64,000 nt of DNA from Arthrobacter agilis (GTDB taxonomy: Bacteria > Actinomycetota > Actinomycetes > Actinomycetales > Micrococcaceae): NCBI RefSeq assembly GCF_002157505.1, contig NZ_NFSC01000026.1:1-64000 (forward strand), in the 5' to 3' direction. The translations under genes were made by a program, and so were the position numbers. The notes under the pieces were generated by a model. It was not told the DNA's origin. It did not search any database and was given only the letters and a program-made list of their open reading frames with translations. Shown piece after piece: positions 1 to 64,000 of the stretch; within the stretch, counting starts at the first letter, position 1, and each line of letters opens with the position of its first letter.

Positions 1-122
1 CCACCAACCAGGCACGCACCGACGCCCTGCACCACTGGCTACACTTCTACAACCACCAGCGCCCCCACAGCAGCCTCGGAGGCAAAGCCCCCATCACCCG
101 GTGCAACCAACCTGCTGTCTAA
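1..122 (+). CDS. IS481-type transposase, C-terminal end (cut by window edge)
   Basis: The frame starting at base 3 reads to a TAA at 120-122 and gives about 39 residues. It includes WLHFYNHQRPHSSLGG, the typical end of the DDE integrase-core transposases of the IS481 group, where the YNHxRPH segment follows the last catalytic Glu. Only the tail lies in the window, so intactness cannot be judged. The element's right inverted repeat should lie just after base 122, but it cannot be identified without the left end. An IS3-family orfB is the main alternative. Confidence 0.75.
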   Translation, partial: TNQARTDALHHWLHFYNHQRPHSSLGGKAPITRCNQPAV

Positions 123-350
123 GTACAACTAGTCCACCGTTCTCGTGAAGATGCCCTAATTCACAGGAATGAGGAGTTGCGCGTCATGTGGTGCGTTTTG
201 CGGAACCCAGCGTCCACCCGAGGAACCTCGGCCGACCTGTCACACCTACGCGGCACCACCACCTGCATAACCATCGGCTCCACCCGACCCAGCGCGACGG
301 CAGGTGCGCCTTGATCACGAGAGATGCGGGCTAAGGGATCAGGTGCGGGC

Positions 351-1127
351 TCAGTCGGTGGGTGAGGTCTTGGAGGTGACCCCGGTCAGATCAGTCGCGT
401 TTTCGGGTAGCCGCCTGAGCAACCACCACCCGTAGCCGATAAAGCCCAACAGATACGCGACGCGGACACCGAACGGCAGGTTGCCCGGGCTGAGGATCTG
501 AAGGAAGTCACCGAGGGCGTGCACTCCGACCAGCGGCCAGATCGTCTTCAGATGCCAACGCAGTGCGGCGCAGGCGAAGCCGAAGGCCGCTGAGTTGATG
601 GTGAGGAATACTGTGTCGTCCACGGGTCGTGAGAACCAGATACCGCTGAGCGTGTGGCCCGCTCCGAACAGCAGGGCCACCCCGACTGCCGCCCGAACCG
701 GGCCGAGCACGGCCAGTACCCGTTGCACCAGACCGCGGCTGAGCGCTTCCTCGGAGATCCCGAGCACGGTGTAGAGGACGGCGGCGCTGAGCAGTTCGCG
801 GGCAGTGCCAGCCACTCCGTCGAGCGAGTAACTCACCGCCATCAGCACCAGCGGCGTCAGAAGCCACCAGGACCGATCCGGGCCCCGCCAGATCAGTCCT
901 GCCGAACGGGTCCAGCCGAGCCAGAGAATGAGCCCGATTGGAACCGCTGCAGCACCAAGGTTGACCAGCGTGGCCCCGAGGTCGGGAAACCAGGGCGGGT
1001 GCAACGAAGCTGTCGCTTCGGCCAGCGCGAACAGCACCACATGCCAGGCCAGGGTTATCAGAGCCGCACTGAGGATTGGCCGCCGGGTGATCACCGCGCG
1101 CGCACGATCGGCTGCTATCGCTACCAC
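351..1127 (-). CDS. CPBP-family intramembrane metalloprotease
   Basis: The 258-residue protein is very hydrophobic, with about seven membrane segments. It carries the three CPBP (CAAX protease and bacteriocin-processing, Abi) motifs in order: SEEALSR (Glu126, Glu127, Arg131), FGAGH (Phe154, His158) and HALGD (His203, Asp207), in the usual spacing. These residues bind the catalytic metal within the membrane in family members. In bacteria the family includes prenyl-protein-like endopeptidases and bacteriocin-immunity proteins. No neighbour suggests a substrate: it stands alone between an IS end and a secreted peptidase. The family call is firm and the role unknown. Confidence 0.85.
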   Translation of the reverse strand: MVAIAADRARAVITRRPILSAALITLAWHVVLFALAEATASLHPPWFPDLGATLVNLGAAAVPIGLILWLGWTRSAGLIWRGPDRSWWLLTPLVLMAVSYSLDGVAGTARELLSAAVLYTVLGISEEALSRGLVQRVLAVLGPVRAAVGVALLFGAGHTLSGIWFSRPVDDTVFLTINSAAFGFACAALRWHLKTIWPLVGVHALGDFLQILSPGNLPFGVRVAYLLGFIGYGWWLLRRLPENATDLTGVTSKTSPTD

Positions 1128-1484
1128 ACACCACGAGGTATCTGCTCTGCATCCATCTGAATGGCCTCCATCGAGCCGTTTATGAACAGCTGCAACCCAC
1201 TATGGCACGGCGTACTCGGACGGAGTCACGAACCGTCAAATCCGACAGATCGGCTGCACCCGCTATTGCGGTTAATGCCCGTACTCGAAGGCTCGAAGGC
1301 CACCAATTACCGATGACAAACCGGTTACCCGCGGCCGGGGCGGTCGAAGAACCGGTCGCCAAGGGCCACCCAAGCTGAAGCCTCGAAAACCATCACTTCG
1401 CGAAATGCGGGTGCTTTACGACCGACGAGCACAGGAAGAGGCCCTGGACCGGAGTCCACGGCCTCTCCCCGTACCTTGTCTGGT
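1128..1484. other. intergenic stretch, no gene seen
   Basis: This 357-bp gap separates two minus-strand genes. Short open frames exist, but none has a ribosome-binding site or family resemblance. The only clear structure is the hairpin at 1437-1466. The stretch should also contain the promoter of the CPBP gene, but no convincing -35/-10 pair was found. Confidence 0.5.
1437..1466 (-). terminator. terminator-like hairpin after the M28 peptidase
   Basis: AGAGGCC (1437-1443) pairs with GGCCTCT (1460-1466), and TGGAC pairs with GTCCA inside, with one C-C mismatch and a CGGA tetraloop. It lies 19 bp past the stop codon of the minus-strand peptidase. There is no strong T tract, as is common for high-GC actinobacterial terminators. 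Confidence 0.6.
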
Positions 1485-3014
1485 CTAGCGGAGCGAGTGG
1501 TTTCCCTTGAAGGCGAAGTCGTTCGCTGCTTTCCCGCCGCCCTGTGCCGTTCCCTTGACAGCGGAGGTTGTCATGGCGAAGGTCAGGGTCGTATGGGCGA
1601 TCGCGTCAGCCATCTCCTCGAGCACTACCGGGTCGATGTTCGAGATGGTGTCACAGGCCGCATGATAGCAGGGATCGTAGGGACGACCGGCGGTTCCGCC
1701 GAAGATGTCCGCTTCTTCCTCCGATTTGATGCCTTCGGCTCCTGTGAACAGGCCACCGGCGGGTATTCCGTTCTCGATGAACCCGAAATAATCGCTTCGC
1801 CCATCGAACTCGGTGGGTGCCGTCGCCAGGCCCTGCGAGGCGAAATAGTCGAGGAATACGTCTTCGACGGTGTCGGACCCGTTGGGCCCTTCAGCCCCGA
1901 ACGCTCCGCCGTCACCGTCATAGACAAACCGGACAGGGTTCGGTGAGGCGACCATGTCGAAGTTCAGGTTCACTGCGTGATTCTTGATGTCTCTGGCTGA
2001 CAATTGGGAGACGTAGTAGTCGGATCCAATCAGCCCGTCCTCCTCACCGCTCCAGAAGGCGAAACGAATGCGGTTGGTCGGCTCGATGCCCAGTTCCGCG
2101 ATCTGAATGGCCGTCTCGAGGATAGCCGCGCTGCCACTGCCGTTATCGTTGATGCCCGGGCCCTCGGCCACGCTGTCCAGGTGGGCTCCCACGAGAACCG
2201 TACGGTCTGCACGGCCGGCCGTGTCGGCGAGGACGTTGAACGTCTCCACCAACTCCTCGTGGGTGTCCAGGGCCACCCGCATCTCGAGTCCCTCGGTAGC
2301 CGCCAGTTCCTCGCCGATCGCGAAGGAGGTGCCCACTACGGGTATTGTCGATCCTGCTTCGCCCAGGGTGCCGTTCACGACACCGAACCGGTCATCAGCA
2401 AGATTCACATTTCCCTGGTTGAAGATGATGACCGCCGAGGCCCCTGCAGCTGCCGCGTTGGCCGCCTTGAGTGCGAAGTCACACGTTCCACGCTGGATCA
2501 GGGCGATATTCCCGGCAGGAAAACCCTCGAAGTCGCTGGCTTCGCAGCCACTGGTCGAGGCGCGGTCGCCGGCAAGATTCACGTCGACCGCGGTCACCGG
2601 AGCTGTGACATCCCCTTCGGCGCTGGAGGTCATGTCACGGTACTCATCGGCGTAGGTGTAGGTCGTTTGCGTCGGAGCGGTCTGCGCCAGGACCGCAAGA
2701 TCCACGACGAACTTCGGGTACGTGAAGTACTGCCGTTCCGTTTCGTACCCGGCGGCTTGCAGTTGTCCTTCGATGTACTCAGCCGAAGCAACATGCCCGG
2801 AGGTGCCTGCGGCGCGATTGCCGTCATTGGCATCCGCTATCGCCTGCAGCTCCTGGAGATGACTGATGATGTTCTCAGCCGATACGGCGTCCCGAAGTAA
2901 CGCGGTGTCGGTGCCATTATCAGCAAGGACGGGCTGCGCTGATCCTATGATCAGCAACACCGCCACTGATAATGCCGAGGAAGAAACAGTGGGGGTTCTG
3001 CGCTTGGTTATCAC
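1485..3014 (-). CDS. secreted M28-family zinc aminopeptidase with PA domain
   Basis: The 509-residue protein is read from a GTG with AAAGGG upstream. It has a signal peptide (about residues 1-31, cleavage near VLA-DN). A PA (protease-associated) insert lies at about 140-250, and an M28 peptidase domain from about 255. Zinc and catalytic residues are visible: His278 in GAHLDS, Asp290 in GINDNGSG, Glu324/325 in SGEED, Asp353 and His451 in CYHAACD. Streptomyces secreted aminopeptidases share this arrangement. It probably releases N-terminal amino acids from peptides outside the cell. The last 30 residues are low-complexity Gly/Ala/Lys. It is monocistronic, with a hairpin on each side. Confidence 0.9.
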   Translation of the reverse strand: MITKRRTPTVSSSALSVAVLLIIGSAQPVLADNGTDTALLRDAVSAENIISHLQELQAIADANDGNRAAGTSGHVASAEYIEGQLQAAGYETERQYFTYPKFVVDLAVLAQTAPTQTTYTYADEYRDMTSSAEGDVTAPVTAVDVNLAGDRASTSGCEASDFEGFPAGNIALIQRGTCDFALKAANAAAAGASAVIIFNQGNVNLADDRFGVVNGTLGEAGSTIPVVGTSFAIGEELAATEGLEMRVALDTHEELVETFNVLADTAGRADRTVLVGAHLDSVAEGPGINDNGSGSAAILETAIQIAELGIEPTNRIRFAFWSGEEDGLIGSDYYVSQLSARDIKNHAVNLNFDMVASPNPVRFVYDGDGGAFGAEGPNGSDTVEDVFLDYFASQGLATAPTEFDGRSDYFGFIENGIPAGGLFTGAEGIKSEEEADIFGGTAGRPYDPCYHAACDTISNIDPVVLEEMADAIAHTTLTFAMTTSAVKGTAQGGGKAANDFAFKGNHSLR

Positions 3015-3084
3015 GAGTTTCCCTTTCCTGAAAGGGTTGGCGCCGTCGCCGACCCGAGGATCACCGTACGCCCGTTACAGGAAG

Positions 3085-3115
3085 CCTCGATAGGGCGCCA
3101 GTTACCCTATCGAGG
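3085..3115 (-). terminator. 11-bp perfect inverted repeat between resolvase and peptidase
   Basis: CCTCGATAGGG (3085-3095) and CCCTATCGAGG (3105-3115) form an uninterrupted 11-bp stem with a 9-nt loop. It sits downstream of the minus-strand resolvase and 71 bp upstream of the minus-strand peptidase start. It could end resolvase transcription or be an operator of the peptidase gene. No T tract follows. Confidence 0.45.
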
Positions 3116-3222
3116 CCCCCGGTTCCCGAAGAAGCGGACAGCGCCCGCAACCGCTGCGCTCCCCAGCAGCTATTCTTCACACTTCATACGTAGGCATGCC
3201 GTGCGTGGTGGTGCTGGCCTTG

Positions 3223-3795
3223 TCAGACGGGCTCATTGCTGCCGATACTCAGGTAGCGGTAGACGGTGGCGCGGCTGGCCCCGATGATCTTTCCAATATC
3301 GGCCGGGGTAAGCTCCTGGGCCTTCAGGTCCTGGGCGCGCCTGACCTTCGCGTGGTCGCCGGTGACTTCCCGCCGGCCGGCCTTCCGCCCGTACTCCGCG
3401 GCTACAGCCATGCCGGCCCTGGTGCGCTCAGCCAGCTGGTCGCGCTCGAGCTGAGCGAACGCAGACATGACGGTGAGCATGGCCCTGCCCATGGGACCTG
3501 TGGTGCTGATGCCTTCCGTGACACTGCGAAAGTGCACGCTCCGGTGCTCCAGATCGTCGATCAGGGCCAGCAGGTTGCGGGTGGTGCGGCCCAACCGGTC
3601 CAGCTTCCACACCACGACCTCATCACCAGCTCGTAAATGGTCGAGGAGCTTGTCGAGCTCGGGCCGACTCGCCCTCGTTCCACTGACCCCGTGGTCGGTG
3701 AAGATCCGGTCGCAGCCCGCCGCGCGCAGTGCCGCGTGCTGCAAGTCAACGTTCTGCTCCAGGGTGCTGACCCTGGCATATCCAATGCTTCCCAT
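3223..3795 (-). CDS. serine recombinase, Tn3-resolvase/invertase type
   Basis: The 190-residue protein begins MGSIGYARVS, with the nucleophile Ser10 in the canonical YARVSTxxQ context. The catalytic core runs to about residue 120 and includes the VWKLDRLGR motif. A long helix and a C-terminal Hin-like helix-turn-helix follow (about 145-185: LTPADIGKIIGASRATVYRYL). Length and order fit transposon resolvases or DNA invertases. No transposase of the Tn3 family lies in the window, so it is probably a relic of a mobile element or a stand-alone resolvase. Three direct repeats lie just upstream at 3836-3967 and might be its site. Codon use resembles the chromosomal genes. Confidence 0.92.
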   Translation of the reverse strand: MGSIGYARVSTLEQNVDLQHAALRAAGCDRIFTDHGVSGTRASRPELDKLLDHLRAGDEVVVWKLDRLGRTTRNLLALIDDLEHRSVHFRSVTEGISTTGPMGRAMLTVMSAFAQLERDQLAERTRAGMAVAAEYGRKAGRREVTGDHAKVRRAQDLKAQELTPADIGKIIGASRATVYRYLSIGSNEPV

Positions 3796-4309
3796 CCCGA
3801 CGTCTCCTCAAGCTCATCAAAGGCTTTCTTCTGTTTTGCTGAGAATAGGCCATGTAAGACACATTGCTGAGACAAGATGCATAGGCTGGAATCTCCGTAG
3901 ATGCTGGACTCCCCCGGTTCAGTGCCCGAGCCCTCGCCGCGTCCAATCAAGGGATCCGTTGCTGAGACGCCATCACACGGACAATGGTCCGGGTCGGCAT
4001 CCGTATATGGCACTTCTACCGGCATCACGTCAGGCGGGGCGAACGGGATCCGAGTGTATCTTTTTTGAGGGCCCTGGTAAGCCATACTCGGTGAGTGCTT
4101 ATGACATAGCTGATGCGACATTTACTGAAGCTAAGACCTAGGCGAATGGGGAGGTAGGCCGCCGTAGATATTCAATTGCACTTGTTTCATCCGACAAACG
4201 CGGAAACCGCGGGCTAGTCTGGTTAGTTGGTAACGACGCCAAGTGGGATTATCGAACGGATGCGCGCCACCATAGCCTCCGCTGTGCAGTCATAAGCAAT
4301 CGATACTCG
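3796..4309. other. 514-bp gene-poor stretch upstream of the resolvase
   Basis: No convincing coding sequence is present; overlapping frames are out-of-frame readings without ribosome-binding sites. By eye the composition is more A/T-rich than the surroundings, especially 4060-4310. It holds the TTGCTGAGA repeats and probably the resolvase promoter. This fits decayed mobile-element DNA. Confidence 0.5.
3836..3967 (+). repeat. three direct copies of TTGCTGAGA
   Basis: Exact 9-mer copies lie at 3836-3844, 3864-3872 and 3959-3967; the last two also share a following C. Resolvases of the Tn3 type bind multi-subsite res regions directly upstream of their gene, which is where these lie. The copies are direct rather than inverted and unevenly spaced, so the assignment is tentative. 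Confidence 0.35.
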
Positions 4310-5569
4310 TCAATTGCGACCTAATCGCTCCTCGGCGTCTGAACGACGCCGAGCTTCCCACTCGACAGCACCTGCCTCGGTTGATCCCATTGACTCAACC
4401 GTTTCCTTGCTTCTTGCACGGCTCGCGGCGTCCTCAGCAGCGGAGACACAGGAAACATCCGTAGCCGCCGTTTGCTCGAGGTTGTCGGCCGCCACCGGGC
4501 ACCAGCGGTGGCCGGGTCCGTTCCAGGTTGCAGGAAGCCAGCGGAGTCCGGCGCCCTGCCAGCCGCCGTCGTCGTCCTGCTTGAAGGAAACTTCAACCAG
4601 GAGTCCCTCAGTGTTGCGGATGTCCGGCGTCAGGTGGGCGCCGATGGTATTTCCGAGGCCGTAGACAATCCACACTCCGTTGTACTTCTCGATGGGCAGG
4701 ACGGAGTGGCTGTGGTGACCGTAGATCAGGTCGAACTCACCGCTGTCCACCAGTGTGTGCGCAACCTGCTGCTGTTGGGCGTTGGCGTAGTCCGCGTACT
4801 CGTCGCCGGCGTGCACCGCCGCCAGTACGACGTCGGCACCGGCCTCGCGGGCTAGCCGCGCCTCGGTGATCATCGCAGCCGGGTCAAGCAGATCGACTTG
4901 CCAGGGGAATTCCGGTGACAGCCCGTTGAGCGCATAGGTGCCCGTGATGATCGCGACCCCGGCGTCCTCCGTCTCCACAATCAAAGGCTCGGCGGTTGCC
5001 TCGGGCGAGCGGTAGGAACCCGTATGTTCCAGGCCTGCACGGTCCAGGACGTCAAGCGTGCGATTGAGACCGGCTGTCCCGGCGTCAAGAGTGTGGTTGC
5101 TCGCGGTGGTGCAGGCGTCATAACCCAGGTCCGCTACAGCCTCCGCGACCTGCGGCGGAACGTTGAAGGAGGGAAATCCGGAGTAGGGGCCCTCGGGATT
5201 CGCCAGTGGTGTCTCCTGGTGGCAGATCGCCAAGTCCGCCGGCGCCACGTACTCTTCCTGCGCCGCGAGCATCGGTCCGAAGTCAAGCTCGCCGTCGCCG
5301 TCGATTGCTGCCTGCTCCCAGAGTCCTTCGTGGAGCAAGAGATCCCCGGTCAGCACCACCGTGGCGGACGGAAGGGACTCTGCCGGACTCGGGGACGGGG
5401 ACGCGTCCTCCGGTGGGCTCGAAGGTCCCAATGACCGTATGGATGACGCGGTCGGCGCTGGACCGCTGCTCTGCGGCTCTGAAACGGTCCCGGAATCCGA
5501 GCACCCGGGAACCAGCAGCAGCACCGCCAGCGCTGCTGTCTGAATGATGGATGCACGACGACGGCTCAC
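4310..5569 (-). CDS. CapA-family lipoprotein, metallophosphatase fold
   Basis: The 419-residue protein has a lipoprotein signal with lipobox LVPGC (Cys23). A Ser/Pro-rich linker (about 24-70) leads into a PGA_cap (CapA/PgsA) domain. The calcineurin-like metal motifs are present: TGDLLLHEG near residue 72, SNHTLDAG near 155 and GHHSHS near 287. In Bacillus the family takes part in poly-gamma-glutamate capsule export. Stand-alone actinobacterial members are common and their roles unproven. No capB or capC homologue is nearby, so capsule synthesis is not implied. It acts on the outer face of the membrane. Its tail is charged (Glu/Arg-rich). Confidence 0.85.
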   Translation of the reverse strand: MSRRRASIIQTAALAVLLLVPGCSDSGTVSEPQSSGPAPTASSIRSLGPSSPPEDASPSPSPAESLPSATVVLTGDLLLHEGLWEQAAIDGDGELDFGPMLAAQEEYVAPADLAICHQETPLANPEGPYSGFPSFNVPPQVAEAVADLGYDACTTASNHTLDAGTAGLNRTLDVLDRAGLEHTGSYRSPEATAEPLIVETEDAGVAIITGTYALNGLSPEFPWQVDLLDPAAMITEARLAREAGADVVLAAVHAGDEYADYANAQQQQVAHTLVDSGEFDLIYGHHSHSVLPIEKYNGVWIVYGLGNTIGAHLTPDIRNTEGLLVEVSFKQDDDGGWQGAGLRWLPATWNGPGHRWCPVAADNLEQTAATDVSCVSAAEDAASRARSKETVESMGSTEAGAVEWEARRRSDAEERLGRN

Positions 5570-5869
5570 TCGGTCAGCCTAGCGCCGTAACCAACGGTGG
5601 CTGTAGCGAGCCCCTCTTGATTATCGACGGCACTCAACACAGTTACGAGCGTTTGAACCTGAGCCTGGGCATTCGAAGCTCGGGGAAAGCCCGCTCCGAA
5701 GGACGGACAGGGAAACGGGACGGCACCCGTTCACTTGGTCTTAGACAGATGGCGGCCCCTTGCGGGGCCCGGGTTCGACCCCTAGCGATGGACGAAGGGC
5801 CCGGAAAGGGCCTCCCGGAACTAGCCGACGGGTGAGAGGGGATTAGCTGTGAGTGTGAGGCACACTACC

Positions 5870-5909
5870 GGTCTTCGGACCTGGCGGGTTCGAATCCCGG
5901 CGGGCTGCG
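5870..5909 (+). pseudogene. 3' fragment of a long-variable-arm tRNA (degenerate)
   Basis: GGTC-TTCG-GACC (5870-5881) looks like the variable arm of a class II tRNA (Leu or Ser type). It is followed at the right distance by a T arm, GCGGG-TTCGAAT-CCCGG (5884-5900), with one mismatched pair, and an acceptor-like strand CGGGCTG. No partner 5' acceptor strand, D arm or canonical anticodon loop was found upstream, so a complete cloverleaf is not supported. A terminator directly follows, as for a real tRNA gene. It may be an integration scar or a decayed tRNA. Confidence 0.35.
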
Positions 5910-5924
5910 TCCTCCAACATAGCG

Positions 5925-5963
5925 AGGCGGCAGGCTGATCGATCAGCTTGCCGCCTTTTCTTT
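5925..5963 (+). terminator. strong intrinsic terminator
   Basis: The stem AGGCGGCAGGCTGA (5925-5938) pairs with TCAGCTTGCCGCCT (5943-5956), 14 bp with one G-T pair and a TCGA loop. It is followed by TTTTCTTT. The T tract lies on the plus side, so it ends rightward transcription from the tRNA-like region. Confidence 0.85.
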
Positions 5964-6033
5964 GCCCGGGGAGACTTCACGGTGTACCCGCACACATCCT
6001 GACCGAGCATCCGACCTACCATCGAGAGTGACC

Positions 6034-6480
6034 ATGACCAGTACCCAGAGCCCGACCGTGGGCACAACGAACCGCATCCGGCGTTCGGGTTCGCTCGCCC
6101 TTGGCGTCACCGCGCTGCTTGCCAGCGCCCTCCTCACAGGCTGCACTCCGGAGGGGGACGTCATCGACGAGGACTATGCCCAGGTGTGTCAGGACAGGAC
6201 CACGCAGGAGCGCGTCGAGGACAGCAAGTGCAGTGAGGCGGGCCGTTCCAGCGGGGCTTTCGGCTGGTACTTCCTGCCCATGATCATCAACAACTCCGGC
6301 CGCAGCACTGTCATCCCGCGCGTTGGATCCCGGGTCTCGGGCGGCATCACCAATATCCCCTCGGGGGCGACCGCCAGGAGCGGGTTCTCTAACGAAGGCC
6401 AGTCCGTTACACGCGGCGGCTTCGGCAACAGCGCGAAGTCCGGCGGCAGCGGCGGGCGCTCCGGAAGCATGGGAGGCTGA
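6034..6480 (+). CDS. DUF1190 (YgiB-like) lipoprotein
   Basis: The ATG at 6034 gives 148 residues; longer in-frame starts lack a ribosome-binding site. A signal peptide ends in lipobox LLTGC (Cys37). The C-terminus contains TRGGFGNSA and ends in GRSGSMGG, closely matching the end of E. coli YgiB, the DUF1190 family prototype. In E. coli ygiB pairs with ygiC, encoding a glutathionylspermidine-synthase-like protein, and the same pairing occurs here. The biochemical role of DUF1190 is unknown. A surface or envelope function tied to the next gene is an inference from this conserved pairing. Confidence 0.85.
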   Translation: MTSTQSPTVGTTNRIRRSGSLALGVTALLASALLTGCTPEGDVIDEDYAQVCQDRTTQERVEDSKCSEAGRSSGAFGWYFLPMIINNSGRSTVIPRVGSRVSGGITNIPSGATARSGFSNEGQSVTRGGFGNSAKSGGSGGRSGSMGG

Positions 6481-6481
6481 C

Positions 6482-7657
6482 GTGAAGCGCTTGCTGTCTA
6501 CCCCACGCCCGGACTGGAAAGAGAAGATCGCCAGCCAGGGCCTGCTCTACTCGACGACGATCATGCCCGACGGCTCGGAGATCGACTACTGGCACGAGGG
6601 CGCCTACTACCAGTTCGACCTCGCAGAGGTCGAGATGCTCGAGAAGGTCACCGAGGAGCTGCACGGCATGTGCATCGAAGCGGCCCGACACCTCGCCACC
6701 GGCGCCATGGGCAACATCGGCATCAGCGCCGAAGCCATGAAGCTTGCCGCCGGATCGCTGGCCCGCAGTGAGCCCGCCGTCTACGGCCGCTTCGACTTCT
6801 CCTACGACGGCGTGAACCCGCCGAAGATGCTCGAGTACAACGCCGACACTCCGACGGGCCTCATCGAGGCGTCCATCGCCCAGTGGTTCTGGCTGCAGGA
6901 CGTCAAGCCCGAGAACGACCAGTGGAACGGCATCCACGAAGCCCTCGTCGCCGCATGGGACAAGCAGCGCTTTGGGATCGAGGGCCCGAGGCTGCATGTT
7001 GCGCACATCGAGACCGAAGAGTCAGGCGAGGACTGGATGACGGCCGCCTACATGCGCGACGTCGCCTCACAGGCCGGTTGGGAGACCGTCGGCATCAACA
7101 TGAGCGACATCGGTTGGGACTACCGCCAGCACCGCTTCGTGGACCTCGACAACAAAGCCATCAGCACCATCTTCAAGCTCTACCCGTGGGAGATGATGAT
7201 GAAGGAGGAGTTCGGACAGAAGATCCTCGACTGGCCCGTGATGACCCGCTGGGTCGAGCCGGCCTGGAAGATGTTCCTTTCCAACAAGGCCCTCCTGGCC
7301 GCCCTCTGGCACCTCTACCCGGACCATCCCAACCTGCTACCGTCCTACCTCGACGGACCGAACGGCATGGACGAGTGGGTCGCGAAGCCCCTGCGTGGCC
7401 GCGAGGGCGACAACATCCGCATCCACGCCAAGGGCGTCGAGATCGAGCAGCCCGGCGACTACGGAGCCGAAGGCTGGTGCTACCAAGCGTGGAGCCCGCT
7501 GCCCGACTTCGACGGCAACCGGCCGGTCCTCGGCGCCTGGGTGGTCGACGGCGAGTCCGTCGGCGTCGGCATCCGGGAATCCGACGGCTACGTCACCGAC
7601 TACTTCTGCCGTTTCGTACCCAACATCATCGACGCGCCCGCGCCGAGCAACGGTTAG
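6482..7657 (+). CDS. glutathionylspermidine-synthase-like ATP-grasp protein (YgiC/YjfC type)
   Basis: A GTG at 6482, one base after the DUF1190 stop, gives 391 residues, the usual size of YgiC/YjfC. The whole protein matches the synthetase (ATP-grasp) half of glutathionylspermidine synthase, including FDFSYDG, MLEYNADTPTGLIEAS and a C-terminal WVAKPLRGREGDNI nucleotide-binding segment. The amidase half of the E. coli bifunctional enzyme is absent. Actinobacteria normally lack glutathione, so the true substrates are probably another amine and another carboxylate. It likely forms an amide bond with ATP. Spacing puts it in an operon with the lipoprotein and the permease at 7664. Confidence 0.88.
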   Translation: MKRLLSTPRPDWKEKIASQGLLYSTTIMPDGSEIDYWHEGAYYQFDLAEVEMLEKVTEELHGMCIEAARHLATGAMGNIGISAEAMKLAAGSLARSEPAVYGRFDFSYDGVNPPKMLEYNADTPTGLIEASIAQWFWLQDVKPENDQWNGIHEALVAAWDKQRFGIEGPRLHVAHIETEESGEDWMTAAYMRDVASQAGWETVGINMSDIGWDYRQHRFVDLDNKAISTIFKLYPWEMMMKEEFGQKILDWPVMTRWVEPAWKMFLSNKALLAALWHLYPDHPNLLPSYLDGPNGMDEWVAKPLRGREGDNIRIHAKGVEIEQPGDYGAEGWCYQAWSPLPDFDGNRPVLGAWVVDGESVGVGIRESDGYVTDYFCRFVPNIIDAPAPSNG

Positions 7658-7663
7658 GCGACC

Positions 7664-9145
7664 ATGACCATCTCACCCACCGGATCCACGGTGCAGGGCA
7701 AGGGACTGTCCGCCGGGGACCTCGGCCTCGTCGGCAGTGTCTCCGTCGGCCTGTCCTCCACAGCGCCTGTCTACTCGCTGGCCGCGACGCTCGGCTTCAT
7801 CGTCCTGGCCGTCGGCGTACAGGCCCCTGCAGCGCTCATTGTCGCCTTCGTGCCGATGCTGCTCATCGCCTACGCCTACCGCGAGCTCAACAGGGACACC
7901 CCTGACTGCGGGACGACATTCACCTGGGCATCACGCGCGTTCGGGAAGTTCGCCGGCTGGATGGGCGGCTGGGCCCTGGCCCTTTCCGGCATCGTGGTGC
8001 TGGCCAACCTGGCGCAGGTCGCCGGGCAGTACCTCTGGCGCCTAGTCGATCCTGAGCTGGGCGACAACGTGCCGCTCGTAACCACTACTGGCGTCGCCTT
8101 CATCGCCGCCATGACGTGGACGAACTACCGCGGCGTGGACATCTCCGAGAAGATGCAGCGCACCCTGATCGCCCTCCAGTACGCCGCTCTGGCGCTCTTC
8201 ACCGGGTTCGCTGTGTACCGCATCTCCGCAGGGCAGGCCTTCGACTTCACCCCACTGAGCCTCGCCTGGTTCAACCCGTTCGCCGTCGAGTCCCTGTCCG
8301 CCTTCACCTACGCCATCCTGCTGGCCCTGTTCATCTACTGGGGCTGGGACACCTGCCTGGCGCTGAACGAGGAGACATCCAACCCGCGGAAGACACCCGG
8401 GCGGGCTGCGCTCATCTCATCGGTCATTCTGCTCGCCACCTACGTCGGTGTCAGCGTCGTCGTCATGATGTTCGCCGGCACCGGAAGTGAGGGTCTCGGG
8501 CTCGGCAACGAGGACAACGCCGCTGACGTGTTCTACTCGGTCAGCGAGGCCGTCATGGGCGACTGGGCGTGGGTCGCCGTGCTCGCCGTGCTGATCTCCG
8601 CGGCCTCATCCACGCAGACGACGATCCTCCCGACGGCGCGCGGAACCCTGTCCATGGCAGCCCACCGGGCATTGCCGGAGCGATTCGCGACCATCCACGC
8701 GAAGTACCTGACGCCCACGTTCTCCACCGTGCTGATGGGAGTGGTGGCTTCGGCCTACTACGTGGTCATGACACTGGTCAGCGAGGACTTTCTGGCCGAC
8801 TCGATCGCGTCCCTGGGCCTGTTCATCGCCTTCTACTACGGGCTGACCGGCTTCGCCTGCACCTGGTACTTCCGCCGCACCCTGCGCTCGAGCACCCGCA
8901 ACCTGATGTTCCGAGGCGTGCTGCCACTGCTCGGAGCGCTGATGATGACGGCCGCGTTCATCCTCTCTGCTCTCGACATGCTCGATCCCGAGTACGGGAG
9001 CACCGTATTTCTCGGTGTCGGCGGCACATTCATCATCGCTGTCGGGGCGATGCTACTCGGCGTCGCGCTCATGGTCCTCTGGTACGCCACGGCCCAACGC
9101 CGACTGGCGGCAGACGAAGCCATCGCCGAGTACACCGCCGACTAA
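7664..9145 (+). CDS. APC-superfamily amino acid/polyamine permease
   Basis: The 493-residue protein has about twelve membrane segments. The first helix region (GLVGSVSVGLSSTAPVYSLAA) has the unwound Gly-rich stretch that binds substrate amino groups in the APC superfamily. NEETSNPRKTPGRA in the middle loop is also typical. It starts 6 bp after the synthetase-like gene, so it is almost certainly cotranscribed. That suggests it moves the amine or amino acid which the ATP-grasp enzyme conjugates. Direction and substrate cannot be read from the sequence. Confidence 0.88.
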   Translation: MTISPTGSTVQGKGLSAGDLGLVGSVSVGLSSTAPVYSLAATLGFIVLAVGVQAPAALIVAFVPMLLIAYAYRELNRDTPDCGTTFTWASRAFGKFAGWMGGWALALSGIVVLANLAQVAGQYLWRLVDPELGDNVPLVTTTGVAFIAAMTWTNYRGVDISEKMQRTLIALQYAALALFTGFAVYRISAGQAFDFTPLSLAWFNPFAVESLSAFTYAILLALFIYWGWDTCLALNEETSNPRKTPGRAALISSVILLATYVGVSVVVMMFAGTGSEGLGLGNEDNAADVFYSVSEAVMGDWAWVAVLAVLISAASSTQTTILPTARGTLSMAAHRALPERFATIHAKYLTPTFSTVLMGVVASAYYVVMTLVSEDFLADSIASLGLFIAFYYGLTGFACTWYFRRTLRSSTRNLMFRGVLPLLGALMMTAAFILSALDMLDPEYGSTVFLGVGGTFIIAVGAMLLGVALMVLWYATAQRRLAADEAIAEYTAD

Positions 9146-9300
9146 TCAACTGGCCGCTTCGCTCCTCGCCTCGGAGCCTCGGACCAGTGCGCCCCGAGAT
9201 CCCCCAGTGCTGTTCGGGGAGCTTCCCGTCCAGTGCGACGTTCTGCGGCAGGGCCCCGAGGTCGATGGCGCGACGAAGACGCGGCTGCTGCCGATGGTCC

Positions 9301-9501
9301 ATGGCCGGCTTCGATCCCGCCGTGACGTCCTACTCGGTGCCGTCGCGGGGCGAGCTCCCGACCGTGTCCGCCGTTCCGGCCGACCCGTACGCGACGGTGT
9401 CCGTGACACAGCCCTCGGGCGGCGACCGGACCGCCGTCGTCACGGTGACGAGCGAGGACGGTTCGGCCACGAGCACCTACCGGGTGGACATCACCCAGTA
9501 G
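9301..9501 (+). pseudogene. C-terminal remnant of a secreted enzyme with cadherin-like beta-sandwich domain
   Basis: An open frame of 66 residues (GFDPAVTSYSVP, then TVTSEDGSATSTYRV near the end) matches the cadherin-like beta-sandwich repeat often found at the C-terminus of large actinobacterial glycoside hydrolases. Upstream the same frame becomes Arg/Cys-rich nonsense, and no signal peptide or catalytic domain exists. It is best read as the last domain of a deleted gene. The stretch 9146-9300 holds nothing else recognisable. Confidence 0.55.
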
Positions 9502-9516
9502 GGTGTCCGACACAGC

Positions 9517-9552
9517 ACGACGGGGCGTCCGCAGCAGCGGGCGCCCCGTCGT
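9517..9552 (+). terminator. terminator hairpin after the remnant
   Basis: ACGACGGGGCG (9517-9527) pairs perfectly with CGCCCCGTCGT (9542-9552) across a 14-nt loop. It lies 15 bp after the stop of the remnant at 9301-9501. This suggests the terminator of the lost parent gene has survived. Confidence 0.7.
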
Positions 9553-9721
9553 CGTCTGCGGAGGTCTATGTCCCCCATAGCGGTGCGGGTGTATATTGTG
9601 GCCCTGCTCGTCCTCCTCGCGGTCGCTCGGGCAGCAACGGTCTCCCGTCGGTGCACTCGTCCTGGTGCACATCCTCGGCAACTGGTCCTTCGTGGATCCT
9701 CCTTTTGACAATGAGGTCGTC

Positions 9722-10144
9722 ATGCATCTGGTCACTCGAATCCTTGCCCCCGTCGTTCTCGTCCTTGCGATGCTGCTTCCCTCCAGCGCCGCCGTCGCCG
9801 CCCCGGCAGAAATCGTTCACGGGCAGGAATTCTTCGTCGAAATGAACGACTGCAATGGGGACCTGGTAACGCTGGAAGGGACCTTCCAGGTCACTTTCAA
9901 GCCGCAGCGGGACGGGAGCTTTCTCATCCTATTTTCCCTTCACGGTCAGGGCGTGGGAGCTCAGGGAAATCGGTACGTGATGAGTCATACGAACCGCGTC
10001 CACGGGGGCGACATGTCCCTCATTCAGAAGGCCACAACGCTACTTGTCAGCACGGGAACGGCACCGAACGAATTGGTGAAGTTCCACTACAGCCTTACCC
10101 CTGAGGGCGAACTCTCGGATTTTGCGGTCATCTGCCGGGGTTGA
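9722..10144 (+). CDS. small secreted protein of unknown function
   Basis: The ATG at 9722 gives 140 residues with a clear signal peptide (MHLVTRILAPVVLVLAMLL, cleavage after AVA near residue 26). The mature part of about 114 residues has two cysteines (in NDCNGD and VICRG at the end) that may form a disulfide. It reads as beta-rich and resembles no family I can name. It is monocistronic, with nothing cotranscribed. A stand-alone exported protein is all that can be said. Confidence 0.6.
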   Translation: MHLVTRILAPVVLVLAMLLPSSAAVAAPAEIVHGQEFFVEMNDCNGDLVTLEGTFQVTFKPQRDGSFLILFSLHGQGVGAQGNRYVMSHTNRVHGGDMSLIQKATTLLVSTGTAPNELVKFHYSLTPEGELSDFAVICRG

Positions 10145-10159
10145 AAGGACGCCGCCCCG

Positions 10160-10897
10160 TTACCTGACGAGGTACCCGCCATCGACGGTCACCGTAGTAC
10201 CCGTCACATAGGCGGCTTCATCGGAGGCGAGGAAGCAGGCAATCCTTGCGACATCCTCCGCCTCGCCGAGTCGTCCGAGCGGGATCCGGTCACGGATCGC
10301 CGCGGCTCCGGCCTCCGAGTCGGCGGTGCGCTTCAGCATCGGAGTGTCGATAAGTCCGGGAGCCAGCGCATTGACGCGCACGCCGAACGGGGCCCACTCG
10401 CCCGCCATCGAACGTGCGAGTGAAGTAATAGCGGCCTTCGTCGCGCAATAGGCGGCGCTTGGTTCAGTCCAATCCGAGCGGTATGCCCCGACCGAGGAGA
10501 ACAGCACGATATTGACGCCGATGCAGGCCCGCTTCGCCGAGATCACAGCCTCCCGCGCACAGAACATACTTCCGGAGACGTTGACGGCAAAGGTTCGGTG
10601 CCACGCCGCACCCGTCATTTCGAGCAGCGGCACGCACGGATAGATCCCGGCCGCGCACACGAGCACGGTGGGCGCGCCGCCGAGCTGCATCTCAGCCTCT
10701 GCCACGGCCTGAACTACAGCCGCCTCATCCGCGACGTCGACCGCGGTGATGCCCTCGCCGGGCTGCGTGTCGAAGCCCACCACTTCCGCACCTTCCGCAC
10801 GCAACTGGGCCATGCAAGCGGCACCGATCCCCGACGCCGCTCCTGTGACAATTGCGCGGGATCCAGCGTGTCTCGACGATGTGGAAGCTCCCTTCAC
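10160..10897 (-). CDS. SDR-family dehydrogenase (second of a pair)
   Basis: The 245-residue protein starts at a GTG. The NAD(P)-binding motif TGAASGIG lies at 18-25, and the catalytic Ser134/135, Tyr150 and Lys154 (YCATK) are in place. PGLIDTPM and the C-terminal TVDGG are typical of classical SDRs. FDTQPGEG after strand 2 carries an Asp, which favours NAD(H). The start overlaps the stop of the next SDR gene by 4 bp, so it is the last gene of the operon running from 15236 down. It probably oxidises a hydroxyl made or exposed by the upstream enzymes; the substrate is unknown. Confidence 0.9.
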   Translation of the reverse strand: MKGASTSSRHAGSRAIVTGAASGIGAACMAQLRAEGAEVVGFDTQPGEGITAVDVADEAAVVQAVAEAEMQLGGAPTVLVCAAGIYPCVPLLEMTGAAWHRTFAVNVSGSMFCAREAVISAKRACIGVNIVLFSSVGAYRSDWTEPSAAYCATKAAITSLARSMAGEWAPFGVRVNALAPGLIDTPMLKRTADSEAGAAAIRDRIPLGRLGEAEDVARIACFLASDEAAYVTGTTVTVDGGYLVR

Positions 10898-11667
10898 AGG
10901 GGTCGCCCTCCGGTGAGTTCGAGCACCTGCGCCGTAATGTATCTGCTGTCACTACCAGCGAAGAAGGCGACCGCCCCTGCCACATCGGCACCCGTCCCAT
11001 AGCGTCCCAGCGGGACAGAAGCGACGTCGTCGGCGTAGAGATCCTCGGCCGTTGTTCCGGCCAGCCTGGCGCGGTTCCTGAGTGCGTCCCAGCGCATGGG
11101 TGTGTCGATGTACCCGGGCGCTATCGCATTGACGGTGATGCCGAACGGCGCAAGCTCCAGGGCCACTGTCTTTGTCATCGCCACGAGGCCGGCTTTGGAA
11201 GCGCTGTAGGCGGCGCTGCCTTCGACCGGGACCCGGGCGTACACCGAACTCACCGTCACGATGCTGCCGCTCCCCTTCACTTTCATGACCTCTGCAGCCG
11301 CCCGCACGCTGAGAAACGCCCCGCGAAGGTTGACGTTGATCACGGTATCGAAGGCCTCGGTCGACAGCTCGGTGAGATGATCCGCACCACCGCCGATGCC
11401 GGCGTTGACGACAAGCAGATCGAGCGCACCGAAGCGGTCGACGACGGACGCCACCAGTGCCTTCACCTCGTCCTCGTCGGTCACATCACAGCGTGCTCCC
11501 GCGACCCTCGGGTTTCCGGTCTCCTGCGAAAGCGCCGCGGCCGCGCTCTCCACGTCATCCGAGCGGTCACTCAGCATCACCGCCCACCCGTCCTCCGCCA
11601 GGCGCTGCGCAATGGCATAGCCGATGCCGCGGGCAGCACCCGTGATGAGCGCTGTCCCACCGGTCAT
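10894..11667 (-). CDS. SDR-family dehydrogenase (first of a pair)
   Basis: The ATG at 11667 overlaps the stop of the deacetylase gene by 4 bp and gives 257 residues. A longer in-frame reading would run deep into the upstream gene and is rejected. TGAARGIG is at 9-16 and the catalytic residues are Ser140, Tyr154 and Lys158 (YSASK). MLSDRSDDV after the second strand suggests NAD preference. It is related to, but clearly different from, the downstream SDR, so the two probably act in sequence or on stereoisomers rather than being recent duplicates. Tight coupling places it in the ABC transporter operon. Confidence 0.92.
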   Translation of the reverse strand: MTGGTALITGAARGIGYAIAQRLAEDGWAVMLSDRSDDVESAAAALSQETGNPRVAGARCDVTDEDEVKALVASVVDRFGALDLLVVNAGIGGGADHLTELSTEAFDTVINVNLRGAFLSVRAAAEVMKVKGSGSIVTVSSVYARVPVEGSAAYSASKAGLVAMTKTVALELAPFGITVNAIAPGYIDTPMRWDALRNRARLAGTTAEDLYADDVASVPLGRYGTGADVAGAVAFFAGSDSRYITAQVLELTGGRPL

Positions 11668-12467
11668 GGAACGAGGCCCGCGATCTCGCTGCAGGTGCCG
11701 AAGTGGACACCCTGATCCTGCACGAACTGCAGATAGGTATCGAGCATCGCAATCCGCGAGGGGCGCCCGACGATCTGCGGATGCAGCGCCAATGAGGTGA
11801 GCCCGCCAAGGGCGTGGATGCCGCGAGTCTCTTCCCGCCAGATCTCGAGCACCTGTGAGGGAGCCGCAATAGTCTTGTCCCAGCTGCTGTTCGCGAACCA
11901 GAAATGCGGCGCATCGTCGAGGATCCACTGCACGGGAAGCTCGACGATTCCGTTGGGATGCCGATACGGGTATATGTCATCCATGAGCGAGGACGAGTAG
12001 CTGATGCCGTGGGCCACCATGATGTCCATGGTGGACGGGCTGAAGTCGAAGGCGGGCGAACGATAGCCCGCGATGGGTGTCCCGAAAGCCGACAGCACCT
12101 CGAAGGCACGCCGGAAGTCAGCCTCCTCCTCCCCGGGGCCGAAACGACCAGGATGGGTATGGGTGTAACCGTGGTGGGCCAGCTCGTGGCCGCCGTCGAC
12201 TATGCGTGATACCTGGTCCGGGTAGCGTTCCGCGACCCGCCCGGGCACGAAGAACGTCGCTGTGAGATCCCTTCGCTCAAGGAGATCCAGTACGAGGTAG
12301 ATGCCCCTTTTCGCGCCGTATGTTCCCTGCGAGAGCACGCCCGGACGGTCAGCGTTCGCGGGGTCGGAGCCGATCCAAACCTCTTCGGCATCGAAGTCGA
12401 AGCTGAGCGCGAATCCGCTCCTGGCCCCACCCGGCCAACTCCAGTCCATGCCGGCCCCGGCCCCCAC
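11664..12467 (-). CDS. CE4-family polysaccharide deacetylase / cyclic amidase-like enzyme
   Basis: A GTG at 12467 overlaps the transporter ATPase stop by one base; an ATG at 12449 is an alternative six codons in. From that ATG, metal ligands are seen at Asp18/Asp20 (SFDFDAEE) and His92/His96 (HHGYTHTHP). The domain covers nearly the whole protein. The long form resembles the HpPgdA and allantoinase-like (PuuE) branch, some members of which open cyclic amides or imides rather than deacetylate sugars. There is no signal peptide, so it is cytoplasmic. That speaks against a cell-wall role and for action on an imported small amide. Confidence 0.85.
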   Translation of the reverse strand: MGAGAGMDWSWPGGARSGFALSFDFDAEEVWIGSDPANADRPGVLSQGTYGAKRGIYLVLDLLERRDLTATFFVPGRVAERYPDQVSRIVDGGHELAHHGYTHTHPGRFGPGEEEADFRRAFEVLSAFGTPIAGYRSPAFDFSPSTMDIMVAHGISYSSSLMDDIYPYRHPNGIVELPVQWILDDAPHFWFANSSWDKTIAAPSQVLEIWREETRGIHALGGLTSLALHPQIVGRPSRIAMLDTYLQFVQDQGVHFGTCSEIAGLVP

Positions 12468-13210
12468 TACAGCCTGCCCGCCGCGATGATGCTGCGGAGG
12501 AACTCCTGCGTGCGGGGGTGCTCCGGTGCCGTGAAGATCTGCTCCGGGGTTCCGATCTCGCAGATCGTGCCCTGGTGCAGGAAGCACACACGGTTGGAGA
12601 CCTCCCGCGCGAAGTTCATCTCGTGCGTCGCGAGAAGCATCGTCATTCCATCGCGGGCGAGCTCACGCACGAGCGACAGCACTTCGGAGACCAGTTCCGG
12701 ATCGAGCGCCGAAGTGATCTCGTCGAGCAGGAGCATGCGTGGCTCCATCGCGAGGGACCGCACGATCGCCGCCCGCTGCTGCTGCCCACCCGACAGTTGA
12801 TCAGGATGCGCGTTGGCCTTGTCAGCCAATCCGATACGGTCCAGCAGACCGAGAGCGCGCTCGTTCGCCTGTTCGCGGCTCAGCCCCAGCAGCATCTCCG
12901 GAGCGACGGCGATGTTGCGCAGGACCGTCATGTTCGGGAAAAGATTGAAGTTCTGGAACACGATGCCGATGTGCTCGCGAAGCTTGTTCACGTCGACGCC
13001 CGGGCCGGAGATACCATCGCCGTCGAGCCGGATCTCGCCCTCATCGATCGTCTCCAGCGCGTTGATGCAGCGCAGCAGGGTCGACTTTCCTGATCCTGAT
13101 GCTCCGATGAGGCACAGGACCTCGTGCTGGTTGACCGAAAGATCGATGCCGCGCAGCACGGCGTTCGGGCCATAGCTCTTATACAGATTCTCGATTTCGA
13201 GGAATGCCAT
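12467..13210 (-). CDS. ABC transporter ATPase, polar amino acid type
   Basis: The 247-residue protein has Walker A GASGSGKST (36-44), signature LSGGQQQR, Walker B LLLDEITSAL and the switch His in ATHEM. Sequence and length match the GlnQ/HisP group of the polar amino acid and opine importers. It follows the permease gene by 2 bp and runs directly into the deacetylase gene. It powers the uptake system encoded at 13213-15236. Confidence 0.95.
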   Translation of the reverse strand: MAFLEIENLYKSYGPNAVLRGIDLSVNQHEVLCLIGASGSGKSTLLRCINALETIDEGEIRLDGDGISGPGVDVNKLREHIGIVFQNFNLFPNMTVLRNIAVAPEMLLGLSREQANERALGLLDRIGLADKANAHPDQLSGGQQQRAAIVRSLAMEPRMLLLDEITSALDPELVSEVLSLVRELARDGMTMLLATHEMNFAREVSNRVCFLHQGTICEIGTPEQIFTAPEHPRTQEFLRSIIAAGRL

Positions 13211-13212
13211 GA

Positions 13213-14307
13213 TCAGGCCCCGCTTCGCTTGCGCTCTTGTCGGTCCAGGTAGCGGTCGAGTAGCCGCGCCTGCGTGATCGTGATGATGAGGAAGAACGCT
13301 GCGACGATGGTCACGGACGACAGATTGAAGTGGTTGCCGGCGTAGATTTGCGACTGGTTGAATGCGTCCACGGCACCGATGATGCCCACGAGCGCGGTGT
13401 CCTTCTGCAGCGAGATGAAGTTGTTCATGAGCGGCGGGATCACTCGGCGGATGCCTTGCGGCACCACCACGACACGCATCGTCTGCAGGTAGCTGAAACC
13501 CAGTGACCGGGCAGCATAGACCTGGCTCGGATGAATGCTTTCGAGACCCGAGCGGTAGACCTCAGCGGTGTAGGCACCGTAGGTGAGGGTGAGCGCGATG
13601 ATCGCGTACCACGTGGCGCTCAGATCGCTGAGGCCCGGGATCTGGGTGAACGACAGACCGAATCCGACAAGGTAGATCACGATGATCGCGGGCAGGCCCC
13701 GGAAGATGTCGATGTAGAGCGTGGCGAGGGATCGAAGCGGCTTCATCGCTGCCGTCTTCGAGATGCGCAGAAGGGCGATCACCATCGCCCAGATGAGTAC
13801 GAGCACCTGGGCCACGAGAGCGATGAAGACGTTCTGCCCGAATGCCGCGAGGATGTCCGGAAAGCTCAGGATCATGAGGTCGGGCTGCAGGAAGGTCTTC
13901 TGCACCGAGGCGTCGTTGACGATCAGGAAGTAGATCACCCCCATCACCACGAGGACTGCGGCGGCCACACCCATGCTCACGGCGGCCCGCTGGCGGGACT
14001 TCGCGGACTTCGTCCGTTGTTCGACCCGATCGGCCGGGTTCTTCACGCGGGACGCCTGGATCGCACCGATGAGCGGGATGATCACCAGGATCAGGCCGGC
14101 CGCGATGACCACCGTGAGTCCCAGTTGAAAACCGAGGATGACGGGGGAACCCGGAGCCCAGATAGCGGAGATCAGGGCTCCGCCCGTCACTGCGCAGAGC
14201 ACAGCGACGAGCAGGGCGGAACTGATCAGATGTCTGGTAGGTGCGATCCGCAAGCGGATCGGCTCGCGGGTGAGGACGCCGCCCGCTCCGTCGAGTTCAG
14301 AAGTCAT
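13213..14307 (-). CDS. ABC transporter permease, polar amino acid type, with extended N-terminus
   Basis: The 364-residue protein has a HisM-type permease domain in its C-terminal 220 residues, with the EAA-type loop (YRSGLESIHPSQVYAARSLG). The first 140 residues add about three membrane segments and a Lys/Arg-rich cytoplasmic stretch not present in minimal GlnP-type permeases. Similar extensions occur in other actinobacterial systems. No second permease gene is present, so the protein probably works as a homodimer. Confidence 0.92.
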   Translation of the reverse strand: MTSELDGAGGVLTREPIRLRIAPTRHLISSALLVAVLCAVTGGALISAIWAPGSPVILGFQLGLTVVIAAGLILVIIPLIGAIQASRVKNPADRVEQRTKSAKSRQRAAVSMGVAAAVLVVMGVIYFLIVNDASVQKTFLQPDLMILSFPDILAAFGQNVFIALVAQVLVLIWAMVIALLRISKTAAMKPLRSLATLYIDIFRGLPAIIVIYLVGFGLSFTQIPGLSDLSATWYAIIALTLTYGAYTAEVYRSGLESIHPSQVYAARSLGFSYLQTMRVVVVPQGIRRVIPPLMNNFISLQKDTALVGIIGAVDAFNQSQIYAGNHFNLSSVTIVAAFFLIITITQARLLDRYLDRQERKRSGA

Positions 14308-14320
14308 TCACGGACTTCCG

Positions 14321-14378
14321 GGTAGGCACGTCGGTCGGATCACTGAGGAACGTCCAGGTAGGGCACGTCGGTCGGATC
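14321..14378. repeat. short tandem duplication at the 3' end of the binding-protein gene
   Basis: The segments 14321-14341 and 14357-14378 are identical except for one extra G. The second copy codes for the end of the binding protein (SDPTDVP); the first lies mostly just past the stop. It looks like a slippage duplication of the gene's tail. Confidence 0.7.
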
Positions 14379-15236
14379 GCTGCCGAACACCGGAGCAAGG
14401 TAGGTCGCCGCGAGATCCTTCAGCGTCCCGTCGTCGATCAGATCGGTGATGATCTTGTCGATCGCCTCCTTGTTCGGTGCGCCCTCAGGGTACACACCGC
14501 CGTAGCTCTCGCCCGTGCTGAACTGGCCGACGACCTCGAGAAGGCCGTTGGAAGCGCTGGCGACAGTGAGTGCCTGAGCGGTGTCGTTGAGGACGACGTC
14601 GACCTGGCCCGAGGCGAGAGCCGTGGTCATGCTGCCAGTGTCGGGGAAGACCTTGAGGGAACCTTCGTCGATGCCGAGCTTGTCGATCGCAAAGCTCTGG
14701 CCCACGGTGCTGAGCTGAACACCGACGGTCGATTCCTTGATCGACTCGCTCGTTACTTCGTTGCCCTCCTTGGTGAGCACTCCGACGTCCCCGGAGAAGT
14801 ACGGCGGCGTGAATTCGACGGCTTGCTCACGCTCCGGCGTGATGGAGATCGTGACCAGGGCGAGGTCGAAATCCTTGGTCTGCCCGGCCACGATCGAGGC
14901 GAAGGAGACGGTCTTCACATCGAGCTTAGAAAGGCCACCGCGGTAGGCGATGTTCGCTGCCATGCAGTACTCGTAGCCGTCCTTGATATTGGCGGGCTTG
15001 TCGCCATTCCACCAGCCGGGCGAGGGCAGGCTGTTCTCGACGGTGAAGGTGTCAGCGGTGGTCGGCTCGGTGATGGGATCAGATCCGAATTCGCCCGTCA
15101 CTTCGCAGTTGCCATAGGTAGGTTCTGCCTCTACGTCGTCCTCGACGGTGTCGGTGCTGGGGGTTGAGCTGCAACCCGCAGCCGTCAGGATGGTGGCAAG
15201 GCCAACGGCGGTGGTGGCCATGATTTTCCGGATCAC
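14340..15236 (-). CDS. ABC transporter substrate-binding lipoprotein, polar amino acid type
   Basis: The 298-residue protein begins at a GTG and has a lipoprotein signal ending LTAAGC. The rest is an SBP_bac_3 domain, with the typical FTPPYFSGDVGVL, ALASGQVDVVLND and YGGVYPEGAPNKEAIDK segments. This fold binds amino acids, opines and related small polar ligands. It is the first gene of a six-gene minus-strand operon (binding protein, permease, ATPase, deacetylase-like enzyme, two SDRs). The specificity is unknown; the enzymes suggest an amide or N-acyl compound. Confidence 0.92.
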   Translation of the reverse strand: MIRKIMATTAVGLATILTAAGCSSTPSTDTVEDDVEAEPTYGNCEVTGEFGSDPITEPTTADTFTVENSLPSPGWWNGDKPANIKDGYEYCMAANIAYRGGLSKLDVKTVSFASIVAGQTKDFDLALVTISITPEREQAVEFTPPYFSGDVGVLTKEGNEVTSESIKESTVGVQLSTVGQSFAIDKLGIDEGSLKVFPDTGSMTTALASGQVDVVLNDTAQALTVASASNGLLEVVGQFSTGESYGGVYPEGAPNKEAIDKIITDLIDDGTLKDLAATYLAPVFGSDPTDVPYLDVPQ

Positions 15237-15534
15237 TCGGGCACTCCTTCAAGCTCATTCTGCATTCGTCCTGGACTCTGGGCCTTCGAGAAACAGGCCG
15301 TTCAGAACTGGGAAACACTCCACCGACACATGACGCGCGGCCCAGAAAATGCGTAGGCATCGTTGCCCGGCAGGAGAAGTAGCAGAAGCCTATACAGATG
15401 CTTGCCTGAGCACAACAACTCATTTTCGACAATCCGGGCCGGCACGACCGGCCTGTGTGTTTCTCGGCAACTATCGGTTAACGTTGCACGCGTCCACGCC
15501 GATCTCCCAGCGAATCCACTGAAGGACTACCTGC
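15237..15534. promoter_or_regulatory. divergent control region between transporter operon and amidohydrolase
   Basis: This 298-bp gap separates two divergent transcription units and must hold both promoters. An inverted repeat GGCCGG-N5-CCGGCC lies at 15437-15453 and is a candidate operator. AAGGA at about 15522-15526 serves as the ribosome-binding site of the amidohydrolase. No regulator gene lies in the cluster. Confidence 0.45.
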
Positions 15535-17142
15535 ATGGCAGCAACGCTCTATTGCCGCGGCCGCATCCACGCTCTGGACCGAGCAGCCGTTCCCGCCGAC
15601 ACGCTGCTGGCGGAAGACGGCGTCATCGTCGCGATCGGCGATGACCGAGCGGTGAGGAGATCCCTCACCGGTCCTGCCGAAGAGTTCGACCTCGAGGGCC
15701 GCTCGGTGATCCCCGGCCTCATCGATGCCCACATCCACTCAGCCACTTTCGCGAGGGACAGGACCACCGTCGACCTCCGCGGCGTAACTGATCTTGAGGA
15801 AGCCGTCGAGCGCGTTCGTCGGCATGCCGAGACTCTCGCACCGGGCCAGTGGCTCTTCGGTGGACGGTGGGACTTCAACACCTGGACGGTCCCGTTGCAG
15901 CCCGATCGCCACAGCCTGGACAGCGTGTGCCCGGACCGCCCCGTCGCGCTCCCCAGTATCGACGGTCATACGATCTGGGCCAACAGCCTCGCTCTCCGGG
16001 CCATCGGTGTCACGGCGGCGACGCCCGATCCGATCGGTGGCGAGATCGTCCGTGACGAGCGGGGCGATCCCACCGGGATCCTCCGCGAGTCTGCCCGCCA
16101 GCCTCTGCGCGATCTCATGAACTCCGAGCTCTCCGGAGATCTGGTATCCCAGCTTCGCGCGGCCCAGGAGCACTTCCTGTCGCTCGGGCTCACCGGCCTC
16201 CACGACATGGATGCGGAGGACAGCCGCGCCGCCTACCTGAGCTTGCACGAGGCGGGTGAGCTGAAGCTCCGCGTGCACAAGTCGATTCCCATGAACTATC
16301 TCGACGGTGCGATCGCCGAGGGCCGGTACACCGGGCAGGGCGATGACTGGTTCACCACGGGCGCGCTGAAGCTGTTCAGCGATGGTGCCCTCGGCTCACA
16401 TACCGCGCTCATGAGCGAGCCATTCCCCGGTGAACCACACAATCACGGCATCGAGGTGATTCCCTACCGCAATCTCGTGGAACTCATGGGCAAGGCAGCC
16501 CGCACCGGCATCGCCGTGGCAACGCACGCGATCGGCGACCGCGCCAACCATCTCGTGCTGAACGCCTACGAAGAGCTGCTGCCGATCACCCGCGAGCGCG
16601 GTCTACGCCACCGCATCGAGCACGCACAGCACCTGTTGCCGTCCGATGTGGTCCGCTTCGCGGAGCTCGGCGTGATCCCCTCGATGCAACCTACGCACTG
16701 CACTTCAGATATCCCCCTTTCGGGAGCGATGCTGCATGGTCGTTCACTGGCCAACTATGCGTGGCGCTCACTCCTTGACACCGGAGCCGCCCTCGCCTTC
16801 GGCTCGGACGCCCCTGTCGAAAGCCCGAATCCTGTCTACGGTCTGCACGCAGCTCTCACCCGGCAGAACGAACACGGTGAGCCGCCCGCGGGGTGGGAAC
16901 CGGAGCAGCGACTCAGCTTGGTCGAAGCGCTCGAGGGTTTCACCTCCGGGCCCGCCTTCGCCGCAGGGCAGGAGGCGAAACTCGGACGGTTACGGCCCGG
17001 AATGCTTGCGGACTTCGCCGTGCTGAACGAGGACCCCTTCTCGATTGCCCCGGACGAATTGCGCCATCTCGAGGTGCAGACGACCGTCGTCGGCGGCGAG
17101 GTACGGTTCCAACGCACCGGCGCGACTTCACGCCTTGAATAG
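15535..17142 (+). CDS. YtcJ-type amidohydrolase (amidohydrolase family 3)
   Basis: The 535-residue protein has metal ligands His-x-His in DAHIHS near residue 65, later histidines in THAIGDRAN and RIEHAQHL, and the catalytic Asp in FGSDAPVE. The N- and C-terminal strands that form the outer beta-sandwich are present (VIPGLIDAH; RPGMLADFAVLNEDP). The group includes N-substituted formamide deformylases and exoenzyme-regulation-like proteins that hydrolyse N-acyl or amide bonds. It is transcribed away from the transporter operon and probably shares its regulation. No signal peptide is seen, so it is cytoplasmic. Confidence 0.9.
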   Translation: MAATLYCRGRIHALDRAAVPADTLLAEDGVIVAIGDDRAVRRSLTGPAEEFDLEGRSVIPGLIDAHIHSATFARDRTTVDLRGVTDLEEAVERVRRHAETLAPGQWLFGGRWDFNTWTVPLQPDRHSLDSVCPDRPVALPSIDGHTIWANSLALRAIGVTAATPDPIGGEIVRDERGDPTGILRESARQPLRDLMNSELSGDLVSQLRAAQEHFLSLGLTGLHDMDAEDSRAAYLSLHEAGELKLRVHKSIPMNYLDGAIAEGRYTGQGDDWFTTGALKLFSDGALGSHTALMSEPFPGEPHNHGIEVIPYRNLVELMGKAARTGIAVATHAIGDRANHLVLNAYEELLPITRERGLRHRIEHAQHLLPSDVVRFAELGVIPSMQPTHCTSDIPLSGAMLHGRSLANYAWRSLLDTGAALAFGSDAPVESPNPVYGLHAALTRQNEHGEPPAGWEPEQRLSLVEALEGFTSGPAFAAGQEAKLGRLRPGMLADFAVLNEDPFSIAPDELRHLEVQTTVVGGEVRFQRTGATSRLE

Positions 17143-17210
17143 GGTTGCCCGTGCGGCATCGGGCGTCGGATAGCGGGTGCCGCACGTGCCGCCTGCAGGC
17201 ACACAAGGCA

Positions 17211-17248
17211 GTGCCGGGACGTCATCCTGACGGATGAAGTCCCGGCAC
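17211..17248. terminator. bidirectional terminator between convergent genes
   Basis: GTGCCGGGAC (17211-17220) pairs with GTCCCGGCAC (17239-17248), and an inner TCATCC pairs with GGATGA. The structure lies between the amidohydrolase stop and the stop of the minus-strand secreted protein, so it can serve both. Confidence 0.75.
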
Positions 17249-17276
17249 GTGGCGCCCGGGTGCTGGCGGCGACCTG

Positions 17277-19523
17277 CTATCTCAGGGTCAGTACCAGCGT
17301 GGGTGCGAGGGTAGCACCGGCTTCCTTGGAGCTGAGCAGCAGGCCGTCGCTGCTGCTGGAGTCGATACCCAGGGAGAGCTGCTGGCCGAGCTCACCGGCC
17401 ACGCCGGTGACCGTGAGCGGAACGCTGTAGCGGGTGTTGATCGCTGTCGGACCGAGCGTTCCGATACTGACACCGGGGGCCGGAGCGTTGCTGTAGGTGA
17501 TTCCGGTTTCCGTCCAGCTGTCATTGGCGACCAGCTTGACGTTCTGCTTGCCCGTCGACCCGTTCTCGGCGCTGGTCAGTTGCAGCGTGGCACTCTCGAT
17601 CGTCCTGCCCGCATAGGCCGACAGGTCGAACTTCAGGTACGTGGTCTCGATCGGGCTGCTGTCCACCCACAGCGTGGTGCTCGTGCCACGGTTCGTCCCC
17701 GGCGCCCCGCTCGACACATAGCTGTCAGCGGTAGCCGTCAGCGTGGCGGTCGTTGACGTGCCGCCCGCCGCCGCCGTCGTGAAGGTCCAGGTCCTGTCCG
17801 ACGCCAGCGCATTACCGGCAGCGTCCTTCACCCCCGTGGAACCGCCCCTGATCCTCGCCGTGTACGTCGTACTCGGCGCCAGACTTGAAGTCGGGTCCAA
17901 CGTCGCAACAGTGCCGCTGTAGGTCACGGCGGCTCCCACCGCCGTCGTCGACCCCTGCGGCGTCAGCGTGAACGTGGAGGTCGTAATCGTCGAGGCATTC
18001 ATTGGTTCTGAGAACGTTCCCGTCGCGTTCGCGGTCACCGCAACACCGGTCGCAACACTCGGCGAGACCGCCGTCACCGTCGGAGCCGTCGTATCACCAC
18101 CACCACTACCAGCTTCGTAGTGGTGCCAGTACCGGCTTGTGGCGCCCACATCGGCGAGCAACAGCAGACCGCTGTTAGGCGTGCGCGTGGAATTTAGGTT
18201 CTGCTTCGTCGACGTCACATTATGAACGTACTGGTCTGCGTCCACGATCCGAGGCGTCTTCCCGGTGGTGAAATTGATGTTGTCCAGAGGCGTGGATTTC
18301 TCGTAGATCGCGCCCCCCGAGGTGGAGCAGACGCCGGCGTTCGTCGTGCCGCTGGGTTTGGGATAGGTGGCGAAGGTCCGCAGCCTCTGCGCGGCCTCGT
18401 CGATGAGGACGATCACGCGGTTCGGGCACTCGCCCTGGGTGGCGATCGTGTGGGCCGTCCACTTCGCGGTCGCGGTCGCAGTATCCAGAGCCAGCAGCTG
18501 GATCAGCGGCTGGGACGCGGAGGTGAATGACGTCTTGACCGCGGCGAACACCCGGCCGCCGGAGGAATCCAGCCACTTCAGGTTCATGTGGTCATCACCG
18601 CTTTTCAGGCCCGACACCGCCGCCCCGGTCGTCCAGGAGCTATTAGGGTCTCCATCGACGTGGACGCTCCAGTAAAAGCCGTCGTCGGCATCTCCCTTCT
18701 GCCGGCTCCACATCACACCCATCTTGCGGGGTCCGAAGGCGATTACCGCCGACGTGTCGTCCAAGCTCACGTTGCCCGACCCCTCAGTGCTCGACGCCGC
18801 AGGATGCAGGAACGGCGTCCCCCACGTCACGCCGTCCGTGCCGGTGGCGTTCATATAGATCTTGTTGCCCTGCTGCCAAGTGGCCCATACCCGACCGGTC
18901 GAGTCCTTGTCGATGGTCAGGACCTCGACTTTTTGGTCGTTGATCTTTGTCGAATCCAGCAGCGCGTACGTGTCCGTGCTCGCGTTGTAGCTGTAGCGGC
19001 GCATTGTCGTCGGGAAGCCCGCCGCAGCCGACACGCCGTCATTCACGAACACGTAACTCGCAACGTTCAGCGTCGTCCCGTCCCAGAGGACGTCGTGGTG
19101 CGTGTTCGCCCGCGGGTCCGTGACCACACCCGTGTCGACCCACGAATTCGTGCCGGCATCGAACCGGAAGATATGGAAATCCGAACTGGCGGTGTCCCAC
19201 AGGTTCCCCCACCAGCGCCCGTCATTGAACCACAGCGCGTTGGTCGCCCGCTTCGTACCCGTCGGCGTGCCCGTTCCGGCATGCGACGGACCCTGTGTCC
19301 CGACGTCACCCGGATCGGCCGACGCCGCGACCGGCACCACCAGGGCCGCCAGCCCAAGCAGCAGCGCTGTCAACAGCGCCGTCAGAAGTGAAGGAAGCCG
19401 GAGGTTCCGCAACCCACCTCGACGAAGACCGGAGAAGCAGGCACCTCTCCGCCCTCCGCCAGGCTTCGGAGCCCTGCGGCCTCCACTACGCCTGCGCATG
19501 GAAAAAAATGGATGATCCAGCAT
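17277..19523 (-). CDS. large secreted protein with Ig-like and DNRLRE (CBM96-type) domains
   Basis: The 748-residue protein has a long Arg-rich N-region and a signal segment (about 43-68, cleavage near ASA-DP). An ATG nine codons in is an alternative start. Residues about 75-430 form a repetitive Trp/Asp-rich region that reads like a beta-propeller (NDGRWWGNLWD, GRVWATWQQGNKIYM, RVFAAVKTS). An Ig-like Big_5-type domain follows (about 432-535: TAPTVTAVSPSVATGV, FSEPMN). A DNRLRE/CBM96-type domain ends the protein (about 545-748: ADSYVSSGAPGTNRG, TYLKFDLSA, DGLLLSSKE). Such proteins usually act on or bind extracellular polysaccharide. No catalytic residues can be assigned. Confidence 0.75.
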   Translation of the reverse strand: MLDHPFFSMRRRSGGRRAPKPGGGRRGACFSGLRRGGLRNLRLPSLLTALLTALLLGLAALVVPVAASADPGDVGTQGPSHAGTGTPTGTKRATNALWFNDGRWWGNLWDTASSDFHIFRFDAGTNSWVDTGVVTDPRANTHHDVLWDGTTLNVASYVFVNDGVSAAAGFPTTMRRYSYNASTDTYALLDSTKINDQKVEVLTIDKDSTGRVWATWQQGNKIYMNATGTDGVTWGTPFLHPAASSTEGSGNVSLDDTSAVIAFGPRKMGVMWSRQKGDADDGFYWSVHVDGDPNSSWTTGAAVSGLKSGDDHMNLKWLDSSGGRVFAAVKTSFTSASQPLIQLLALDTATATAKWTAHTIATQGECPNRVIVLIDEAAQRLRTFATYPKPSGTTNAGVCSTSGGAIYEKSTPLDNINFTTGKTPRIVDADQYVHNVTSTKQNLNSTRTPNSGLLLLADVGATSRYWHHYEAGSGGGDTTAPTVTAVSPSVATGVAVTANATGTFSEPMNASTITTSTFTLTPQGSTTAVGAAVTYSGTVATLDPTSSLAPSTTYTARIRGGSTGVKDAAGNALASDRTWTFTTAAAGGTSTTATLTATADSYVSSGAPGTNRGTSTTLWVDSSPIETTYLKFDLSAYAGRTIESATLQLTSAENGSTGKQNVKLVANDSWTETGITYSNAPAPGVSIGTLGPTAINTRYSVPLTVTGVAGELGQQLSLGIDSSSSDGLLLSSKEAGATLAPTLVLTLR

Positions 19524-19670
19524 CGTTGCCCCCCGGGTTGATTGATCTTCGATCCTCCCCAGGTTTCTCCAGTGTCAAGCGTCGAAGCATCAGAAACAAC
19601 CCCCCCAGTGCGATCACCCCTCGACTACCGACGCCCCCACTACTTGCTGCTCGAGGCATACAGAACACGT

Positions 19671-19680
19671 AGTAATTACT
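19671..19680. promoter_or_regulatory. palindrome AGTAATTACT upstream of the BldC-like gene
   Basis: A perfect 10-bp palindrome lies 77 bp upstream of the BldC-like gene and 148 bp upstream of the divergent secreted-protein gene. BldC-type regulators bind AT-rich sites. It is a candidate operator, nothing more. Confidence 0.35.
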
Positions 19681-19757
19681 CGTGCGCCAACCACCGGGGC
19701 CGATCACTGTTAGCAGAGACGTAGGAGTGGCGAACGGGTCTCAAGGAGCAGGTAACA

Positions 19758-19952
19758 ATGGCGCATAACAACCCCATGACAGAGAACCTACTGACGGTTG
19801 CGGAGATAGCCGCCCAGATGCGGGTATCGAAGATGACGGTGTACCGCCTGGTGCAGTCCGGCGCGATGCACGGTATCCGGTTCGGCCGCTCCTACCGGGT
19901 GCCGGAAGCGGCCGTACAGCAGTACCTCGACTCCGTGAACTCAGGACACTGA
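19758..19952 (+). CDS. BldC/excisionase-like MerR-type HTH protein
   Basis: The ATG has a perfect AAGGAG 11 bp upstream and gives 64 residues. LTVAEIAAQMRVSKMTVYRLVQSG, followed by FGRSYRVPEAAVQQYL, is the helix-turn-helix 17 / excisionase fold with wing. Streptomyces BldC is the best-known relative and has the same size. It binds DNA and has no other domain. It stands alone, divergent from the large secreted-protein gene. Excisionase function is less likely because no integrase is nearby. Confidence 0.88.
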   Translation: MAHNNPMTENLLTVAEIAAQMRVSKMTVYRLVQSGAMHGIRFGRSYRVPEAAVQQYLDSVNSGH

Positions 19953-20525
19953 TACACCGCTCATCACCGACCTGGTCAGGCGCACGGCGGGCAACCACGC
20001 CGGCGGTGAACCTCTGGACGGTGTCCGGTGCGCGTCCAGGATCGACGAGCAGGATGCTCCATGCCGAGGTCGAACTGGTCGGTATATAAGTACGGGATGT
20101 CATTCAGCGCAAACGTCCTGCCCGAGCATCGATGCGGCTGACGCCTGCCGTCGCACAGCCACTCGGAGGTGGGCAGCCTGAACGGCGCCCTGCCCACCAG
20201 CGCCCTGCTCACCAGCGCCCTGCTCACCAGCGCCCTCGAAGGTAGCAGTGATGCGAGTCATCGAGTGACTGCGGATCCAGGCGGACCCTAGTGCTGCGTG
20301 CGTATCACGCGTCAGGGTGGACGTCCTGAAGCGCCGATCCCCTAGCGCCTCGCGACTACTGGCACGACGGCTTCATCGGTGGTCGGAAACCTGTCTCGGC
20401 GGCGCCTCTCGGCTGGAATAACCGCGCGGCTCGACCCTGATCGATCCCCTGAACCGGCATCTTCGTAGGCTACTTTGGAGTCCGTATAGTAGCGGCCTTG
20501 CCTCGGGCCCCGGAAGGAGCATCGA
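19953..20525. other. gene-free stretch with a 15-bp tandem repeat
   Basis: No supported CDS lies in these 573 bp. The notable feature is the tandem repeat at 20186-20236. AAGGAG at 20514-20519 is the ribosome-binding site of the phospholipase D-like gene. Confidence 0.5.
20186..20236. repeat. 15-bp tandem repeat, about 3.4 copies
   Basis: Unit CGCCCTGCTCACCAG begins at 20186 (with one C for T), 20201 and 20216, and a partial fourth copy ends at 20236. The unit length is a multiple of three but no gene covers it. Confidence 0.85.
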
Positions 20526-22139
20526 GTGGACGGTGACGTGGAGAGCTGGTTCCTGAGCCGTGAGGAGCGGGGGAACCTCGCGACCGAGGTGCACGCAGGC
20601 GGCGCCGAGTTGCCGTCCTGGTCCGAAGGCAACCTCGTGCGGCCCCTGATTCATGGCGCTACCTACTTCGCCCGACTGCATGAAGAGCTGACAGCCCTGC
20701 GCGCGGGAGACCGCGTGTGGTTCACCGACTGGCGCGGCGACGGTGACGAGCGGCTGACGGAGGACGGCCCGTCGATCGGCGAGTTGCTGGCGGATCTGGC
20801 ACGCAAGGGTGTGGAAGTGCGGGGCCTGATCTGGAGATCTCACGGAGAGCGCGTGTCGGCGCCGATCAGCGGCCGGTCCAACGAACTCCTGAGTCGCCAG
20901 GTCAACGACGCAGGCGGAGAGGTGCTGTTGGATCAGCGTGTACGCCTCTTCGGCTCCCACCACCAGAAGCTCTTCGTCATCCGCCGTCGTGACGACCCGT
21001 CGCGCGACGTCGCGTTCGTCGGCGGAATCGACCTTTCCCACAGCAGGCGGGACGATGCCGACCATGCAGGAGATCCGCAAGCAGTGACGATGGATCCCCG
21101 GTACGGGAAACGGCCACCGTGGCACGATGCCGCCCTCGAACTCCGCGGGCCCGTGGTTGAAGATGTGCTCGCATTGTTCGCTGAACGGTGGAACGACCCG
21201 CATCCCCTGGACCACCGCACCCCTTACCGGATGTTGCTGCATCGCCTGGCCCGCATGCCACGCCACCCCAAACCGCTTCCAGTCACTGCTCCGCCACCAC
21301 CACCGGCGGGCCCCCACGCCGTGCAGCTGCTGCGCACCTACGGCGTGAAGCATCCTCCGTTCCCCTTCGCGCCCGAGGGGGACCGGAGCATCGCCCGTGG
21401 CTATGCCAAAGCCTTCTCCCGGGCCCGGTCGCTGATCTACATCGAGGACCAGTACCTGTGGTCGGCAGAGGTCGCGGCCGGCATCGCCTCGGCCTTGGAA
21501 CGGAACCCCGATCTGAAGGTGATCGCCGTCGTGCCCCGGTACCCGGACTCCGACGGTTTCTTCGGGGGGCCGCCCAGGCGGATCGGGCAAGTACGGGCCA
21601 TGGGGATACTGCACCGGGCTGCTCCGGGCAGGGTCGGCGTGTTCGATCTGGAGAACAGCGCCGGAACACCGATCTACGTCCATGCAAAGATCTGCATCAT
21701 CGACGACGTCTGGTTCGCCTGCGGCTCGGACAACTTCAACCGTCGGTCCTGGACCTCGGACAGCGAACTCACCTGCGCCGTACTCGACACCACGAACGGC
21801 ACGTCGGAAACGACCCGCACGGACACGGGACAGGACTCCTACCGCCCGTTGGCCCGCGAGTTCCGGCTCCAGCTCTGGGCCGAACACCTGGGCCTGGATC
21901 AGGACGACCCCCGCCTCCAGGACCCGGCGGCCGGGCTCGATCTGTGGAACACCACCGCTGACGCTTTGGATCGATGGCATGATGCCGGCCGCCGCGCGCC
22001 CCGTCCTCCCGGGCAGGTACGGCGCCATACCCCGGCACCGGTACCGCCCCTCCAACGTCTCTGGGCGGATCCACTGAGCCGTTTTATCGTCGACCCGGAC
22101 GGCCGCCCCCGCCGGTCGCGCGGCACCAGCGAGTTCTAG
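20526..22139 (+). CDS. phospholipase D-like protein, two HKD motifs
   Basis: A GTG with AAGGAG upstream starts 537 residues. The second HKD motif is canonical (His386, Lys388, Asp393 in HAKICIID, then GSDNFNRRSW). The first is HQKLFVIR (His146, Lys148), with Arg153 where Asp is expected, followed by AFVGGIDLSHSRRDD. The same change is usual in this bacterial subgroup. HKD enzymes cleave or transfer phosphodiester bonds through a His nucleophile. There is no signal peptide, which points to a cytoplasmic or peripheral membrane enzyme, perhaps in phospholipid turnover. It is monocistronic. Confidence 0.88.
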   Translation: MDGDVESWFLSREERGNLATEVHAGGAELPSWSEGNLVRPLIHGATYFARLHEELTALRAGDRVWFTDWRGDGDERLTEDGPSIGELLADLARKGVEVRGLIWRSHGERVSAPISGRSNELLSRQVNDAGGEVLLDQRVRLFGSHHQKLFVIRRRDDPSRDVAFVGGIDLSHSRRDDADHAGDPQAVTMDPRYGKRPPWHDAALELRGPVVEDVLALFAERWNDPHPLDHRTPYRMLLHRLARMPRHPKPLPVTAPPPPPAGPHAVQLLRTYGVKHPPFPFAPEGDRSIARGYAKAFSRARSLIYIEDQYLWSAEVAAGIASALERNPDLKVIAVVPRYPDSDGFFGGPPRRIGQVRAMGILHRAAPGRVGVFDLENSAGTPIYVHAKICIIDDVWFACGSDNFNRRSWTSDSELTCAVLDTTNGTSETTRTDTGQDSYRPLAREFRLQLWAEHLGLDQDDPRLQDPAAGLDLWNTTADALDRWHDAGRRAPRPPGQVRRHTPAPVPPLQRLWADPLSRFIVDPDGRPRRSRGTSEF

Positions 22140-22234
22140 GACGTCAGGCAGCAGCAGACCTACTCCGGTCAAAAGGGACACGGACTTCTGAACCTACTCG
22201 CAGATCCCGGCCGTCCGGCGTGGCAACAGCCCGG

Positions 22235-22939
22235 CTAGCGCGTACCGACCACCGGGTCCGGCAGGGCGCGCCCCAGCCGCCCGATGAGCGCGAGGCTGTC
22301 CGCCCGGATCGTCCCGAGGGTGCTGCCGGCGCCGCACAGCACCATGGCCGCGTCGGCCACCTGGAGTGGTGAGTCGGGCGTGACCTGGCCATCGGCCCGG
22401 AGGCTCACGAGGGATTCGACCAGGCGGAAGGCGAGCTCGCCGTGATGCCGGGCATCACCGGGCCAGAGAGGTGCGGGGACAGCGGCCGACCCCAGCCGAC
22501 GGTACAGGCCGCGCAACTCCCCGCGGTCCGCGAGGAATGAGCGGAAGCGCTCGTCCCGGGCTTCCGGCAGGTGGTACAGGACCCCGATGTTCCAGCGTCC
22601 GCTGCACAGCTGTGTCCCGTCGAACAGCGCCACAGCATGGAGCCGGACGGCGGGAGAGGCGGCGCCGTCCCCGACGGCGGACACTGCACGGGCGAAGGCC
22701 AGCCCCTCCGCCACGGTTCCGGTCAGGAGCTCCTCGAGGATGTCGTCCTTCGTGGCGAAGTGGTGGTAGAGCGAGGACTGCCGTATCCCGACCGCGTCCG
22801 CGACGGCACGGGTGGAGGTGGTGGCGTAGCCCTGCGTGGTGAACAGCTCCGCCGCCGCGTCGAGGATCTCCTCACGGGCCGTGGCTCCGGGGCGGGTCGA
22901 TTGGCGCGTGCGGGGACGTCCCGGTCCGGTGAGGGTCAC
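22235..22939 (-). CDS. TetR-family repressor of the guanidine cluster (likely)
   Basis: The 234-residue protein begins at a GTG. The N-terminal TetR helix-turn-helix is clear (EEILDAAAELFTTQGYATTSTRAVADAVGIRQSSLYHHFATKDD split over residues 23-66). The C-terminal ligand domain is not assignable to a named group. It is divergent from the permease gene with a 213-bp shared control region, so it most likely regulates the carboxylase cluster. Guanidine, or an intermediate, is a plausible ligand by inference only. Confidence 0.88.
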   Translation of the reverse strand: MTLTGPGRPRTRQSTRPGATAREEILDAAAELFTTQGYATTSTRAVADAVGIRQSSLYHHFATKDDILEELLTGTVAEGLAFARAVSAVGDGAASPAVRLHAVALFDGTQLCSGRWNIGVLYHLPEARDERFRSFLADRGELRGLYRRLGSAAVPAPLWPGDARHHGELAFRLVESLVSLRADGQVTPDSPLQVADAAMVLCGAGSTLGTIRADSLALIGRLGRALPDPVVGTR

Positions 22940-23066
22940 GGCCTCATTCTTGCACCCGGAGGAACTCCTCCCGGCGCGGTGCCGCTCCGCGGGAAGCCAC
23001 GAAACATGACGGAAACAACCTGCTCATGAGCCTTTTACGTCCATGAAACCCGAGCGGGACCTCGGA

Positions 23067-23095
23067 TTGGAAAACTATCAAGTGACCGGTATTAC
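23067..23095 (+). promoter_or_regulatory. candidate sigma-70-type promoter of the guanidine operon
   Basis: TTGGAA (23067-23072) and TATTAC (23090-23095) are spaced by 17 bp, 57 bp before the permease ATG. The spacer contains CTATCAAGTGACC, a possible site for the divergent TetR protein. No ykkC-type guanidine riboswitch was recognised between this promoter and the start codon. Confidence 0.5.
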
Positions 23096-23152
23096 GCAGC
23101 ACCCCCATCGCTTCCGCCGGCACCCATCCCGTTCGAACCACGGAGACTTCCG

Positions 23153-24649
23153 ATGACGATTCCCACCTCGACCCACCCGGACGACGCCGACCTCACCTCC
23201 CTCGGCTATGAGCCCTCCCTGCACCGCAAGCTGGGCCGCTACGCGTCCTTCGCGGCGGGTTTCTCCTTCGTCTCCATCCTCACCACGATCTTCCAGCTCT
23301 TCGCTTTCGGATATTCGTTCGCCGGCCCTGCGTTCTTCTGGACCTGGCCGATCGTCCTCGTGGGCCAGCTGCTCGTGGCGCTGAACTTCGCCGAACTGGC
23401 CGCCCGCTATCCGCTGTCGGGCGCGGTGTACCAGTGGGCGCGGCGTGTGGGCGGCGAGACGGTGGGCTGGTTCGCCGGCTGGTTCATGGCAGTTGCCCAG
23501 GTGGTCACGGCCGCCGCCGCGGCCATCGCCCTGCAGGTCGTGCTGCCGCAGCTGTGGAGCGGTTTCCAGCTCGTCGGCGGCGACCCCGCCCTCAACACCG
23601 TCACGGGCGCCGCGAACGCCGTCGTCCTGGGCGCCGTCCTCCTGGTCGCCACCACCGTCATCAACGCGATGGGTGTCCGGCTCATGGCCCACATCAACTC
23701 GGTGGGCGTGACCTGCGAGATCGTCGGCGTCATCGCCGTCGTACTCGCCCTCCTCACCGCGGCGCAGCGCGGGCCCGACGTCGTGATGGACACCACGGCA
23801 CTGCAGGGCTCGGACCTGGGCGCCGTCGGAGCGTTCCTCGTCTCCGGCCTCATGGCCGCCTACGTCATGGTCGGCTTCAACTCCGCCGGCGAGCTCTCCG
23901 AGGAGACCAAGGACCCGCGCCGCACCGCACCCCGCACCATCATCTCCGCCCTGGCGATCTCCGGGATCGGCGGAGCCCTCATGATCATCACCGCGCTCAT
24001 GGCGGCACCGAGCCTCGACGACGGCCGCCTCGCCACCGAGGGACTCCCCTACGTCCTGACCGCGGTCCTCGGCACCTTCTGGGGGAAGGTCCTGCTGGTC
24101 GACGTCGCCATCGCGATCTTCGTCTGCACCCTCGCCATCCAGACCGCCGGCTCACGCCTGGTCTTCTCGATGGCACGGGACGGCAAGCTCCCCGCCTCGA
24201 CGCTGCTCTCCACCGTCCACCCCCGCCGCGGCACCCCGATGTGGCCCTCCATCGCCATCGGCGCCCTCGCCGTCGGCGTCCTGGCCATCAACGTCGGCAA
24301 CGCAGCCCTCTTCACCACCCTGACCAGCGTCTGCATCGTCATGGTGTACATCGCGTACCTCCTGGTCACCGTCCCGCAGCTGGTCAACCGGCTGCGCGGG
24401 GACTGGGACCGCGTAGGCCAGACGATGCCGTCGGGCCTCTTCTCCCTGGGCCGCTGGGGCCTGCCGGTGAACGTGCTCGCCGTCCTGTACGGCGCCGTCA
24501 TGGTGGTCAACCTGTCCTGGCCCCGCCCCGAGGTCTACGACCCCGCCGGCGAGAACGGCATCCTCCTCTACTCCGCCCCCCTGATGGTCACCGTCGTACT
24601 GCTCCTCGGTCTCTGGATCCGCCGGAGCATCGCGACGAAGGCCTCCTAG
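23153..24649 (+). CDS. APC-family permease of the guanidine carboxylase cluster
   Basis: The 498-residue protein has about twelve membrane segments. FAGYSFAGP-like and NSAGELSEETKDPRRTAPR segments are typical of the amino acid/choline branch of the APC superfamily. It is the first gene of the plus-strand cluster, 67 bp ahead of the first DUF1989 gene. Permeases of this kind accompany the carboxylase in many Actinobacteria, which makes guanidine or a guanidine derivative the likely cargo. The family call is firm, the substrate inferred. Confidence 0.88.
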   Translation: MTIPTSTHPDDADLTSLGYEPSLHRKLGRYASFAAGFSFVSILTTIFQLFAFGYSFAGPAFFWTWPIVLVGQLLVALNFAELAARYPLSGAVYQWARRVGGETVGWFAGWFMAVAQVVTAAAAAIALQVVLPQLWSGFQLVGGDPALNTVTGAANAVVLGAVLLVATTVINAMGVRLMAHINSVGVTCEIVGVIAVVLALLTAAQRGPDVVMDTTALQGSDLGAVGAFLVSGLMAAYVMVGFNSAGELSEETKDPRRTAPRTIISALAISGIGGALMIITALMAAPSLDDGRLATEGLPYVLTAVLGTFWGKVLLVDVAIAIFVCTLAIQTAGSRLVFSMARDGKLPASTLLSTVHPRRGTPMWPSIAIGALAVGVLAINVGNAALFTTLTSVCIVMVYIAYLLVTVPQLVNRLRGDWDRVGQTMPSGLFSLGRWGLPVNVLAVLYGAVMVVNLSWPRPEVYDPAGENGILLYSAPLMVTVVLLLGLWIRRSIATKAS

Positions 24650-24716
24650 TACTCCCCTCGCACGCACCGGCTGCTCGCCGGCAACGCACCGACCACCAGG
24701 ATCGACAAGGATCGAC

Positions 24717-25592
24717 ATGACACAGACCACCGACACGCCGGCAGGCACGGCCACCACGGCCGGAGCCCGCGCCCACGCCCGCGACCAGCACAGCCGCACA
24801 GCGGACACCATGCGCTACATCCCGGTGGCCACCGCGCCCTCCCGGCTCACGGAAGCACTGCCCGACGGCGCCGCCGACCGCCTGGTCTGGTCGGAGTCGC
24901 TGGCCTTCGGCCGCTACACGACGCTGCACCTCGCCCGCGGCACGCGCCTCCGCCTCACGGACACGGGTGATGCCTGCGTGCACACCCTCCTGTACCGGGC
25001 CGGCGCCCTGCACGAACGCTTCAATGCGGCGGACACCGTCAAGGTGCCCTGGCAGGCCTACCCCGGGACCGGACACCCCCTCCTGTCCGACGCCGGCCGC
25101 GTCCTGGCCACGATCGTCGAGGACACCTCGGGCAGCCACGACGCCCTGACCGGCGCCACCACCCTGGCCGGGAACACCGCCCGCTACGGAGCAGGGACGG
25201 CGCACAGCGCCTCCCCCGCCGCACGGGAACTGCTGACCCTCGGGGCGCTGAAGAGCGGGCTCGGTCCGCGGGACGTCGCACCGTCGCTGACCCTCTTCAA
25301 GGGCATCCACGTGGACCCCGACGGCGGGATCCGCTTCACCGGCAGCGCCGGCCCGGGAGCGCACGTCGACCTGCTGCTGCACCTGGACGCCGTCGTCGTG
25401 CTGGCCAACACGGCGCACCCGCTCGACCCGCGCGCCGACTTCACCGGCAGCGCCGTGGGGATCACCGCGTGGCGGGCTCCCGAGGACCTCGCCGCGCTGG
25501 CCGAGGGACGCCTGATCGGGCCGCTGGCGCCCGAACACCTCCAGGCCCTGAACAACACCGAGCACGACCTCGCCGCAAGGAGCACCCGATGA
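24717..25592 (+). CDS. DUF1989 protein, urea-carboxylase-associated protein 1 (carboxyguanidine deiminase subunit)
   Basis: The 291-residue protein is a DUF1989 (urea carboxylase-associated, UAAP1) member. It has the order TTLHLARGTRLRLTDTGDACVHTL, then YGAGTAHS, then LFKGIHVDPDGG. Published work on CgdA/CgdB shows that such pairs hydrolyse carboxyguanidine, made by the carboxylase, to allophanate and ammonia. Several cysteines conserved in the partner at 25589 are Thr, Ser or Ala here, so this subunit may not hold the metal. It overlaps the next gene by ATGA, and the pair is expected to form a heteromer. Confidence 0.9.
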   Translation: MTQTTDTPAGTATTAGARAHARDQHSRTADTMRYIPVATAPSRLTEALPDGAADRLVWSESLAFGRYTTLHLARGTRLRLTDTGDACVHTLLYRAGALHERFNAADTVKVPWQAYPGTGHPLLSDAGRVLATIVEDTSGSHDALTGATTLAGNTARYGAGTAHSASPAARELLTLGALKSGLGPRDVAPSLTLFKGIHVDPDGGIRFTGSAGPGAHVDLLLHLDAVVVLANTAHPLDPRADFTGSAVGITAWRAPEDLAALAEGRLIGPLAPEHLQALNNTEHDLAARSTR

Positions 25593-26254
25593 CCATCACC
25601 CTCTCCCAGCCGGCGACCGACGCCGCCCTCGTCCCGGGAGCCGTCGTCCTCGACGAGTACGTCGAGGCACGCGGGCCGTGGTCCGCCGTCGTGGCCGCGG
25701 GTGACGTCCTCACCATCGTGGACCTCGACGGCAACCAGGCGGTCGACTGCCTGCTCTACGCCGCCGGCGACACCACCGTCCGGTACTCGGCACCGGTCAC
25801 CATCGCCCAGCAGCGGTCCATCGTCCTCACCACCGGCTCCGTGCTCCGCGCCGACACGGGCCTCGCCCTCATGACGGTGGTCGCGGACGAAGTGGGCGTG
25901 CACGACACCATCGGCGGCGCCTGCTCGCAGGAATCCAACACCCTCCGGTACGGCCAGCACACGCGCGAGCAGCACGCCTGCGTGGAGAACTTCCTCATCG
26001 AGGGCTCCCGCTGGGGGCTCGGAAAGCGGGACCTCGTCTCCAACATCAACTGGTTCATGAACGTCCCCGTCGATCCCGACGGCGCCCTCGGGATCGTCGA
26101 CGGCCTCTCCGCTCCGGGCAAGCGTGTCGCCCTCCGGGCCGAGGTGGACACCCTCGTGCTCGTCTCGAACTGCCCGCAGGTCAACAACCCCTGCAACGGC
26201 TTCAACCCCACGCCCGTCCGCATGATCGTCACACGCCCGGAGAATGCCGCATGA
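25589..26254 (+). CDS. DUF1989 protein, urea-carboxylase-associated protein 2 (carboxyguanidine deiminase subunit)
   Basis: The ATG at 25589 lies in an ATGA overlap with the previous gene and gives 221 residues. It has the full DUF1989 pattern: VDCLLYAAGD, HDTIGGACSQESN, EQHACVENF, LVSNINWFMNVPVDPDG and CPQVNNPCNGFNP. The cysteines and histidines in these segments are candidate metal and catalytic residues. With the UAAP1 partner it should convert carboxyguanidine to allophanate. Its stop overlaps the carboxylase start by 4 bp, so the three proteins are made in step. Confidence 0.92.
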   Translation: MTITLSQPATDAALVPGAVVLDEYVEARGPWSAVVAAGDVLTIVDLDGNQAVDCLLYAAGDTTVRYSAPVTIAQQRSIVLTTGSVLRADTGLALMTVVADEVGVHDTIGGACSQESNTLRYGQHTREQHACVENFLIEGSRWGLGKRDLVSNINWFMNVPVDPDGALGIVDGLSAPGKRVALRAEVDTLVLVSNCPQVNNPCNGFNPTPVRMIVTRPENAA

Positions 26255-29200
26255 ACCGCTTCGACACCCTGCTGGTGGCCAACCGCGGAGAGATCGCCTG
26301 CCGCATCATCGAATCGGCCCGCAAGCTCGGCCTGCGCACGGTTGCCGTGTTCTCCGAAGCGGACCGCGGCGCACGCCACGTCCGGCTCGCCGACGAGGCC
26401 GTGCTCCTCGGCCCGGCACCCGCCAAGGAGTCCTACCTCCGCGTCGAGGCCCTGCTGGCCGCCGCGGCATCCACCGGTGCCGGCGCCATCCACCCCGGCT
26501 ACGGCTTCCTGTCCGAGGACGCCGACTTCGCGGAGGCCGTCGAGGCGGCCGGACTCGTGTTCGTGGGTCCCACACCCGACCAGCTCCGCACCTTCGGCAC
26601 CAAGCACACCGCCCGCGACGCCGCCTCCGCCGCCGGTGTCCCCATGATCGCGGGCTCCGGCCTGCTCGACGGCGTTGACGAAGCCCTGGCAGCCGGCGCG
26701 GCCATCGGCTTCCCGCTCATGCTCAAGGCGACCGGCGGTGGAGGCGGCATCGGGATGACCGTCTGCCGCACCGAGGAGGAACTCGCGGAGAGCTTCCCCC
26801 GTGTGGCCCGCCTCGCCGGAGCCAGCTTCGGCACCGCCGGCGTCTTCGCCGAGCGGTACGTGGAGAACGCCCGCCACGTGGAGGTCCAGGTCTTCGGCGA
26901 CGGCGAGGGCCGGGTCGTCAGCCTGGGCGACCGCGACTGCTCGCTGCAGCGCCGCCACCAGAAGGTCCTCGAGGAAGCGCCCGCGCCGGACCTGCCGGAC
27001 GCCCTCCGCGAGGAACTGCACCGCAGCTCGCGGGCGCTGTGCGCATCGCTCGGCTACCGCTCCGCCGGGACCGTGGAGTTCGTCTACGACTCCGTCCGCC
27101 AGGAGGCCTCGTTCCTCGAGGTCAATGCACGCCTGCAGGTCGAGCACCCGGTCACGGAATCGGTCACCGGAGTGGACCTGGTCGAGTGGATGCTCCGCCT
27201 CGCCCAGGGCGGGCCCGACGCCGAGGCCGTCCTCGCCGGTGTCCCCGACAGTGTCCCCGTCTCCGGCCACGCCGTCGAGGCGCGGGTCTACGCCGAAGAC
27301 CCGGCCCGCGGTTTCCAGCCCAGCGCGGGCACCATCACCAACGCCGCCTACCCCGAGGCGGATCACGTCCGCGTGGACACCTGGGCCGAGACCGGCAGCG
27401 AGGTCTCCACCAACTACGATCCCCTCCTGGCGAAGATCATCACCTCCGGCACCAGCCGCGGCGAGGCCTTCGACCGGCTCGCCGACGCGCTGACCGGCAC
27501 GCGGATCGACGGCATCGAGACCAACCTCGGCATGCTGCGCGCCGTCAGCACCCTCGACGTCGTCCGCGCGGCCGGACACTCGACCAGTACCCTCGACACG
27601 GTCGGTGACCCCGAACCGCGCATCACAGTCGAGCGGCCCGGGCTGCAGACGAGCGTGCAGGACTGGCCGGGCCGCACCGGCCTGTGGCAGGTGGGCGTCC
27701 CGCCGAGCGGCCCGATGGACGACCTCTCCTTCCGGCTGGGCAACCAGGCCCTCGGCAACCCGGAGGGCGCCCCCGGCCTCGAATTCACCATGACCGGGCC
27801 CAGCCTGACCTTCTCGCACGCCACCACCCTGTGCGTGACCGGCGCGGAGGTCCGCGTGACAGTGGACGGCGTCGAGGTCGCAGCATGGGAGCCGGTCACT
27901 GTTCCCGCCGGAGGAACGCTCGACGTCGGGACCGCGGACGGTGCCGGCCTGCGCGGCTACATCCTCTTCGCGGGCGGCCTCACCATCCCGCTGTACCTCG
28001 GCAGCGCGTCCACGTTCACCCTGGGCCAGTTCGGCGGTCACGCCGGGCGCGTCCTCCGCACCGGTGACGTGCTGAGGACCGTGCCCACGGACTCGCCCGC
28101 GGGAGCGTCCCCGGTGGCGCTCGACGCCCGGCCGGCCCTGACCTCCCGGTGGGAGCTCACCATCGTCGAGGGTCCGCACGGCGCGCCCGAGTTCTTCCAG
28201 CGGGAGGACATCGAGGACCTCCTCGCCACCGACTACGAGGTGCACTTCAACTCCGCACGCACCGGCGTCCGGCTCATCGGGCCCAAGCCCCGCTGGGCAC
28301 GCAACGACGGCGGCGAGGCGGGCCTGCACCCCTCCAACATCCACGACACCGCATACTCCGTGGGCGCGCTGGACTTCACCGGGGACACGCCCATCCTCCT
28401 CGGACCGGACGGGCCCAGCCTCGGCGGGTTCGTCTGCCCGGTGACCGTCGTGACGGCCGACCGCTGGAAGCTCGGGCAACTCCGCCCCGGCGACACCGTG
28501 CGCTTCGTCCCGGTCCGGACCGTCCAGGCGCCCTCGCTGCAGGACCTCGGCCCCGGGCGGCAGCTGATCCTGCCCGACGCCCCCGCAGTTCCGTCCGGTG
28601 CGAGCGCCTCGGCCCTGCACAAGCACCTGGTCCGCGGCGGATACGGCGACGACGGCGTACTGGCACGCACCGCGGAGGAACCGGGCAGGCCCGCCGTGAC
28701 ATACCGGCGGTCCGGCGACGACAACCTCCTCGTCGAGTACGGCGACATGGTCCTCGACCTCGGCCTGCGGGCTCGCGTGCATGCACTGCACCAGGCCATC
28801 GAGCAGATGCGGCTTGCCGGCGTCGTCGACCTGACGCCGGGGATCCGCAGCCTGCAGATCAAGGTGGACCCCTCCGTCCTGTCCAGCCGCCGCCTGCTGG
28901 AGGTGGTCCAGGACATCGAGAGCGCCCTGCCGGCCAGTTCGGAACTCGTGGTGCCCAGCCGCTCGGTGCGCCTGCCCCTGTCCTGGGACGACCCCGCGAC
29001 CCGTGAGGCCATCGAGCGGTACATGGCCGGAGTGCGCGACGACGCCCCCTGGTGCCCGTGGAACATCGAATTCATCCGGCGCATCAACGGACTGGACTCG
29101 GTGAACGACGTCTTCGACACGGTCTTCGACGCCGAATACCTCGTCCTCGGCCTCGGCGACGTGTACCTCGGCGCACCCGTCGCGACGCCCCTCGACCCCC

Positions 29201-30012
29201 GGCACCGCCTCGTCACCACCAAGTACAACCCGGCCCGGACCTGGACTCCGGAGAACGCCGTCGGCATCGGCGGTGCGTACATGTGCATCTACGGCATGGA
29301 GGGACCCGGCGGCTACCAGTTCGTGGGACGCACCACCCAGGTCTGGTCGCGCTACGCCGACTCGGCACCGTTCGAGTCGGGATCTCCCTGGCTGCTGCGG
29401 TTCTTCGACCGCATCTCCTGGTACCCGGTCAGCCCGGAGGAGCTGCTGGACCTGCGCGCCGACATGGCGGCAGGCCGCGGGCGCGGCGTCGAGATCGAGG
29501 AGGGGACCTTCTCCCTCGCCGAGCACGAGCGCTTCCTCGAGGAGAACAGCGCATCCATCGCGGAGTTCCGCGTGCAGCAGTCCGCCGCCTTCGCCGTCGA
29601 ACGCCAGGCGTGGGCCGACGCCGGTGAGTTCGACCGCGCCGATGCCGCCGCCGCCGTCGTTCCGGACGCGGAGGACCTGGTGGTGCCCGACGGCGCCTCC
29701 CTGGTCTCCGCGCCCTTCGCCGCCAGCGTCTGGAAAGTGGATGTGGCACAGGGCGAGACCGTCCTGAAGGGACAGCCCCTCGTCTCACTCGAGGCCATGA
29801 AGATGGAGACCGTGATCACCGCCCCCTGCGACGGACTGGTGCTGCAGGTCCTGCCGATCGCCGGGTCCCAGGTCGTGGCCGGCGAGGCACTGGTGGTGCT
29901 GGGCTCATCACCCGATGCGTCTCCCGACACGTCGCCCCAACCGGAGCAGGAACCGTCATCCGCACCGGAGCAGGAACCCGAAGCAAGCGAAACAGAAGAG
30001 GTAGCTGCATGA
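26251..30012 (+). CDS. biotin-dependent guanidine (urea-type) carboxylase, single chain
   Basis: The 1253-residue protein has the full domain order. Biotin carboxylase comes first (1 to about 450, with GGGGGIGM and EVNARLQVEHPVTE). The carboxyltransferase part of KipA/KipI-like domains follows (about 455-1120, with GPMDDLSFRLGNQALG and GGAYMCIYGMEGPGGYQ). A biotinyl domain ends the fold, with biotin on Lys1184 (EAMKME). An acidic Pro/Ser/Glu-rich tail of about 40 residues follows. The family was named urea carboxylase, but members linked to a DUF1989 pair carboxylate guanidine much better than urea, so that substrate is preferred here. The start overlaps the upstream gene by ATGA. Confidence 0.93.
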   Translation: MNRFDTLLVANRGEIACRIIESARKLGLRTVAVFSEADRGARHVRLADEAVLLGPAPAKESYLRVEALLAAAASTGAGAIHPGYGFLSEDADFAEAVEAAGLVFVGPTPDQLRTFGTKHTARDAASAAGVPMIAGSGLLDGVDEALAAGAAIGFPLMLKATGGGGGIGMTVCRTEEELAESFPRVARLAGASFGTAGVFAERYVENARHVEVQVFGDGEGRVVSLGDRDCSLQRRHQKVLEEAPAPDLPDALREELHRSSRALCASLGYRSAGTVEFVYDSVRQEASFLEVNARLQVEHPVTESVTGVDLVEWMLRLAQGGPDAEAVLAGVPDSVPVSGHAVEARVYAEDPARGFQPSAGTITNAAYPEADHVRVDTWAETGSEVSTNYDPLLAKIITSGTSRGEAFDRLADALTGTRIDGIETNLGMLRAVSTLDVVRAAGHSTSTLDTVGDPEPRITVERPGLQTSVQDWPGRTGLWQVGVPPSGPMDDLSFRLGNQALGNPEGAPGLEFTMTGPSLTFSHATTLCVTGAEVRVTVDGVEVAAWEPVTVPAGGTLDVGTADGAGLRGYILFAGGLTIPLYLGSASTFTLGQFGGHAGRVLRTGDVLRTVPTDSPAGASPVALDARPALTSRWELTIVEGPHGAPEFFQREDIEDLLATDYEVHFNSARTGVRLIGPKPRWARNDGGEAGLHPSNIHDTAYSVGALDFTGDTPILLGPDGPSLGGFVCPVTVVTADRWKLGQLRPGDTVRFVPVRTVQAPSLQDLGPGRQLILPDAPAVPSGASASALHKHLVRGGYGDDGVLARTAEEPGRPAVTYRRSGDDNLLVEYGDMVLDLGLRARVHALHQAIEQMRLAGVVDLTPGIRSLQIKVDPSVLSSRRLLEVVQDIESALPASSELVVPSRSVRLPLSWDDPATREAIERYMAGVRDDAPWCPWNIEFIRRINGLDSVNDVFDTVFDAEYLVLGLGDVYLGAPVATPLDPRHRLVTTKYNPARTWTPENAVGIGGAYMCIYGMEGPGGYQFVGRTTQVWSRYADSAPFESGSPWLLRFFDRISWYPVSPEELLDLRADMAAGRGRGVEIEEGTFSLAEHERFLEENSASIAEFRVQQSAAFAVERQAWADAGEFDRADAAAAVVPDAEDLVVPDGASLVSAPFAASVWKVDVAQGETVLKGQPLVSLEAMKMETVITAPCDGLVLQVLPIAGSQVVAGEALVVLGSSPDASPDTSPQPEQEPSSAPEQEPEASETEEVAA

Positions 30013-31763
30013 GCACCCAGGCAACCGACCGCGTACGCGCCGCACTCGCGGCCCTCGACGCCGTGGACCGGCCCGAGATCTGGGTGACCGTCCGGACGGC
30101 GGAGGACCTCCTCGCCGAAGCCGCCGACGTCGACGCCCGGGTCAGCGGCGGCGAGGAGCTTCCCCTGGCGGGACTCGTCCTCGCCGTGAAGAACAACGTG
30201 GACGTGGCGGGAATCCCCACGACCGCCGGGTGCCCGGGCTTCTCCTACCTCCCCGGGGAGGACGCGGAAGCGGTGCGCCGCCTGCGGGCCGCGGGTGCGG
30301 TGGTGCTGGGTGCCACGAACCTCGACCAGTTCGCCACCGGACTCGTGGGAACCCGCAGCCCGCATGGAGCGGTACGCGATGCCCGCCGCCCGGAGTACAT
30401 CTCGGGCGGATCGAGCTCCGGCTCGGCCGTCGCCGTCGCCCTGGGCCTCGCGGACATCGCGATCGGCACCGACACCGCCGGATCCGGACGCGTCCCTGCC
30501 GGACTGCAGGGCATCGTGGGCATCAAGCCCACGCTGCACGTCGTCTCCACGGACGGCGTGGTGCCCGCCTGCCGATCCTGGGATGCCGTGACGATCCTCG
30601 CGCGGGACCTCTCCACGGCCGAGCGTGCGATGGGTGTCATGGCGGGCGGCGCGCGTCCATGGCCCTCCGAGGTGCGTCTCGCGGCCCCGAGCCGGCCTCG
30701 CGTCGCCTACCCCGCGGAGCTGCCCGAGCTGTCCCCGGCCTGGGCGGAGGAATTCGGCCACCAGGTCAGTCGGCTCGAGGCAGCCGGGGTCGACGTCCAG
30801 CCCCTTCCGATCGACGGATTCCTGCAGGCCGCCCGCCTGCTCTACGACGGCGCGCTCGTGGCGGAGCGCCATGCCGCCGTCGGAGCCTTCATCGACAGCG
30901 CCACCGAGGAGGGCAATCCCGCAGGCCTCGATCCGACGGTCGCCCGCATCATTCGCCGCGCCGGGACGCTGGCGGCTCACGAGTACGTGGCGGACACCGC
31001 CCGGCTGGCCGACCTCAAGCGGGACGCGCTCGCGCAACTCGAGGGCTTCGACGCCCTCCTGGTGCCCACGGCTCCCCTGCATCCCCTCCTCGCCGAGGTG
31101 GCAGCGGACCCGGTCGGGGTCAACTCCCGCATGGGCACGTACACGAACTTCTGCAACCTCTTCGACATGTGCGCTGTCGCCGTGCCGGTGGGCGAGGTCG
31201 AGGGAGCCCAGTTCGGCGTCACGGTCGTCGGGCGCACCTTCGACGACGCCGTCGTCGCGGACATCGCCCGCCGGATCGAACGGACTCCTGCTCCTCCCGC
31301 GCTGTTCGCCTCCGGGGCGGTCGGCCCGGCGGACACTGCGGCGCCCTGGCCGCTGGCAGCCGGAGCAACCGGCGTCCCGCTCGTCGTCGTCGGTGCCCAC
31401 CGCCGCGGCCAGGTGCTCGCGCGGGAACTCGAGGAGCTCGGCGGTTTCTGGGACGGTCCGGTCCGCACGGCCGCCCGCTACCGGATGGTGGCGCTGGACA
31501 CGCAGCCGCCGAAACCGGGCGTGTACCGCTCGGACGACGGCACCGAACTCGTGGCCGAGCGGTGGATCCTCTCCGAGGCGGCACTCGGACACTTCCTGGC
31601 GGCCCTGCCCGAGCCCATGCTGCTCGGATCGGTACTCCTGAACGACGGCACGACCGCCGTCGGGTTCGCCTGCGATGCGATCGCCGCGCAATCAAGGGAC
31701 ATCACGCACATCGGCGACTGGGTGGCGGCACAGGCGGACCTGGTGGCGGTACCCGCGACCTGA
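30009..31763 (+). CDS. allophanate hydrolase (AtzF type)
   Basis: The 584-residue protein has an amidase-signature domain with Lys61 (AVKNN), Ser135 (GGSSSGS) and nucleophile Ser159 (TAGSGRVP). The spacing of 74 and 24 residues fits the Lys-Ser-Ser triad. The C-terminal domain (about 450-584, PKPGVYRSDDG and MLLGSVLLNDG) is the small domain of AtzF and yeast allophanate hydrolase that decarboxylates N-carboxycarbamate. It completes the pathway by turning allophanate into two CO2 and two ammonia. The start overlaps the carboxylase stop by 4 bp, and it closes the operon. Confidence 0.94.
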   Translation: MSTQATDRVRAALAALDAVDRPEIWVTVRTAEDLLAEAADVDARVSGGEELPLAGLVLAVKNNVDVAGIPTTAGCPGFSYLPGEDAEAVRRLRAAGAVVLGATNLDQFATGLVGTRSPHGAVRDARRPEYISGGSSSGSAVAVALGLADIAIGTDTAGSGRVPAGLQGIVGIKPTLHVVSTDGVVPACRSWDAVTILARDLSTAERAMGVMAGGARPWPSEVRLAAPSRPRVAYPAELPELSPAWAEEFGHQVSRLEAAGVDVQPLPIDGFLQAARLLYDGALVAERHAAVGAFIDSATEEGNPAGLDPTVARIIRRAGTLAAHEYVADTARLADLKRDALAQLEGFDALLVPTAPLHPLLAEVAADPVGVNSRMGTYTNFCNLFDMCAVAVPVGEVEGAQFGVTVVGRTFDDAVVADIARRIERTPAPPALFASGAVGPADTAAPWPLAAGATGVPLVVVGAHRRGQVLARELEELGGFWDGPVRTAARYRMVALDTQPPKPGVYRSDDGTELVAERWILSEAALGHFLAALPEPMLLGSVLLNDGTTAVGFACDAIAAQSRDITHIGDWVAAQADLVAVPAT

Positions 31764-31866
31764 GTGCATCCTCCCGGGGCGTACCTTTTGGGCCGGGCCG
31801 GGAGTATCGTGGCCGGGGCCGACGTCGTCCTGCGACGCCGGCCTGCCACGAACCCTGGAGGCCCGC

Positions 31867-32265
31867 ATGACGCTGCGCTGGTATTCGACGGTCATCGAGT
31901 CCACCGACCACCGCGCGCTCGCCCACTGGTGGGCCGGCGCACTGGGCTGGGACGTGATGTTCGAAACTGACGACGAGGCCGTGCTCGTGCCGCCGTGGGC
32001 CCGCGAACTGGGACCCACGCTCAGGTTCGAGCAGGTGCCGCCGGGACTCGTCTTCGTGCCCGTGGAGCACAGGAAGCAGGGCAAGAACCGCCTGCATCTC
32101 GACTTCGCTCCGCACACCAGCCAGGACCGCGACGCCGAGATCGAGCGCCTCATCGCTCTCGGCGCGCAGCGCATCGACGTCGGACAGGGGCCGGACGTCA
32201 GCTGGGACGTCCTCGCGGACCCCGACGGCAACGAGTTCTGCGTGCTGTCGTCGCGGGAGTACTAA
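31867..32265 (+). CDS. VOC-fold (glyoxalase-like) protein
   Basis: The ATG at 31867 has GGAGG just upstream and gives 132 residues. It is a single glyoxalase-like_6-type VOC unit (VIESTDHRALAHWWAGALGWDV, LHLDFAP, LADPDGNEFCVL). His and Glu metal ligands of the VOC fold are visible. Its substrate is unknown, and similar stand-alone genes are abundant in Actinobacteria. A 103-bp gap from the allophanate hydrolase and its own ribosome-binding site argue against a role in the guanidine operon. It converges with the stress protein gene, only 3 bp apart. Confidence 0.85.
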   Translation: MTLRWYSTVIESTDHRALAHWWAGALGWDVMFETDDEAVLVPPWARELGPTLRFEQVPPGLVFVPVEHRKQGKNRLHLDFAPHTSQDRDAEIERLIALGAQRIDVGQGPDVSWDVLADPDGNEFCVLSSREY

Positions 32266-32268
32266 CCC

Positions 32269-33081
32269 CTACAGTTCGACGCGCTCCGTCTCGATGACTT
32301 CCTTGCGGACCTGTCCGCCCACGACCTCGTCCTGGGTGTGGACGTCGCGGCGGACCCGGACACGCTCGATCGGGACGATGTCCATCTCGACGCGGGGCTT
32401 CTCCTCGTAGAGGACCACCTCGACGCTGTCCCCGTTGAAGGCGGTCTCCACCGCCGAGTACAGCCGCTCGCGCTCGGCGTCCGTGTAGGATCCCTTGCCG
32501 TCGTCGTAGAACGGCGTGCCGTCCTTGACCGGAACCCGCTCGACGACGAGTTCCTCGCGCCGGATCTGCACGGTCATGGTGACGTCCTCGGTGACCACGC
32601 GCTTGACGAGGCGGACGCGCTCCGTCTCCCGGATCTCCGTGCTCACCCGCAACTGCTCCTCGGACCGCGTCATCGCGTAGTCGCCCTCGGGACGGGATGT
32701 CTGCGGGCGGATCGGGGCTGCATCGGAGGTGCGTGCGTTGGTCACGACGTCGTCGTCCTTCGGTGCCATGAGCCCGTAGTAGCGGAGCAGGTGCTGCTCC
32801 TCCTCGGGGCTGAGGTGCCCGTCCTGGGACATCTTCGGGGAGTCGTAGACCTTGGCGTGGGTGTAGGGCAGACGGACGTCGTGTCCGTCGAGGGTGGCGC
32901 CGTTCAGCGGGGCGAAGGATTCGGGATTCCCGATCTTGTGCGTAGCGACGGTGACCCAGCTGGGCTCACCCGTAGCGTCGTCGACGTAGAGCTGGCCCAT
33001 GGGACCCAGCACTGCTCCGTCCTCGCTCAGCACATTGGCGCCGGCGTTCATCGAGTTCTTCATCTGTTCGAGCGAGATCAT
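32269..33081 (-). CDS. PRC-barrel and DUF2382 (YsnF/AvaK) stress protein
   Basis: The 270-residue protein has an N-terminal PRC-barrel-like region (about 1-100, GPMGQLYVDDATGEPSWV and LPYTHAKVYDSPK). A DUF2382 domain follows (about 140-270), made of charged beta-strand repeats rich in Val/Glu/Arg (REELVVERVPV, RVRVRRDV). Such proteins are associated with general stress in Actinobacteria and Firmicutes; the biochemical role is unknown. A palindromic motif lies 56 bp upstream. Confidence 0.9.
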   Translation of the reverse strand: MISLEQMKNSMNAGANVLSEDGAVLGPMGQLYVDDATGEPSWVTVATHKIGNPESFAPLNGATLDGHDVRLPYTHAKVYDSPKMSQDGHLSPEEEQHLLRYYGLMAPKDDDVVTNARTSDAAPIRPQTSRPEGDYAMTRSEEQLRVSTEIRETERVRLVKRVVTEDVTMTVQIRREELVVERVPVKDGTPFYDDGKGSYTDAERERLYSAVETAFNGDSVEVVLYEEKPRVEMDIVPIERVRVRRDVHTQDEVVGGQVRKEVIETERVEL

Positions 33082-33136
33082 GATGGCCCTTTCGAGGAGG
33101 TTGGCTTCCTTTCACCGTAGGTGCCACCCGAGGGGA

Positions 33137-33154
33137 TAGCAAGCATGCTTACTA
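33137..33154 (-). promoter_or_regulatory. near-palindrome TAGCAAGCATGCTTACTA upstream of the stress gene
   Basis: The 18-bp sequence is a palindrome except for one pair, with a perfect AAGCATGCTT core at 33141-33150. Fourteen of its bases recur with two changes at 46481-46494, before the zinc alcohol dehydrogenase gene, and a ten-base version occurs at 53219-53228 before the GlsB-like gene. It is a candidate site for a shared regulator. Confidence 0.5.
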
Positions 33155-33172
33155 CCGGTGTCGCGAATCCCC

Positions 33173-34099
33173 TCATCCGGTGAGCACCCGGATGATGAGG
33201 AACACCACCGGCAGGTAGAGGACCCCGGCCACCGTCTGCAGGGTGATCGTGGAGGCCATCAGCCTCGAGTCGCCTCCGAGCGCCCGGGCCATGACATAGG
33301 CGGAGGACGCCGTGGGCAGGGACAGGAAGAGGATCACGGTCGCGGCGGGTTCGCCCGTGAGGCCGAACAGCATGCAGCCGGCGATCCCCAGGGCGGGCAT
33401 CACCGCGAACTTGACCCCGGTGGCGATGACCACGGCCCCCAGGTTGTGCCCCATGCTCCGCAGGTCCAGTGCCGCGCCCACGCACAGGAGGCCGAGCGGC
33501 AGCGATGCGCTGCCGAGTGTCCGCAGGAAGTCGGAGATGCCCGGCGGCAATCCCACACCCGTTCCATTCAGGAGGATCCCGATCACGCAGCCGAGAATCA
33601 GCGGGTTGGTGGCGATGGTCCGGATGGTGCCTCGCACCGTCAGCCTCTCCGCCCCGTAGCGGGCGAAGGCGAGCGTGCAGAGAACGTTCACGAGAGGGAC
33701 GAGGATCGTGTTCGCAATGGCGGCGAGCGCGACGCCGTCGGACCCGAACAGCGCCAGGGCGATCGACAGGCCGAGATAGTTGTTGAAACGGATGCTGCCC
33801 TGCAGGACCGAGGTGAAGGCCGGTCCGTCGAGGTCGAGCCAGCGCTGAGCGATCACCAGCCCTGCAGCCGTCAGGATGACGGGTCCCGCGAGGATCGGTG
33901 CCATCAGCGCGATCGGCAGGCCCCCGAGGTCCGCCGTCGCCGTGCCGTGGATGAACAGCGCCGGCAGGAGGATGAAGTAGCAGAGCCGTTCGGCCGGCGG
34001 CCAGAAGGCCGGAACCACGAAGCTGCGGGCGCGGAGGGCATACCCGAGGGCGATCAGGCCGATCACCGGGCCGAGCGCCACGAGGGTCTGGGCGATCAC
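33173..34099 (-). CDS. AEC-family transporter
   Basis: The 308-residue protein has about ten hydrophobic segments in the auxin-efflux-carrier (AEC) fold. Typical segments are RFNNYLGLSIALALFG, NPLILGCVIGILLNGTG and a C-terminal LPTASSAYVMARALGGD. Bacterial members move malate, malonate or similar organic anions. It lies 31 bp behind the alpha/beta hydrolase gene on the same strand, so the two are probably cotranscribed. The hydrolase could release the acid that is transported. Confidence 0.87.
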   Translation of the reverse strand: MIAQTLVALGPVIGLIALGYALRARSFVVPAFWPPAERLCYFILLPALFIHGTATADLGGLPIALMAPILAGPVILTAAGLVIAQRWLDLDGPAFTSVLQGSIRFNNYLGLSIALALFGSDGVALAAIANTILVPLVNVLCTLAFARYGAERLTVRGTIRTIATNPLILGCVIGILLNGTGVGLPPGISDFLRTLGSASLPLGLLCVGAALDLRSMGHNLGAVVIATGVKFAVMPALGIAGCMLFGLTGEPAATVILFLSLPTASSAYVMARALGGDSRLMASTITLQTVAGVLYLPVVFLIIRVLTG

Positions 34100-34130
34100 C
34101 GGGCCGCACCGGCGGGCAGGAGCCGGGAGG

Positions 34131-34772
34131 TCACCAACCCCGCGCCAGGAGCCACTCGGCGGCCAGGCTGCTCCACTGTTCCGCGGCGCCGTTCCCCTCG
34201 GCCAGGCCTAGTCCGTGCTCCCCCTCGGCGAAGACATGCAGGGCGTGCGGGACCGCCTGCGCGGCGAGAGCCTGCCCGAGGAGGTACGTGTGCTCCACGG
34301 GAACGGCCTCGTCCGTGGCGGTGTGCCAGACGAAGAACGGAGGAGCGTCAGCCGAGACCAGGCGGTCCAGGGAGGTTTCCGCGCGGATCTCCCCTCCGGC
34401 GTCGGGCCCGAGCAGTTCGTCCTGCGAGCCGCGATGCGTCGCGAGTTCCATGGACACCACGGGATAGCAGAGGACGGCCGCGTCGACGCGCTCGTCGTCG
34501 GAGGCGCCCGGCGCCAGTGCCGCATGCCCTGCCAGGTGGCCTCCGGCCGAGAAGCCGAGGACGGCCAGCCGTTCGACGCCGGCGGCGCGGACGCGGCGGA
34601 TCTCGGCACGGACGGCGTCGAGCGGCCCGGGATGCCGAGTCTGCACCGGGTAGGAGAAGACGGCGGCGGACAGGCCGAAGGAGCGCAGCCTTTCGGCGAC
34701 GACCTCCCCCTCGTTGTCGGACAGCATGGTGTAGCCGCCTCCGGGCAGGACGATGACATGCGAGGACTCCAT
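34131..34772 (-). CDS. alpha/beta hydrolase (BD-FAE / esterase type)
   Basis: The ATG at 34772, preceded by GGTGG, gives 213 residues; a GTG at 34829 is possible but has no ribosome-binding site. LPGGGY forms the oxyanion hole, GFSAGGHLAG holds the nucleophile Ser, TATDEAVP the Asp and EGEHGLG the His of the triad. There is no signal peptide. It is likely a cytoplasmic small esterase, in one operon with the AEC transporter. Confidence 0.88.
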   Translation of the reverse strand: MESSHVIVLPGGGYTMLSDNEGEVVAERLRSFGLSAAVFSYPVQTRHPGPLDAVRAEIRRVRAAGVERLAVLGFSAGGHLAGHAALAPGASDDERVDAAVLCYPVVSMELATHRGSQDELLGPDAGGEIRAETSLDRLVSADAPPFFVWHTATDEAVPVEHTYLLGQALAAQAVPHALHVFAEGEHGLGLAEGNGAAEQWSSLAAEWLLARGW

Positions 34773-34880
34773 GCCACCACCGTACTGTGGCCCCGGCAGC
34801 CAGGGCGGCAGGAGGAGAAGTGTGGACACGGAGAAGCCCGGACCTGCATGCGAAGGCGAACAGGTGCGCGCCGCTTAAAC

Positions 34881-34913
34881 GAGAACGCCCCCGGCTAAGC
34901 CAGGGGCGTCCTC
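34881..34913 (-). terminator. terminator after the DUF4193 gene
   Basis: ACGCCCC pairs with GGGGCGT around an inner GGC-TAA-GCC hairpin, with flanking GAG/CTC pairs (34881-34913). It lies 15 bp past the stop of the minus-strand DUF4193 gene and beyond the start of the minus-strand hydrolase. Confidence 0.75.
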
Positions 34914-34927
34914 GTACTGAGGGCCTG

Positions 34928-35233
34928 TCAGCCCTCGCACTCGGTGCAGAACTTGTCGCCGTTCTTCTCGCGCGCAAGCTGGCTGCGGTGATGCACCAGG
35001 AAACAGGACATGCAGGTGAACTCGTCCTCCTGCTGCGGGATGACCTGGATCAGGAGTTCCTCGTGCGAGAGGTCGGCCCCGGGGAGGTCGATGCCTTCGG
35101 CGGTTTCGCCGTCCTCGACATCGATCAGCGCGGTCTGCGTGGTCGCGCTGCGCTGTGCCTGGATCGCCTCGAGAGACTCGTTGGCCGGCTGGTCTTCCGG
35201 GCGAACGCGTGGCTCGTCGTAATCGGTTGCCAT
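34928..35233 (-). CDS. DUF4193 protein with zinc-ribbon-like cysteines
   Basis: The 101-residue protein is acidic and contains two CxxC pairs (TCMSC and FCTEC) in its last 30 residues, suggesting a bound zinc. The family is confined to Actinobacteria and widespread there. MATDYDEPR at the N-terminus, LSHEELLIQVIPQQEDEFTC and REKNGDKFC are its hallmarks. Its function is not established. It has its own promoter region and terminator. High conservation suggests a housekeeping role. Confidence 0.9.
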   Translation of the reverse strand: MATDYDEPRVRPEDQPANESLEAIQAQRSATTQTALIDVEDGETAEGIDLPGADLSHEELLIQVIPQQEDEFTCMSCFLVHHRSQLAREKNGDKFCTECEG

Positions 35234-35451
35234 GGGGGTAGATCTCCTTCTGTGGGCGGGTATGACGCCCAGATGCCACTCTCAACCTCGGCAGAGGCGG
35301 AAGTATTCCATATAACGGGTGCAATATACCCGCTTCGGGTGATACTTTTCTCCACGCACCACCAGCACGCCGATTCGCAGCTCTTTGTGACGCGACAGCT
35401 TCCACGTGGTAGGCGCCCGCTCCCTCATCCGCCTCCGGGCGGTAACCGCCC

Positions 35452-36687
35452 CTACGAGACCCGGGCGGGAACTCTCCGGCCGCTGCGCAGCGCGATCTCC
35501 AGCTCGAAACGCACCTTCGGGTCCTTGAGGTCCTCACCGAACAGCTCGCGCAGCCGCAGCACCCGGTAGCCCACCGTCTGTGCGTGGATGCCGAGCTCGT
35601 CCGCGATCGGCGCGCGCTGGCCCCAGTGCCGCAGCCAGGCGAGCAGTGTCTCCTCGAGCTTCTCGCGCTGGCCGTCCGGCAGCCCGGCCAGCGGCGCGAG
35701 CCTCCGCCGGGCGAGTTCGCCGACGGCCGACGGCTCAGCCGCCAGGACCACCTCGGTCAGGTGCTCGTCGGCCCACACGGGGGGATCGTCGTCGCCCTCA
35801 CGCGACGGCAGCATGGACGCTGCCAGGACCGCCAGCCGGAGCGACTCCGCGACCTGACCGAGCCCGCCTGCCGGCCCGACAGAAGCGCTCCTGCCGGCCA
35901 GGACCCGCTGCAGGTCGGCGCGCGATGCCGGCCCCCGCTCGGGGACCAGGGCGACGGCGTCCGTCTCACGTTCGATGACGATCGCGCCGGGCGCGAGCCG
36001 CTGGCGCAGTCCCTGCGCGCGCTCGAGCGGCAGCGTGACGACGGCGAGCTGGGCCGGCACGGTCCAGTCGGCGAGCGACGCCGCCTGCCGCAGCGCCGTC
36101 TCGTCCGCCTGCCCGAGGAGCAGCAGTTCCAGCAGCTCCGCACGACGGCGGTCGACCGCCCCTGCCCGTTCGGACTGCTCGAAGGCGTAGGCCTCGGCAC
36201 TGACCGCGGAGAGTTCGTCGATGTAGGCCATGATCGATTCCCCGAGGTCCACCACCACTGCAGAGCCCATACCCTCCTCCATGGAGCGGCGCGACATCTC
36301 CCGGAAGGTCACGCGCGCACCCATCCGGTAGGCCCCGAGCAGCGAATCCATGCTGCGTCCCTGCCGGAATTCGCCGCGGCCCAGGCTGGCCACCAGCTGG
36401 CGGCTCTGGTCGGACAGGGCGGGCAGGCTCGTGCCGGGCAACTCGAGGAACCGCTCCAGGGCGACGGCGACCCCGATGCGCAGTGCGTGCCCGAAGCCTC
36501 CTTCGATCGGACGCGCGTACGCCGGCACCAGCTGGGGGACGGTCTGGATGATGGCCTCGACCAGATCACCCGTGAGCGGCCGGAGGCGGTCGCTCACCTC
36601 GGGTGGAAGGGCAAGCCACGGAGGCTCGGGAGGATTTCCTGCTACCTCGTCAGAACCCACCTGGACGGCCCCTATCTGTTGCGACAC
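35452..36687 (-). CDS. PucR/CdaR-type transcriptional regulator
   Basis: The 411-residue protein ends in the PucR-type HTH_30 domain (about 355-400: DELGIHAQTVGYRVLRLRELFGEDLKDP). The middle (about 185-320) resembles a GGDEF-like CdaR sensor domain, and the N-terminal region a RsbRD-type helical domain. It starts at a GTG at 36687, only 71 bp from the divergent oxidoreductase gene, so it probably controls the reductase/desaturase pair and itself. ATACA-N12-TGTAT in the gap (36692-36713) is a weak candidate site. A shorter start cannot be excluded. Confidence 0.88.
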   Translation of the reverse strand: MSQQIGAVQVGSDEVAGNPPEPPWLALPPEVSDRLRPLTGDLVEAIIQTVPQLVPAYARPIEGGFGHALRIGVAVALERFLELPGTSLPALSDQSRQLVASLGRGEFRQGRSMDSLLGAYRMGARVTFREMSRRSMEEGMGSAVVVDLGESIMAYIDELSAVSAEAYAFEQSERAGAVDRRRAELLELLLLGQADETALRQAASLADWTVPAQLAVVTLPLERAQGLRQRLAPGAIVIERETDAVALVPERGPASRADLQRVLAGRSASVGPAGGLGQVAESLRLAVLAASMLPSREGDDDPPVWADEHLTEVVLAAEPSAVGELARRRLAPLAGLPDGQREKLEETLLAWLRHWGQRAPIADELGIHAQTVGYRVLRLRELFGEDLKDPKVRFELEIALRSGRRVPARVS

Positions 36688-36758
36688 GACAATACAACTC
36701 CACCAACTGTATGCGAAGAGCGAAGATTTTTAGCGGCAGAGGCTATATCGTTGGTTCA

Positions 36759-37871
36759 ATGATCCGGTTCACGAAGCTGGCGCGTGTAGCCTCCGCGCTC
36801 ATCACCCCGCTCACGCCGGAAGACTTCCTCGCCCTGTTCAATCCGGTGTACTCCTCCCGCCAGCTCCGCGGCGTCGTCACGCGGGTGGTGCGCGAGACCG
36901 AGGACTCGGCCACGATCCACTTCCGCCCCGGCCACGGCTGGCATGGCCACCAGGCCGGGCAGTGGGCGCGCATCGGCGTCGAACTGGACGGGGTCCGCCA
37001 CTGGCGCTCCTATTCGCTGAGCAACGCCGCCGGGCACGATCCGGCCATCACGGTCAAGGACGCCGGCGCGGTGTCACACGTCCTGGTCCGGGACACGAAG
37101 CCCGGCGATGTCCTGTTCCTCGCGCCACCCCAGGGCGACTTCGTCCTTCCCGAGCACCCGCGGTCCCTGCTCATGCTCACGGCGGGCAGTGGCATCACCC
37201 CGGTCATGTCCATGATCCGCACGCTGGTCCCCCGACGCCCGGACGCCGACGTGGTGCTCATCAACTCGAACAGCACGCCGGAGAAGAGCCTGTTCCGGGA
37301 GGAACTCGACGAGCTCGCAGATCAGTTCCCCAACCTCACGGTCCGCCACTGGTTCACGAGCGCCCGCGGCAGGCTGGAGTTCACGGCCAAGGCCATCGCC
37401 GACCTCTGCCCCGACTGGCGGACCCGCGCCGCCTACGCCTGCGGCCCGGAAGGCTTCCTCAACGCGGCCGAGGAACTCTGGGAGCGCGAGGCCGCCCTCG
37501 AAACCGCCCGCACCGTCCCCAGCATCACTGCCGGAGCGGAGGCGCAGTCCACCAGGACGGGCACCCTCACCATCGAGCGGTTCACCACCGACCTCACCGC
37601 TGGTGCCGGGCACGACGGCGGCCTCGTCACCTTCGAGCAGTCCGACCGCGAGGTACAGGCCGACGGCGACACCCCGCTGCTGGACATCGGCGAGGATGCC
37701 GGCATCCTCATGCCGAGCGGCTGCCGCATGGGCATCTGCCACAGCTGCCTCATCCCGCTGCGCGCCGGCCAGGTCCGGGACCTCCGGACGGGTGAACTGC
37801 ACAACGAACCCGGCCAGCTCATCCAGACCTGCGTCTCGGCCGCCGCCGGACCCGTGAACCTCGACCTTTAA
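36759..37871 (+). CDS. ferredoxin reductase-like oxidoreductase with C-terminal 2Fe-2S domain
   Basis: The ATG at 36759 gives 370 residues. An FAD-binding domain (RSYSLSNAAG) and NAD(P)-binding domain (TAGSGITPVMSM, CGPEGFL) are followed by a plant-type 2Fe-2S domain with CRMGICHSC and a final QTC cysteine. The same pairing with a membrane desaturase is known for mycobacterial Rv3230c, which passes electrons from NADPH to DesA3. The desaturase gene starts 20 bp downstream. No strong ribosome-binding site precedes the ATG. TATATC ten bases upstream may be a -10 box of a near-leaderless transcript. Confidence 0.92.
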   Translation: MIRFTKLARVASALITPLTPEDFLALFNPVYSSRQLRGVVTRVVRETEDSATIHFRPGHGWHGHQAGQWARIGVELDGVRHWRSYSLSNAAGHDPAITVKDAGAVSHVLVRDTKPGDVLFLAPPQGDFVLPEHPRSLLMLTAGSGITPVMSMIRTLVPRRPDADVVLINSNSTPEKSLFREELDELADQFPNLTVRHWFTSARGRLEFTAKAIADLCPDWRTRAAYACGPEGFLNAAEELWEREAALETARTVPSITAGAEAQSTRTGTLTIERFTTDLTAGAGHDGGLVTFEQSDREVQADGDTPLLDIGEDAGILMPSGCRMGICHSCLIPLRAGQVRDLRTGELHNEPGQLIQTCVSAAAGPVNLDL

Positions 37872-37891
37872 CCCCCATCAGAGGAGTCTCC

Positions 37892-39031
37892 ATGACCACC
37901 ACGCTGACCCGCCCGGGCGCCCTTGCGGCGTCGGGCCACCCCCTGGTCCGCCCCGATGCCGCCAAGCACCTGACGGACGAGCAGGTCGAGGAACTCGGCC
38001 GCGAGCTCGACGCAGTGCGTGACGAGATCCTCGCCAAGCGCGGAGCGACCGACGCCGCGTACATCCGCCGCGTCATCAAGGTCCAGCGCAGCCTCGAGTT
38101 CGCAGGCCGCGGCACCCTCCTCTTCAGCAAGTACAAGGCCGCGTGGGTCGCCGGCACTGCCATGCTGAGCGTCGCCAAGATCCTCGAGAACATGGAGATC
38201 GGCCACAACGTGCTCCACGGCCAGTGGGACTGGATGCGTGATCCCGACATCCACTCGACCACCTGGGAGTGGGACTTCGTCACCCCCGCCCGCTCCTGGC
38301 AGCATACGCACAACGACCTGCACCACCGCTGGACCAACGTCATCGGCAAGGACAGGGACGTCGGATACAACCTGCTCCGCATGGACCCCGACCAGCCGTG
38401 GCGCCCCTTCAACCTCGGCAACCCCCTGTACAACGCCATCCTGGCGCCGGTCTTCGAGTGGGGCATCGCCCTGTACGACCTCGAGATCCCCGAGTACAAG
38501 GAGGGCCTGAAGTCCAAGGAGGCCATGAACCGTGACCTCAAGGCCGTCGGCGTGAAGGTCATCAAGCAGTTCTCCAAGGACTACGCAGCCACCCCGGCCG
38601 TGGCCATGCTCACCGGCTCCGGAAAGCAGGCCCTCTACGGGACGCTCGCCGCGAACGCCATCCGCAACTTCTGGGCGCACGCCGTCATTTTCTGCGGCCA
38701 CTTCCCCGAAGGCACGGACACCTTCACGGAGGAAGAGGTCGAGGGCGAGACCCGCGGTGACTGGTACGTCCGCCAGATGATCGGCTCCGCCAACATCTCC
38801 GGATCCAAGTTCATGCACCTGATGACCGGCAACCTGTCCCACCAGATCGAGCACCACTGCTTCCCCGACCTGCCGTCCAACCGGTACGCCGAGGTGGCTG
38901 TCAAGGTCCGCGAGATCTGCTCGCGCTACAACCTGCCCTACACCACCGGGCCCCTGCCCAAGCAGGTCGGCTCCACCTGGGCGAAGATCTTCAAGCTCGC
39001 CCTGCCCAACCGCAAGCCCAAGACCGCGTAA
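37892..39031 (+). CDS. membrane acyl-CoA desaturase (DesA3-like)
   Basis: The 379-residue protein shows the three histidine boxes of the di-iron fatty acid desaturases: HNVLHG, HTHNDLHH and HQIEHH. GAGTCTCC before the ATG is a modest ribosome-binding site. Together with the upstream reductase it should introduce a cis double bond, most likely delta-9, into saturated acyl chains and so adjust membrane fluidity. It is an integral membrane protein. The operon is preceded by the divergent PucR regulator. Confidence 0.93.
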   Translation: MTTTLTRPGALAASGHPLVRPDAAKHLTDEQVEELGRELDAVRDEILAKRGATDAAYIRRVIKVQRSLEFAGRGTLLFSKYKAAWVAGTAMLSVAKILENMEIGHNVLHGQWDWMRDPDIHSTTWEWDFVTPARSWQHTHNDLHHRWTNVIGKDRDVGYNLLRMDPDQPWRPFNLGNPLYNAILAPVFEWGIALYDLEIPEYKEGLKSKEAMNRDLKAVGVKVIKQFSKDYAATPAVAMLTGSGKQALYGTLAANAIRNFWAHAVIFCGHFPEGTDTFTEEEVEGETRGDWYVRQMIGSANISGSKFMHLMTGNLSHQIEHHCFPDLPSNRYAEVAVKVREICSRYNLPYTTGPLPKQVGSTWAKIFKLALPNRKPKTA

Positions 39032-39049
39032 GGCGGGCGCCTTTACTCC

Positions 39050-39110
39050 GCCGAGACGACAGAAATGACCGCCGAAAACGTCTTTCGGCGGTCATTTCTG
39101 TTCTTTCGGC
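39050..39110. terminator. 61-bp palindrome acting as bidirectional terminator (dispersed repeat copy 1)
   Basis: ACAGAAATGACCGCCGAAA (39059-39077) pairs perfectly with the complement at 39083-39101, a 19-bp stem with a 5-nt loop. With three mismatches the pairing extends to 39050 and 39110. TTCTTTC follows on the right. It lies between the convergent desaturase and SRPBCC genes. The left part, CGCCGAGACGACAGAAA (39049-39065), recurs exactly at 41472-41488. Confidence 0.85.
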
Positions 39111-39143
39111 GCCTCACCGGAGGCGCCGGACAGCCCGGGCGGA

Positions 39144-39641
39144 TCAGACCGAGGCGTCCTCCGCGAGGAGCGCGTCGACCTGCCCGAGGGCGAGCCTGAG
39201 GCCCTCCTCCATGCCCATCTCGACCATCTGGTTGAGCTGTTCGAGGGACTCGAACGCGGTCGTCATCGTCATGCGCGTCCGGCCGCCGAGGTCCTCGAGG
39301 GTGACCACGGCGTGTGTCTCGCCCATCTCCGCCACCGGCTCGCCGTTCTCATCGGCGAATCCGTCGTCGAACGTCAGGCGGTGCGGTGCCTCGACGCCGG
39401 TGATGCGCCACCAGCCCCGCGCCTTCTCGCCGTCGGGACCGGTCATGTAGTAGGCCGCCTGCCCGCCCGGCTCGAACTCGAAGGAGTCGAAGGTCGCAGG
39501 CCACGTCGGCGGGCCCCACCACCGTTCGAGCTGCCGCGGATCCTCCCAGATCCGCCAGACGCGTTCCACACCCGCGTCGAACTCCGCGACGAGCCGGAAG
39601 TTGAGCGCCTCGGTGTCCTTCTCCGTACTGATGACCGTCAT
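39144..39641 (-). CDS. SRPBCC (AHSA1-like) protein
   Basis: The 165-residue protein is a START/Bet-v1-like AHSA1 domain (VERVWRIWEDPRQLERWWGPPTWP, GWWRITGVEAPHRLTFDDGF, TTAFESLEQLNQMVEMG). Proteins of this kind bind hydrophobic small molecules or act as Hsp90-activator relatives. It lies 12 bp behind an ArsR-type regulator gene, the usual arrangement in Actinobacteria. The function is undetermined. Confidence 0.9.
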   Translation of the reverse strand: MTVISTEKDTEALNFRLVAEFDAGVERVWRIWEDPRQLERWWGPPTWPATFDSFEFEPGGQAAYYMTGPDGEKARGWWRITGVEAPHRLTFDDGFADENGEPVAEMGETHAVVTLEDLGGRTRMTMTTAFESLEQLNQMVEMGMEEGLRLALGQVDALLAEDASV

Positions 39642-39653
39642 GATGATGCCTCC

Positions 39654-39986
39654 CTAATCCTTCTCCAGAATCTCTTCGATCCGTTCGACCCGCTGCCGCC
39701 AGATCCTTTCGTAGTCGTCGAGCAGGCGGCGGGCCCTTTGCACGCCGTCGACCTGTCCCCGCACGATCTGCTCCCGTCCGCGTTTCTCCTTGGTGACGAG
39801 GAGAGCCCGCTCGAGCACGGCCACGTGCTTCTGTACCGCAGCGAAGCTCATGTCGTACTGCTCGGCCAGGCCGGATACCGAATACTCGGCGACCAGGACG
39901 CGCGCGACGATGTCCCTCCGTGTCGCGTCGGCGAGCGCCTGGAACATGCGGTCCACCTCGTCCTCACTCAACTGATCTACAACCAT
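39654..39986 (-). CDS. ArsR-type winged-helix regulator
   Basis: The 110-residue protein is an ArsR-family HTH (MFQALADATRRDIVARVLVAEYSVSGLAEQYDMSFAAVQKHVAVLERALLV across residues 14-64). No metal-binding cysteines are present, so it is not an arsenic sensor. It is the first gene of the pair with the SRPBCC protein and divergent from the MFS transporter at 40159. It may repress its own operon. Confidence 0.9.
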   Translation of the reverse strand: MVVDQLSEDEVDRMFQALADATRRDIVARVLVAEYSVSGLAEQYDMSFAAVQKHVAVLERALLVTKEKRGREQIVRGQVDGVQRARRLLDDYERIWRQRVERIEEILEKD

Positions 39987-40158
39987 GTGGTTGTACGTTA
40001 CGCCCGGTGAATGCAGGGGTCAAGAGTTTGTTGCTCCGGCGTGGCAGGATGGAGCCACCTATTCCCGCGGGAGCCCCGGCAAGGGCTGAGAGGAAGCTGC
40101 TGCAGCTTCGACCGCCGAACCTGCCCCGGATAATGCCGGCGAAGGAAGCGAGAATGCC

Positions 40159-41454
40159 ATGCCCCATCCCTCCGTGGTCTCCCCGGGCGAGCTGCGAACC
40201 GCCGACGAACGACGGGCGCGCCACGCCGTGCGCGGCGGGATCTTCGGGAACTTCGTCGACCAGTTCGACATCTTCCTTCCGGTCATCGCCCTCGCCCCTG
40301 CGGCGAGCACCCTGCTGGGTCCGGAGAACGTCATCGCGGCCGCGGGGTTCGTCTTCACCGCGACGCTCATCGGCCGTCCCCTCGGTGCTGCAATCTTCGG
40401 CCCCATCGCCGATCGGGTGGGACGCACCGCCGTCACGAAGGTGGCCCTCGCGGGCATCGCCGCAACCACCCTGCTGATCGCCGCCGTTCCCGGTCACGAG
40501 GTCCTGGGCTGGGGGACGGTGGCACTCGTCCTGGCACTGCGATTCCTCGGGGGCGTGTTCCTCGGCGGCGAGTACACCTCAGCCGTCCCGCTGGCCATGG
40601 AGTGGTCAGCACCCCGACGGCGAGGACTCGCCAGCGGGCTGATCATGGCGATGTCCCCCGTCGCCAATGCGACCATCGCGGCCCTGGTGCTCGTGCTGTT
40701 GGCCGTCCTCGATCCGGCGTCCTATGCCGCCTGGGGCTGGCGCGTGCCCTTCGTCGTCGGCGGCATCCTGGCGCTCGTCATGCTCGGGTACTACCGGCGC
40801 CAGGTGGCTGACGCTCCGGTCGCCCGGGTCGCGGTGCCGCGGTCGCCCCTGCGGGATGTCATCGTCGGACCCGACCGTCGGGTGTTCCTGCAGACCTTCA
40901 CCCTGATGACCGGACTCTGGCTGCTGACCTACATGGCCATCCCGACCCTCACGGCCGAACTGACCAGGGCCGGCACCTTCGACGGAAGGGGCGTCACCTT
41001 CGCCCTGCTCTGCGCCACCGCGGTCTCCGCCGTGGCCATGGCGCTGTGCGGTCACCTGTCCACCGTGATCGGACGACGGCGCTTCTTCGTCGGCTTCGGG
41101 GTACTGGCCGCCGCTCTGGCCCCGGTGTGTTTCCTGGCCATTTTCGCGGTGGACGGTCCGGTCGCCGTCGTCGTGCTCTGCGCCGCCCTGCAGGTGGTCA
41201 CCGTTTCGGTGTACGGGCCCGTCGGCGCGTACCTCTCGGAACGTTTCGCCGGCGGCGTCCGCTCCAGCGGCTACGGCCTCGGGTACAGCCTCTCCATCGT
41301 GGTGCCCGCGCTCTACCCCTACTACCTGCCTCCGCTGCAGACCGCTTTCGGCACCTACGGCCCGATCGCCGCCCTGCTGGCCCTCGCAGGCTTGCTGGTG
41401 GCAGCCGGCGGACTATGGGGCCCGGAGACGGACACGCGCACACCCCTCCGCTGA
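40159..41454 (+). CDS. MFS transporter, metabolite:H+ symporter type
   Basis: The 431-residue protein has twelve membrane segments. The loop 2-3 motif GPIADRVGR and FLGGVFLGGEYTSAVPLAMEWSAPRRRGLASG are characteristic of the MHS branch, which takes up organic acids, proline/betaine or shikimate-like compounds. GAAG-type ribosome-binding sequences precede the ATG. It is monocistronic, ending just before the repeat at 41472. The substrate is unknown. Confidence 0.87.
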   Translation: MPHPSVVSPGELRTADERRARHAVRGGIFGNFVDQFDIFLPVIALAPAASTLLGPENVIAAAGFVFTATLIGRPLGAAIFGPIADRVGRTAVTKVALAGIAATTLLIAAVPGHEVLGWGTVALVLALRFLGGVFLGGEYTSAVPLAMEWSAPRRRGLASGLIMAMSPVANATIAALVLVLLAVLDPASYAAWGWRVPFVVGGILALVMLGYYRRQVADAPVARVAVPRSPLRDVIVGPDRRVFLQTFTLMTGLWLLTYMAIPTLTAELTRAGTFDGRGVTFALLCATAVSAVAMALCGHLSTVIGRRRFFVGFGVLAAALAPVCFLAIFAVDGPVAVVVLCAALQVVTVSVYGPVGAYLSERFAGGVRSSGYGLGYSLSIVVPALYPYYLPPLQTAFGTYGPIAALLALAGLLVAAGGLWGPETDTRTPLR

Positions 41455-41471
41455 GGGCACGGCGGCACCAC

Positions 41472-41537
41472 GCCGAGACGACAGAAAAGACGGCTCTCCA
41501 CCTCCTCGACCGGCTGTTTCTGCCTTTTCGACGACGC
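41472..41537. repeat. imperfect palindrome sharing a 17-mer with 39049-39065 (dispersed repeat copy 2)
   Basis: CGCCGAGACGACAGAAA at 41472-41488 is identical to the copy after the desaturase gene. The right side (TTTCTGCCTTTTCGACG) pairs with it imperfectly, giving a hairpin with a large loop. It lies between the MFS stop and the pta start and may end MFS transcription. Confidence 0.7.
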
Positions 41538-41603
41538 TGAACCCGCCCCGACGGCGTGACACCCGTTATGGCGGGGGTTCGGGGACCCTGCAAGACTGGG
41601 CCC

Positions 41604-43682
41604 ATGACCCGCGGAATATATGTGAGCGCCATGACCAACGGCTCCGGCAAGTCCCTGATCTCCCTGGGACTTGCGGACATGCTGTACCGGCACGCCGACC
41701 GCGTGGGATTCTTCCGGCCCATCGTGGAGGGCGACGATCCCGGCGCGGATCCGATGGTACGGCTCATGCAGCGCGCGTTCGACCTCCCGGACAGCCGTGC
41801 ACGCGGGGGCCTGACCCGCGCCGAGGCCCGGGCCCTGCTGGTCACCGGCGACCGCGCCGAGATCGACGCCCGCTGCGTCGCGATCTACAGCGAGATCGCC
41901 GCGGAGTGCGACGTCGTCATCGTCGAGGGGACAGACCTCTCCGGAAATGACGCCGCCGTCGAGTTCGACCTCAACGCGCGCCTCGCCAACAACCTCGGCG
42001 CCATGGTGCTCGCCGTCATCAGCGCCAAGGACATGTCCGTCGACGAGGCCGCGGACACCGTCGACGTCGCACGCCGCGAGCTCGACGCCGCCAAGGTGTC
42101 CCTCCTCGCGATCATGGTGAACCGGGCCGCCGACGACGCCGTCGCCGCCATCAGCGAGCACGTCCGGCCCGGCCGCTCCGGCCGCCCCGTCTACGTGATC
42201 CCCGAACTGGCCGAGATCTCCCAGCCCACGGTCTCCGAGGTGTCCACGGAACTGGGCGCCCGCCAGATCGCCGGCAATTCTAACCTCGAGCGCGACGTCA
42301 CCAGCGTGCGCGTGGCAGCCATGAACGTCGGCAACTTCCTGCACCTGCTGACGGACGGCGCCCTGGTGATCGTGCCGGGAGACCGCGCCGACGTCCTCGT
42401 GGCGACGCTGGCGTCGTCGTTCTCCCCCGAATTCCCGGTGCCGTCGGCCCTGTTCCTGACCGGCGGCCTGGCACCGGACCCCAATATCCTCGCCCTTCTG
42501 GCGCAGGCGCCGTTCCCCGTCTTCGCGCTCGACGACGACACCTACACCGCCGCGCGGCGCGTGAGCGAGGTGCGGGGCGAGATCGCGAGCGGACTGCGCC
42601 GCAAGGCCGCGGCAGCCCTCGGCGCCTGGTCGCGGCAGGTGGACGAGAGCGAACTGCTGGAGCGGCTCGAACTCCCCCGGCCCGTCAGCATGACTCCCCT
42701 GCGCTTCCTGCACGAGCTGATCCAGCGCGCGCGGTCCGAGCGGCGGCACATCGTGCTTCCCGAGGGCGAGGACATCCGCGTGCTGAAGGCCGCCGAGATC
42801 CTGCACCGCCGCGATGTCTGCGACCTCACGATCCTTGGACCTGAGGCTCGAGTGCGGGAACTCGCGTCGAGCCAGGGCGTCGACCTCACCGGCATCACGC
42901 TGGTCGACCCCGCGACCTCCGAACTGCGGGACGAATTCGCCGCGGAGTATGCACGCGTCCGGGCCCACAAGAACGTCTCCCTCGACCAGGCGCGCGAACG
43001 CATGCTCGAAGGTGCATATTTCGGGACCATGATGGTCCAGCTCGGGAAGGTGGACGGCATGGTGTCCGGCGCCGCCCACACCACGGCGAACACCATCCGG
43101 CCCGCGCTCGAATTCGTGAAGACCAAGGACGGCGTGAAGATCGTCTCCTCGGTGTTCCTCATGCTCCTGCAGGACCGCGTCCTCGTCTACGGGGACTGCG
43201 CCGTGAACCCCGACCCCAACGAGGAGCAGCTCGCCGACATCGCGGTGGCCTCGGCCGAGACGGCGGCCCAGTTCGGCGTCGAGCCCCGCGTCGCCATGCT
43301 CTCCTACTCCACGGGCGAGTCCGGCAGCGGCGGAGCCGTGGACGAGGTGCGGCGCGCCACCGAACTCGTGCGGCAGAAGCGGCCCGACCTCGCGGTCGAG
43401 GGCCCCATCCAGTACGACGCCGCCGTGGACGCGTCCGTCGCCGCGTCGAAGCTCCCCGGATCATCGGTGGCCGGCCAGGCGACGGTCTTCATCTTCCCCG
43501 ACCTCAATACCGGCAACAACACCTACAAGGCGGTGCAGCAGTCCGCGGGCGCGGTCGCCGTCGGACCGGTCCTGCAGGGCCTCCGCAAGCCGGTCAACGA
43601 CCTCTCCCGCGGCTGCACCGTGGAGGACATCGTCAACACCGTCGCCATCACCGCGGTCCAGGCCCAGCAGCAGCCGGCCTGA
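41604..43682 (+). CDS. pta: phosphate acetyltransferase
   Basis: The ATG at 41604 gives 692 residues, the long bacterial form. An N-terminal BioD-like P-loop domain (MTRGIYVSAMTNGSGKSLISL) and DRTGG domain (about 220-340) precede the catalytic PTA_PTB domain (about 365-692: IVLPEGEDIRVLKAAEIL, SYSTGESGSGG, DLNTGNNTYKAVQQ). It interconverts acetyl-CoA and acetyl phosphate. It is followed by ackA after 52 bp, so the two form the acetate overflow/assimilation pathway. Confidence 0.96.
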   Translation: MTRGIYVSAMTNGSGKSLISLGLADMLYRHADRVGFFRPIVEGDDPGADPMVRLMQRAFDLPDSRARGGLTRAEARALLVTGDRAEIDARCVAIYSEIAAECDVVIVEGTDLSGNDAAVEFDLNARLANNLGAMVLAVISAKDMSVDEAADTVDVARRELDAAKVSLLAIMVNRAADDAVAAISEHVRPGRSGRPVYVIPELAEISQPTVSEVSTELGARQIAGNSNLERDVTSVRVAAMNVGNFLHLLTDGALVIVPGDRADVLVATLASSFSPEFPVPSALFLTGGLAPDPNILALLAQAPFPVFALDDDTYTAARRVSEVRGEIASGLRRKAAAALGAWSRQVDESELLERLELPRPVSMTPLRFLHELIQRARSERRHIVLPEGEDIRVLKAAEILHRRDVCDLTILGPEARVRELASSQGVDLTGITLVDPATSELRDEFAAEYARVRAHKNVSLDQARERMLEGAYFGTMMVQLGKVDGMVSGAAHTTANTIRPALEFVKTKDGVKIVSSVFLMLLQDRVLVYGDCAVNPDPNEEQLADIAVASAETAAQFGVEPRVAMLSYSTGESGSGGAVDEVRRATELVRQKRPDLAVEGPIQYDAAVDASVAASKLPGSSVAGQATVFIFPDLNTGNNTYKAVQQSAGAVAVGPVLQGLRKPVNDLSRGCTVEDIVNTVAITAVQAQQQPA

Positions 43683-43734
43683 CTCCCTCTTCCGCCCCGC
43701 CTCCGCCTCTTCCGCCCTTCCAGGACAGGACCCC

Positions 43735-44850
43735 ATGATCATCCTCGTCATCAATTCCGGCTCATCCTCGCTCAAGTACCAGGTCCGCGAGGGCGACGAC
43801 GTCCTGGCAGAGGGCCTCGTGGAGCGTATCGGGGAAGCCGAGGTGCCCGACCATGCGGCCGCCCTCGACCGGGTGGACGGCGAGGTCGCCACAGCACTCG
43901 GTGGGCGGAGTATCGACGCCGTCGGGCACCGTGTCGTGCATGGCGGGGAGCGCTTCAGCGAGCCTGTTCTCATCGACAACGAGATCACGCGGGCCATCGA
44001 ACGCCTCAACCCGCTCGCTCCCCTCCACAACCCCGCGGCCGTCACGGGCATCCGGGCCATCACCGAGAAGTGGCCCCACATGCCGCAGGTCGCCGTCTTC
44101 GACACGGCGTTCCACCGCACCCTGCCCGAGCACGCCTGGCGGTACGCCGTGCCGGACGAGCTGTACCGGCGGTTCGGCATTCGGCGCTACGGATTCCACG
44201 GGACCTCGCATGCCTATGTGGCCCGCGCTGCAGCGGAACTCGTCGGCGCGGAGGCGCTCACCGGCATCATCGCGCACCTCGGCAACGGTGCCTCGGTGAC
44301 TGCCGTGCGCGACGGTCGGAGCATCGACACATCGATGGGCTTCACACCCCTCGAAGGACTCGTCATGGGCACGCGCTCCGGTGACATCGATCCGTCGATC
44401 CTGCTGTTCCTGATGCGGGAGGGGTACTCGGAGCAGGACCTCGACGCTCTCCTCAACCGCAACAGCGGACTGAAAGGCCTCACGGGCACCAACGACATGC
44501 GCTCGGTGACCGAGGCCGCCGAATCCGGCACGGAACGCGCGCAGCTCGCCATCGAGGTGGCCTCCTACCGCCTCGCGAAGTACGTCGGCGGTTACCACGT
44601 GGCCGTGGGTGGCGCGCAGGCACTCGTCTTCACCGCAGGGATTGGCGAGAACGCCGCAGCCTTCCGCAGCGCGGTCGTCTCGAAGCTCGGCGCCCTCGGC
44701 CTCGAACTCGACGAGGACAGGAACAGCGAGCGCAGCAAGGTGGCCCGGGCGATCAGCACGTCGTCGTCGGCCTTTCCGGTCCTCGTGGTTCCGACGAACG
44801 AGGAAGCGGCCATCGCCGAGGCGACCGCCGACGTCGTCAGCAGGTCCTGA
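43735..44850 (+). CDS. ackA: acetate kinase
   Basis: The 371-residue protein has the acetokinase signatures: NSGSSSLKYQ at the N-terminus, GFHGTSHAYV (catalytic His/Arg region), HLGNGASVTAV and FTAGIGENAA. It is slightly shorter than the 400-residue E. coli enzyme, mainly by loop deletions near residues 20-50. It transfers phosphate between acetyl phosphate and ADP. It is cotranscribed with pta. Confidence 0.96.
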   Translation: MIILVINSGSSSLKYQVREGDDVLAEGLVERIGEAEVPDHAAALDRVDGEVATALGGRSIDAVGHRVVHGGERFSEPVLIDNEITRAIERLNPLAPLHNPAAVTGIRAITEKWPHMPQVAVFDTAFHRTLPEHAWRYAVPDELYRRFGIRRYGFHGTSHAYVARAAAELVGAEALTGIIAHLGNGASVTAVRDGRSIDTSMGFTPLEGLVMGTRSGDIDPSILLFLMREGYSEQDLDALLNRNSGLKGLTGTNDMRSVTEAAESGTERAQLAIEVASYRLAKYVGGYHVAVGGAQALVFTAGIGENAAAFRSAVVSKLGALGLELDEDRNSERSKVARAISTSSSAFPVLVVPTNEEAAIAEATADVVSRS

Positions 44851-44880
44851 CGCCGGTCCTGTCTCGCGGTGGGCCTACCC

Positions 44881-44905
44881 TGCTCCCCGTCCTGCCCGGG
44901 GAGCA
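44881..44905. terminator. terminator hairpin after ackA
   Basis: TGCTCCCC (44881-44888) pairs perfectly with GGGGAGCA (44898-44905), 30 bp after the ackA stop. Confidence 0.65.
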
Positions 44906-44980
44906 ACGCCGGAACGGCCGAGCCTCGCGCGTCCGCCGTGCCACCATCGGCCGTGCGCATGCCTCCGGCAGACTTGAGCC

Positions 44981-45319
44981 ATGACGATCCTGCGGATGAC
45001 CCTCCTGTTCGTGCTGGCTGCGGCGGCCGAGATCGGTGGTGCCTGGCTCATCTGGCAAGCGGTGCGCGAAGGGAGGCCGTGGTGGTGGGCGGGTCTCGGC
45101 ATCGTCGCGCTCGGGGCATACGGTTTCGTGGCGACGCTCCAGCCGGACCCGAACTTCGGGCGGATCCTCGCAGCCTACGGCGGCGTCTTCGTGGCCGGAT
45201 CGCTGGCGTGGGGCGTGCTTGTCGACGGATTCCGGCCCGACCGCTGGGACCTCGTCGGCTCGGCCGTCTGCCTGGTGGGAGTCGCCCTGATCATGTTCGT
45301 GCCGCGCCCCAGCACCTGA
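44981..45319 (+). CDS. YnfA-family (UPF0060) membrane protein
   Basis: The 112-residue protein has four membrane segments and the family hallmarks [35 protein letters not shown] and [13 protein letters not shown]. The family belongs to the drug/metabolite transporter superfamily and resembles small multidrug exporters. The native substrate is unknown. It is monocistronic and converges with azlD. Confidence 0.92.
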
Positions 45320-45367
45320 TCCAGCCCTCCTGGAGGTTCCCTACTCCGCTCGCGCTGCCAGGAACCC

Positions 45368-45679
45368 CTAAGCCGCCCCGAGCAGCCGCGCCACCCCGGC
45401 GGCGAGCGCACCGACCGCCACGACCGCCAGGAACGGCGCCCGCAGCCAGAGCGCGACGGCGGCCGCGGCGAGGGCCGCCAGCCGTGCGTCGATCACCAGC
45501 GACTGGCCGGACGCGAACGTGTTCACGGCGGTCAGCGCGGCGAGCAGGCCGATGGTCAGGGACCCGGCGACCCGGAGCATCTTCGGGTTGTCGAGCAGCT
45601 TCGCGGGCACCAGGAAGCCGAGGAACTTCGTGGCGATCGACACCGCGCCTGCCAGCAGGATCCAGCCCCAGAGGCTCAT
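45368..45679 (-). CDS. azlD: AzlD-family branched-chain amino acid transport protein
   Basis: The 103-residue protein has three to four membrane segments (WILLAGAVSIATKFLGFLVP, LTIGLLAALTAVNTFA). Its start overlaps the azlC stop by ATGA. AzlD is the small partner of AzlC in exporters of branched-chain amino acids. The pairing confirms the call. Confidence 0.9.
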   Translation of the reverse strand: MSLWGWILLAGAVSIATKFLGFLVPAKLLDNPKMLRVAGSLTIGLLAALTAVNTFASGQSLVIDARLAALAAAAVALWLRAPFLAVVAVGALAAGVARLLGAA

Positions 45680-46413
45680 ACGTCACCCCTCGTAGGAGCG
45701 GGGTGCCCGGTCCGGTACGGCTCGACGCCGGGCTCGAGGCCCTCCGTCGCGGGGCCGAGGCCCGCGAGCCCGAGGGCGGCGGCCACGACGGCGGCGATGA
45801 GGATCGGGACACCCGGCGGCACGAGGGGAACCGCCAGGAGTGTCACCACGGCGCAGACGACCGCGATGGCCGCGGGCTCCTTCGCCCGGATCCGGGGCCA
45901 GAGCAGGCCGAGGAACGCGGCGACCGCGGCGCCGTCGAGTCCCCACCGCGCGGGATCGCCCATGGCGTTGCCCGCGAGCGCGCCGACGAGCGTGAAGAGG
46001 TTCCACAGCACGAACACGCCGATGCCGGCGGCCCAGAAGCCCCGGCGCTGCTCGTCCGGGTCGGTCTGGCCCGTGGCGGTGGCCACGGACTCGTCGATGG
46101 TGAGGTGCGCCGTCGCCAGTTTCCGCCAGCGCGAGGGACGCAGCAGCACGTTGACCTGCATCCCGTACACGCCGTTGCGGATCCCGAGCAGGGCGGCAGC
46201 GGACATCGCCGAGATCCCGCTGCCCCCACCGGCGATCACGCCGATGAACGCGAACTGGGAACCGCCGCTGAAGAGCAGGAGGCTCAGGGCCATGGTCTGC
46301 GCGAGGTCGAGCCCGGCGGCCACGGACAGCGCACCGAAGGACAGCCCGTACAGCCCGGTGGCGATGGCCACGGACAGGGCGACGCGCACTGCGGGGGACT
46401 GGGTGAGGACCAC
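45676..46413 (-). CDS. azlC: AzlC-family branched-chain amino acid exporter
   Basis: The 245-residue protein, read from a GTG, has the AzlC pattern: GLYGLSFGALSVAAGLDLAQTMALSLLLFSGGSQFA split over two helices, RNGVYGMQVN and HLTIDESVATATGQ. With AzlD it forms an exporter for valine, leucine, isoleucine or analogues (LIV-E family). The two genes overlap by 4 bp. Confidence 0.92.
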   Translation of the reverse strand: MVLTQSPAVRVALSVAIATGLYGLSFGALSVAAGLDLAQTMALSLLLFSGGSQFAFIGVIAGGGSGISAMSAAALLGIRNGVYGMQVNVLLRPSRWRKLATAHLTIDESVATATGQTDPDEQRRGFWAAGIGVFVLWNLFTLVGALAGNAMGDPARWGLDGAAVAAFLGLLWPRIRAKEPAAIAVVCAVVTLLAVPLVPPGVPILIAAVVAAALGLAGLGPATEGLEPGVEPYRTGHPAPTRGDV

Positions 46414-46480
46414 CCCTCAAGGCTAGGTGACCCGCGCCCGGCTTCCCATTCATGTCGAAGGGGTGAATAGTAGGAAAGGA

Positions 46481-46494
46481 AAGCCTACTTACTA
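46481..46494 (+). promoter_or_regulatory. AAGCCTACTTACTA motif just before the alcohol dehydrogenase
   Basis: It matches 12 of 14 bases of AAGCATGCTTACTA at 33141-33154. It ends 16 bp before the ATG, immediately ahead of the CGGAGG ribosome-binding site. It also forms the right arm of an inverted repeat (AGTAGG-N9-CCTACT). A protein bound here would block transcription or translation initiation. Confidence 0.45.
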
Positions 46495-46510
46495 ACCGGA
46501 GGAGTGCCCC

Positions 46511-47701
46511 ATGAAGGCAGTGACATGGCAGGGCAAGCGCAACATCAGCGTGGAGAACGTGCCCGACCCCACGATCCAGGAACCGACGGACGCGATCATC
46601 CGCATCACCTCGACCGCCATCTGCGGATCGGACCTGCACCTCTACGAGGTCCTCGGCCCGTACATGCACAAGGGCGACGTGCTCGGGCACGAGCCGATGG
46701 GCATCGTCGAGGAGGTCGGGGCCGGAGTCACCAACCTCAAGGTCGGCGACCGCGTCGTCGTGCCGTTCAACATCTCCTGCGGCTACTGCTACATGTGCAC
46801 GCGGGGCCTGCAGTCGCAGTGCGAGACCACGCAGGTCCACGACAAGGGCTCGGGAGCGGCCCTGTTCGGGTTCTCCGAACTGTACGGGTCCGTCCCCGGC
46901 GGCCAGGCGGAGTACCTGCGGGTGCCCTTCGCCGACTACGGCCCCGTCAAGGTCGGGTCGGAACTGCCCGACGAGCGCTACCTCTACCTCTCGGATATCC
47001 TGCCCACGGCCTGGCAGGGCGTGCAGTACGCGGATCTCCCCCAGGACGGCGTCCTGGCGGTGTACGGCCTCGGCCCGGTGGGGCAGTTCGCCGCCCGCAT
47101 CGGCAAGTACCTCGGCCACCGCGTGATCGGCATCGAACCGGTACCCGAGCGCCGCGCCATGGCCAAGCGCCACGGGATCGAGACCATCGATTTCACGAAG
47201 GACACGGCGGAGGAACTGCGCAGCATGACCAACGGCCGCGGACCCGACGCGGTCGTGGACGCCGTGGGAATGGAAGCACACGGCTCACCGGTCGGCGCCT
47301 TCGCCCAGAACGCCGTCGGCTTCCTCCCCGACAAGCTTGCACAGAAGGTCATGGAATCCGGGGGCAGCGACCGCGTGGCCGTCCTGCACTCGGCGATCGA
47401 CGCCGTCCGGCGCGGTGGCACCGTGTCCCTCAGTGGCGTCTACGGCGGTAGCGTCACGCCCATGCCGATGCTCAGCATGTTCGACAAGCAGATCCAGTTC
47501 CGCATGGGCCAGTGCAACGTGCGCCGCTGGACGGATGAGCTCCTGCCCATCGTCGAGGAGCCCTCGGACCCGCTGGGCGTCACCGACCTCATGACGCACG
47601 AGGTCTCGATCGACGAGGCACCGGCCGCCTACAAGAACTTCCAGAAGAAGACGGACGGCGCCATCAAGGTGGTCCTGAAGCCGCAGGGCGTCACGGTCTG
47701 A
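46511..47701 (+). CDS. zinc-dependent alcohol dehydrogenase, formaldehyde dehydrogenase-like
   Basis: The 396-residue MDR enzyme has catalytic zinc ligands in TAICGSDLH (Cys) and GHEPMG (His-Glu), and structural-zinc-like cysteines in ISCGYCYMCTRGLQSQC. The Rossmann motif AVYGLGPVGQFAARIG is present. The long insert and TVSLSGVYGGS match the glutathione-independent formaldehyde dehydrogenase-like group. CGGAGG precedes the start. Such enzymes may detoxify aldehydes, and the AAGC-CTTACTA motif suggests stress control. The substrate is unproven. Confidence 0.9.
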   Translation: MKAVTWQGKRNISVENVPDPTIQEPTDAIIRITSTAICGSDLHLYEVLGPYMHKGDVLGHEPMGIVEEVGAGVTNLKVGDRVVVPFNISCGYCYMCTRGLQSQCETTQVHDKGSGAALFGFSELYGSVPGGQAEYLRVPFADYGPVKVGSELPDERYLYLSDILPTAWQGVQYADLPQDGVLAVYGLGPVGQFAARIGKYLGHRVIGIEPVPERRAMAKRHGIETIDFTKDTAEELRSMTNGRGPDAVVDAVGMEAHGSPVGAFAQNAVGFLPDKLAQKVMESGGSDRVAVLHSAIDAVRRGGTVSLSGVYGGSVTPMPMLSMFDKQIQFRMGQCNVRRWTDELLPIVEEPSDPLGVTDLMTHEVSIDEAPAAYKNFQKKTDGAIKVVLKPQGVTV

Positions 47702-47720
47702 CGACGACGAACCATGAGCC

Positions 47721-47747
47721 GATGGCCCGGACTACTCCCGGGCCATC
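47721..47747. terminator. bidirectional terminator overlapping the GH15 3' end
   Basis: GATGGCCCGG (47721-47730) pairs with CCGGGCCATC (47738-47747) across a 7-nt loop. It lies 20 bp past the dehydrogenase stop and includes the last codons of the convergent GH15 gene. Confidence 0.7.
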
Positions 47748-49546
47748 GACTCGTGGGACCCCGCCTCGCCGCGGGCCATCTGCAGGGCGTCGGCCGCCCG
47801 GACGAGGGCCAGGTGCGAGAACGCCTGCGGGAAGTTCCCCGCCATGCGGTTGGACACGGCGTCGTACTCCTCGGACAGGAGGCCGAGTTCGTTGGAGTAG
47901 CCCACGAGCTGGTCCATGAGCCGCTTCGCGTCCTCCAGCCGGCCGCTGTGCGCATACTGCTCGACGAGCCAGAAAGAACACGCGAGGAAGGGGTGCTCCC
48001 CCGGCTCCAGTCCGTCGTCGGAACTGTCCGTCCGGTAGCGCAGCAGCAGTCCCTGCTCGGTCAGCAGGTCCTGCTCCAGGCGCTCCAGGGTCCCCAGCAT
48101 CATCGGATCGTCGAATTCGACGAATCCCACCTGGGGCAGCTGCAGCAGGGCGGCATCGACCTCCGTGCCCCCGTAGACCTGGGTGAACGAGTTCAGTTCC
48201 TTGTTGAAGCCGCGCTCGAGGATCTCCGCGCGCAGGCCGTCCCGGATTTCCGTCCAGCGGTCCTGCGGCCCCGTGAGTCCGTGGTCACGCACAGCCCGTA
48301 CGGCGCAGTCGAACGCAGCCCACATCATCACCCGCGAGTGCGTGAAGTACTGCTGCTCGCCGCGCATCTCCCAGATGCCCTGGTCGCGGTCCTGCAGATG
48401 GTTCTCGGCGAACCCGAGCAGGGCACGCTGCAGCGGCCAGGAAAAGCTGTCCTCCGTGACGCCGTGGCCGCGGAGCTTCTCGAGCGCCACCATGACCTCG
48501 CCGACCACGTCGGCCTGGTACTGGTCCACGGCGCCGTTACCCACCCGCACGGGGACCGAGTCCGCATACCCCGGCAGGTGGGGGAGCTCGCGCTCCGGCA
48601 GGTGCCGCTCCCCGGCCAGCCCGTACATGATCTGCAGGTCCTCCGGATCCCCTGCCACCGCCCTCAGCAGCCAGTTACGCCAGCGCAGCGCCTCGTCCGC
48701 GAAGCCGTGCGTCATCATGGCCTCGAGGGTCAGCGCAGCGTCCCGCAGCCAGCAGAAGCGGTAATCCCAGTTCCGGGCGCCGCCGAACTGCTCCGGCAGC
48801 GACGTCGTGGGGGCGGCGACGATGCCGCCGGTGTCCTCGTGCGTGAGCGCGCGCAGGACGAGCAGCGAGCGCTGCACGGCCTCGGCATACTCGCCGTCGT
48901 TCAGGCAGCTGGCACCCCAGGCCCGCCAGTAGCTGATGGCTCCGTCGAGGGCGTCGTCGACGTCCTGGGCCGGCGGCTTTTCCCGGTGGGACGGGTACCA
49001 GACGAGTTCCAGGTCGACGACGTCGCCTTCGGACACCTCGAACGTTCCCTCATGGCGGTGGTTGGCGGCCTTCAGCCGCGGGCCGCGGAGCAGCAGCGCA
49101 TCGGGTCCCGCGATGGCCAGCAGCACCGGGACGCCGTCCTCCAGGCCCTGGCTGACCCACGGGACGATGTCGCCGTAGCCGAAGCGGATCTCGAGTTCCT
49201 GGCGCACGGTGACCGTGCCCCGCAGCCCCTGGATGCGCCGTACGACGTTGGCCCTGCGGTCCGTGACCGGCATGAAGTCGGTGACCAGCACCTCGCCCTC
49301 CGCGGTCCTCCAGTGGGTCTGGAGGACGAAGGTCGAGTGGATGTAGCCCCGCTCGACGATCTCGGCGTCGTCCGACGACGGGGAGACGAGCCACCTGCCG
49401 TGGTCCGGCGTGCCGAGCATGGCACCGAACACGGATGCGGAGTCGAACCGGGGGAAGCAGAGCCAGTCCACGCTGCCGCGCCGGGAGATGAGCGCACCGG
49501 TATGGAGGTCGGAAACGAGCGCATAATCCTCGATCGGCGATTGCAT
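47732..49546 (-). CDS. GH15-family glycosidase (glucoamylase/trehalase type)
   Basis: The ATG at 49546 with GGGA upstream gives 604 residues; longer frames run into the upstream gene. The N-terminal beta-sandwich (IEDYALVSDLHTGALISRRGSVDWLCFPRFDS) and the alpha/alpha-barrel (RNWDYRFCWLRDAALTLEAM, IWEMRG, EEYDAVSNRMAGNFPQAFSHLAL) are complete. Cytoplasmic actinobacterial members include trehalases and glucan 1,4-alpha-glucosidases. Trehalose or maltodextrin breakdown is likely. It lies 38 bp after the GDPD gene on the same strand. Confidence 0.93.
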   Translation of the reverse strand: MQSPIEDYALVSDLHTGALISRRGSVDWLCFPRFDSASVFGAMLGTPDHGRWLVSPSSDDAEIVERGYIHSTFVLQTHWRTAEGEVLVTDFMPVTDRRANVVRRIQGLRGTVTVRQELEIRFGYGDIVPWVSQGLEDGVPVLLAIAGPDALLLRGPRLKAANHRHEGTFEVSEGDVVDLELVWYPSHREKPPAQDVDDALDGAISYWRAWGASCLNDGEYAEAVQRSLLVLRALTHEDTGGIVAAPTTSLPEQFGGARNWDYRFCWLRDAALTLEAMMTHGFADEALRWRNWLLRAVAGDPEDLQIMYGLAGERHLPERELPHLPGYADSVPVRVGNGAVDQYQADVVGEVMVALEKLRGHGVTEDSFSWPLQRALLGFAENHLQDRDQGIWEMRGEQQYFTHSRVMMWAAFDCAVRAVRDHGLTGPQDRWTEIRDGLRAEILERGFNKELNSFTQVYGGTEVDAALLQLPQVGFVEFDDPMMLGTLERLEQDLLTEQGLLLRYRTDSSDDGLEPGEHPFLACSFWLVEQYAHSGRLEDAKRLMDQLVGYSNELGLLSEEYDAVSNRMAGNFPQAFSHLALVRAADALQMARGEAGSHESMARE

Positions 49547-49584
49547 TTTCCCACTCAACCACACCGACCGGTGCGCTCGTACGG

Positions 49585-50451
49585 TTACTCGCCGTTGCCC
49601 TCGAAGGCTCGACGTATCCGCGCCGGATAGTCCGTTGTCAGCTCCTGCACGCCGAGGTCCGCGAGGAACAGGGCGTCCTCCACCCTGTTGACCGTCCACG
49701 CCCTCACGCGCACGCCCTCCTGGATCCAGCGCCGCACCCGCTCGGGGTGTTTGCGGACGTACTTCACTCCCGGTCCGGCCATGCCGACCTCCTGGTGGTT
49801 GACGAGCTGCTCGCCCTCCTTCAAGGCCCTCCGCATGAGGGTGATGAGCGCGCCCTCGAGGATCGCACCGAAGTGCAGCGCGTCACGCACCTCCTTCGGC
49901 TGGACGTCGGACACCAACTGGCAGAGCAGATGGTGCGGAACCGACTCTGCGAGCTGCCGCATGGAGTCGGGGTTGAAGCTCATGAAGCTGACCTCGATAC
50001 TGCCCAGCATCGACGACTCCGGGTTCCAGCCCTCATCCATGAGGAAGGCGATCAGCGCCTCCTCCAGCTGCAGGCCGAAGGGGCTGGGGTGCTTCAGTTC
50101 GACGGCGAGCCGGATCGGCCGGCCGGCCCGGCGCAGGAGGAGCAGCAGGTCGGCGAAGGAGAGGAACTGGTCCGACACGTCCCCGTACTCCGACGGGAGG
50201 TCGATGCCCTTCCAGGACGACACGTCGAGCTGCCGCAGCTCGGCCAGCGTCAGATCGGCGACGGCGCCCGAACCGCTGGTCGTGCGGTCCAGCGTGGTGT
50301 CGTGGATGCAGACCAGCTGTCCGTCGCGGCTCAGGTGCACGTCGCACTCCACACCGTCGGCGCCGTCGGCGAGCGCCTGCAGGTAGGCGGCCCGCGTGTG
50401 CTCGGCATAGGTTCCGCTGCTGCCTCGATGAGCGAAGATCACAGGAGGCAC
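49585..50451 (-). CDS. glycerophosphodiester phosphodiesterase
   Basis: A GTG at 50451 with AAGGGA upstream gives 288 residues. The GDPD motif is complete: AHRGSSGTYAEHT with His8 and Arg9, then VECDVHLSRDGQLVCIHD with Glu, Asp and the second catalytic His. There is no signal peptide, so it is cytosolic. It would hydrolyse glycerophosphodiesters from phospholipid turnover to glycerol-3-phosphate. It precedes the GH15 gene and is divergent from the DUF445 gene. Confidence 0.93.
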   Translation of the reverse strand: MPPVIFAHRGSSGTYAEHTRAAYLQALADGADGVECDVHLSRDGQLVCIHDTTLDRTTSGSGAVADLTLAELRQLDVSSWKGIDLPSEYGDVSDQFLSFADLLLLLRRAGRPIRLAVELKHPSPFGLQLEEALIAFLMDEGWNPESSMLGSIEVSFMSFNPDSMRQLAESVPHHLLCQLVSDVQPKEVRDALHFGAILEGALITLMRRALKEGEQLVNHQEVGMAGPGVKYVRKHPERVRRWIQEGVRVRAWTVNRVEDALFLADLGVQELTTDYPARIRRAFEGNGE

Positions 50452-50568
50452 GGGCCATCCCTTCGGGTCGTCGGTGGTGTCCCTATCACGGTACGTGAGA
50501 GCGTGATCCGCGCACCATCGACGCCCCGGCCGGCCGGTGCGGAGCGGCACCTCGATAGACTCGGGAGG

Positions 50569-51828
50569 ATGAATGTTCAGATGACCAGCCCTGACGCGGA
50601 GCGGGCGGCCGCCCTCCGTCGCATGAAGCTGCTGGCGACCGGGCTGCTGGCGGTGATGGCCGTCATCTTCGTGGTGGCCTTCGCCCTGCAGGACGCCTAC
50701 CCCTGGCTCCAGTACGTCCGGGCTGCGGCCGAAGGCGGCATGGTCGGCGCCCTGGCCGACTGGTTCGCCGTGACGGCCCTGTTCAAGCACCCCATGGGCC
50801 TGAAGATCCCGCACACGGCGATCATCCCGCGCAAGAAGGACCAGATCGGCGAGTCCCTCGGCCAGTTCGTGGAGGAGAACTTCCTGTCCGAGGACGTGGT
50901 GCGTGCCAAGCTGGATTCCGCGCGGATCGCGCAGAAGGCGGGTGCCTGGCTGGAGAAGCCCGAGAGCGCGGACCGCGTCGCCGTGGAAGGCGCCGCGCTG
51001 ATCCGGGGCATGTTCACCGTCCTGAACGACGACGCCGTGCAGGGCGTGATCGAGTCCATGGTCCGCAAGCACCTGCTCGATCCGCCGTGGGGTCCGCCCA
51101 TCGGCAGCATCGCGGCGCGCATCTTCGCGGAGGGCCACCACCACCGCCTCGTGGACCTCCTCGTCGACCGCGCGGGTGACTGGGTCGATGCGAACTACGC
51201 CGTGGTCACGAGGGTCGTCGCGCAGCGCTCGCCCACCTGGGTCCCCCGGCTCGTGGACGGCGTCGTCGGGGACCGGGTACACGCCGAGCTCTCGAAGTTC
51301 ATCCGGGCGGTGCAGGACGATCCGCAGCACGACGTCCGTCTCGCCATCGACAGGTACCTCCGCGACCTCGCACAGGATCTCCAGCACAAGCCCGAGACCA
51401 TCGCGAAGGCCGAGGAGATCAAGGGGCAGCTGCTCGACGACCCCCGCGTGCGGGAGCTCACGGCCCGCACGTGGGCCACGATCAAGACGGCCCTCCTCGA
51501 GGCGGTCAATGACCCGCAGAGCGAGCTGACCTCGAACTTCAAGGCAGCCGTGCGCGACTTCGGCTCCCGCCTGACGAGTGACGCGGAACTGGCCGGCAAG
51601 GTGAACCGCTGGATCGCCGACGGTGCCTCCTACGCGGTCCGCACGTACCGCAGCGAGATCGCAGGGGTCATCTCCGAGACGGTGGGCCGCTGGGACGCGG
51701 AAGAGACCTCGCGGAAGATCGAACTGCAGGTCGGCAAGGACCTCCAGTTCATCCGGATCAACGGCACCGTGGTCGGCTCACTGGCCGGCCTGGTCATCTT
51801 CGCCGTCGCCCACGCGATCTTCGGTTAG
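50569..51828 (+). CDS. DUF445 membrane protein
   Basis: The protein of about 419 residues has an N-terminal membrane segment (LLATGLLAVMAVIFVVAFAL), the conserved YVRAAAEGGMVGALADWFAVTALFKHPMGLKIPHTAIIP split over residues 50-88, a long helical soluble region and a C-terminal membrane segment. This is DUF445 (YjiN-like). The function is unknown. GGGAGG directly abuts the ATG at 50569, so initiation may instead be at the in-frame ATG at 50581. The 3' end overlaps the convergent EcsC-like gene by 4 bp. Confidence 0.9.
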   Translation: MNVQMTSPDAERAAALRRMKLLATGLLAVMAVIFVVAFALQDAYPWLQYVRAAAEGGMVGALADWFAVTALFKHPMGLKIPHTAIIPRKKDQIGESLGQFVEENFLSEDVVRAKLDSARIAQKAGAWLEKPESADRVAVEGAALIRGMFTVLNDDAVQGVIESMVRKHLLDPPWGPPIGSIAARIFAEGHHHRLVDLLVDRAGDWVDANYAVVTRVVAQRSPTWVPRLVDGVVGDRVHAELSKFIRAVQDDPQHDVRLAIDRYLRDLAQDLQHKPETIAKAEEIKGQLLDDPRVRELTARTWATIKTALLEAVNDPQSELTSNFKAAVRDFGSRLTSDAELAGKVNRWIADGASYAVRTYRSEIAGVISETVGRWDAEETSRKIELQVGKDLQFIRINGTVVGSLAGLVIFAVAHAIFG

Positions 51829-52610
51829 GCCCGCTTCTCGCCATTTCCCGGCTTCGGAAGCTGCAGTTCGTCGGCCAGTTCGCCGGGGATGGTGTGGGGC
51901 AACGGGCCGAACGCCTCGTGGGTGGTACGGATGACCGCCTTGCCCATGAGGTGGTTGCCGGTTCCGCCGACGATCGCTCCGGCCCCGAAGGGCAGTGCCC
52001 GTCCGAGCATGAAGCCACCCTGCCGAGCGAGGAACTTCTTGAGGAAGCGCCGCTGGATCGATTTGGTGAGGGACTTGACGAGCGAGTTGGGTGCCGACTT
52101 GCTGACCATCTGGCCCCAGTACTGGGGGGCGCCCTGGCCCGCGGAGGCACCGAGGATGGACCGGATGAGCGCCGTCCCCTCCTCCCCCATGAGGACCGCC
52201 ATGACCATGGCCCGCGAGCGCTCCGGGTCCTCGGTGTTGATGCCGTGCAGTTCAGCGACGGACTCTGCGTACAGGGCCGTCGCCTCGAGGAATCCGATGG
52301 TCGCGGCGGCCGATAGCCCCAGGGAGGCGATCGTGCCGACTGCCGGCACGGCGGCGGTAGCTCCGACAGCGGCACCGGCGGCCGTCGTCGCCCGCAGGTA
52401 GTCGCGTTCCAGGAATCGCGCCAGTTCCGCCGGGGACGCTTCCGGATGCCGGCGCCGGAGCCGATTCAGGTTCGAGAGGATGAGGGGACGCTGGACGTCG
52501 AGGGCACGCTCGATGCCCCGGAGGATCCCGGGCTTCGGGTTGCCGTCCTTGTCGAAGAGCGTTCCGTTGGCAGCCTTGACGGCTGGGTTCTCCTTGTTTC
52601 GGCCAAACAT
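51825..52610 (-). CDS. EcsC-like membrane-associated protein
   Basis: The 261-residue protein has an amphipathic N-terminus, several Ala/Gly-rich hydrophobic helices (AGAAVGATAAVPAVGTIA, SLGLSAAATIGFLEA) and a basic Lys/Arg segment (about 185-205). The pattern resembles the EcsC family, whose function is poorly known. A 12-bp tandem repeat lies 81-140 bp upstream of its start. It has no operon partner. The family assignment is moderate. Confidence 0.65.
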   Translation of the reverse strand: MFGRNKENPAVKAANGTLFDKDGNPKPGILRGIERALDVQRPLILSNLNRLRRRHPEASPAELARFLERDYLRATTAAGAAVGATAAVPAVGTIASLGLSAAATIGFLEATALYAESVAELHGINTEDPERSRAMVMAVLMGEEGTALIRSILGASAGQGAPQYWGQMVSKSAPNSLVKSLTKSIQRRFLKKFLARQGGFMLGRALPFGAGAIVGGTGNHLMGKAVIRTTHEAFGPLPHTIPGELADELQLPKPGNGEKRA

Positions 52611-52690
52611 GGTGGTCCTTCCGCGGCTGGATCGGTGTGCCGTCTGGGTCGAGTCTAGGTGGGGCGCAGGCCGGTCGGTCAGGATCTCCT

Positions 52691-52750
52691 ACTGGCGCAA
52701 ATACTGGTGCGAATACTGGTGCGAATATGTGCACGAATACCGGTGCGAAT
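52691..52750. repeat. 12-bp tandem repeat, five units
   Basis: Units of consensus ACTGGTGCGAAT start at 52691, 52703, 52715, 52727 and 52739. Units 2 and 3 are identical; the others differ by 1-4 bases. It lies in the leader/promoter region of the minus-strand EcsC-like gene. Confidence 0.9.
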
Positions 52751-52777
52751 GCAGCCCGGCAGGGGCGGAGAACAGCG

Positions 52778-52810
52778 GAAGGGCGCCACCGGGATCCGGT
52801 GGCGCCCTTC
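52778..52810 (-). terminator. terminator after the GlsB-like gene
   Basis: GAAGGGCGCCACCGG (52778-52792) pairs perfectly with CCGGTGGCGCCCTTC (52796-52810), a 15-bp stem with a 3-nt loop. It lies 38 bp past the stop of the minus-strand GlsB-like gene. No T tract follows. Confidence 0.75.
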
Positions 52811-52848
52811 GGCAGCTGTTCCCCCCAAGGTTCAGCTACATGCTGCTG

Positions 52849-53118
52849 CTAGACGCGCGAGCCGCGACGGCCGGCGATGGCACCGTAGATGACGAGCACG
52901 ATCAGGGAACCGAGGACGGCGAAGAGAATGGACGGAAGGGAGAAGGTGCTCCCGAGGTTGACACCGAGGATGCTTCCGCCGATGAAGCCGCCGAGGAATG
53001 CGCCGACGACGCCGAGGATCAGGGTGATGATGATGCCGCCGCCCTGCTTACCGGGCAGGATCAGCTTGGCAAGGGCGCCTGCGATGAGGCCGAGGATAAG
53101 AAAACCGATGAAACTCAT
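52849..53118 (-). CDS. GlsB/YeaQ/YmgE-family stress membrane protein
   Basis: The 89-residue protein has three membrane helices and the family pattern FLILGLIAGALAKLILPGKQGGG, LGVVGAFLGGFIG and IYGAIAGRR. It was once called transglycosylase-associated; the family is induced by general stress in many bacteria. AAGGAGC precedes the start. AGCATGCTTA-type motifs lie about 100-145 bp upstream. It is monocistronic. Confidence 0.93.
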   Translation of the reverse strand: MSFIGFLILGLIAGALAKLILPGKQGGGIIITLILGVVGAFLGGFIGGSILGVNLGSTFSLPSILFAVLGSLIVLVIYGAIAGRRGSRV

Positions 53119-53216
53119 AAGATGCTCCTTGAGTGATGTTCAGCCGCCCGTCCGGAGACGGGCCACTGGCGAATATTTCAATGCACCGGAGTGCAGCTTT
53201 TACCGACTGTACTTCA

Positions 53217-53264
53217 TCAGCATGCTTAGGGTGCAATCCTAACACCATGCTAACCCTGCTTATC
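53217..53264 (-). promoter_or_regulatory. cluster of T[TA]AG[CG]A-type direct repeats upstream of the GlsB-like gene
   Basis: Read on the minus strand, TAAGCAGGG, TTAGCATGG, TTAGGATTG and TAAGCATGC follow one another at steps of 9, 11 and 14 bp. The last contains the AGCATGCT palindrome shared with the site at 33137-33154. They look like a multimeric regulator site. Confidence 0.4.
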
Positions 53265-53666
53265 AAGTCCCTCCGGTGAATCTTTCCCGAACTGTTGCCG
53301 GCCCCGCCCGGCAGGGCGGGTGACGGCAAAGACGCGGCAAAAACGCGGCATCGCGGGGATCCTGCAGCCACGCGACGTGCAGGAGGGGACCGGCGGCCGG
53401 CAGTCTCGACCGCGCCGGGTGGAGAATTTCACCCCTGCCGGATACAGCGGTCAATCTCCAGAAGTTTGCCTAATACGAATCGTTCGACCGATTTCGTAAT
53501 TGCACTCGTGCAATTCCCGCTTTCCCTCTTTTCCGCCGGCCTGACCTGTACCTGCCGGTTCGGGCACTCCTACCTGCCACCCCCTCCCGCTCCCTCGTCC
53601 CGGCCTGTGGCGCCCCCTTCCGGGCGGCCGGACCAGGAAGCCGAGTCGCCAACTCCATGCCGTTCC

Positions 53667-53745
53667 ATCTGTGTTTGCTTTTGTCCATCACGGAAAACCC
53701 TTGACCGGGGCACGAAAGCGGGGATAGAGTCACTAAAACACAGAT
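53667..53745 (+). promoter_or_regulatory. fruR-fruK-fruA promoter flanked by an inverted repeat
   Basis: TTGACC (53701-53706) and TAGAGT (53725-53730) with an 18-bp spacer form a good promoter. ATCTGTGTTT (53667-53676) upstream and its exact complement AAACACAGAT (53736-53745) downstream flank it, 69 bp centre to centre. T-rich flanks extend both copies. This is a plausible looping operator pair for the DeoR-type regulator encoded next. Confidence 0.6.
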
Positions 53746-53795
53746 AAAGCCACATGCTGCAGGATCCGTCCTCAGCTGAAGACAACGGGGTCCTC

Positions 53796-54563
53796 ATGTT
53801 CGCCGAAGAGCGCTATCGCCAGATCAGCAGCCTGGTCTCCGCCGACGGCCGCGTCACGGTGGCGGGCCTGTCATCACGCTTCGGCATCACGAAGGAAACG
53901 GTCCGCCGGGACCTCGCCCTCCTCGAGAACGACGGCGTACTCCGCCGCGTCCACGGAGGCGCCATCGCCGGCAGCGGCGCGACGACCAACGAGCCGAGCC
54001 TGACCAGCCGGTCCTCCCAGCACTCCCCCGAGAAGAAGCGCATCGCCCAGGCCGCCCTGGCCATGACACCCGCAACGGGCGCCGTCGTGCTCGATGCCGG
54101 CAGCACCACGGGAGCGCTCGCCGAAGTACTGGCCGATGAGGCCCGGCCCGGGCTCGCCGTGGTCACCCACTCCGTCCCGATCGCGGCCCTCGTCTCCGGC
54201 GCCGGCGGAAGCGTCGAACTCGTCGGTGGCCGCGTACGGGCGCTGACCAGCGCGGCGGTCGGCAGCAGCACCGTGGCACACTTCTCCCGCCTGCGCGCCG
54301 ACGTCGCCTTCGTCGGAGCGAACGGCATCGCCGCCGGATTCGGCCTCAGCACTCCCGATGTCGACGAGGCGGCGGTGAAGACCGCGATCGTCCGCTCCGC
54401 CCGGCGCGTGGTGCTCCTTGCAGACTCGTCGAAGTTCAGCGAGGAAACCCTGATCAGCTTCGCCTACCTGGAGGATATCGATGCACTCATCACCGACCGC
54501 GCACCCCGGGGCTCCCTGGCGGATGCACTCTCCGATGCCGACGTGGAGGTGATCGTCGCGTGA
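53796..54563 (+). CDS. fruR: DeoR-family regulator of the fructose operon
   Basis: The ATG at 53796 (MFAEERYRQISSLV) matches the usual family start; an ATG 42 bp earlier is less likely. The 255-residue protein has the DeoR HTH (about 18-56: VAGLSSRFGITKETVRRDLALLE, RVHGGAI). The sugar-phosphate isomerase-like sensor domain follows (VVLDAGSTTGALAEVL, FVGANGIAAGFGLSTPD, VLLADSSKF). It is first in the fructose operon, so the effector is probably fructose-1-phosphate. Its stop overlaps the fruK start. Confidence 0.9.
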   Translation: MFAEERYRQISSLVSADGRVTVAGLSSRFGITKETVRRDLALLENDGVLRRVHGGAIAGSGATTNEPSLTSRSSQHSPEKKRIAQAALAMTPATGAVVLDAGSTTGALAEVLADEARPGLAVVTHSVPIAALVSGAGGSVELVGGRVRALTSAAVGSSTVAHFSRLRADVAFVGANGIAAGFGLSTPDVDEAAVKTAIVRSARRVVLLADSSKFSEETLISFAYLEDIDALITDRAPRGSLADALSDADVEVIVA

Positions 54564-55582
54564 TCCTGACCCTCACAGCGAATCCCAGCATCGACCGCAC
54601 CGTCGAGATCACCGCCCCCCTTACCCGCGGCGCGGTCCAGCGCGCAACCCACGTGGTGCAGGAGGCAGGCGGGAAGGGCGTCAACGTCAGCCGCGCCCTG
54701 GCGATGTCCGGCATCCGGACCCTCGCCATCCTTCCGGGCGACGACGACGACGCCGTGCTCGCAGGACTGCGCAGCGTCTCCGTCCCGTTCCGCAACCTGC
54801 CCATCGGCGCGGGCCTGCGGACCAACACGGCGATCACCGAACCCGACGGCACGACGACGAAGATCAACGAACCGGGCCCCGAACTCTCACCTGCCCAGCT
54901 CGAGGAACTGCTCGCCGTCGTCGTCGCCGAGAGTGCCGGCGCCAAATGGCTGGTCCTCGCCGGGTCCCTTCCACCGGGCGTACCGCCGACCTTCTACACG
55001 AGGGTCACGGCCGCGGTCCGCGAAGCCTACGGACTGTCCGCGCCCCTGATCGCCATCGACTCCTCGGGAGAACCGCTCACCGAGGCCGCCGCCGGCGTTC
55101 CGGCGCCGGACCTGCTCAAGCCCAATGCCGAGGAGCTCAGCGAGCTCACCGGCATCGGCACGGGGGACGAGCTCGAGCAGGACCATGAACTGGCCGCGAA
55201 GGCCTGCGCGGTGCTCATCGCCGCGGGGGTGGGAGCGGTACTGGCGACCCTTGGATCCAAGGGTGCCCTGCTCGTGACGAACGCGGGGGCCTGGCACGCC
55301 GTGCACCCGCCCGTCACGGCGCGTTCCACGGTCGGTGCGGGAGACTCCGCACTGGCCGGTTACCTGCTGGCGCACAGCGCAGGTGAACTCCCGGAGAACT
55401 GCCTGCGCCAGGCCGTTGCCCACGGATCGGCGGCCGCCGCCCTTCCCGGTTCCACCGTTCCATCGCTCGATCAAACAACGCCGGCCGCCGTCGCGGTCAC
55501 CCCCCTCATGGTCACACTGCCCGTGATCGAACCAAGCGCAACCGGGTCCGCCGCAGGACCGAAAGCACAGGAGGAATTCTGA
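54560..55582 (+). CDS. fruK: 1-phosphofructokinase
   Basis: A GTG overlapping the regulator stop by GTGA starts 340 residues. This is a PfkB-family kinase, with TLTANPSIDRTVEI at the N-terminus, EAGGKGVNVSRAL, and the C-terminal STVGAGDSALAGYL with the catalytic Asp. It phosphorylates fructose-1-phosphate, made by the PTS, to fructose-1,6-bisphosphate. The C-terminal 30 residues after PSLDQ are low-complexity. It is coupled on both sides in the operon. Confidence 0.94.
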   Translation: MILTLTANPSIDRTVEITAPLTRGAVQRATHVVQEAGGKGVNVSRALAMSGIRTLAILPGDDDDAVLAGLRSVSVPFRNLPIGAGLRTNTAITEPDGTTTKINEPGPELSPAQLEELLAVVVAESAGAKWLVLAGSLPPGVPPTFYTRVTAAVREAYGLSAPLIAIDSSGEPLTEAAAGVPAPDLLKPNAEELSELTGIGTGDELEQDHELAAKACAVLIAAGVGAVLATLGSKGALLVTNAGAWHAVHPPVTARSTVGAGDSALAGYLLAHSAGELPENCLRQAVAHGSAAAALPGSTVPSLDQTTPAAVAVTPLMVTLPVIEPSATGSAAGPKAQEEF

Positions 55583-57687
55583 TGTCCGATCTCATCACTC
55601 CGGAGCTTGTCACTCTGGACAAGGACCTGGGGACCGAACGTTCCTCGGTGATCCGCTACCTCGCGGAGCAGGTCGCCGCGCAGGGCCGCTCCACCGAAGT
55701 CGACGGCCTCTACGCCGACGCCCTCGCCCGGGAGGAGAAGACCTCCACGGGCGTTCCCGGAGGCATCGCCATCCCGCACTGCCGTTCCAAGGCTGTCACG
55801 GTGGCGACCCTCGCCATGGCACGCCTGTCGCCGGCCGTGGACTTCGGCGCCAAGGACGGCGCCGCGGACCTCGTCTTCTTCATCGCAGCACCGGACGGGG
55901 CGGACCAGGAGCACCTGAAGCTGCTGTCCAAGCTCGCCCGTTCGCTCATCAAGAAGGACTTCACCGCCTCGCTGCGCGCCGCCCGGACACCGGCCGACGT
56001 CGTCGCGCTCGTCAACGGCGCCCTCGGCATCGGTGACGCCCCCGCAGGGACCGCGGGTGCCGGAGCCCATGCAGCCGGTTCGGCCGAGCAGCCCTCCGGC
56101 GCCGGCGCGCGGGCGAGTGAGGCAGCGGCAACACTGGGCACCTCTCCCGGCGGAACCGACACCACGGGGCCGGCGCTCGACTCCGGGCGCAGCACGGACA
56201 CGAAGGTGCGCCGCCTCGTCGCCGTGACCGCCTGCCCGACTGGCATCGCGCACACCTACATGGCCGCCGACTCGCTCGTAGCGGCCGCCAAGGAGCGCGG
56301 AGTCGACCTCCAGGTCGAGACGCAGGGTTCGTCCGGAGCCACTCCCCTCGACCCCGCCGTGATCGCGTCCGCGGATGCCGTCATCTTCGCCGTCGACGTC
56401 GACGTCCGTGACAAGCACCGCTTCGCAGGCCTTCCCGTCATCAGCGCGCCCGTCAAGCGCGGCATCGATGAGCCGGGCGAGATGGTGGAGGAAGCCCTCG
56501 CCGCCGCGCAGAACCCGAACGCCCGCAGGGTCGCCGGGACCGGCAGCGACCAGACCGACGACGACGGCGGCCGGGACAGCATCGGCGGGACGCTCAAGCG
56601 GGCACTGCTCACCGGTGTCAGCTACATGATCCCCTTCGTCGCCGGCGGCGGCCTCCTGATCGCCCTCGGCTTCCTGCTCGGCGGGTACCTGATCACCGAG
56701 ACCGCCAACACCGTCGTCCTCGAGAACAGCCTGGTGAACCTGCCCGCGGGCGGCCTGGGTGAATACCTCGGGGCGGTCGCCTTCAAGATCGGCCAGCTCT
56801 CCCTCGGATTCCTGGTTCCCGCCCTCGCCGGCTACATCGCCTACGCCCTCGCCGACCGCCCGGGCATCGCCCCCGGTTTCGTCGCGGGTGCCGTCGCCGG
56901 TTTCATGGGAGCCGGCTTCCTCGGAGGCATCGTCGGCGGCCTGCTCGCAGGCTACGTCGCCATGATGATCGGGCGCCTCTCGGTGCCGCGTTGGCTACGC
57001 AGCCTCATGCCGGTCGTGATCATCCCGCTCGTGGCGTCGATCGTGGCGTCGGGCCTGATGTTCCTCCTGCTCGGCGGACCGATCGCTGCTATCACCACCG
57101 GGCTCAACAGCTGGCTCTCCGGCCTCACGGGCACCGCGGCGGTCGGCCTCGGCGTCATCCTCGGGCTCATGATGGCCATCGATCTCGGCGGTCCCGTCAA
57201 CAAGGTCGCGTACTCCTTCGCGGTCGCCGGCCTCGGTGCCGGATCCGTCGACAACCAGGCTCCCTGGCAGATCATGGCAGCCGTCATGGCAGCCGGCATG
57301 GTGCCGCCCCTGGCCATGGCGCTCGCCACCTCGCTCGACCGCCGCCGTTTCACCCTGGCGGAACGTGAGAACGGCAAGGCGGCCTGGCTGCTCGGTGCCG
57401 CCTTCATCTCGGAAGGTGCCATCCCCTTCGCGGCGGCCGACCCGCTGCGCGTCATCCCCGCGTCACTCCTCGGATCGGCCGTCACCGGTGCGATCGTCAT
57501 GGGCACCGGAGTCACGTCGCAGGCCCCGCACGGCGGCATCTTCGTCTTCTTCGCCATCGGGAACGTGGTGATGTTCGTTCTCGCCATCATCGTGGGCATG
57601 ATCATCTCGGCCCTCGCGGTGATCGCCCTCAAGCGCTACGCCTCCAGCAAGAAAGACAGCACCGTCGCCCAGCCGGTTGCAGCCTGA
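55582..57687 (+). CDS. fruA: PTS fructose-specific enzyme IIABC
   Basis: The 701-residue protein carries EIIA (1 to about 150, phospho-His66 in IPHCRS) and an Ala/Gly-rich linker (about 150-205). EIIB follows (about 207-310, phospho-Cys218 in TACPTGIAHT), then a membrane EIIC of about eight to nine helices (from about 335; SYMIPFVAGGGLLIALGF, AMMIGRLSVPRW, GGPVNKVAYSF). The A-B-C order in one chain is usual for actinobacterial fructose permeases. Its ATG shares a base with the fruK stop. It imports fructose as fructose-1-phosphate. Confidence 0.95.
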   Translation: MSDLITPELVTLDKDLGTERSSVIRYLAEQVAAQGRSTEVDGLYADALAREEKTSTGVPGGIAIPHCRSKAVTVATLAMARLSPAVDFGAKDGAADLVFFIAAPDGADQEHLKLLSKLARSLIKKDFTASLRAARTPADVVALVNGALGIGDAPAGTAGAGAHAAGSAEQPSGAGARASEAAATLGTSPGGTDTTGPALDSGRSTDTKVRRLVAVTACPTGIAHTYMAADSLVAAAKERGVDLQVETQGSSGATPLDPAVIASADAVIFAVDVDVRDKHRFAGLPVISAPVKRGIDEPGEMVEEALAAAQNPNARRVAGTGSDQTDDDGGRDSIGGTLKRALLTGVSYMIPFVAGGGLLIALGFLLGGYLITETANTVVLENSLVNLPAGGLGEYLGAVAFKIGQLSLGFLVPALAGYIAYALADRPGIAPGFVAGAVAGFMGAGFLGGIVGGLLAGYVAMMIGRLSVPRWLRSLMPVVIIPLVASIVASGLMFLLLGGPIAAITTGLNSWLSGLTGTAAVGLGVILGLMMAIDLGGPVNKVAYSFAVAGLGAGSVDNQAPWQIMAAVMAAGMVPPLAMALATSLDRRRFTLAERENGKAAWLLGAAFISEGAIPFAAADPLRVIPASLLGSAVTGAIVMGTGVTSQAPHGGIFVFFAIGNVVMFVLAIIVGMIISALAVIALKRYASSKKDSTVAQPVAA

Positions 57688-57739
57688 CCCCCAGTCCGGT
57701 TGGCTGTATCGGGAACCCACCTACAAAAAGGAGCACATC

Positions 57740-58018
57740 ATGGCAGAACGCAAGGCAACCGTGGCGAGCCGCGTCGGACTCCACGCCCGCCCGGCCTCGA
57801 TCTTCGCTGAGGCGGCAGGTGAACTGCCGTTCGAGGTCACCATCGCCATGGACGGAGAGCCCGTCGAGGAAGCCATGGACGCCTCGAGCATCCTCTCGCT
57901 GATGAGCCTCGGGGCATCACACGGTGACATCATCGTCCTGCGCGCCGAGGGCGACGGCGCAGAGAACGCGCTGGAGAGCCTGGCACGCATCATCGAGACG
58001 GATCACGACGCCGAGTAG
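57740..58018 (+). CDS. ptsH: phosphocarrier protein HPr
   Basis: The ATG has AAAAGGAG just upstream and gives 92 residues. The active-site His15 sits in GLHARPAS. The region equivalent to the regulatory-serine site reads SSILSLMSLG. It accepts phosphate from enzyme I (not encoded here) and passes it to FruA. It follows fruA by 52 bp and is probably in the same transcript. Confidence 0.95.
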   Translation: MAERKATVASRVGLHARPASIFAEAAGELPFEVTIAMDGEPVEEAMDASSILSLMSLGASHGDIIVLRAEGDGAENALESLARIIETDHDAE

Positions 58019-58028
58019 CACCAACCAC

Positions 58029-58072
58029 AAAGGGCACCATCCGCCGTCGATACCTGGCGGATGGTGCCCTTT
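58029..58072 (+). terminator. strong terminator of the fructose operon
   Basis: AAAGGGCACCATCCGCC (58029-58045) pairs perfectly with GGCGGATGGTGCCCTTT (58056-58072), 17 bp with a 10-nt loop, 11 bp after the HPr stop. Confidence 0.9.
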
Positions 58073-58285
58073 CGCGTCCCCAGCGCTGCCAAGCAGGTGG
58101 GTCCACCCGTTCTAATGGACACACCTGCCTGCCGGATAACAATCCGCTGCCCCCCCACGGACAGCGGCAGTTACATAATCATTATTTTTACACACGAACA
58201 TGAAAACGTGAATCCCCCGAAGGACACGATTGGGTTTCTTTCGCCGGCTCGGACCCCCATCCATCCGGGGGACAAAGGAGCGGTC

Positions 58286-59008
58286 CTAGGCGAGCCTGTT
58301 GGACCGTGCGCGGCGTCTCCTGCTGCGGGTATGGCTCAACCAGATCAGGCCAAGGCCCACCACCGTCAGCAGGATCGCCGAGAACGGCAGGATGATGTCC
58401 CAGGCCCCGAGCTGGATCGGGGTCAGCCTCAGCAGCACGAAGACCACGACGAGCGAGAATCCGCCCGCCAGGAACGCGCAGGCGACCCGGTGGATGATCC
58501 GCGCCTGCTGGTCCAGGACCGATGCCACCGCGGGGGGCACCAGGCATGCGGCCACGTACCCCGGATAGAGCCGTCCCAGGGCGGCGTACTGCTGCACCGT
58601 GTCCTGATCCATGAAGTCCCGCAGGGCAGTCGAACTGCCGGGAAGCTCACTGGCGATGAAGAAATACAGCGTCGCCGCAATGGTCAGGCCGAGGATCGCG
58701 AGACCGAACGGACCGACGACCAGGCGCCGGGCAAGAGGCGCACCGAACGCCGCGGCCATCCGGGCGCCGAGGAGCACGAAGACCGCATACAGGGCAAGCC
58801 GGATCAGGAGGTTCGCGACGTTGACCCCGCCCAGCAGACCGTCCACCGCCGTGTAGATCGGGGCGATCGAAAGGCTGACGGCGACCGTGAGGAGCACCAG
58901 AGCGGTGAACACCGTGCGTCCGCGCCCGTTGCGTACCTCGGGTATCCGTACGGCGGCACCCACCGCGCAGAGGCAGAGGGCAACCCACTGAATAGTCGTC
59001 GCGGTCAT
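58286..59008 (-). CDS. seven-TM membrane protein coupled to an HTH regulator
   Basis: The ATG at 59008 lies in an ATGA overlap with the regulator gene and gives 240 residues. Seven hydrophobic helices are visible, from VALCLCAVGAAVRI to ILLTVVGLGLIWL, and a basic C-terminus follows (SRRRRARSNRLA). It resembles the membrane part of actinobacterial MAB_1171c-like proteins that accompany XRE regulators, but that is a weak match. No catalytic motif is seen. Coupling suggests it and the regulator act together, perhaps as a membrane-linked sensor or as regulator and target. Confidence 0.7.
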   Translation of the reverse strand: MTATTIQWVALCLCAVGAAVRIPEVRNGRGRTVFTALVLLTVAVSLSIAPIYTAVDGLLGGVNVANLLIRLALYAVFVLLGARMAAAFGAPLARRLVVGPFGLAILGLTIAATLYFFIASELPGSSTALRDFMDQDTVQQYAALGRLYPGYVAACLVPPAVASVLDQQARIIHRVACAFLAGGFSLVVVFVLLRLTPIQLGAWDIILPFSAILLTVVGLGLIWLSHTRSRRRRARSNRLA

Positions 59009-59739
59009 CCCAGGTTCTCCCATAATGCGCGGTCCTTGCCGTCGTCGAGCTCCGTCCGCCGGATCTGCTTGCCGAGGACGTCGAGCCGGTCACGCGCAAG
59101 GAAGACGAGGTCGAGGTCGGACAGGGCGCACAGTGCCCGTGAGCGGCCACCCTCCGGCCAGCCACCCTCCTCGGGGGTGAGCAGCCCGGTCACCACCAGC
59201 CCACTCGTCAGCGAGACTCCGGCGATCCGTGCGGCCTGCACGGCGATCGCGGGGGCGAGCCGGCCGGCGGTGAGCTGGGCCGAGAGGTTCTGCCGGGCCA
59301 CGCCGGTGCTCGCTGCCAGGTGCTGGCGGAGGTCGCCGGGGTCGATGGCCTCGATCCATGCACGGACCGAGTTGCGATGGGGGAAGGGCGCGAGGTCGAG
59401 GTGCAGATCCGTTCCCGCCTCTTCCCTGTCCTCGCTGCGTGCCACCAGCAGCCGCAGGATGTCGATGTGCGAGACCTGGCTGACGAGCTCCGCGTCCGTC
59501 GGCGGCCGGATCCCCTCGGGCAGGTCCTCATAGCCCTGGAACACGGCGAGCGCGTCAACGGGCGGGATGCCGTATCCGCGGGCGATGGCGACGACTGTCT
59601 GCACCGACACCTTGCCCCGGACGAGTTGCTGCGCAAGGGTGGACCGCTTGATGCCGGCGACCCTGCAGACATCGGACACCGTGTCCTGCGGAGCGACCTG
59701 GGAACGCCACAGCTGGAATGCTTTGGCTGTGACGGACAT
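59005..59739 (-). CDS. regulator with two tandem HTH-like domains
   Basis: The ATG at 59739 (GAAAGG upstream) gives 244 residues. An XRE-like HTH lies at about 15-70 (VSDVCRVAGIKRSTLAQQLVRG, VSVQTVVAIARGYGIPPVDAL). A second, diverged copy lies at about 125-185 (LRQHLAASTGVARQNLSAQLTAG, LAPAIAVQAARIAGVSLTSGL). The two align in spacing, so the protein looks internally duplicated. The C-terminal 45 residues are polar. It overlaps the membrane protein gene. It might be a DNA-binding protein recognising two half sites. No close family is recognised. Confidence 0.7.
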   Translation of the reverse strand: MSVTAKAFQLWRSQVAPQDTVSDVCRVAGIKRSTLAQQLVRGKVSVQTVVAIARGYGIPPVDALAVFQGYEDLPEGIRPPTDAELVSQVSHIDILRLLVARSEDREEAGTDLHLDLAPFPHRNSVRAWIEAIDPGDLRQHLAASTGVARQNLSAQLTAGRLAPAIAVQAARIAGVSLTSGLVVTGLLTPEEGGWPEGGRSRALCALSDLDLVFLARDRLDVLGKQIRRTELDDGKDRALWENLG

Positions 59740-59790
59740 CATCACCTTTCGATTGGACTTTTCGGGCTGTTGTCGAAGTATACTGAGATC

Positions 59791-59839
59791 GCTGGCTCCG
59801 ATTTCTGCGATTCCCCCATACGCAGAACTCGGAGCCAGC
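59791..59839. terminator. hairpin with 19-bp arms between two minus-strand genes
   Basis: GCTGGCTCCGATTTCTGCG (59791-59809) and its complement (59821-59839) pair with one mismatch across an 11-nt loop. It lies downstream of the small basic protein gene and upstream of the two-HTH regulator. It may be a terminator or a large operator; there is no T tract on the minus strand. Confidence 0.6.
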
Positions 59840-59887
59840 TCCATTTTAACGGCCGGTCACCTGCCCGCGGCGGGCCCACGCGGCTGC

Positions 59888-60121
59888 CTACCAGCGCACC
59901 TTCTTCTCCTTCTTGCCCTGCTTGCTGCTCTCATGGGCCGCCTTCGCGTGGCCTCCGCCGGATGCCGCCGCCGGATTCCCGGCCTGGTTCTTCTTCGCGA
60001 GCGCGAGTTTCGCGCGCGGGTCGTCCTGGAGTTTCCGGGACGCGGTGCCCTTCGCCGGGGCCGAGTCGCCATCGCCGGGAGCGTCGGTCCGGGACGGATC
60101 GTTCTGGGGTGTGCTGGTCAT
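59888..60121 (-). CDS. small basic, probably disordered protein
   Basis: The ATG at 60121 has AAAGGAA upstream and gives 77 residues. The composition is Lys/Ala/Gly/Ser-rich, with no hydrophobic core and a strongly basic end (GKKEKKVRW). It resembles short actinobacterial proteins of unknown role, perhaps nucleic-acid-binding or stress-related. No named family can be assigned. The good ribosome-binding site and conserved-looking C-terminus support it as a real gene. Confidence 0.6.
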   Translation of the reverse strand: MTSTPQNDPSRTDAPGDGDSAPAKGTASRKLQDDPRAKLALAKKNQAGNPAAASGGGHAKAAHESSKQGKKEKKVRW

Positions 60122-60364
60122 GGTGTTCCTTTCGGGAGGGGTGCGGGTCGGAACAGGACGCACCGGGGACGTGCGGAGGACTGCGAGGACAGGAGTGATC
60201 GAGGAGGCGCGCTTGGAGCGATGTCATCGACGAGTGGCGCCGGGCCGGCAGGAGCCGGGGGGCTTACTGGGAAGGGATCGTCTCCATGGTTTGGACCGTA
60301 CACCCGGCCGCAGTACCGCGACAAGGTCCGCCGATCGACGTCGAGGAACGCCCGCACGCCGCGG

Positions 60365-61636
60365 CTAGCGCTGTCTGACGCCGTTCAGGGTGACGTCCAC
60401 GTAGACCAGTCGGTGGTCGCTCGTGGGGAAGGGGAAGATGCCTGTCAGTTCGGAGCCGGGCGTGCCGGCCCGCGGCCAGAACACACCCGACGTGGAGACC
60501 CGCAGGTTGCGCGACGGCAGCACGTAGTCGGCGCGGATGTTGCCCGCGTTCCGGTCCTCGAAGTCGGCGGTGTCGAACTGCGGATCACTGCGGTGCTCCA
60601 CGTTGGCACCACCCTGGAGCGCCGATGCTTCGGTTGCACCGCTCGATGACGGCAGCGGATCCTGGATCAGCTTGTTCCCCAGTAACCGGCCGATCGAACC
60701 GTCCCGTGAGTCCCCGTCCAGGGGGTCGCTGTTCTGGTCGCCCAGGACGACGAAGCGCTCTCCACGCCTGAGTCCGCCCGCGGCGCCGTCGTCGTCGTGG
60801 ATGTAGGACGCGTCGGGGCCGCCGGTCACGAAGTCGGACCAGAACCGGATCTCGTCGCTGTTCCGCCTGCCGTTACGGTCCTCCTCGCCGTCGAAGACGG
60901 GAGGAGTGGGATGGCTCGCCAGGACGTGGACCACCTTGCCGCCGACGCTCACCGGGATGTCCCAGTGCGACTTGCTGGAGAGGGGCAGGACGGCGAGTTC
61001 GTCAGCGGAGTACCAGTCGGACGTCGCCTCCGTGGCGGGGTTGTCAGGGAGCAGGGCGCCCGGCATGTCCTTCCAGAGGAAGTTCCGGAACGTCCGGACC
61101 GCCCCCGTCTGGATGGGGTACTTGGAGTAGACCACCATGCCGTACTGGCCCTCGAACGCGCCGAAGCCGAGGGCGTCGCCGGCGCCGCCGACGGTGCCGT
61201 CGTTGTCGAGGTCGTAGCCGCTCGGCACGCCCGTGTTGGAGGGAGCGGCGTAGACGTAGGGATAGTCCAGCGCCGCCTTGCCGTTCTGGCCGACGCGGAG
61301 GTAGTTCTCGTTGAACAGGTCCGCGGCCCTGTTGCCCGGTGCGTAGTCGAACTCGTTGAGGAGGACGACGTCGGGCCGGGTGACCTGCAGGACTTCGGCG
61401 ACGGCACGGGCCTGGGCGTTCGCCGGGGTGCTCAGATCCCGTATCAGGTCGCCCGGGGCTGATCGGTTGAGGCTTGCGTTGTAGGTGGCGAAGCGGACGT
61501 TCTGCCTGTTCCCCTGGTCACTCACCGGAACGATCGTCCGGGTGTCGTCCGGAGGACCTGCGAGGGCTGCCGGCGCTGCAGCGACGAGCAGGGATGCGGC
61601 CAGGAGGCCGGCCGAGCATCGCGCCGGTATTCGCAT
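60365..61636 (-). CDS. secreted endonuclease/exonuclease/phosphatase-family protein
   Basis: The 423-residue protein has a signal peptide (cleavage near ALA-GP, about residue 27). EEP-fold motifs are present in order: FATYNASL (metal-binding Asn), LNEFDY (Glu), ASHPTPPVFDG, VLGDQNSDP (Asp/Asn) and the final SDHRLVYVDV (catalytic Asp-His). Secreted family members are nucleases or phosphodiesterases. Nutrient scavenging from extracellular nucleic acid or phosphodiesters is likely. It is monocistronic. Confidence 0.9.
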   Translation of the reverse strand: MRIPARCSAGLLAASLLVAAAPAALAGPPDDTRTIVPVSDQGNRQNVRFATYNASLNRSAPGDLIRDLSTPANAQARAVAEVLQVTRPDVVLLNEFDYAPGNRAADLFNENYLRVGQNGKAALDYPYVYAAPSNTGVPSGYDLDNDGTVGGAGDALGFGAFEGQYGMVVYSKYPIQTGAVRTFRNFLWKDMPGALLPDNPATEATSDWYSADELAVLPLSSKSHWDIPVSVGGKVVHVLASHPTPPVFDGEEDRNGRRNSDEIRFWSDFVTGGPDASYIHDDDGAAGGLRRGERFVVLGDQNSDPLDGDSRDGSIGRLLGNKLIQDPLPSSSGATEASALQGGANVEHRSDPQFDTADFEDRNAGNIRADYVLPSRNLRVSTSGVFWPRAGTPGSELTGIFPFPTSDHRLVYVDVTLNGVRQR

Positions 61637-61719
61637 GGTTCCCTTCCTCGGATCACAGGGCGCGGACGTACAGCAGCAGTAGTTCGCTTTGGAAACTCAA
61701 GCCTAAGCGCGGAGATCAC

Positions 61720-62403
61720 TCAGGAACGGGCCGGAATGTAACGATTCAAAGACGGCTCGGGACCACTCGTGACCGCACGGTGGCGTGCGGGGTGGTGCAG
61801 GTCGTACGCGCCGATGTCCTGCTCGGCGAGGGCGAGAGCATGCTCGAGGCGGGCCACGGCGTCCGCGTAGCCCCGCATCTCCTGGGGGTCCGCGGAGGAG
61901 CCCGCCGAGGAGTCCGCCGAGCCCGGTCCAGCGGGCCGTTCGGCGCCGGCTGCCCGCAGCGCATGGATGATCGACCTCGCCGCAGGGTGGCCGGGATCAT
62001 GCATGCCGGGGTAGCGGATCGCCTTGGCGGGATCGACGTCGTACTCCGCCCAGCGTCGGACGACGGCGTCGTGCCGCCGGCACAGGTCCTCCCAGGCGGC
62101 CGTACGCGCCGACTCCCGGGCAACACGCGCCCTTCGCCCGTGGCGCCGCCGGGCCCAGATGACGGCTGCCAGCGGGGAGGCGATCCCGACTCCCACTGCC
62201 ATCACGGCTCCCGCCCCGCCCAGGGCACCGGCTACGACTCCCGCTCCCAGGATGACGAGGATCCCGCCGAAAGCGGTCCAGAAGTAGTCGTCGGCTCCTC
62301 CGTCACGGCGGGAAACGGCATCGATCCGCCAGCCGGTCAGGGCAGCGGCCCCGGCCATGACGGCGCACGCGGCCAGGCTTCCGGTCAAGGCAGCGGCATC
62401 CAT
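61720..62403 (-). CDS. membrane protein of unknown function with soluble C-terminal half
   Basis: The ATG at 62403 has GAGGGG just upstream and gives 227 residues. Three membrane helices occupy the first 85 residues (LAACAVMAGAAALTGW, FGGILVILGAGVVAGAL, AVMAVGVGIASPLAAVIWA). A helical, Arg/Ala-rich cytoplasmic domain follows (about 90-227), with a Ser/Pro-rich loop near 170-185. No family is recognised. It is divergent from the ZIP transporter gene. Confidence 0.7.
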   Translation of the reverse strand: MDAAALTGSLAACAVMAGAAALTGWRIDAVSRRDGGADDYFWTAFGGILVILGAGVVAGALGGAGAVMAVGVGIASPLAAVIWARRRHGRRARVARESARTAAWEDLCRRHDAVVRRWAEYDVDPAKAIRYPGMHDPGHPAARSIIHALRAAGAERPAGPGSADSSAGSSADPQEMRGYADAVARLEHALALAEQDIGAYDLHHPARHRAVTSGPEPSLNRYIPARS

Positions 62404-62585
62404 GGATCCCCTCCGCTCGGGGCGTCGTCGCGCCCGCAGTTCTCCAGTTCCTGGTACCAGTGCAGACGAGCGACGACGGCGAGTCAATCCCCTCCGGCCC
62501 GGAACTTCCGCTGCCGGCTTCCAGCTCTCCTGTGGCAGGCTTGGCGGAGTTTTGTCGTCGTCGTCCCGAGAAGGAGCAAGGTCCC

Positions 62586-63341
62586 GTGCCACTGTGGCTG
62601 CAAGCATTCCTGTGGGGAGCGATCGCCGGAGGAGCGCTGCTCGTCGGGTCCGCGATCGCGTGGAAGTGGAAGGTGCCGCCGCACATCGTGGCCTTCGTGA
62701 TGGCCTTCGGAGCCGGCGTCCTGATCTCGGCCCTCGCGTTCGAGCTCGTCGCTGAGGCGCAGGAGGCGGGCGGGCTCCTGCCCACGGCACTGGGGTTCCT
62801 CGCCGGAGCGGTGACCTATGTCGGCGCGAACGCCCTCCTCGCCCGGCAGGGCGCCCAGCACCGCAAGCGATCGGGCGGCCAGCAGCCCTCGGAGGACGAG
62901 GACGCCGGCAGCGGCAACGCGATCGCGCTCGGAGCGCTGCTCGACGGCATCCCGGAGTCCGTGGTCCTCGGGCTGGGGCTCGTGGCGGGCGGCGCCGTGA
63001 ATCCTGCCGTCCTCGTCGCGATCTTCATCTCGAATGTGCCCGAGGGTCTCTCGAGCACCGCCGGCATGAGGAACGCCGGACGCAGTTCGCGCTACGTCTT
63101 CGGACTCTGGGGCGGGATCGCGCTGATCTCCGGCCTCGCGGCGCTCGCCGGGTACTCGCTCCTGGCAGGCGCGTCCGGGGTGACGGTCGCCTTCATCACC
63201 GCCATCGCCGCGGGGGCGATCCTCGCGATGGTGGCCGACACCATGATCCCCGAAGCCTTCGAGCGCCAGCACATGCTCACGGGACTCATCGCCGCGCTCG
63301 GCTTCCTCACCGCGTTCGTCGTCCATGAGGTGTCCGGCTAA
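62586..63341 (+). CDS. ZIP-family metal transporter with altered metal motif
   Basis: A GTG with AAGGAG nine bases upstream gives 251 residues. About eight hydrophobic helices and a His/Asp-rich loop (about 88-110) fit the GufA/ZIP family. The helix-4 motif, usually HNxPEG, reads DGIPES (Asp120, Glu124); helix 5 reads SNVPEG (Asn150, Glu153). The usual histidines are therefore absent, which may change metal selectivity. It is terminated by a strong hairpin. Confidence 0.85.
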   Translation: MPLWLQAFLWGAIAGGALLVGSAIAWKWKVPPHIVAFVMAFGAGVLISALAFELVAEAQEAGGLLPTALGFLAGAVTYVGANALLARQGAQHRKRSGGQQPSEDEDAGSGNAIALGALLDGIPESVVLGLGLVAGGAVNPAVLVAIFISNVPEGLSSTAGMRNAGRSSRYVFGLWGGIALISGLAALAGYSLLAGASGVTVAFITAIAAGAILAMVADTMIPEAFERQHMLTGLIAALGFLTAFVVHEVSG

Positions 63342-63350
63342 TCGGGAGAC

Positions 63351-63388
63351 ACAGAAGACCCCGGGACCGACGTCCCGGGGTCTTCTGT
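63351..63388. terminator. bidirectional terminator between ZIP gene and tRNA-Lys
   Basis: ACAGAAGACCCCGGGAC (63351-63367) pairs perfectly with GTCCCGGGGTCTTCTGT (63372-63388) across a 4-nt loop. It lies 9 bp after the transporter stop and 5 bp past the tRNA 3' end. Confidence 0.9.
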
Positions 63389-63393
63389 ACAGG

Positions 63394-63467
63394 TGGGCCC
63401 TGTGGGGCTCGAACCCACGACCCACGGATTAAAAGTCCGTTGCTCTAGCCAACTGAGCTAAGGGCCC
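63394..63467 (-). tRNA. tRNA-Lys(TTT)
   Basis: The 74-nt minus-strand sequence folds into a full cloverleaf. GGGCCCT/AGGGCCC forms the acceptor stem, GCTC/GAGC the D stem, and CGGAC-TTTTAAT-CCG places anticodon TTT in the loop. GTGGG-TTCGAGC-CCCAC forms the T arm, and A is the discriminator base. CCA is not encoded. Confidence 0.97.
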
Positions 63468-63609
63468 GCGCCACCGGCCGTGCCGGCGCATCCGAAGACC
63501 GCCGTCGCGGTGCGATGACCCGCTTACTTTATCGCAATCGCCCCTGCTCCGGAGACAGCCCGGAGGCCGCGGCGTACGGCCCGAAATTCCGCAGGAGTAT
63601 CCTCGTTCC

Positions 63610-64000
63610 ATGGACGGCGAATATACGAACAACAGCCCGCGGCCCCACAAGCCGAAGCCATTCGCTCCTGCGGACTTCGAGGTTTTCGCGGGTGGAGTCG
63701 ATCCGTCGCGGGTCTCAGAGGCTGCCCACATGGCGGCGCACGCCCTGGTGCACCACGGGCGCGGCGCCGACGATCCGGACGTGACGCGCCGCCTCGTGGA
63801 ACTCGCCGACCAGCAGGGCCTCGAAGCCATCGCCGAGATGTGGGCCGAGAGCCCTGCACGGTCCCTGCCCGGAGCCCTGTGGCGCCTGTACGCGCTGCGG
63901 GCGGCCACCCAGCAGAACCCCGAGCGCATCGCCGCCTACTTCGCCTCGGGCAAGGAGGTGGCCCAGGTGTCGAAGGTCGTCGCCGGCGTCGCCGAGCCGC
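63610..64000 (+). CDS. conserved hypothetical protein, N-terminal part (cut by window edge)
   Basis: The ATG at 63610 opens a frame of 130 codons with no stop before the window end. A Pro/Lys-rich start (PRPHKPKPFAPADF) is followed by an Ala-rich helical region (AAHMAAHALVHHG, RRLVELADQQGLEAIAEMWAES, GALWRLYALRAAT). It resembles actinobacterial hypothetical proteins of unknown function. The ribosome-binding site is weak (GCAGGAGTATCC about 17 bp upstream). The frame has strong G/C bias in third positions, which supports coding. Confidence 0.75.
   Translation, partial: MDGEYTNNSPRPHKPKPFAPADFEVFAGGVDPSRVSEAAHMAAHALVHHGRGADDPDVTRRLVELADQQGLEAIAEMWAESPARSLPGALWRLYALRAATQQNPERIAAYFASGKEVAQVSKVVAGVAEP

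Follow-up and report, generated by a model that had tools for sequence, protein, structure and literature searches.

A gene cassette encoding a CE4-fold hydrolase and two short-chain dehydrogenases (CE4-SDR1-SDR2) is the conserved core of a larger locus in the 64,000-nucleotide stretch of Arthrobacter agilis DNA analysed here (the window). Sequence features and the analogy to a fungal pathway make it nearly an even call that this locus is an uptake-and-degradation operon centred on the cytoplasmic trio, which would open an imide-type ring in a small polar substrate. The breakdown of a small amide or cyclic amide, as put forward in the original prediction, is still the best reading of the locus. 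The features are as follows (Pfam match in parenthesis; each of the seven products is above its family cut-off):

10160..10897, minus strand: SDR2, short-chain dehydrogenase, GTG start, 245 aa (adh_short_C2, 1.5e-50)
10894..11667, minus strand: SDR1, short-chain dehydrogenase, 257 aa (adh_short_C2, 3.7e-63; frame from 11673)
11664..12449, minus strand: CE4-fold hydrolase, predicted member of the HpPgdA/PuuE branch, ATG start, 261 aa (Polysacc_deac_1, 1.2e-15)
11664..12467, minus strand: CE4 with the alternative start GTG 12467, 267 aa
12467..13210, minus strand: ABC ATPase of the polar-amino-acid class, 247 aa (ABC_tran, 1.7e-34)
13213..14307, minus strand: ABC permease of the HEQRo type with an additional N-terminal part, 364 aa (BPD_transp_1, 3.7e-21)
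14340..15236, minus strand: family-3 solute-binding lipoprotein, GTG start, 298 aa (SBP_bac_3, 1.3e-15)
15237..15534, no strand: divergent intergenic region between the binding-protein and amidohydrolase genes, 298 bp (from coordinates)
15535..17142, plus strand: Amidohydro_3 (YtcJ-like) metallohydrolase, 535 aa (Amidohydro_3, 1.7e-103)

All seven frames are open at these positions, and coordinates and Pfam confirm that six genes run end to end on the minus strand and diverge from a family-3 amidohydrolase gene. According to the coordinates, gaps of 32 bp and 2 bp separate the binding-protein gene from the permease gene and the latter from the ATPase gene, respectively. The start of SDR1 overlaps the CE4 stop by 4 bp, and an overlap of 4 bp also joins SDR1 to SDR2. 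With GTG 12467 as the CE4 start, the ATPase and CE4 genes have 1 bp in common, whereas ATG 12449 leaves a gap of 17 bp; the predicted 1-4 bp overlaps within ATPase-CE4-SDR1-SDR2 hold with the proviso that the CE4 start codon is uncertain. Scans of the locus, including the 298 bp divergent region, yielded no match to a sigma-70-type promoter consensus, terminator-like sites in the locus did not exceed those in shuffled sequences, and an Rfam scan of window positions 5000-36000 at gathering scores gave no match. Another genome from this genus (G116) retains the block from the end of SDR2 to beyond the amidohydrolase gene at 90.6% DNA identity, and dN/dS values in this comparison range from 0.04 to 0.17 across the seven genes. 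The gene set is therefore more than a chance assembly.

The importer possesses the components of a polar amino acid ABC importer, i.e. an SBP_bac_3 protein, an HEQRo permease scoring 60.5 bits against TIGR01726 (cut-off 42.2) and an ATPase. An Ehu-type ectoine importer was rejected, as all four Ehu models stayed under their equivalog cut-offs (EhuA, the best NCBIfam match of the ATPase, 296.3 of 345.4; EhuB 27.6 of 190.9; EhuC 92.3 of 196.95; EhuD 101.3 of 205.2). The binding protein has a lipobox, which presumably makes it a lipoprotein, and aligned to glutamine-binding proteins it retains the Arg of TPER and the Asp of VDVVLND, which we take to be residues typical of amino-acid binders. By its sequence it looks like an amino-acid binder, a resemblance that the enzyme model does not explain. 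These residues would suit an importer for a plain amino acid to which the enzymes are merely physically linked, and so would the existence of importer homologues without CE4: three non-sister loci of binding-protein homologues (38-48% identity) were fetched, and neither CE4 nor the SDR pair was present in any of the fetched stretches, one of which ends at a contig end. At this moderate distance the transporter is kept while the enzymes are absent, an outcome that the original prediction had named as evidence against itself. Mere linkage is nevertheless improbable, since the genes overlap or nearly touch, the sister genome reveals purifying selection, and cassettes in other genomes also directly follow importer genes.

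Sequence and predicted fold assign CE4 to the cytoplasmic HpPgdA/PuuE branch, which is of the small-molecule type. Its nearest relatives by both measures are 3rxz, HpPgdA and PuuE, and not the polysaccharide-active CE4 enzymes. The predicted model (pLDDT 95.2) gave Z scores of 37.8 to 3rxz of M. smegmatis and 35.8 to HpPgdA (HP0310; 3qbu), the closest solved structures, and of 31.8-32.1 to 1z7a (probably a PuuE-type allantoinase), 3s6o and PuuE, versus 22.0 or less to all remaining chains listed. Residues D18, D20, H93, H97 and H223 are invariant in 72/72 aligned sequences and match the metal residues of HpPgdA (D, D, H, H, H; pairing read by eye from alignments). With 58.1 bits against TIGR03212, CE4 stays far from the cut-off for PuuE allantoinase (424.6), and a metal-free active site as reported for PuuE was not found, all HpPgdA metal ligands being kept. 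Inspection of the N-terminus MDWSWPGGARSGFALSFDFD by eye detected no signal peptide. Annotated records name the proteins of this branch polysaccharide deacetylases, and the Pfam name Polysacc_deac_1 would likewise point to a cell-wall or chitin deacetylase operon. Deacetylation of peptidoglycan or chitin is disfavoured by the fold branch with its Z scores of 31.8-37.8, by the missing signal peptide and by an operon with importer and SDR genes, which makes such an operon extremely improbable. HpPgdA itself owes its name as a peptidoglycan deacetylase to genetic evidence and showed no such activity in vitro (PMC3084791). The earlier placement of CE4 in this branch, without signal peptide and apart from typical cell-wall deacetylases, is thus borne out by sequence, predicted fold and N-terminus.

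Recurrence of the cassette was assessed by six-frame profile search for CE4, SDR and C45 genes among 74 named CE4 relatives, 55 of them at well-flanked loci. Two same-strand SDRs were detected within 3.3 kb in 25 of the 74 loci. At the well-flanked loci, an SDR profile built from these loci matched 49 times in the 363 kb lying up to 3.3 kb from CE4 and 6 times in the 318 kb beyond 6 kb. The CE4-SDR-SDR order is also present on proteobacterial plasmids. In Paracoccus denitrificans ATCC 19367 the genes run importer-CE4-SDR-SDR-amidase, and a plasmid of P. denitrificans PD1222 has an identical SDR beside its CE4 gene. At 43/74 loci CE4 has no SDR on its own strand within 3.3 kb, and 14/55 well-flanked loci have neither the SDR pair nor C45, showing that CE4 can occur without the cassette. 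Elsewhere the cassette is combined with other importer types, also directly behind their genes, and in most cases a second amide hydrolase (C45/AAT, amidase or HyuAB) accompanies it. The neighbourhood search suggested earlier hence recovered CE4-SDR1-SDR2 as a recurring unit, but not a constant importer type. The seven genes are not conserved as the single pathway that had been envisaged, and this was rejected because importer and amidohydrolase each recur without the cassette. Some CE4 relatives adjoin genes for an NCS1-type permease, an agmatinase-like protein, DUF1989 or MmgE/PrpD, and their substrates therefore probably vary. LuxR/binding-protein regulators were observed at 36/99 CE4 loci. 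Judged by neighbourhood, many CE4 proteins of this branch sit in small-molecule catabolic operons of Actinobacteria and of Alpha-, Beta- and Gammaproteobacteria. In agreement with the original prediction, the open-access papers searched describe no bacterial cassette or pathway with this gene set. A fungus uses a related chemical logic (PMC9304392).

Quick trees were calculated for CE4 and the SDRs, in which CE4, SDR1 and SDR2 of the window form long branches. The actinobacterial SDR1s and SDR2s separate into two clades. The starred clade that contains the window SDR2 (support 99) comprises 32 rows, the other 31 being actinobacterial-type partners, and the window SDR1 is sister to a group of 34 SDR1s (support 91, without a star). 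The proteobacterial SDR pairs do not correspond one to one with the SDRs of the window, and tblastn of the plasmids with SDR1 at 1e-50 gave no match. The Asp after beta-2 is present in 26/31 SDR2 partners and, along with Tyr/Lys, in 34/34 SDR1 partners. In five SDR2s from Leucobacter the catalytic Tyr and Lys are missing, an argument against two obligatory SDR steps in these cases. At rearranged Leucobacter loci the SDRs are encoded nearby on the opposite strand and were placed in the same SDR1 and SDR2 clades.

The YtcJ-like product of the plus-strand gene scored 348.1 bits against PF07969 (cut-off 29.7). Its membership in the pathway is uncertain: CE4 was present at none of seven orthologue loci fetched, and at four of the seven a LysR gene is found along with another family-3 importer. 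C45 is found near CE4 in 45/74 loci and in 22/25 loci with the SDR pair, HyuA or HyuB near 18/74. Among 16 plasmid regions opened, nine contain an AS amidase and one contains C45. HyuAB proteins of cassette operons in other bacteria remain below the caprolactamase cut-offs. C45 and HyuB, looked for as missing partners, had no match anywhere in the window genome. The AS amidase adjoining CE4 on plasmids is absent from the window operon; the window genome (G000) has AS amidases elsewhere. One AS amidase lies at window positions 30033-31250, by eye within an allophanate-hydrolase-like gene.

Instead of an imide, CE4 might open a cyclic ureide of the hydantoin or allantoin type, the SDRs working on a side chain. 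This is unlikely, even though the allantoinase PuuE shares the fold branch, HyuA or HyuB genes accompany CE4 as noted, and the DUF1989, agmatinase-like and NCS1-type permease neighbours would fit: PuuE is reported to be metal-free, whereas the window CE4 keeps its metal ligands, the window genome lacks HyuB, and we know of no ureide route that requires two SDRs. CE4 chemistry is generally de-N-acylation or de-O-acylation, and with second amide hydrolases encoded next to CE4 genes the enzyme could instead remove a formyl or other acyl group from a small linear N-acyl compound, whose freed hydroxy product the SDRs would process. We judge this unlikely, since the closest relatives that have been studied either use small cyclic substrates or are linked to such substrates by their structure.

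For imide-type ring opening, we propose the following sequence of events. Binding protein, permease and ATPase would import a small polar compound, probably with a carboxylate, and the NAD-linked SDRs would oxidise hydroxyl groups, one of them most likely converting a hydroxy-lactam (cyclic hemiaminal) to a cyclic imide. Judging from its branch, its metal site and the precedent of HxnM, the metal-bound CE4-fold enzyme would open the ring of the imide, or of a cyclic amide akin to it, to yield a half-amide. Amine or ammonia and a diacid would then be released by another amide hydrolase, an interchangeable component that varies with the host (C45, amidase, HyuAB or Amidohydro_3). In a very improbable special case, N-(4-hydroxyacyl)amines would be oxidised to an imide before ring opening, and pantothenate would fit this route. 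Here, one SDR would oxidise the terminal hydroxyl to an aldehyde closing on the amide nitrogen, the second would convert the hydroxy-lactam to the cyclic imide, and CE4 and the second hydrolase would yield diacid and amine. With pantothenate the products would be dimethylmalate and beta-alanine, a part of the pathway that is known. Thin support comes from the 99 loci searched: three CE4 genes (L100, L118, L135) have an aminotransferase gene with an MMSDH-type gene at a distance of up to about 8 kb, and two (L118, L129) have leuB-like genes nearby. In 2023 it was stated that the identity of pantothenase is unknown (PMC10393543); the pantothenate reading, if true, would supply genes for pantothenate breakdown. 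Should the imidase role hold, a single assay would give a large protein group a new name and the HpPgdA relatives a testable function, and a route of SDR, imidase and amidase, hitherto described in a fungus, would be common in bacteria.

Among known systems, caprolactamase-like HyuAB loci (ATP-dependent lactamase/hydantoinase) resemble the cassette operons of other bacteria that contain HyuAB, but differ from the window genome, which is without HyuB. PuuE (3cl6) shares the CE4 branch and acts on a small cyclic substrate, but is only 23-24% identical to the window CE4 in structural alignment and, unlike HpPgdA, reportedly does not bind metal (PMC3084791). HpPgdA, for which no signal peptide is reported, has a long arm, and neither HpPgdA nor 3rxz has an established small-molecule substrate. 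The likeness to cyclic imide hydrolases of the HxnM/CIH type, such as AAY98498 of P. putida, is drawn via the HpPgdA metal site and branch. The nearest published logic is the end part of the nicotinate (hxn) pathway of Aspergillus nidulans (PMC9304392), where the SDR HxnW makes a cyclic imide, the HpPgdA-like imidase HxnM opens the ring and the amide hydrolase HxnN cleaves the half-amide. As described there, the fungal system uses one SDR in these steps as opposed to two in the cassette, has no ABC importer, relies on upstream pyridine enzymes not seen at the window locus, and HxnN is a FAAH-like amidase rather than C45 or Amidohydro_3; what it would share with the proposed route is the combination of SDR, HpPgdA-like cyclic imidase and amide hydrolase in consecutive steps.

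The seven genes of the locus were found where the original prediction had placed them, with matching families:

10160-10897, minus strand, short-chain dehydrogenase SDR2
10894-11667, minus strand, short-chain dehydrogenase SDR1
11664-12449, minus strand, CE4-fold hydrolase (CE4)
12467-13210, minus strand, ATPase
13213-14307, minus strand, permease
14340-15236, minus strand, family-3 solute-binding lipoprotein
15535-17142, plus strand, YtcJ-like Amidohydro_3 protein

The six minus-strand genes run in the order binding protein, permease, ATPase, CE4, SDR1, SDR2, with 4 bp overlaps at both CE4/SDR1 and SDR1/SDR2. With a GTG start at 12467, CE4 shares 1 bp with the ATPase gene; with an ATG start at 12449, a 17 bp gap separates the two. 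The binding-protein gene and the divergent Amidohydro_3 gene are separated by 298 bp. G116, a genome of the same genus, is collinear with window 10150-21294 as far as the comparison extended (90.6% DNA identity); at its other side this main match ends 10 bp past SDR2, and one more short match covers window 9299-9560. Between the two genomes, purifying selection acts on all seven genes (dN/dS 0.04-0.17).

Nearby, a PF03738 Glutathionylspermidine-synthase-like gene (6323-7657) is directly followed by an APC permease gene (7664-9145), whose relatives (43-52%) occur near two loci with binding-protein homologues (L152, L153) and also near two mycobacterial CE4 loci (L060, L075). By eye, window 23153-31760 holds a permease-like gene, two short DUF1989-like genes, a 1253-aa carboxylase-like gene and an allophanate-hydrolase-like amidase, a set that resembles a urea or guanidine carboxylase operon. 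No riboswitch match was obtained in window 5000-36000.

Among 197 genomes of the family, CE4 had matches in 60 at 1e-20 but at ≥50% identity in only 8, the window's own included; SDR1 was matched in two at 1e-50 (own and G116), the binding protein in four at 1e-40 and the amidohydrolase in 25 at 1e-120. By these per-gene matches the exact seven-gene layout was seen in two genomes, but the cassette CE4-SDR1-SDR2 is far wider than this layout. A scan of named genomes yielded 74 loci encoding a CE4 relative (best-segment identity 48-66%), around which six-frame ORFs were searched with profiles; 19 loci have <4 kb on one side, and the remaining 55 were counted separately. Two same-strand SDRs lay ≤3.3 kb from CE4 in 25 of the 74 loci, one in 6 and none in 43 (21, 2 and 32 of the 55), and two SDRs on either strand ≤6 kb away in 31 (27 of the 55). 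C45/AAT, a second amide hydrolase, was present on the same strand ≤3.3 kb away in 45 loci, including 22 of the 25 that have paired SDRs (39 of the 55, 20 of them with both), HyuA or HyuB ≤8 kb away in 18 (16), LLM ≤5 kb away in 12 (10) and Amidohydro_3 ≤10 kb away in 3 (2); 14 of the 55 had neither SDR pair nor C45. In these counts related loci were kept unthinned, and the same loci supplied the profiles for SDR, C45, Hyu and LLM, which biases detection toward features common there. In the 55 loci, the 363 kb searched within 3.3 kb of CE4 gave 49 SDR matches, against 6 in the 318 kb lying more than 6 kb away.

In the fullest operons (L050, L104; families tested on L104) a binding-protein gene comes first, followed in order by genes for two ATPases, two permeases of branched-chain type, CE4, two SDRs, C45, LLM, HyuA, HyuB and Amidohydro_3; next to them lies a divergently oriented regulator gene whose product combines a LuxR-type HTH with a periplasmic-binding domain. 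Such LuxR-HTH/Peripla_BP_6 fusions (e.g. L104:2270-4045) were detected at 36 of 99 loci searched, a few of them G-genome loci that duplicate named ones, and at 32 of the 74 CE4 loci. The protein is apparently a soluble binding-protein sensor, for which AmiC-like amide sensing offers a parallel. Three loci (L065, L083, L101; Arthrobacter MAG, Brevibacterium, Leucobacter) carry a Rieske oxygenase and adjoining reductase gene near CE4 and C45 (Pfam for L083 only).

Importer and amidohydrolase also occur away from the cassette. At three loci outside G116 with binding-protein homologues (38-48% identity), CE4 and the SDR pair were absent from the fetched stretch, which in one case ends at its contig end; at one of the three a lone SDR lies some 4 kb off. 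CE4 was found in none of seven fetched amidohydrolase orthologue loci, and in four of them (L154-L157; YtcJ-type) the neighbours are a LysR gene and a family-3 importer distinct from the window's, so the amidohydrolase may be part of a separate importer-linked unit. Related amidohydrolase genes in L050 and L070 show 68% and 63% likeness to the one in L104; against the window's gene the three reach only 32-33%.

On plasmids, 210 records had a CE4 match, and 16 regions hand-chosen for variety were opened. Two SDRs lay ≤6 kb from CE4 in ten (Sulfitobacter, Roseomonas, Variovorax, two Paracoccus, Leisingera, Terrarubrum, Thioclava, Klebsiella, Rubrobacter); an AS amidase was present in 9 of the 16 and C45 in one. 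Of the six regions without the pair, five carry argH-like, MmgE/PrpD, agmatinase or DUF1989-type genes, or one SDR accompanied by an amidase or C45 gene, and in the Thermomicrobium region no partner genes were recognisable. Importer types differ: six regions share a spermidine/putrescine-kind ABC set (SBP_bac_8, ATPase with TOBE_2; tested on Paracoccus only), Sulfitobacter has a dipeptide type (SBP_bac_5, oligo_HPY) and, as annotated, Roseomonas has an adjoining family-5 binding protein, Rubrobacter an amino acid permease and Klebsiella an MFS gene. The Klebsiella pneumoniae plasmid (L134), typed conjugative, carries amidase-CE4-MFS-SDR-SDR plus a GTP-binding protein gene.

The two SDRs are distinct. 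A tree built from 98 SDRs groups 34 first SDRs in a single clade (96, starred) with the window's SDR1 as sister (91, not starred), and puts the window's SDR2 inside a separate clade of 32 rows (99, starred). In Leucobacter loci the SDRs are found past HyuAB on the opposite strand, yet are placed in these same clades; proteobacterial pairs fall elsewhere, and therefore we claim no one-to-one orthology across phyla. An Asp after beta-2, which favours NAD, is present in 34/34 SDR1s and 26/31 SDR2s, and the catalytic Tyr/Lys pair in the same fractions. At the aligned positions this pair is missing from five SDR2s, all moved genes of a long-branch Leucobacter clade (L088, L090, L093, L098, L103), and in those strains SDR2 probably does not function as a dehydrogenase.

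The predicted CE4 model (pLDDT 95.2) matched the M. smegmatis structure 3rxz (Z 37.8), HpPgdA (3qbu, 35.8), 1z7a (32.1), and 3s6o and the allantoinase PuuE (3cl6; 31.8 each), the next match falling to 22.0. HpPgdA D12, D14, H86, H90 and H247, residues named in PMC3084791, align to CE4 D18, D20, H93, H97 and H223, which are invariant in 72 aligned sequences. The same paper describes HpPgdA as metal-binding, PuuE as not, and HpPgdA as lacking a signal peptide; it reports no activity on typical polysaccharide substrates and considers small-molecule binding more likely.

The window's binding protein retains the Arg and Asp with which family-3 proteins bind a ligand's alpha-carboxylate and alpha-amino group, so its ligand may be amino-acid-like. 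Our best explanation of the enzymes, held tentatively, is that a compound would be imported, oxidised to an imide, ring-opened and hydrolysed at the half-amide. Because the Leucobacter SDR2s speak against both SDR steps being obligatory in every member, we lowered our confidence from an even chance to marginally below it; an amino-acid-like ligand is explained by no part of this scheme. C45 and HyuB had no match in the window genome, where the final hydrolysis could fall to the divergent Amidohydro_3 or to one of the AS amidases encoded elsewhere. Pantothenate, the boldest substrate candidate, is very improbable; it draws on few neighbour genes and is weakened by the leuB-like proteins of two loci (L118, L129), each of which scores above the cut-off for ordinary 3-isopropylmalate dehydrogenase.

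The proposed order of steps follows the nicotinate pathway of Aspergillus nidulans. According to PMC9304392, the SDR HxnW oxidises 5,6-dihydroxypiperidin-2-one to 3-hydroxypiperidine-2,6-dione, the imide is opened by HxnM, which is structurally akin to HpPgdA and related to a homologue of cyclic imide hydrolase from P. putida, and the product is deamidated by the amide hydrolase HxnN. The bacterial sets of SDR, CE4 and amidase (or C45) fit this HxnW-HxnM-HxnN logic, and it is from this likeness that we infer import, imide formation, ring opening and half-amide hydrolysis.
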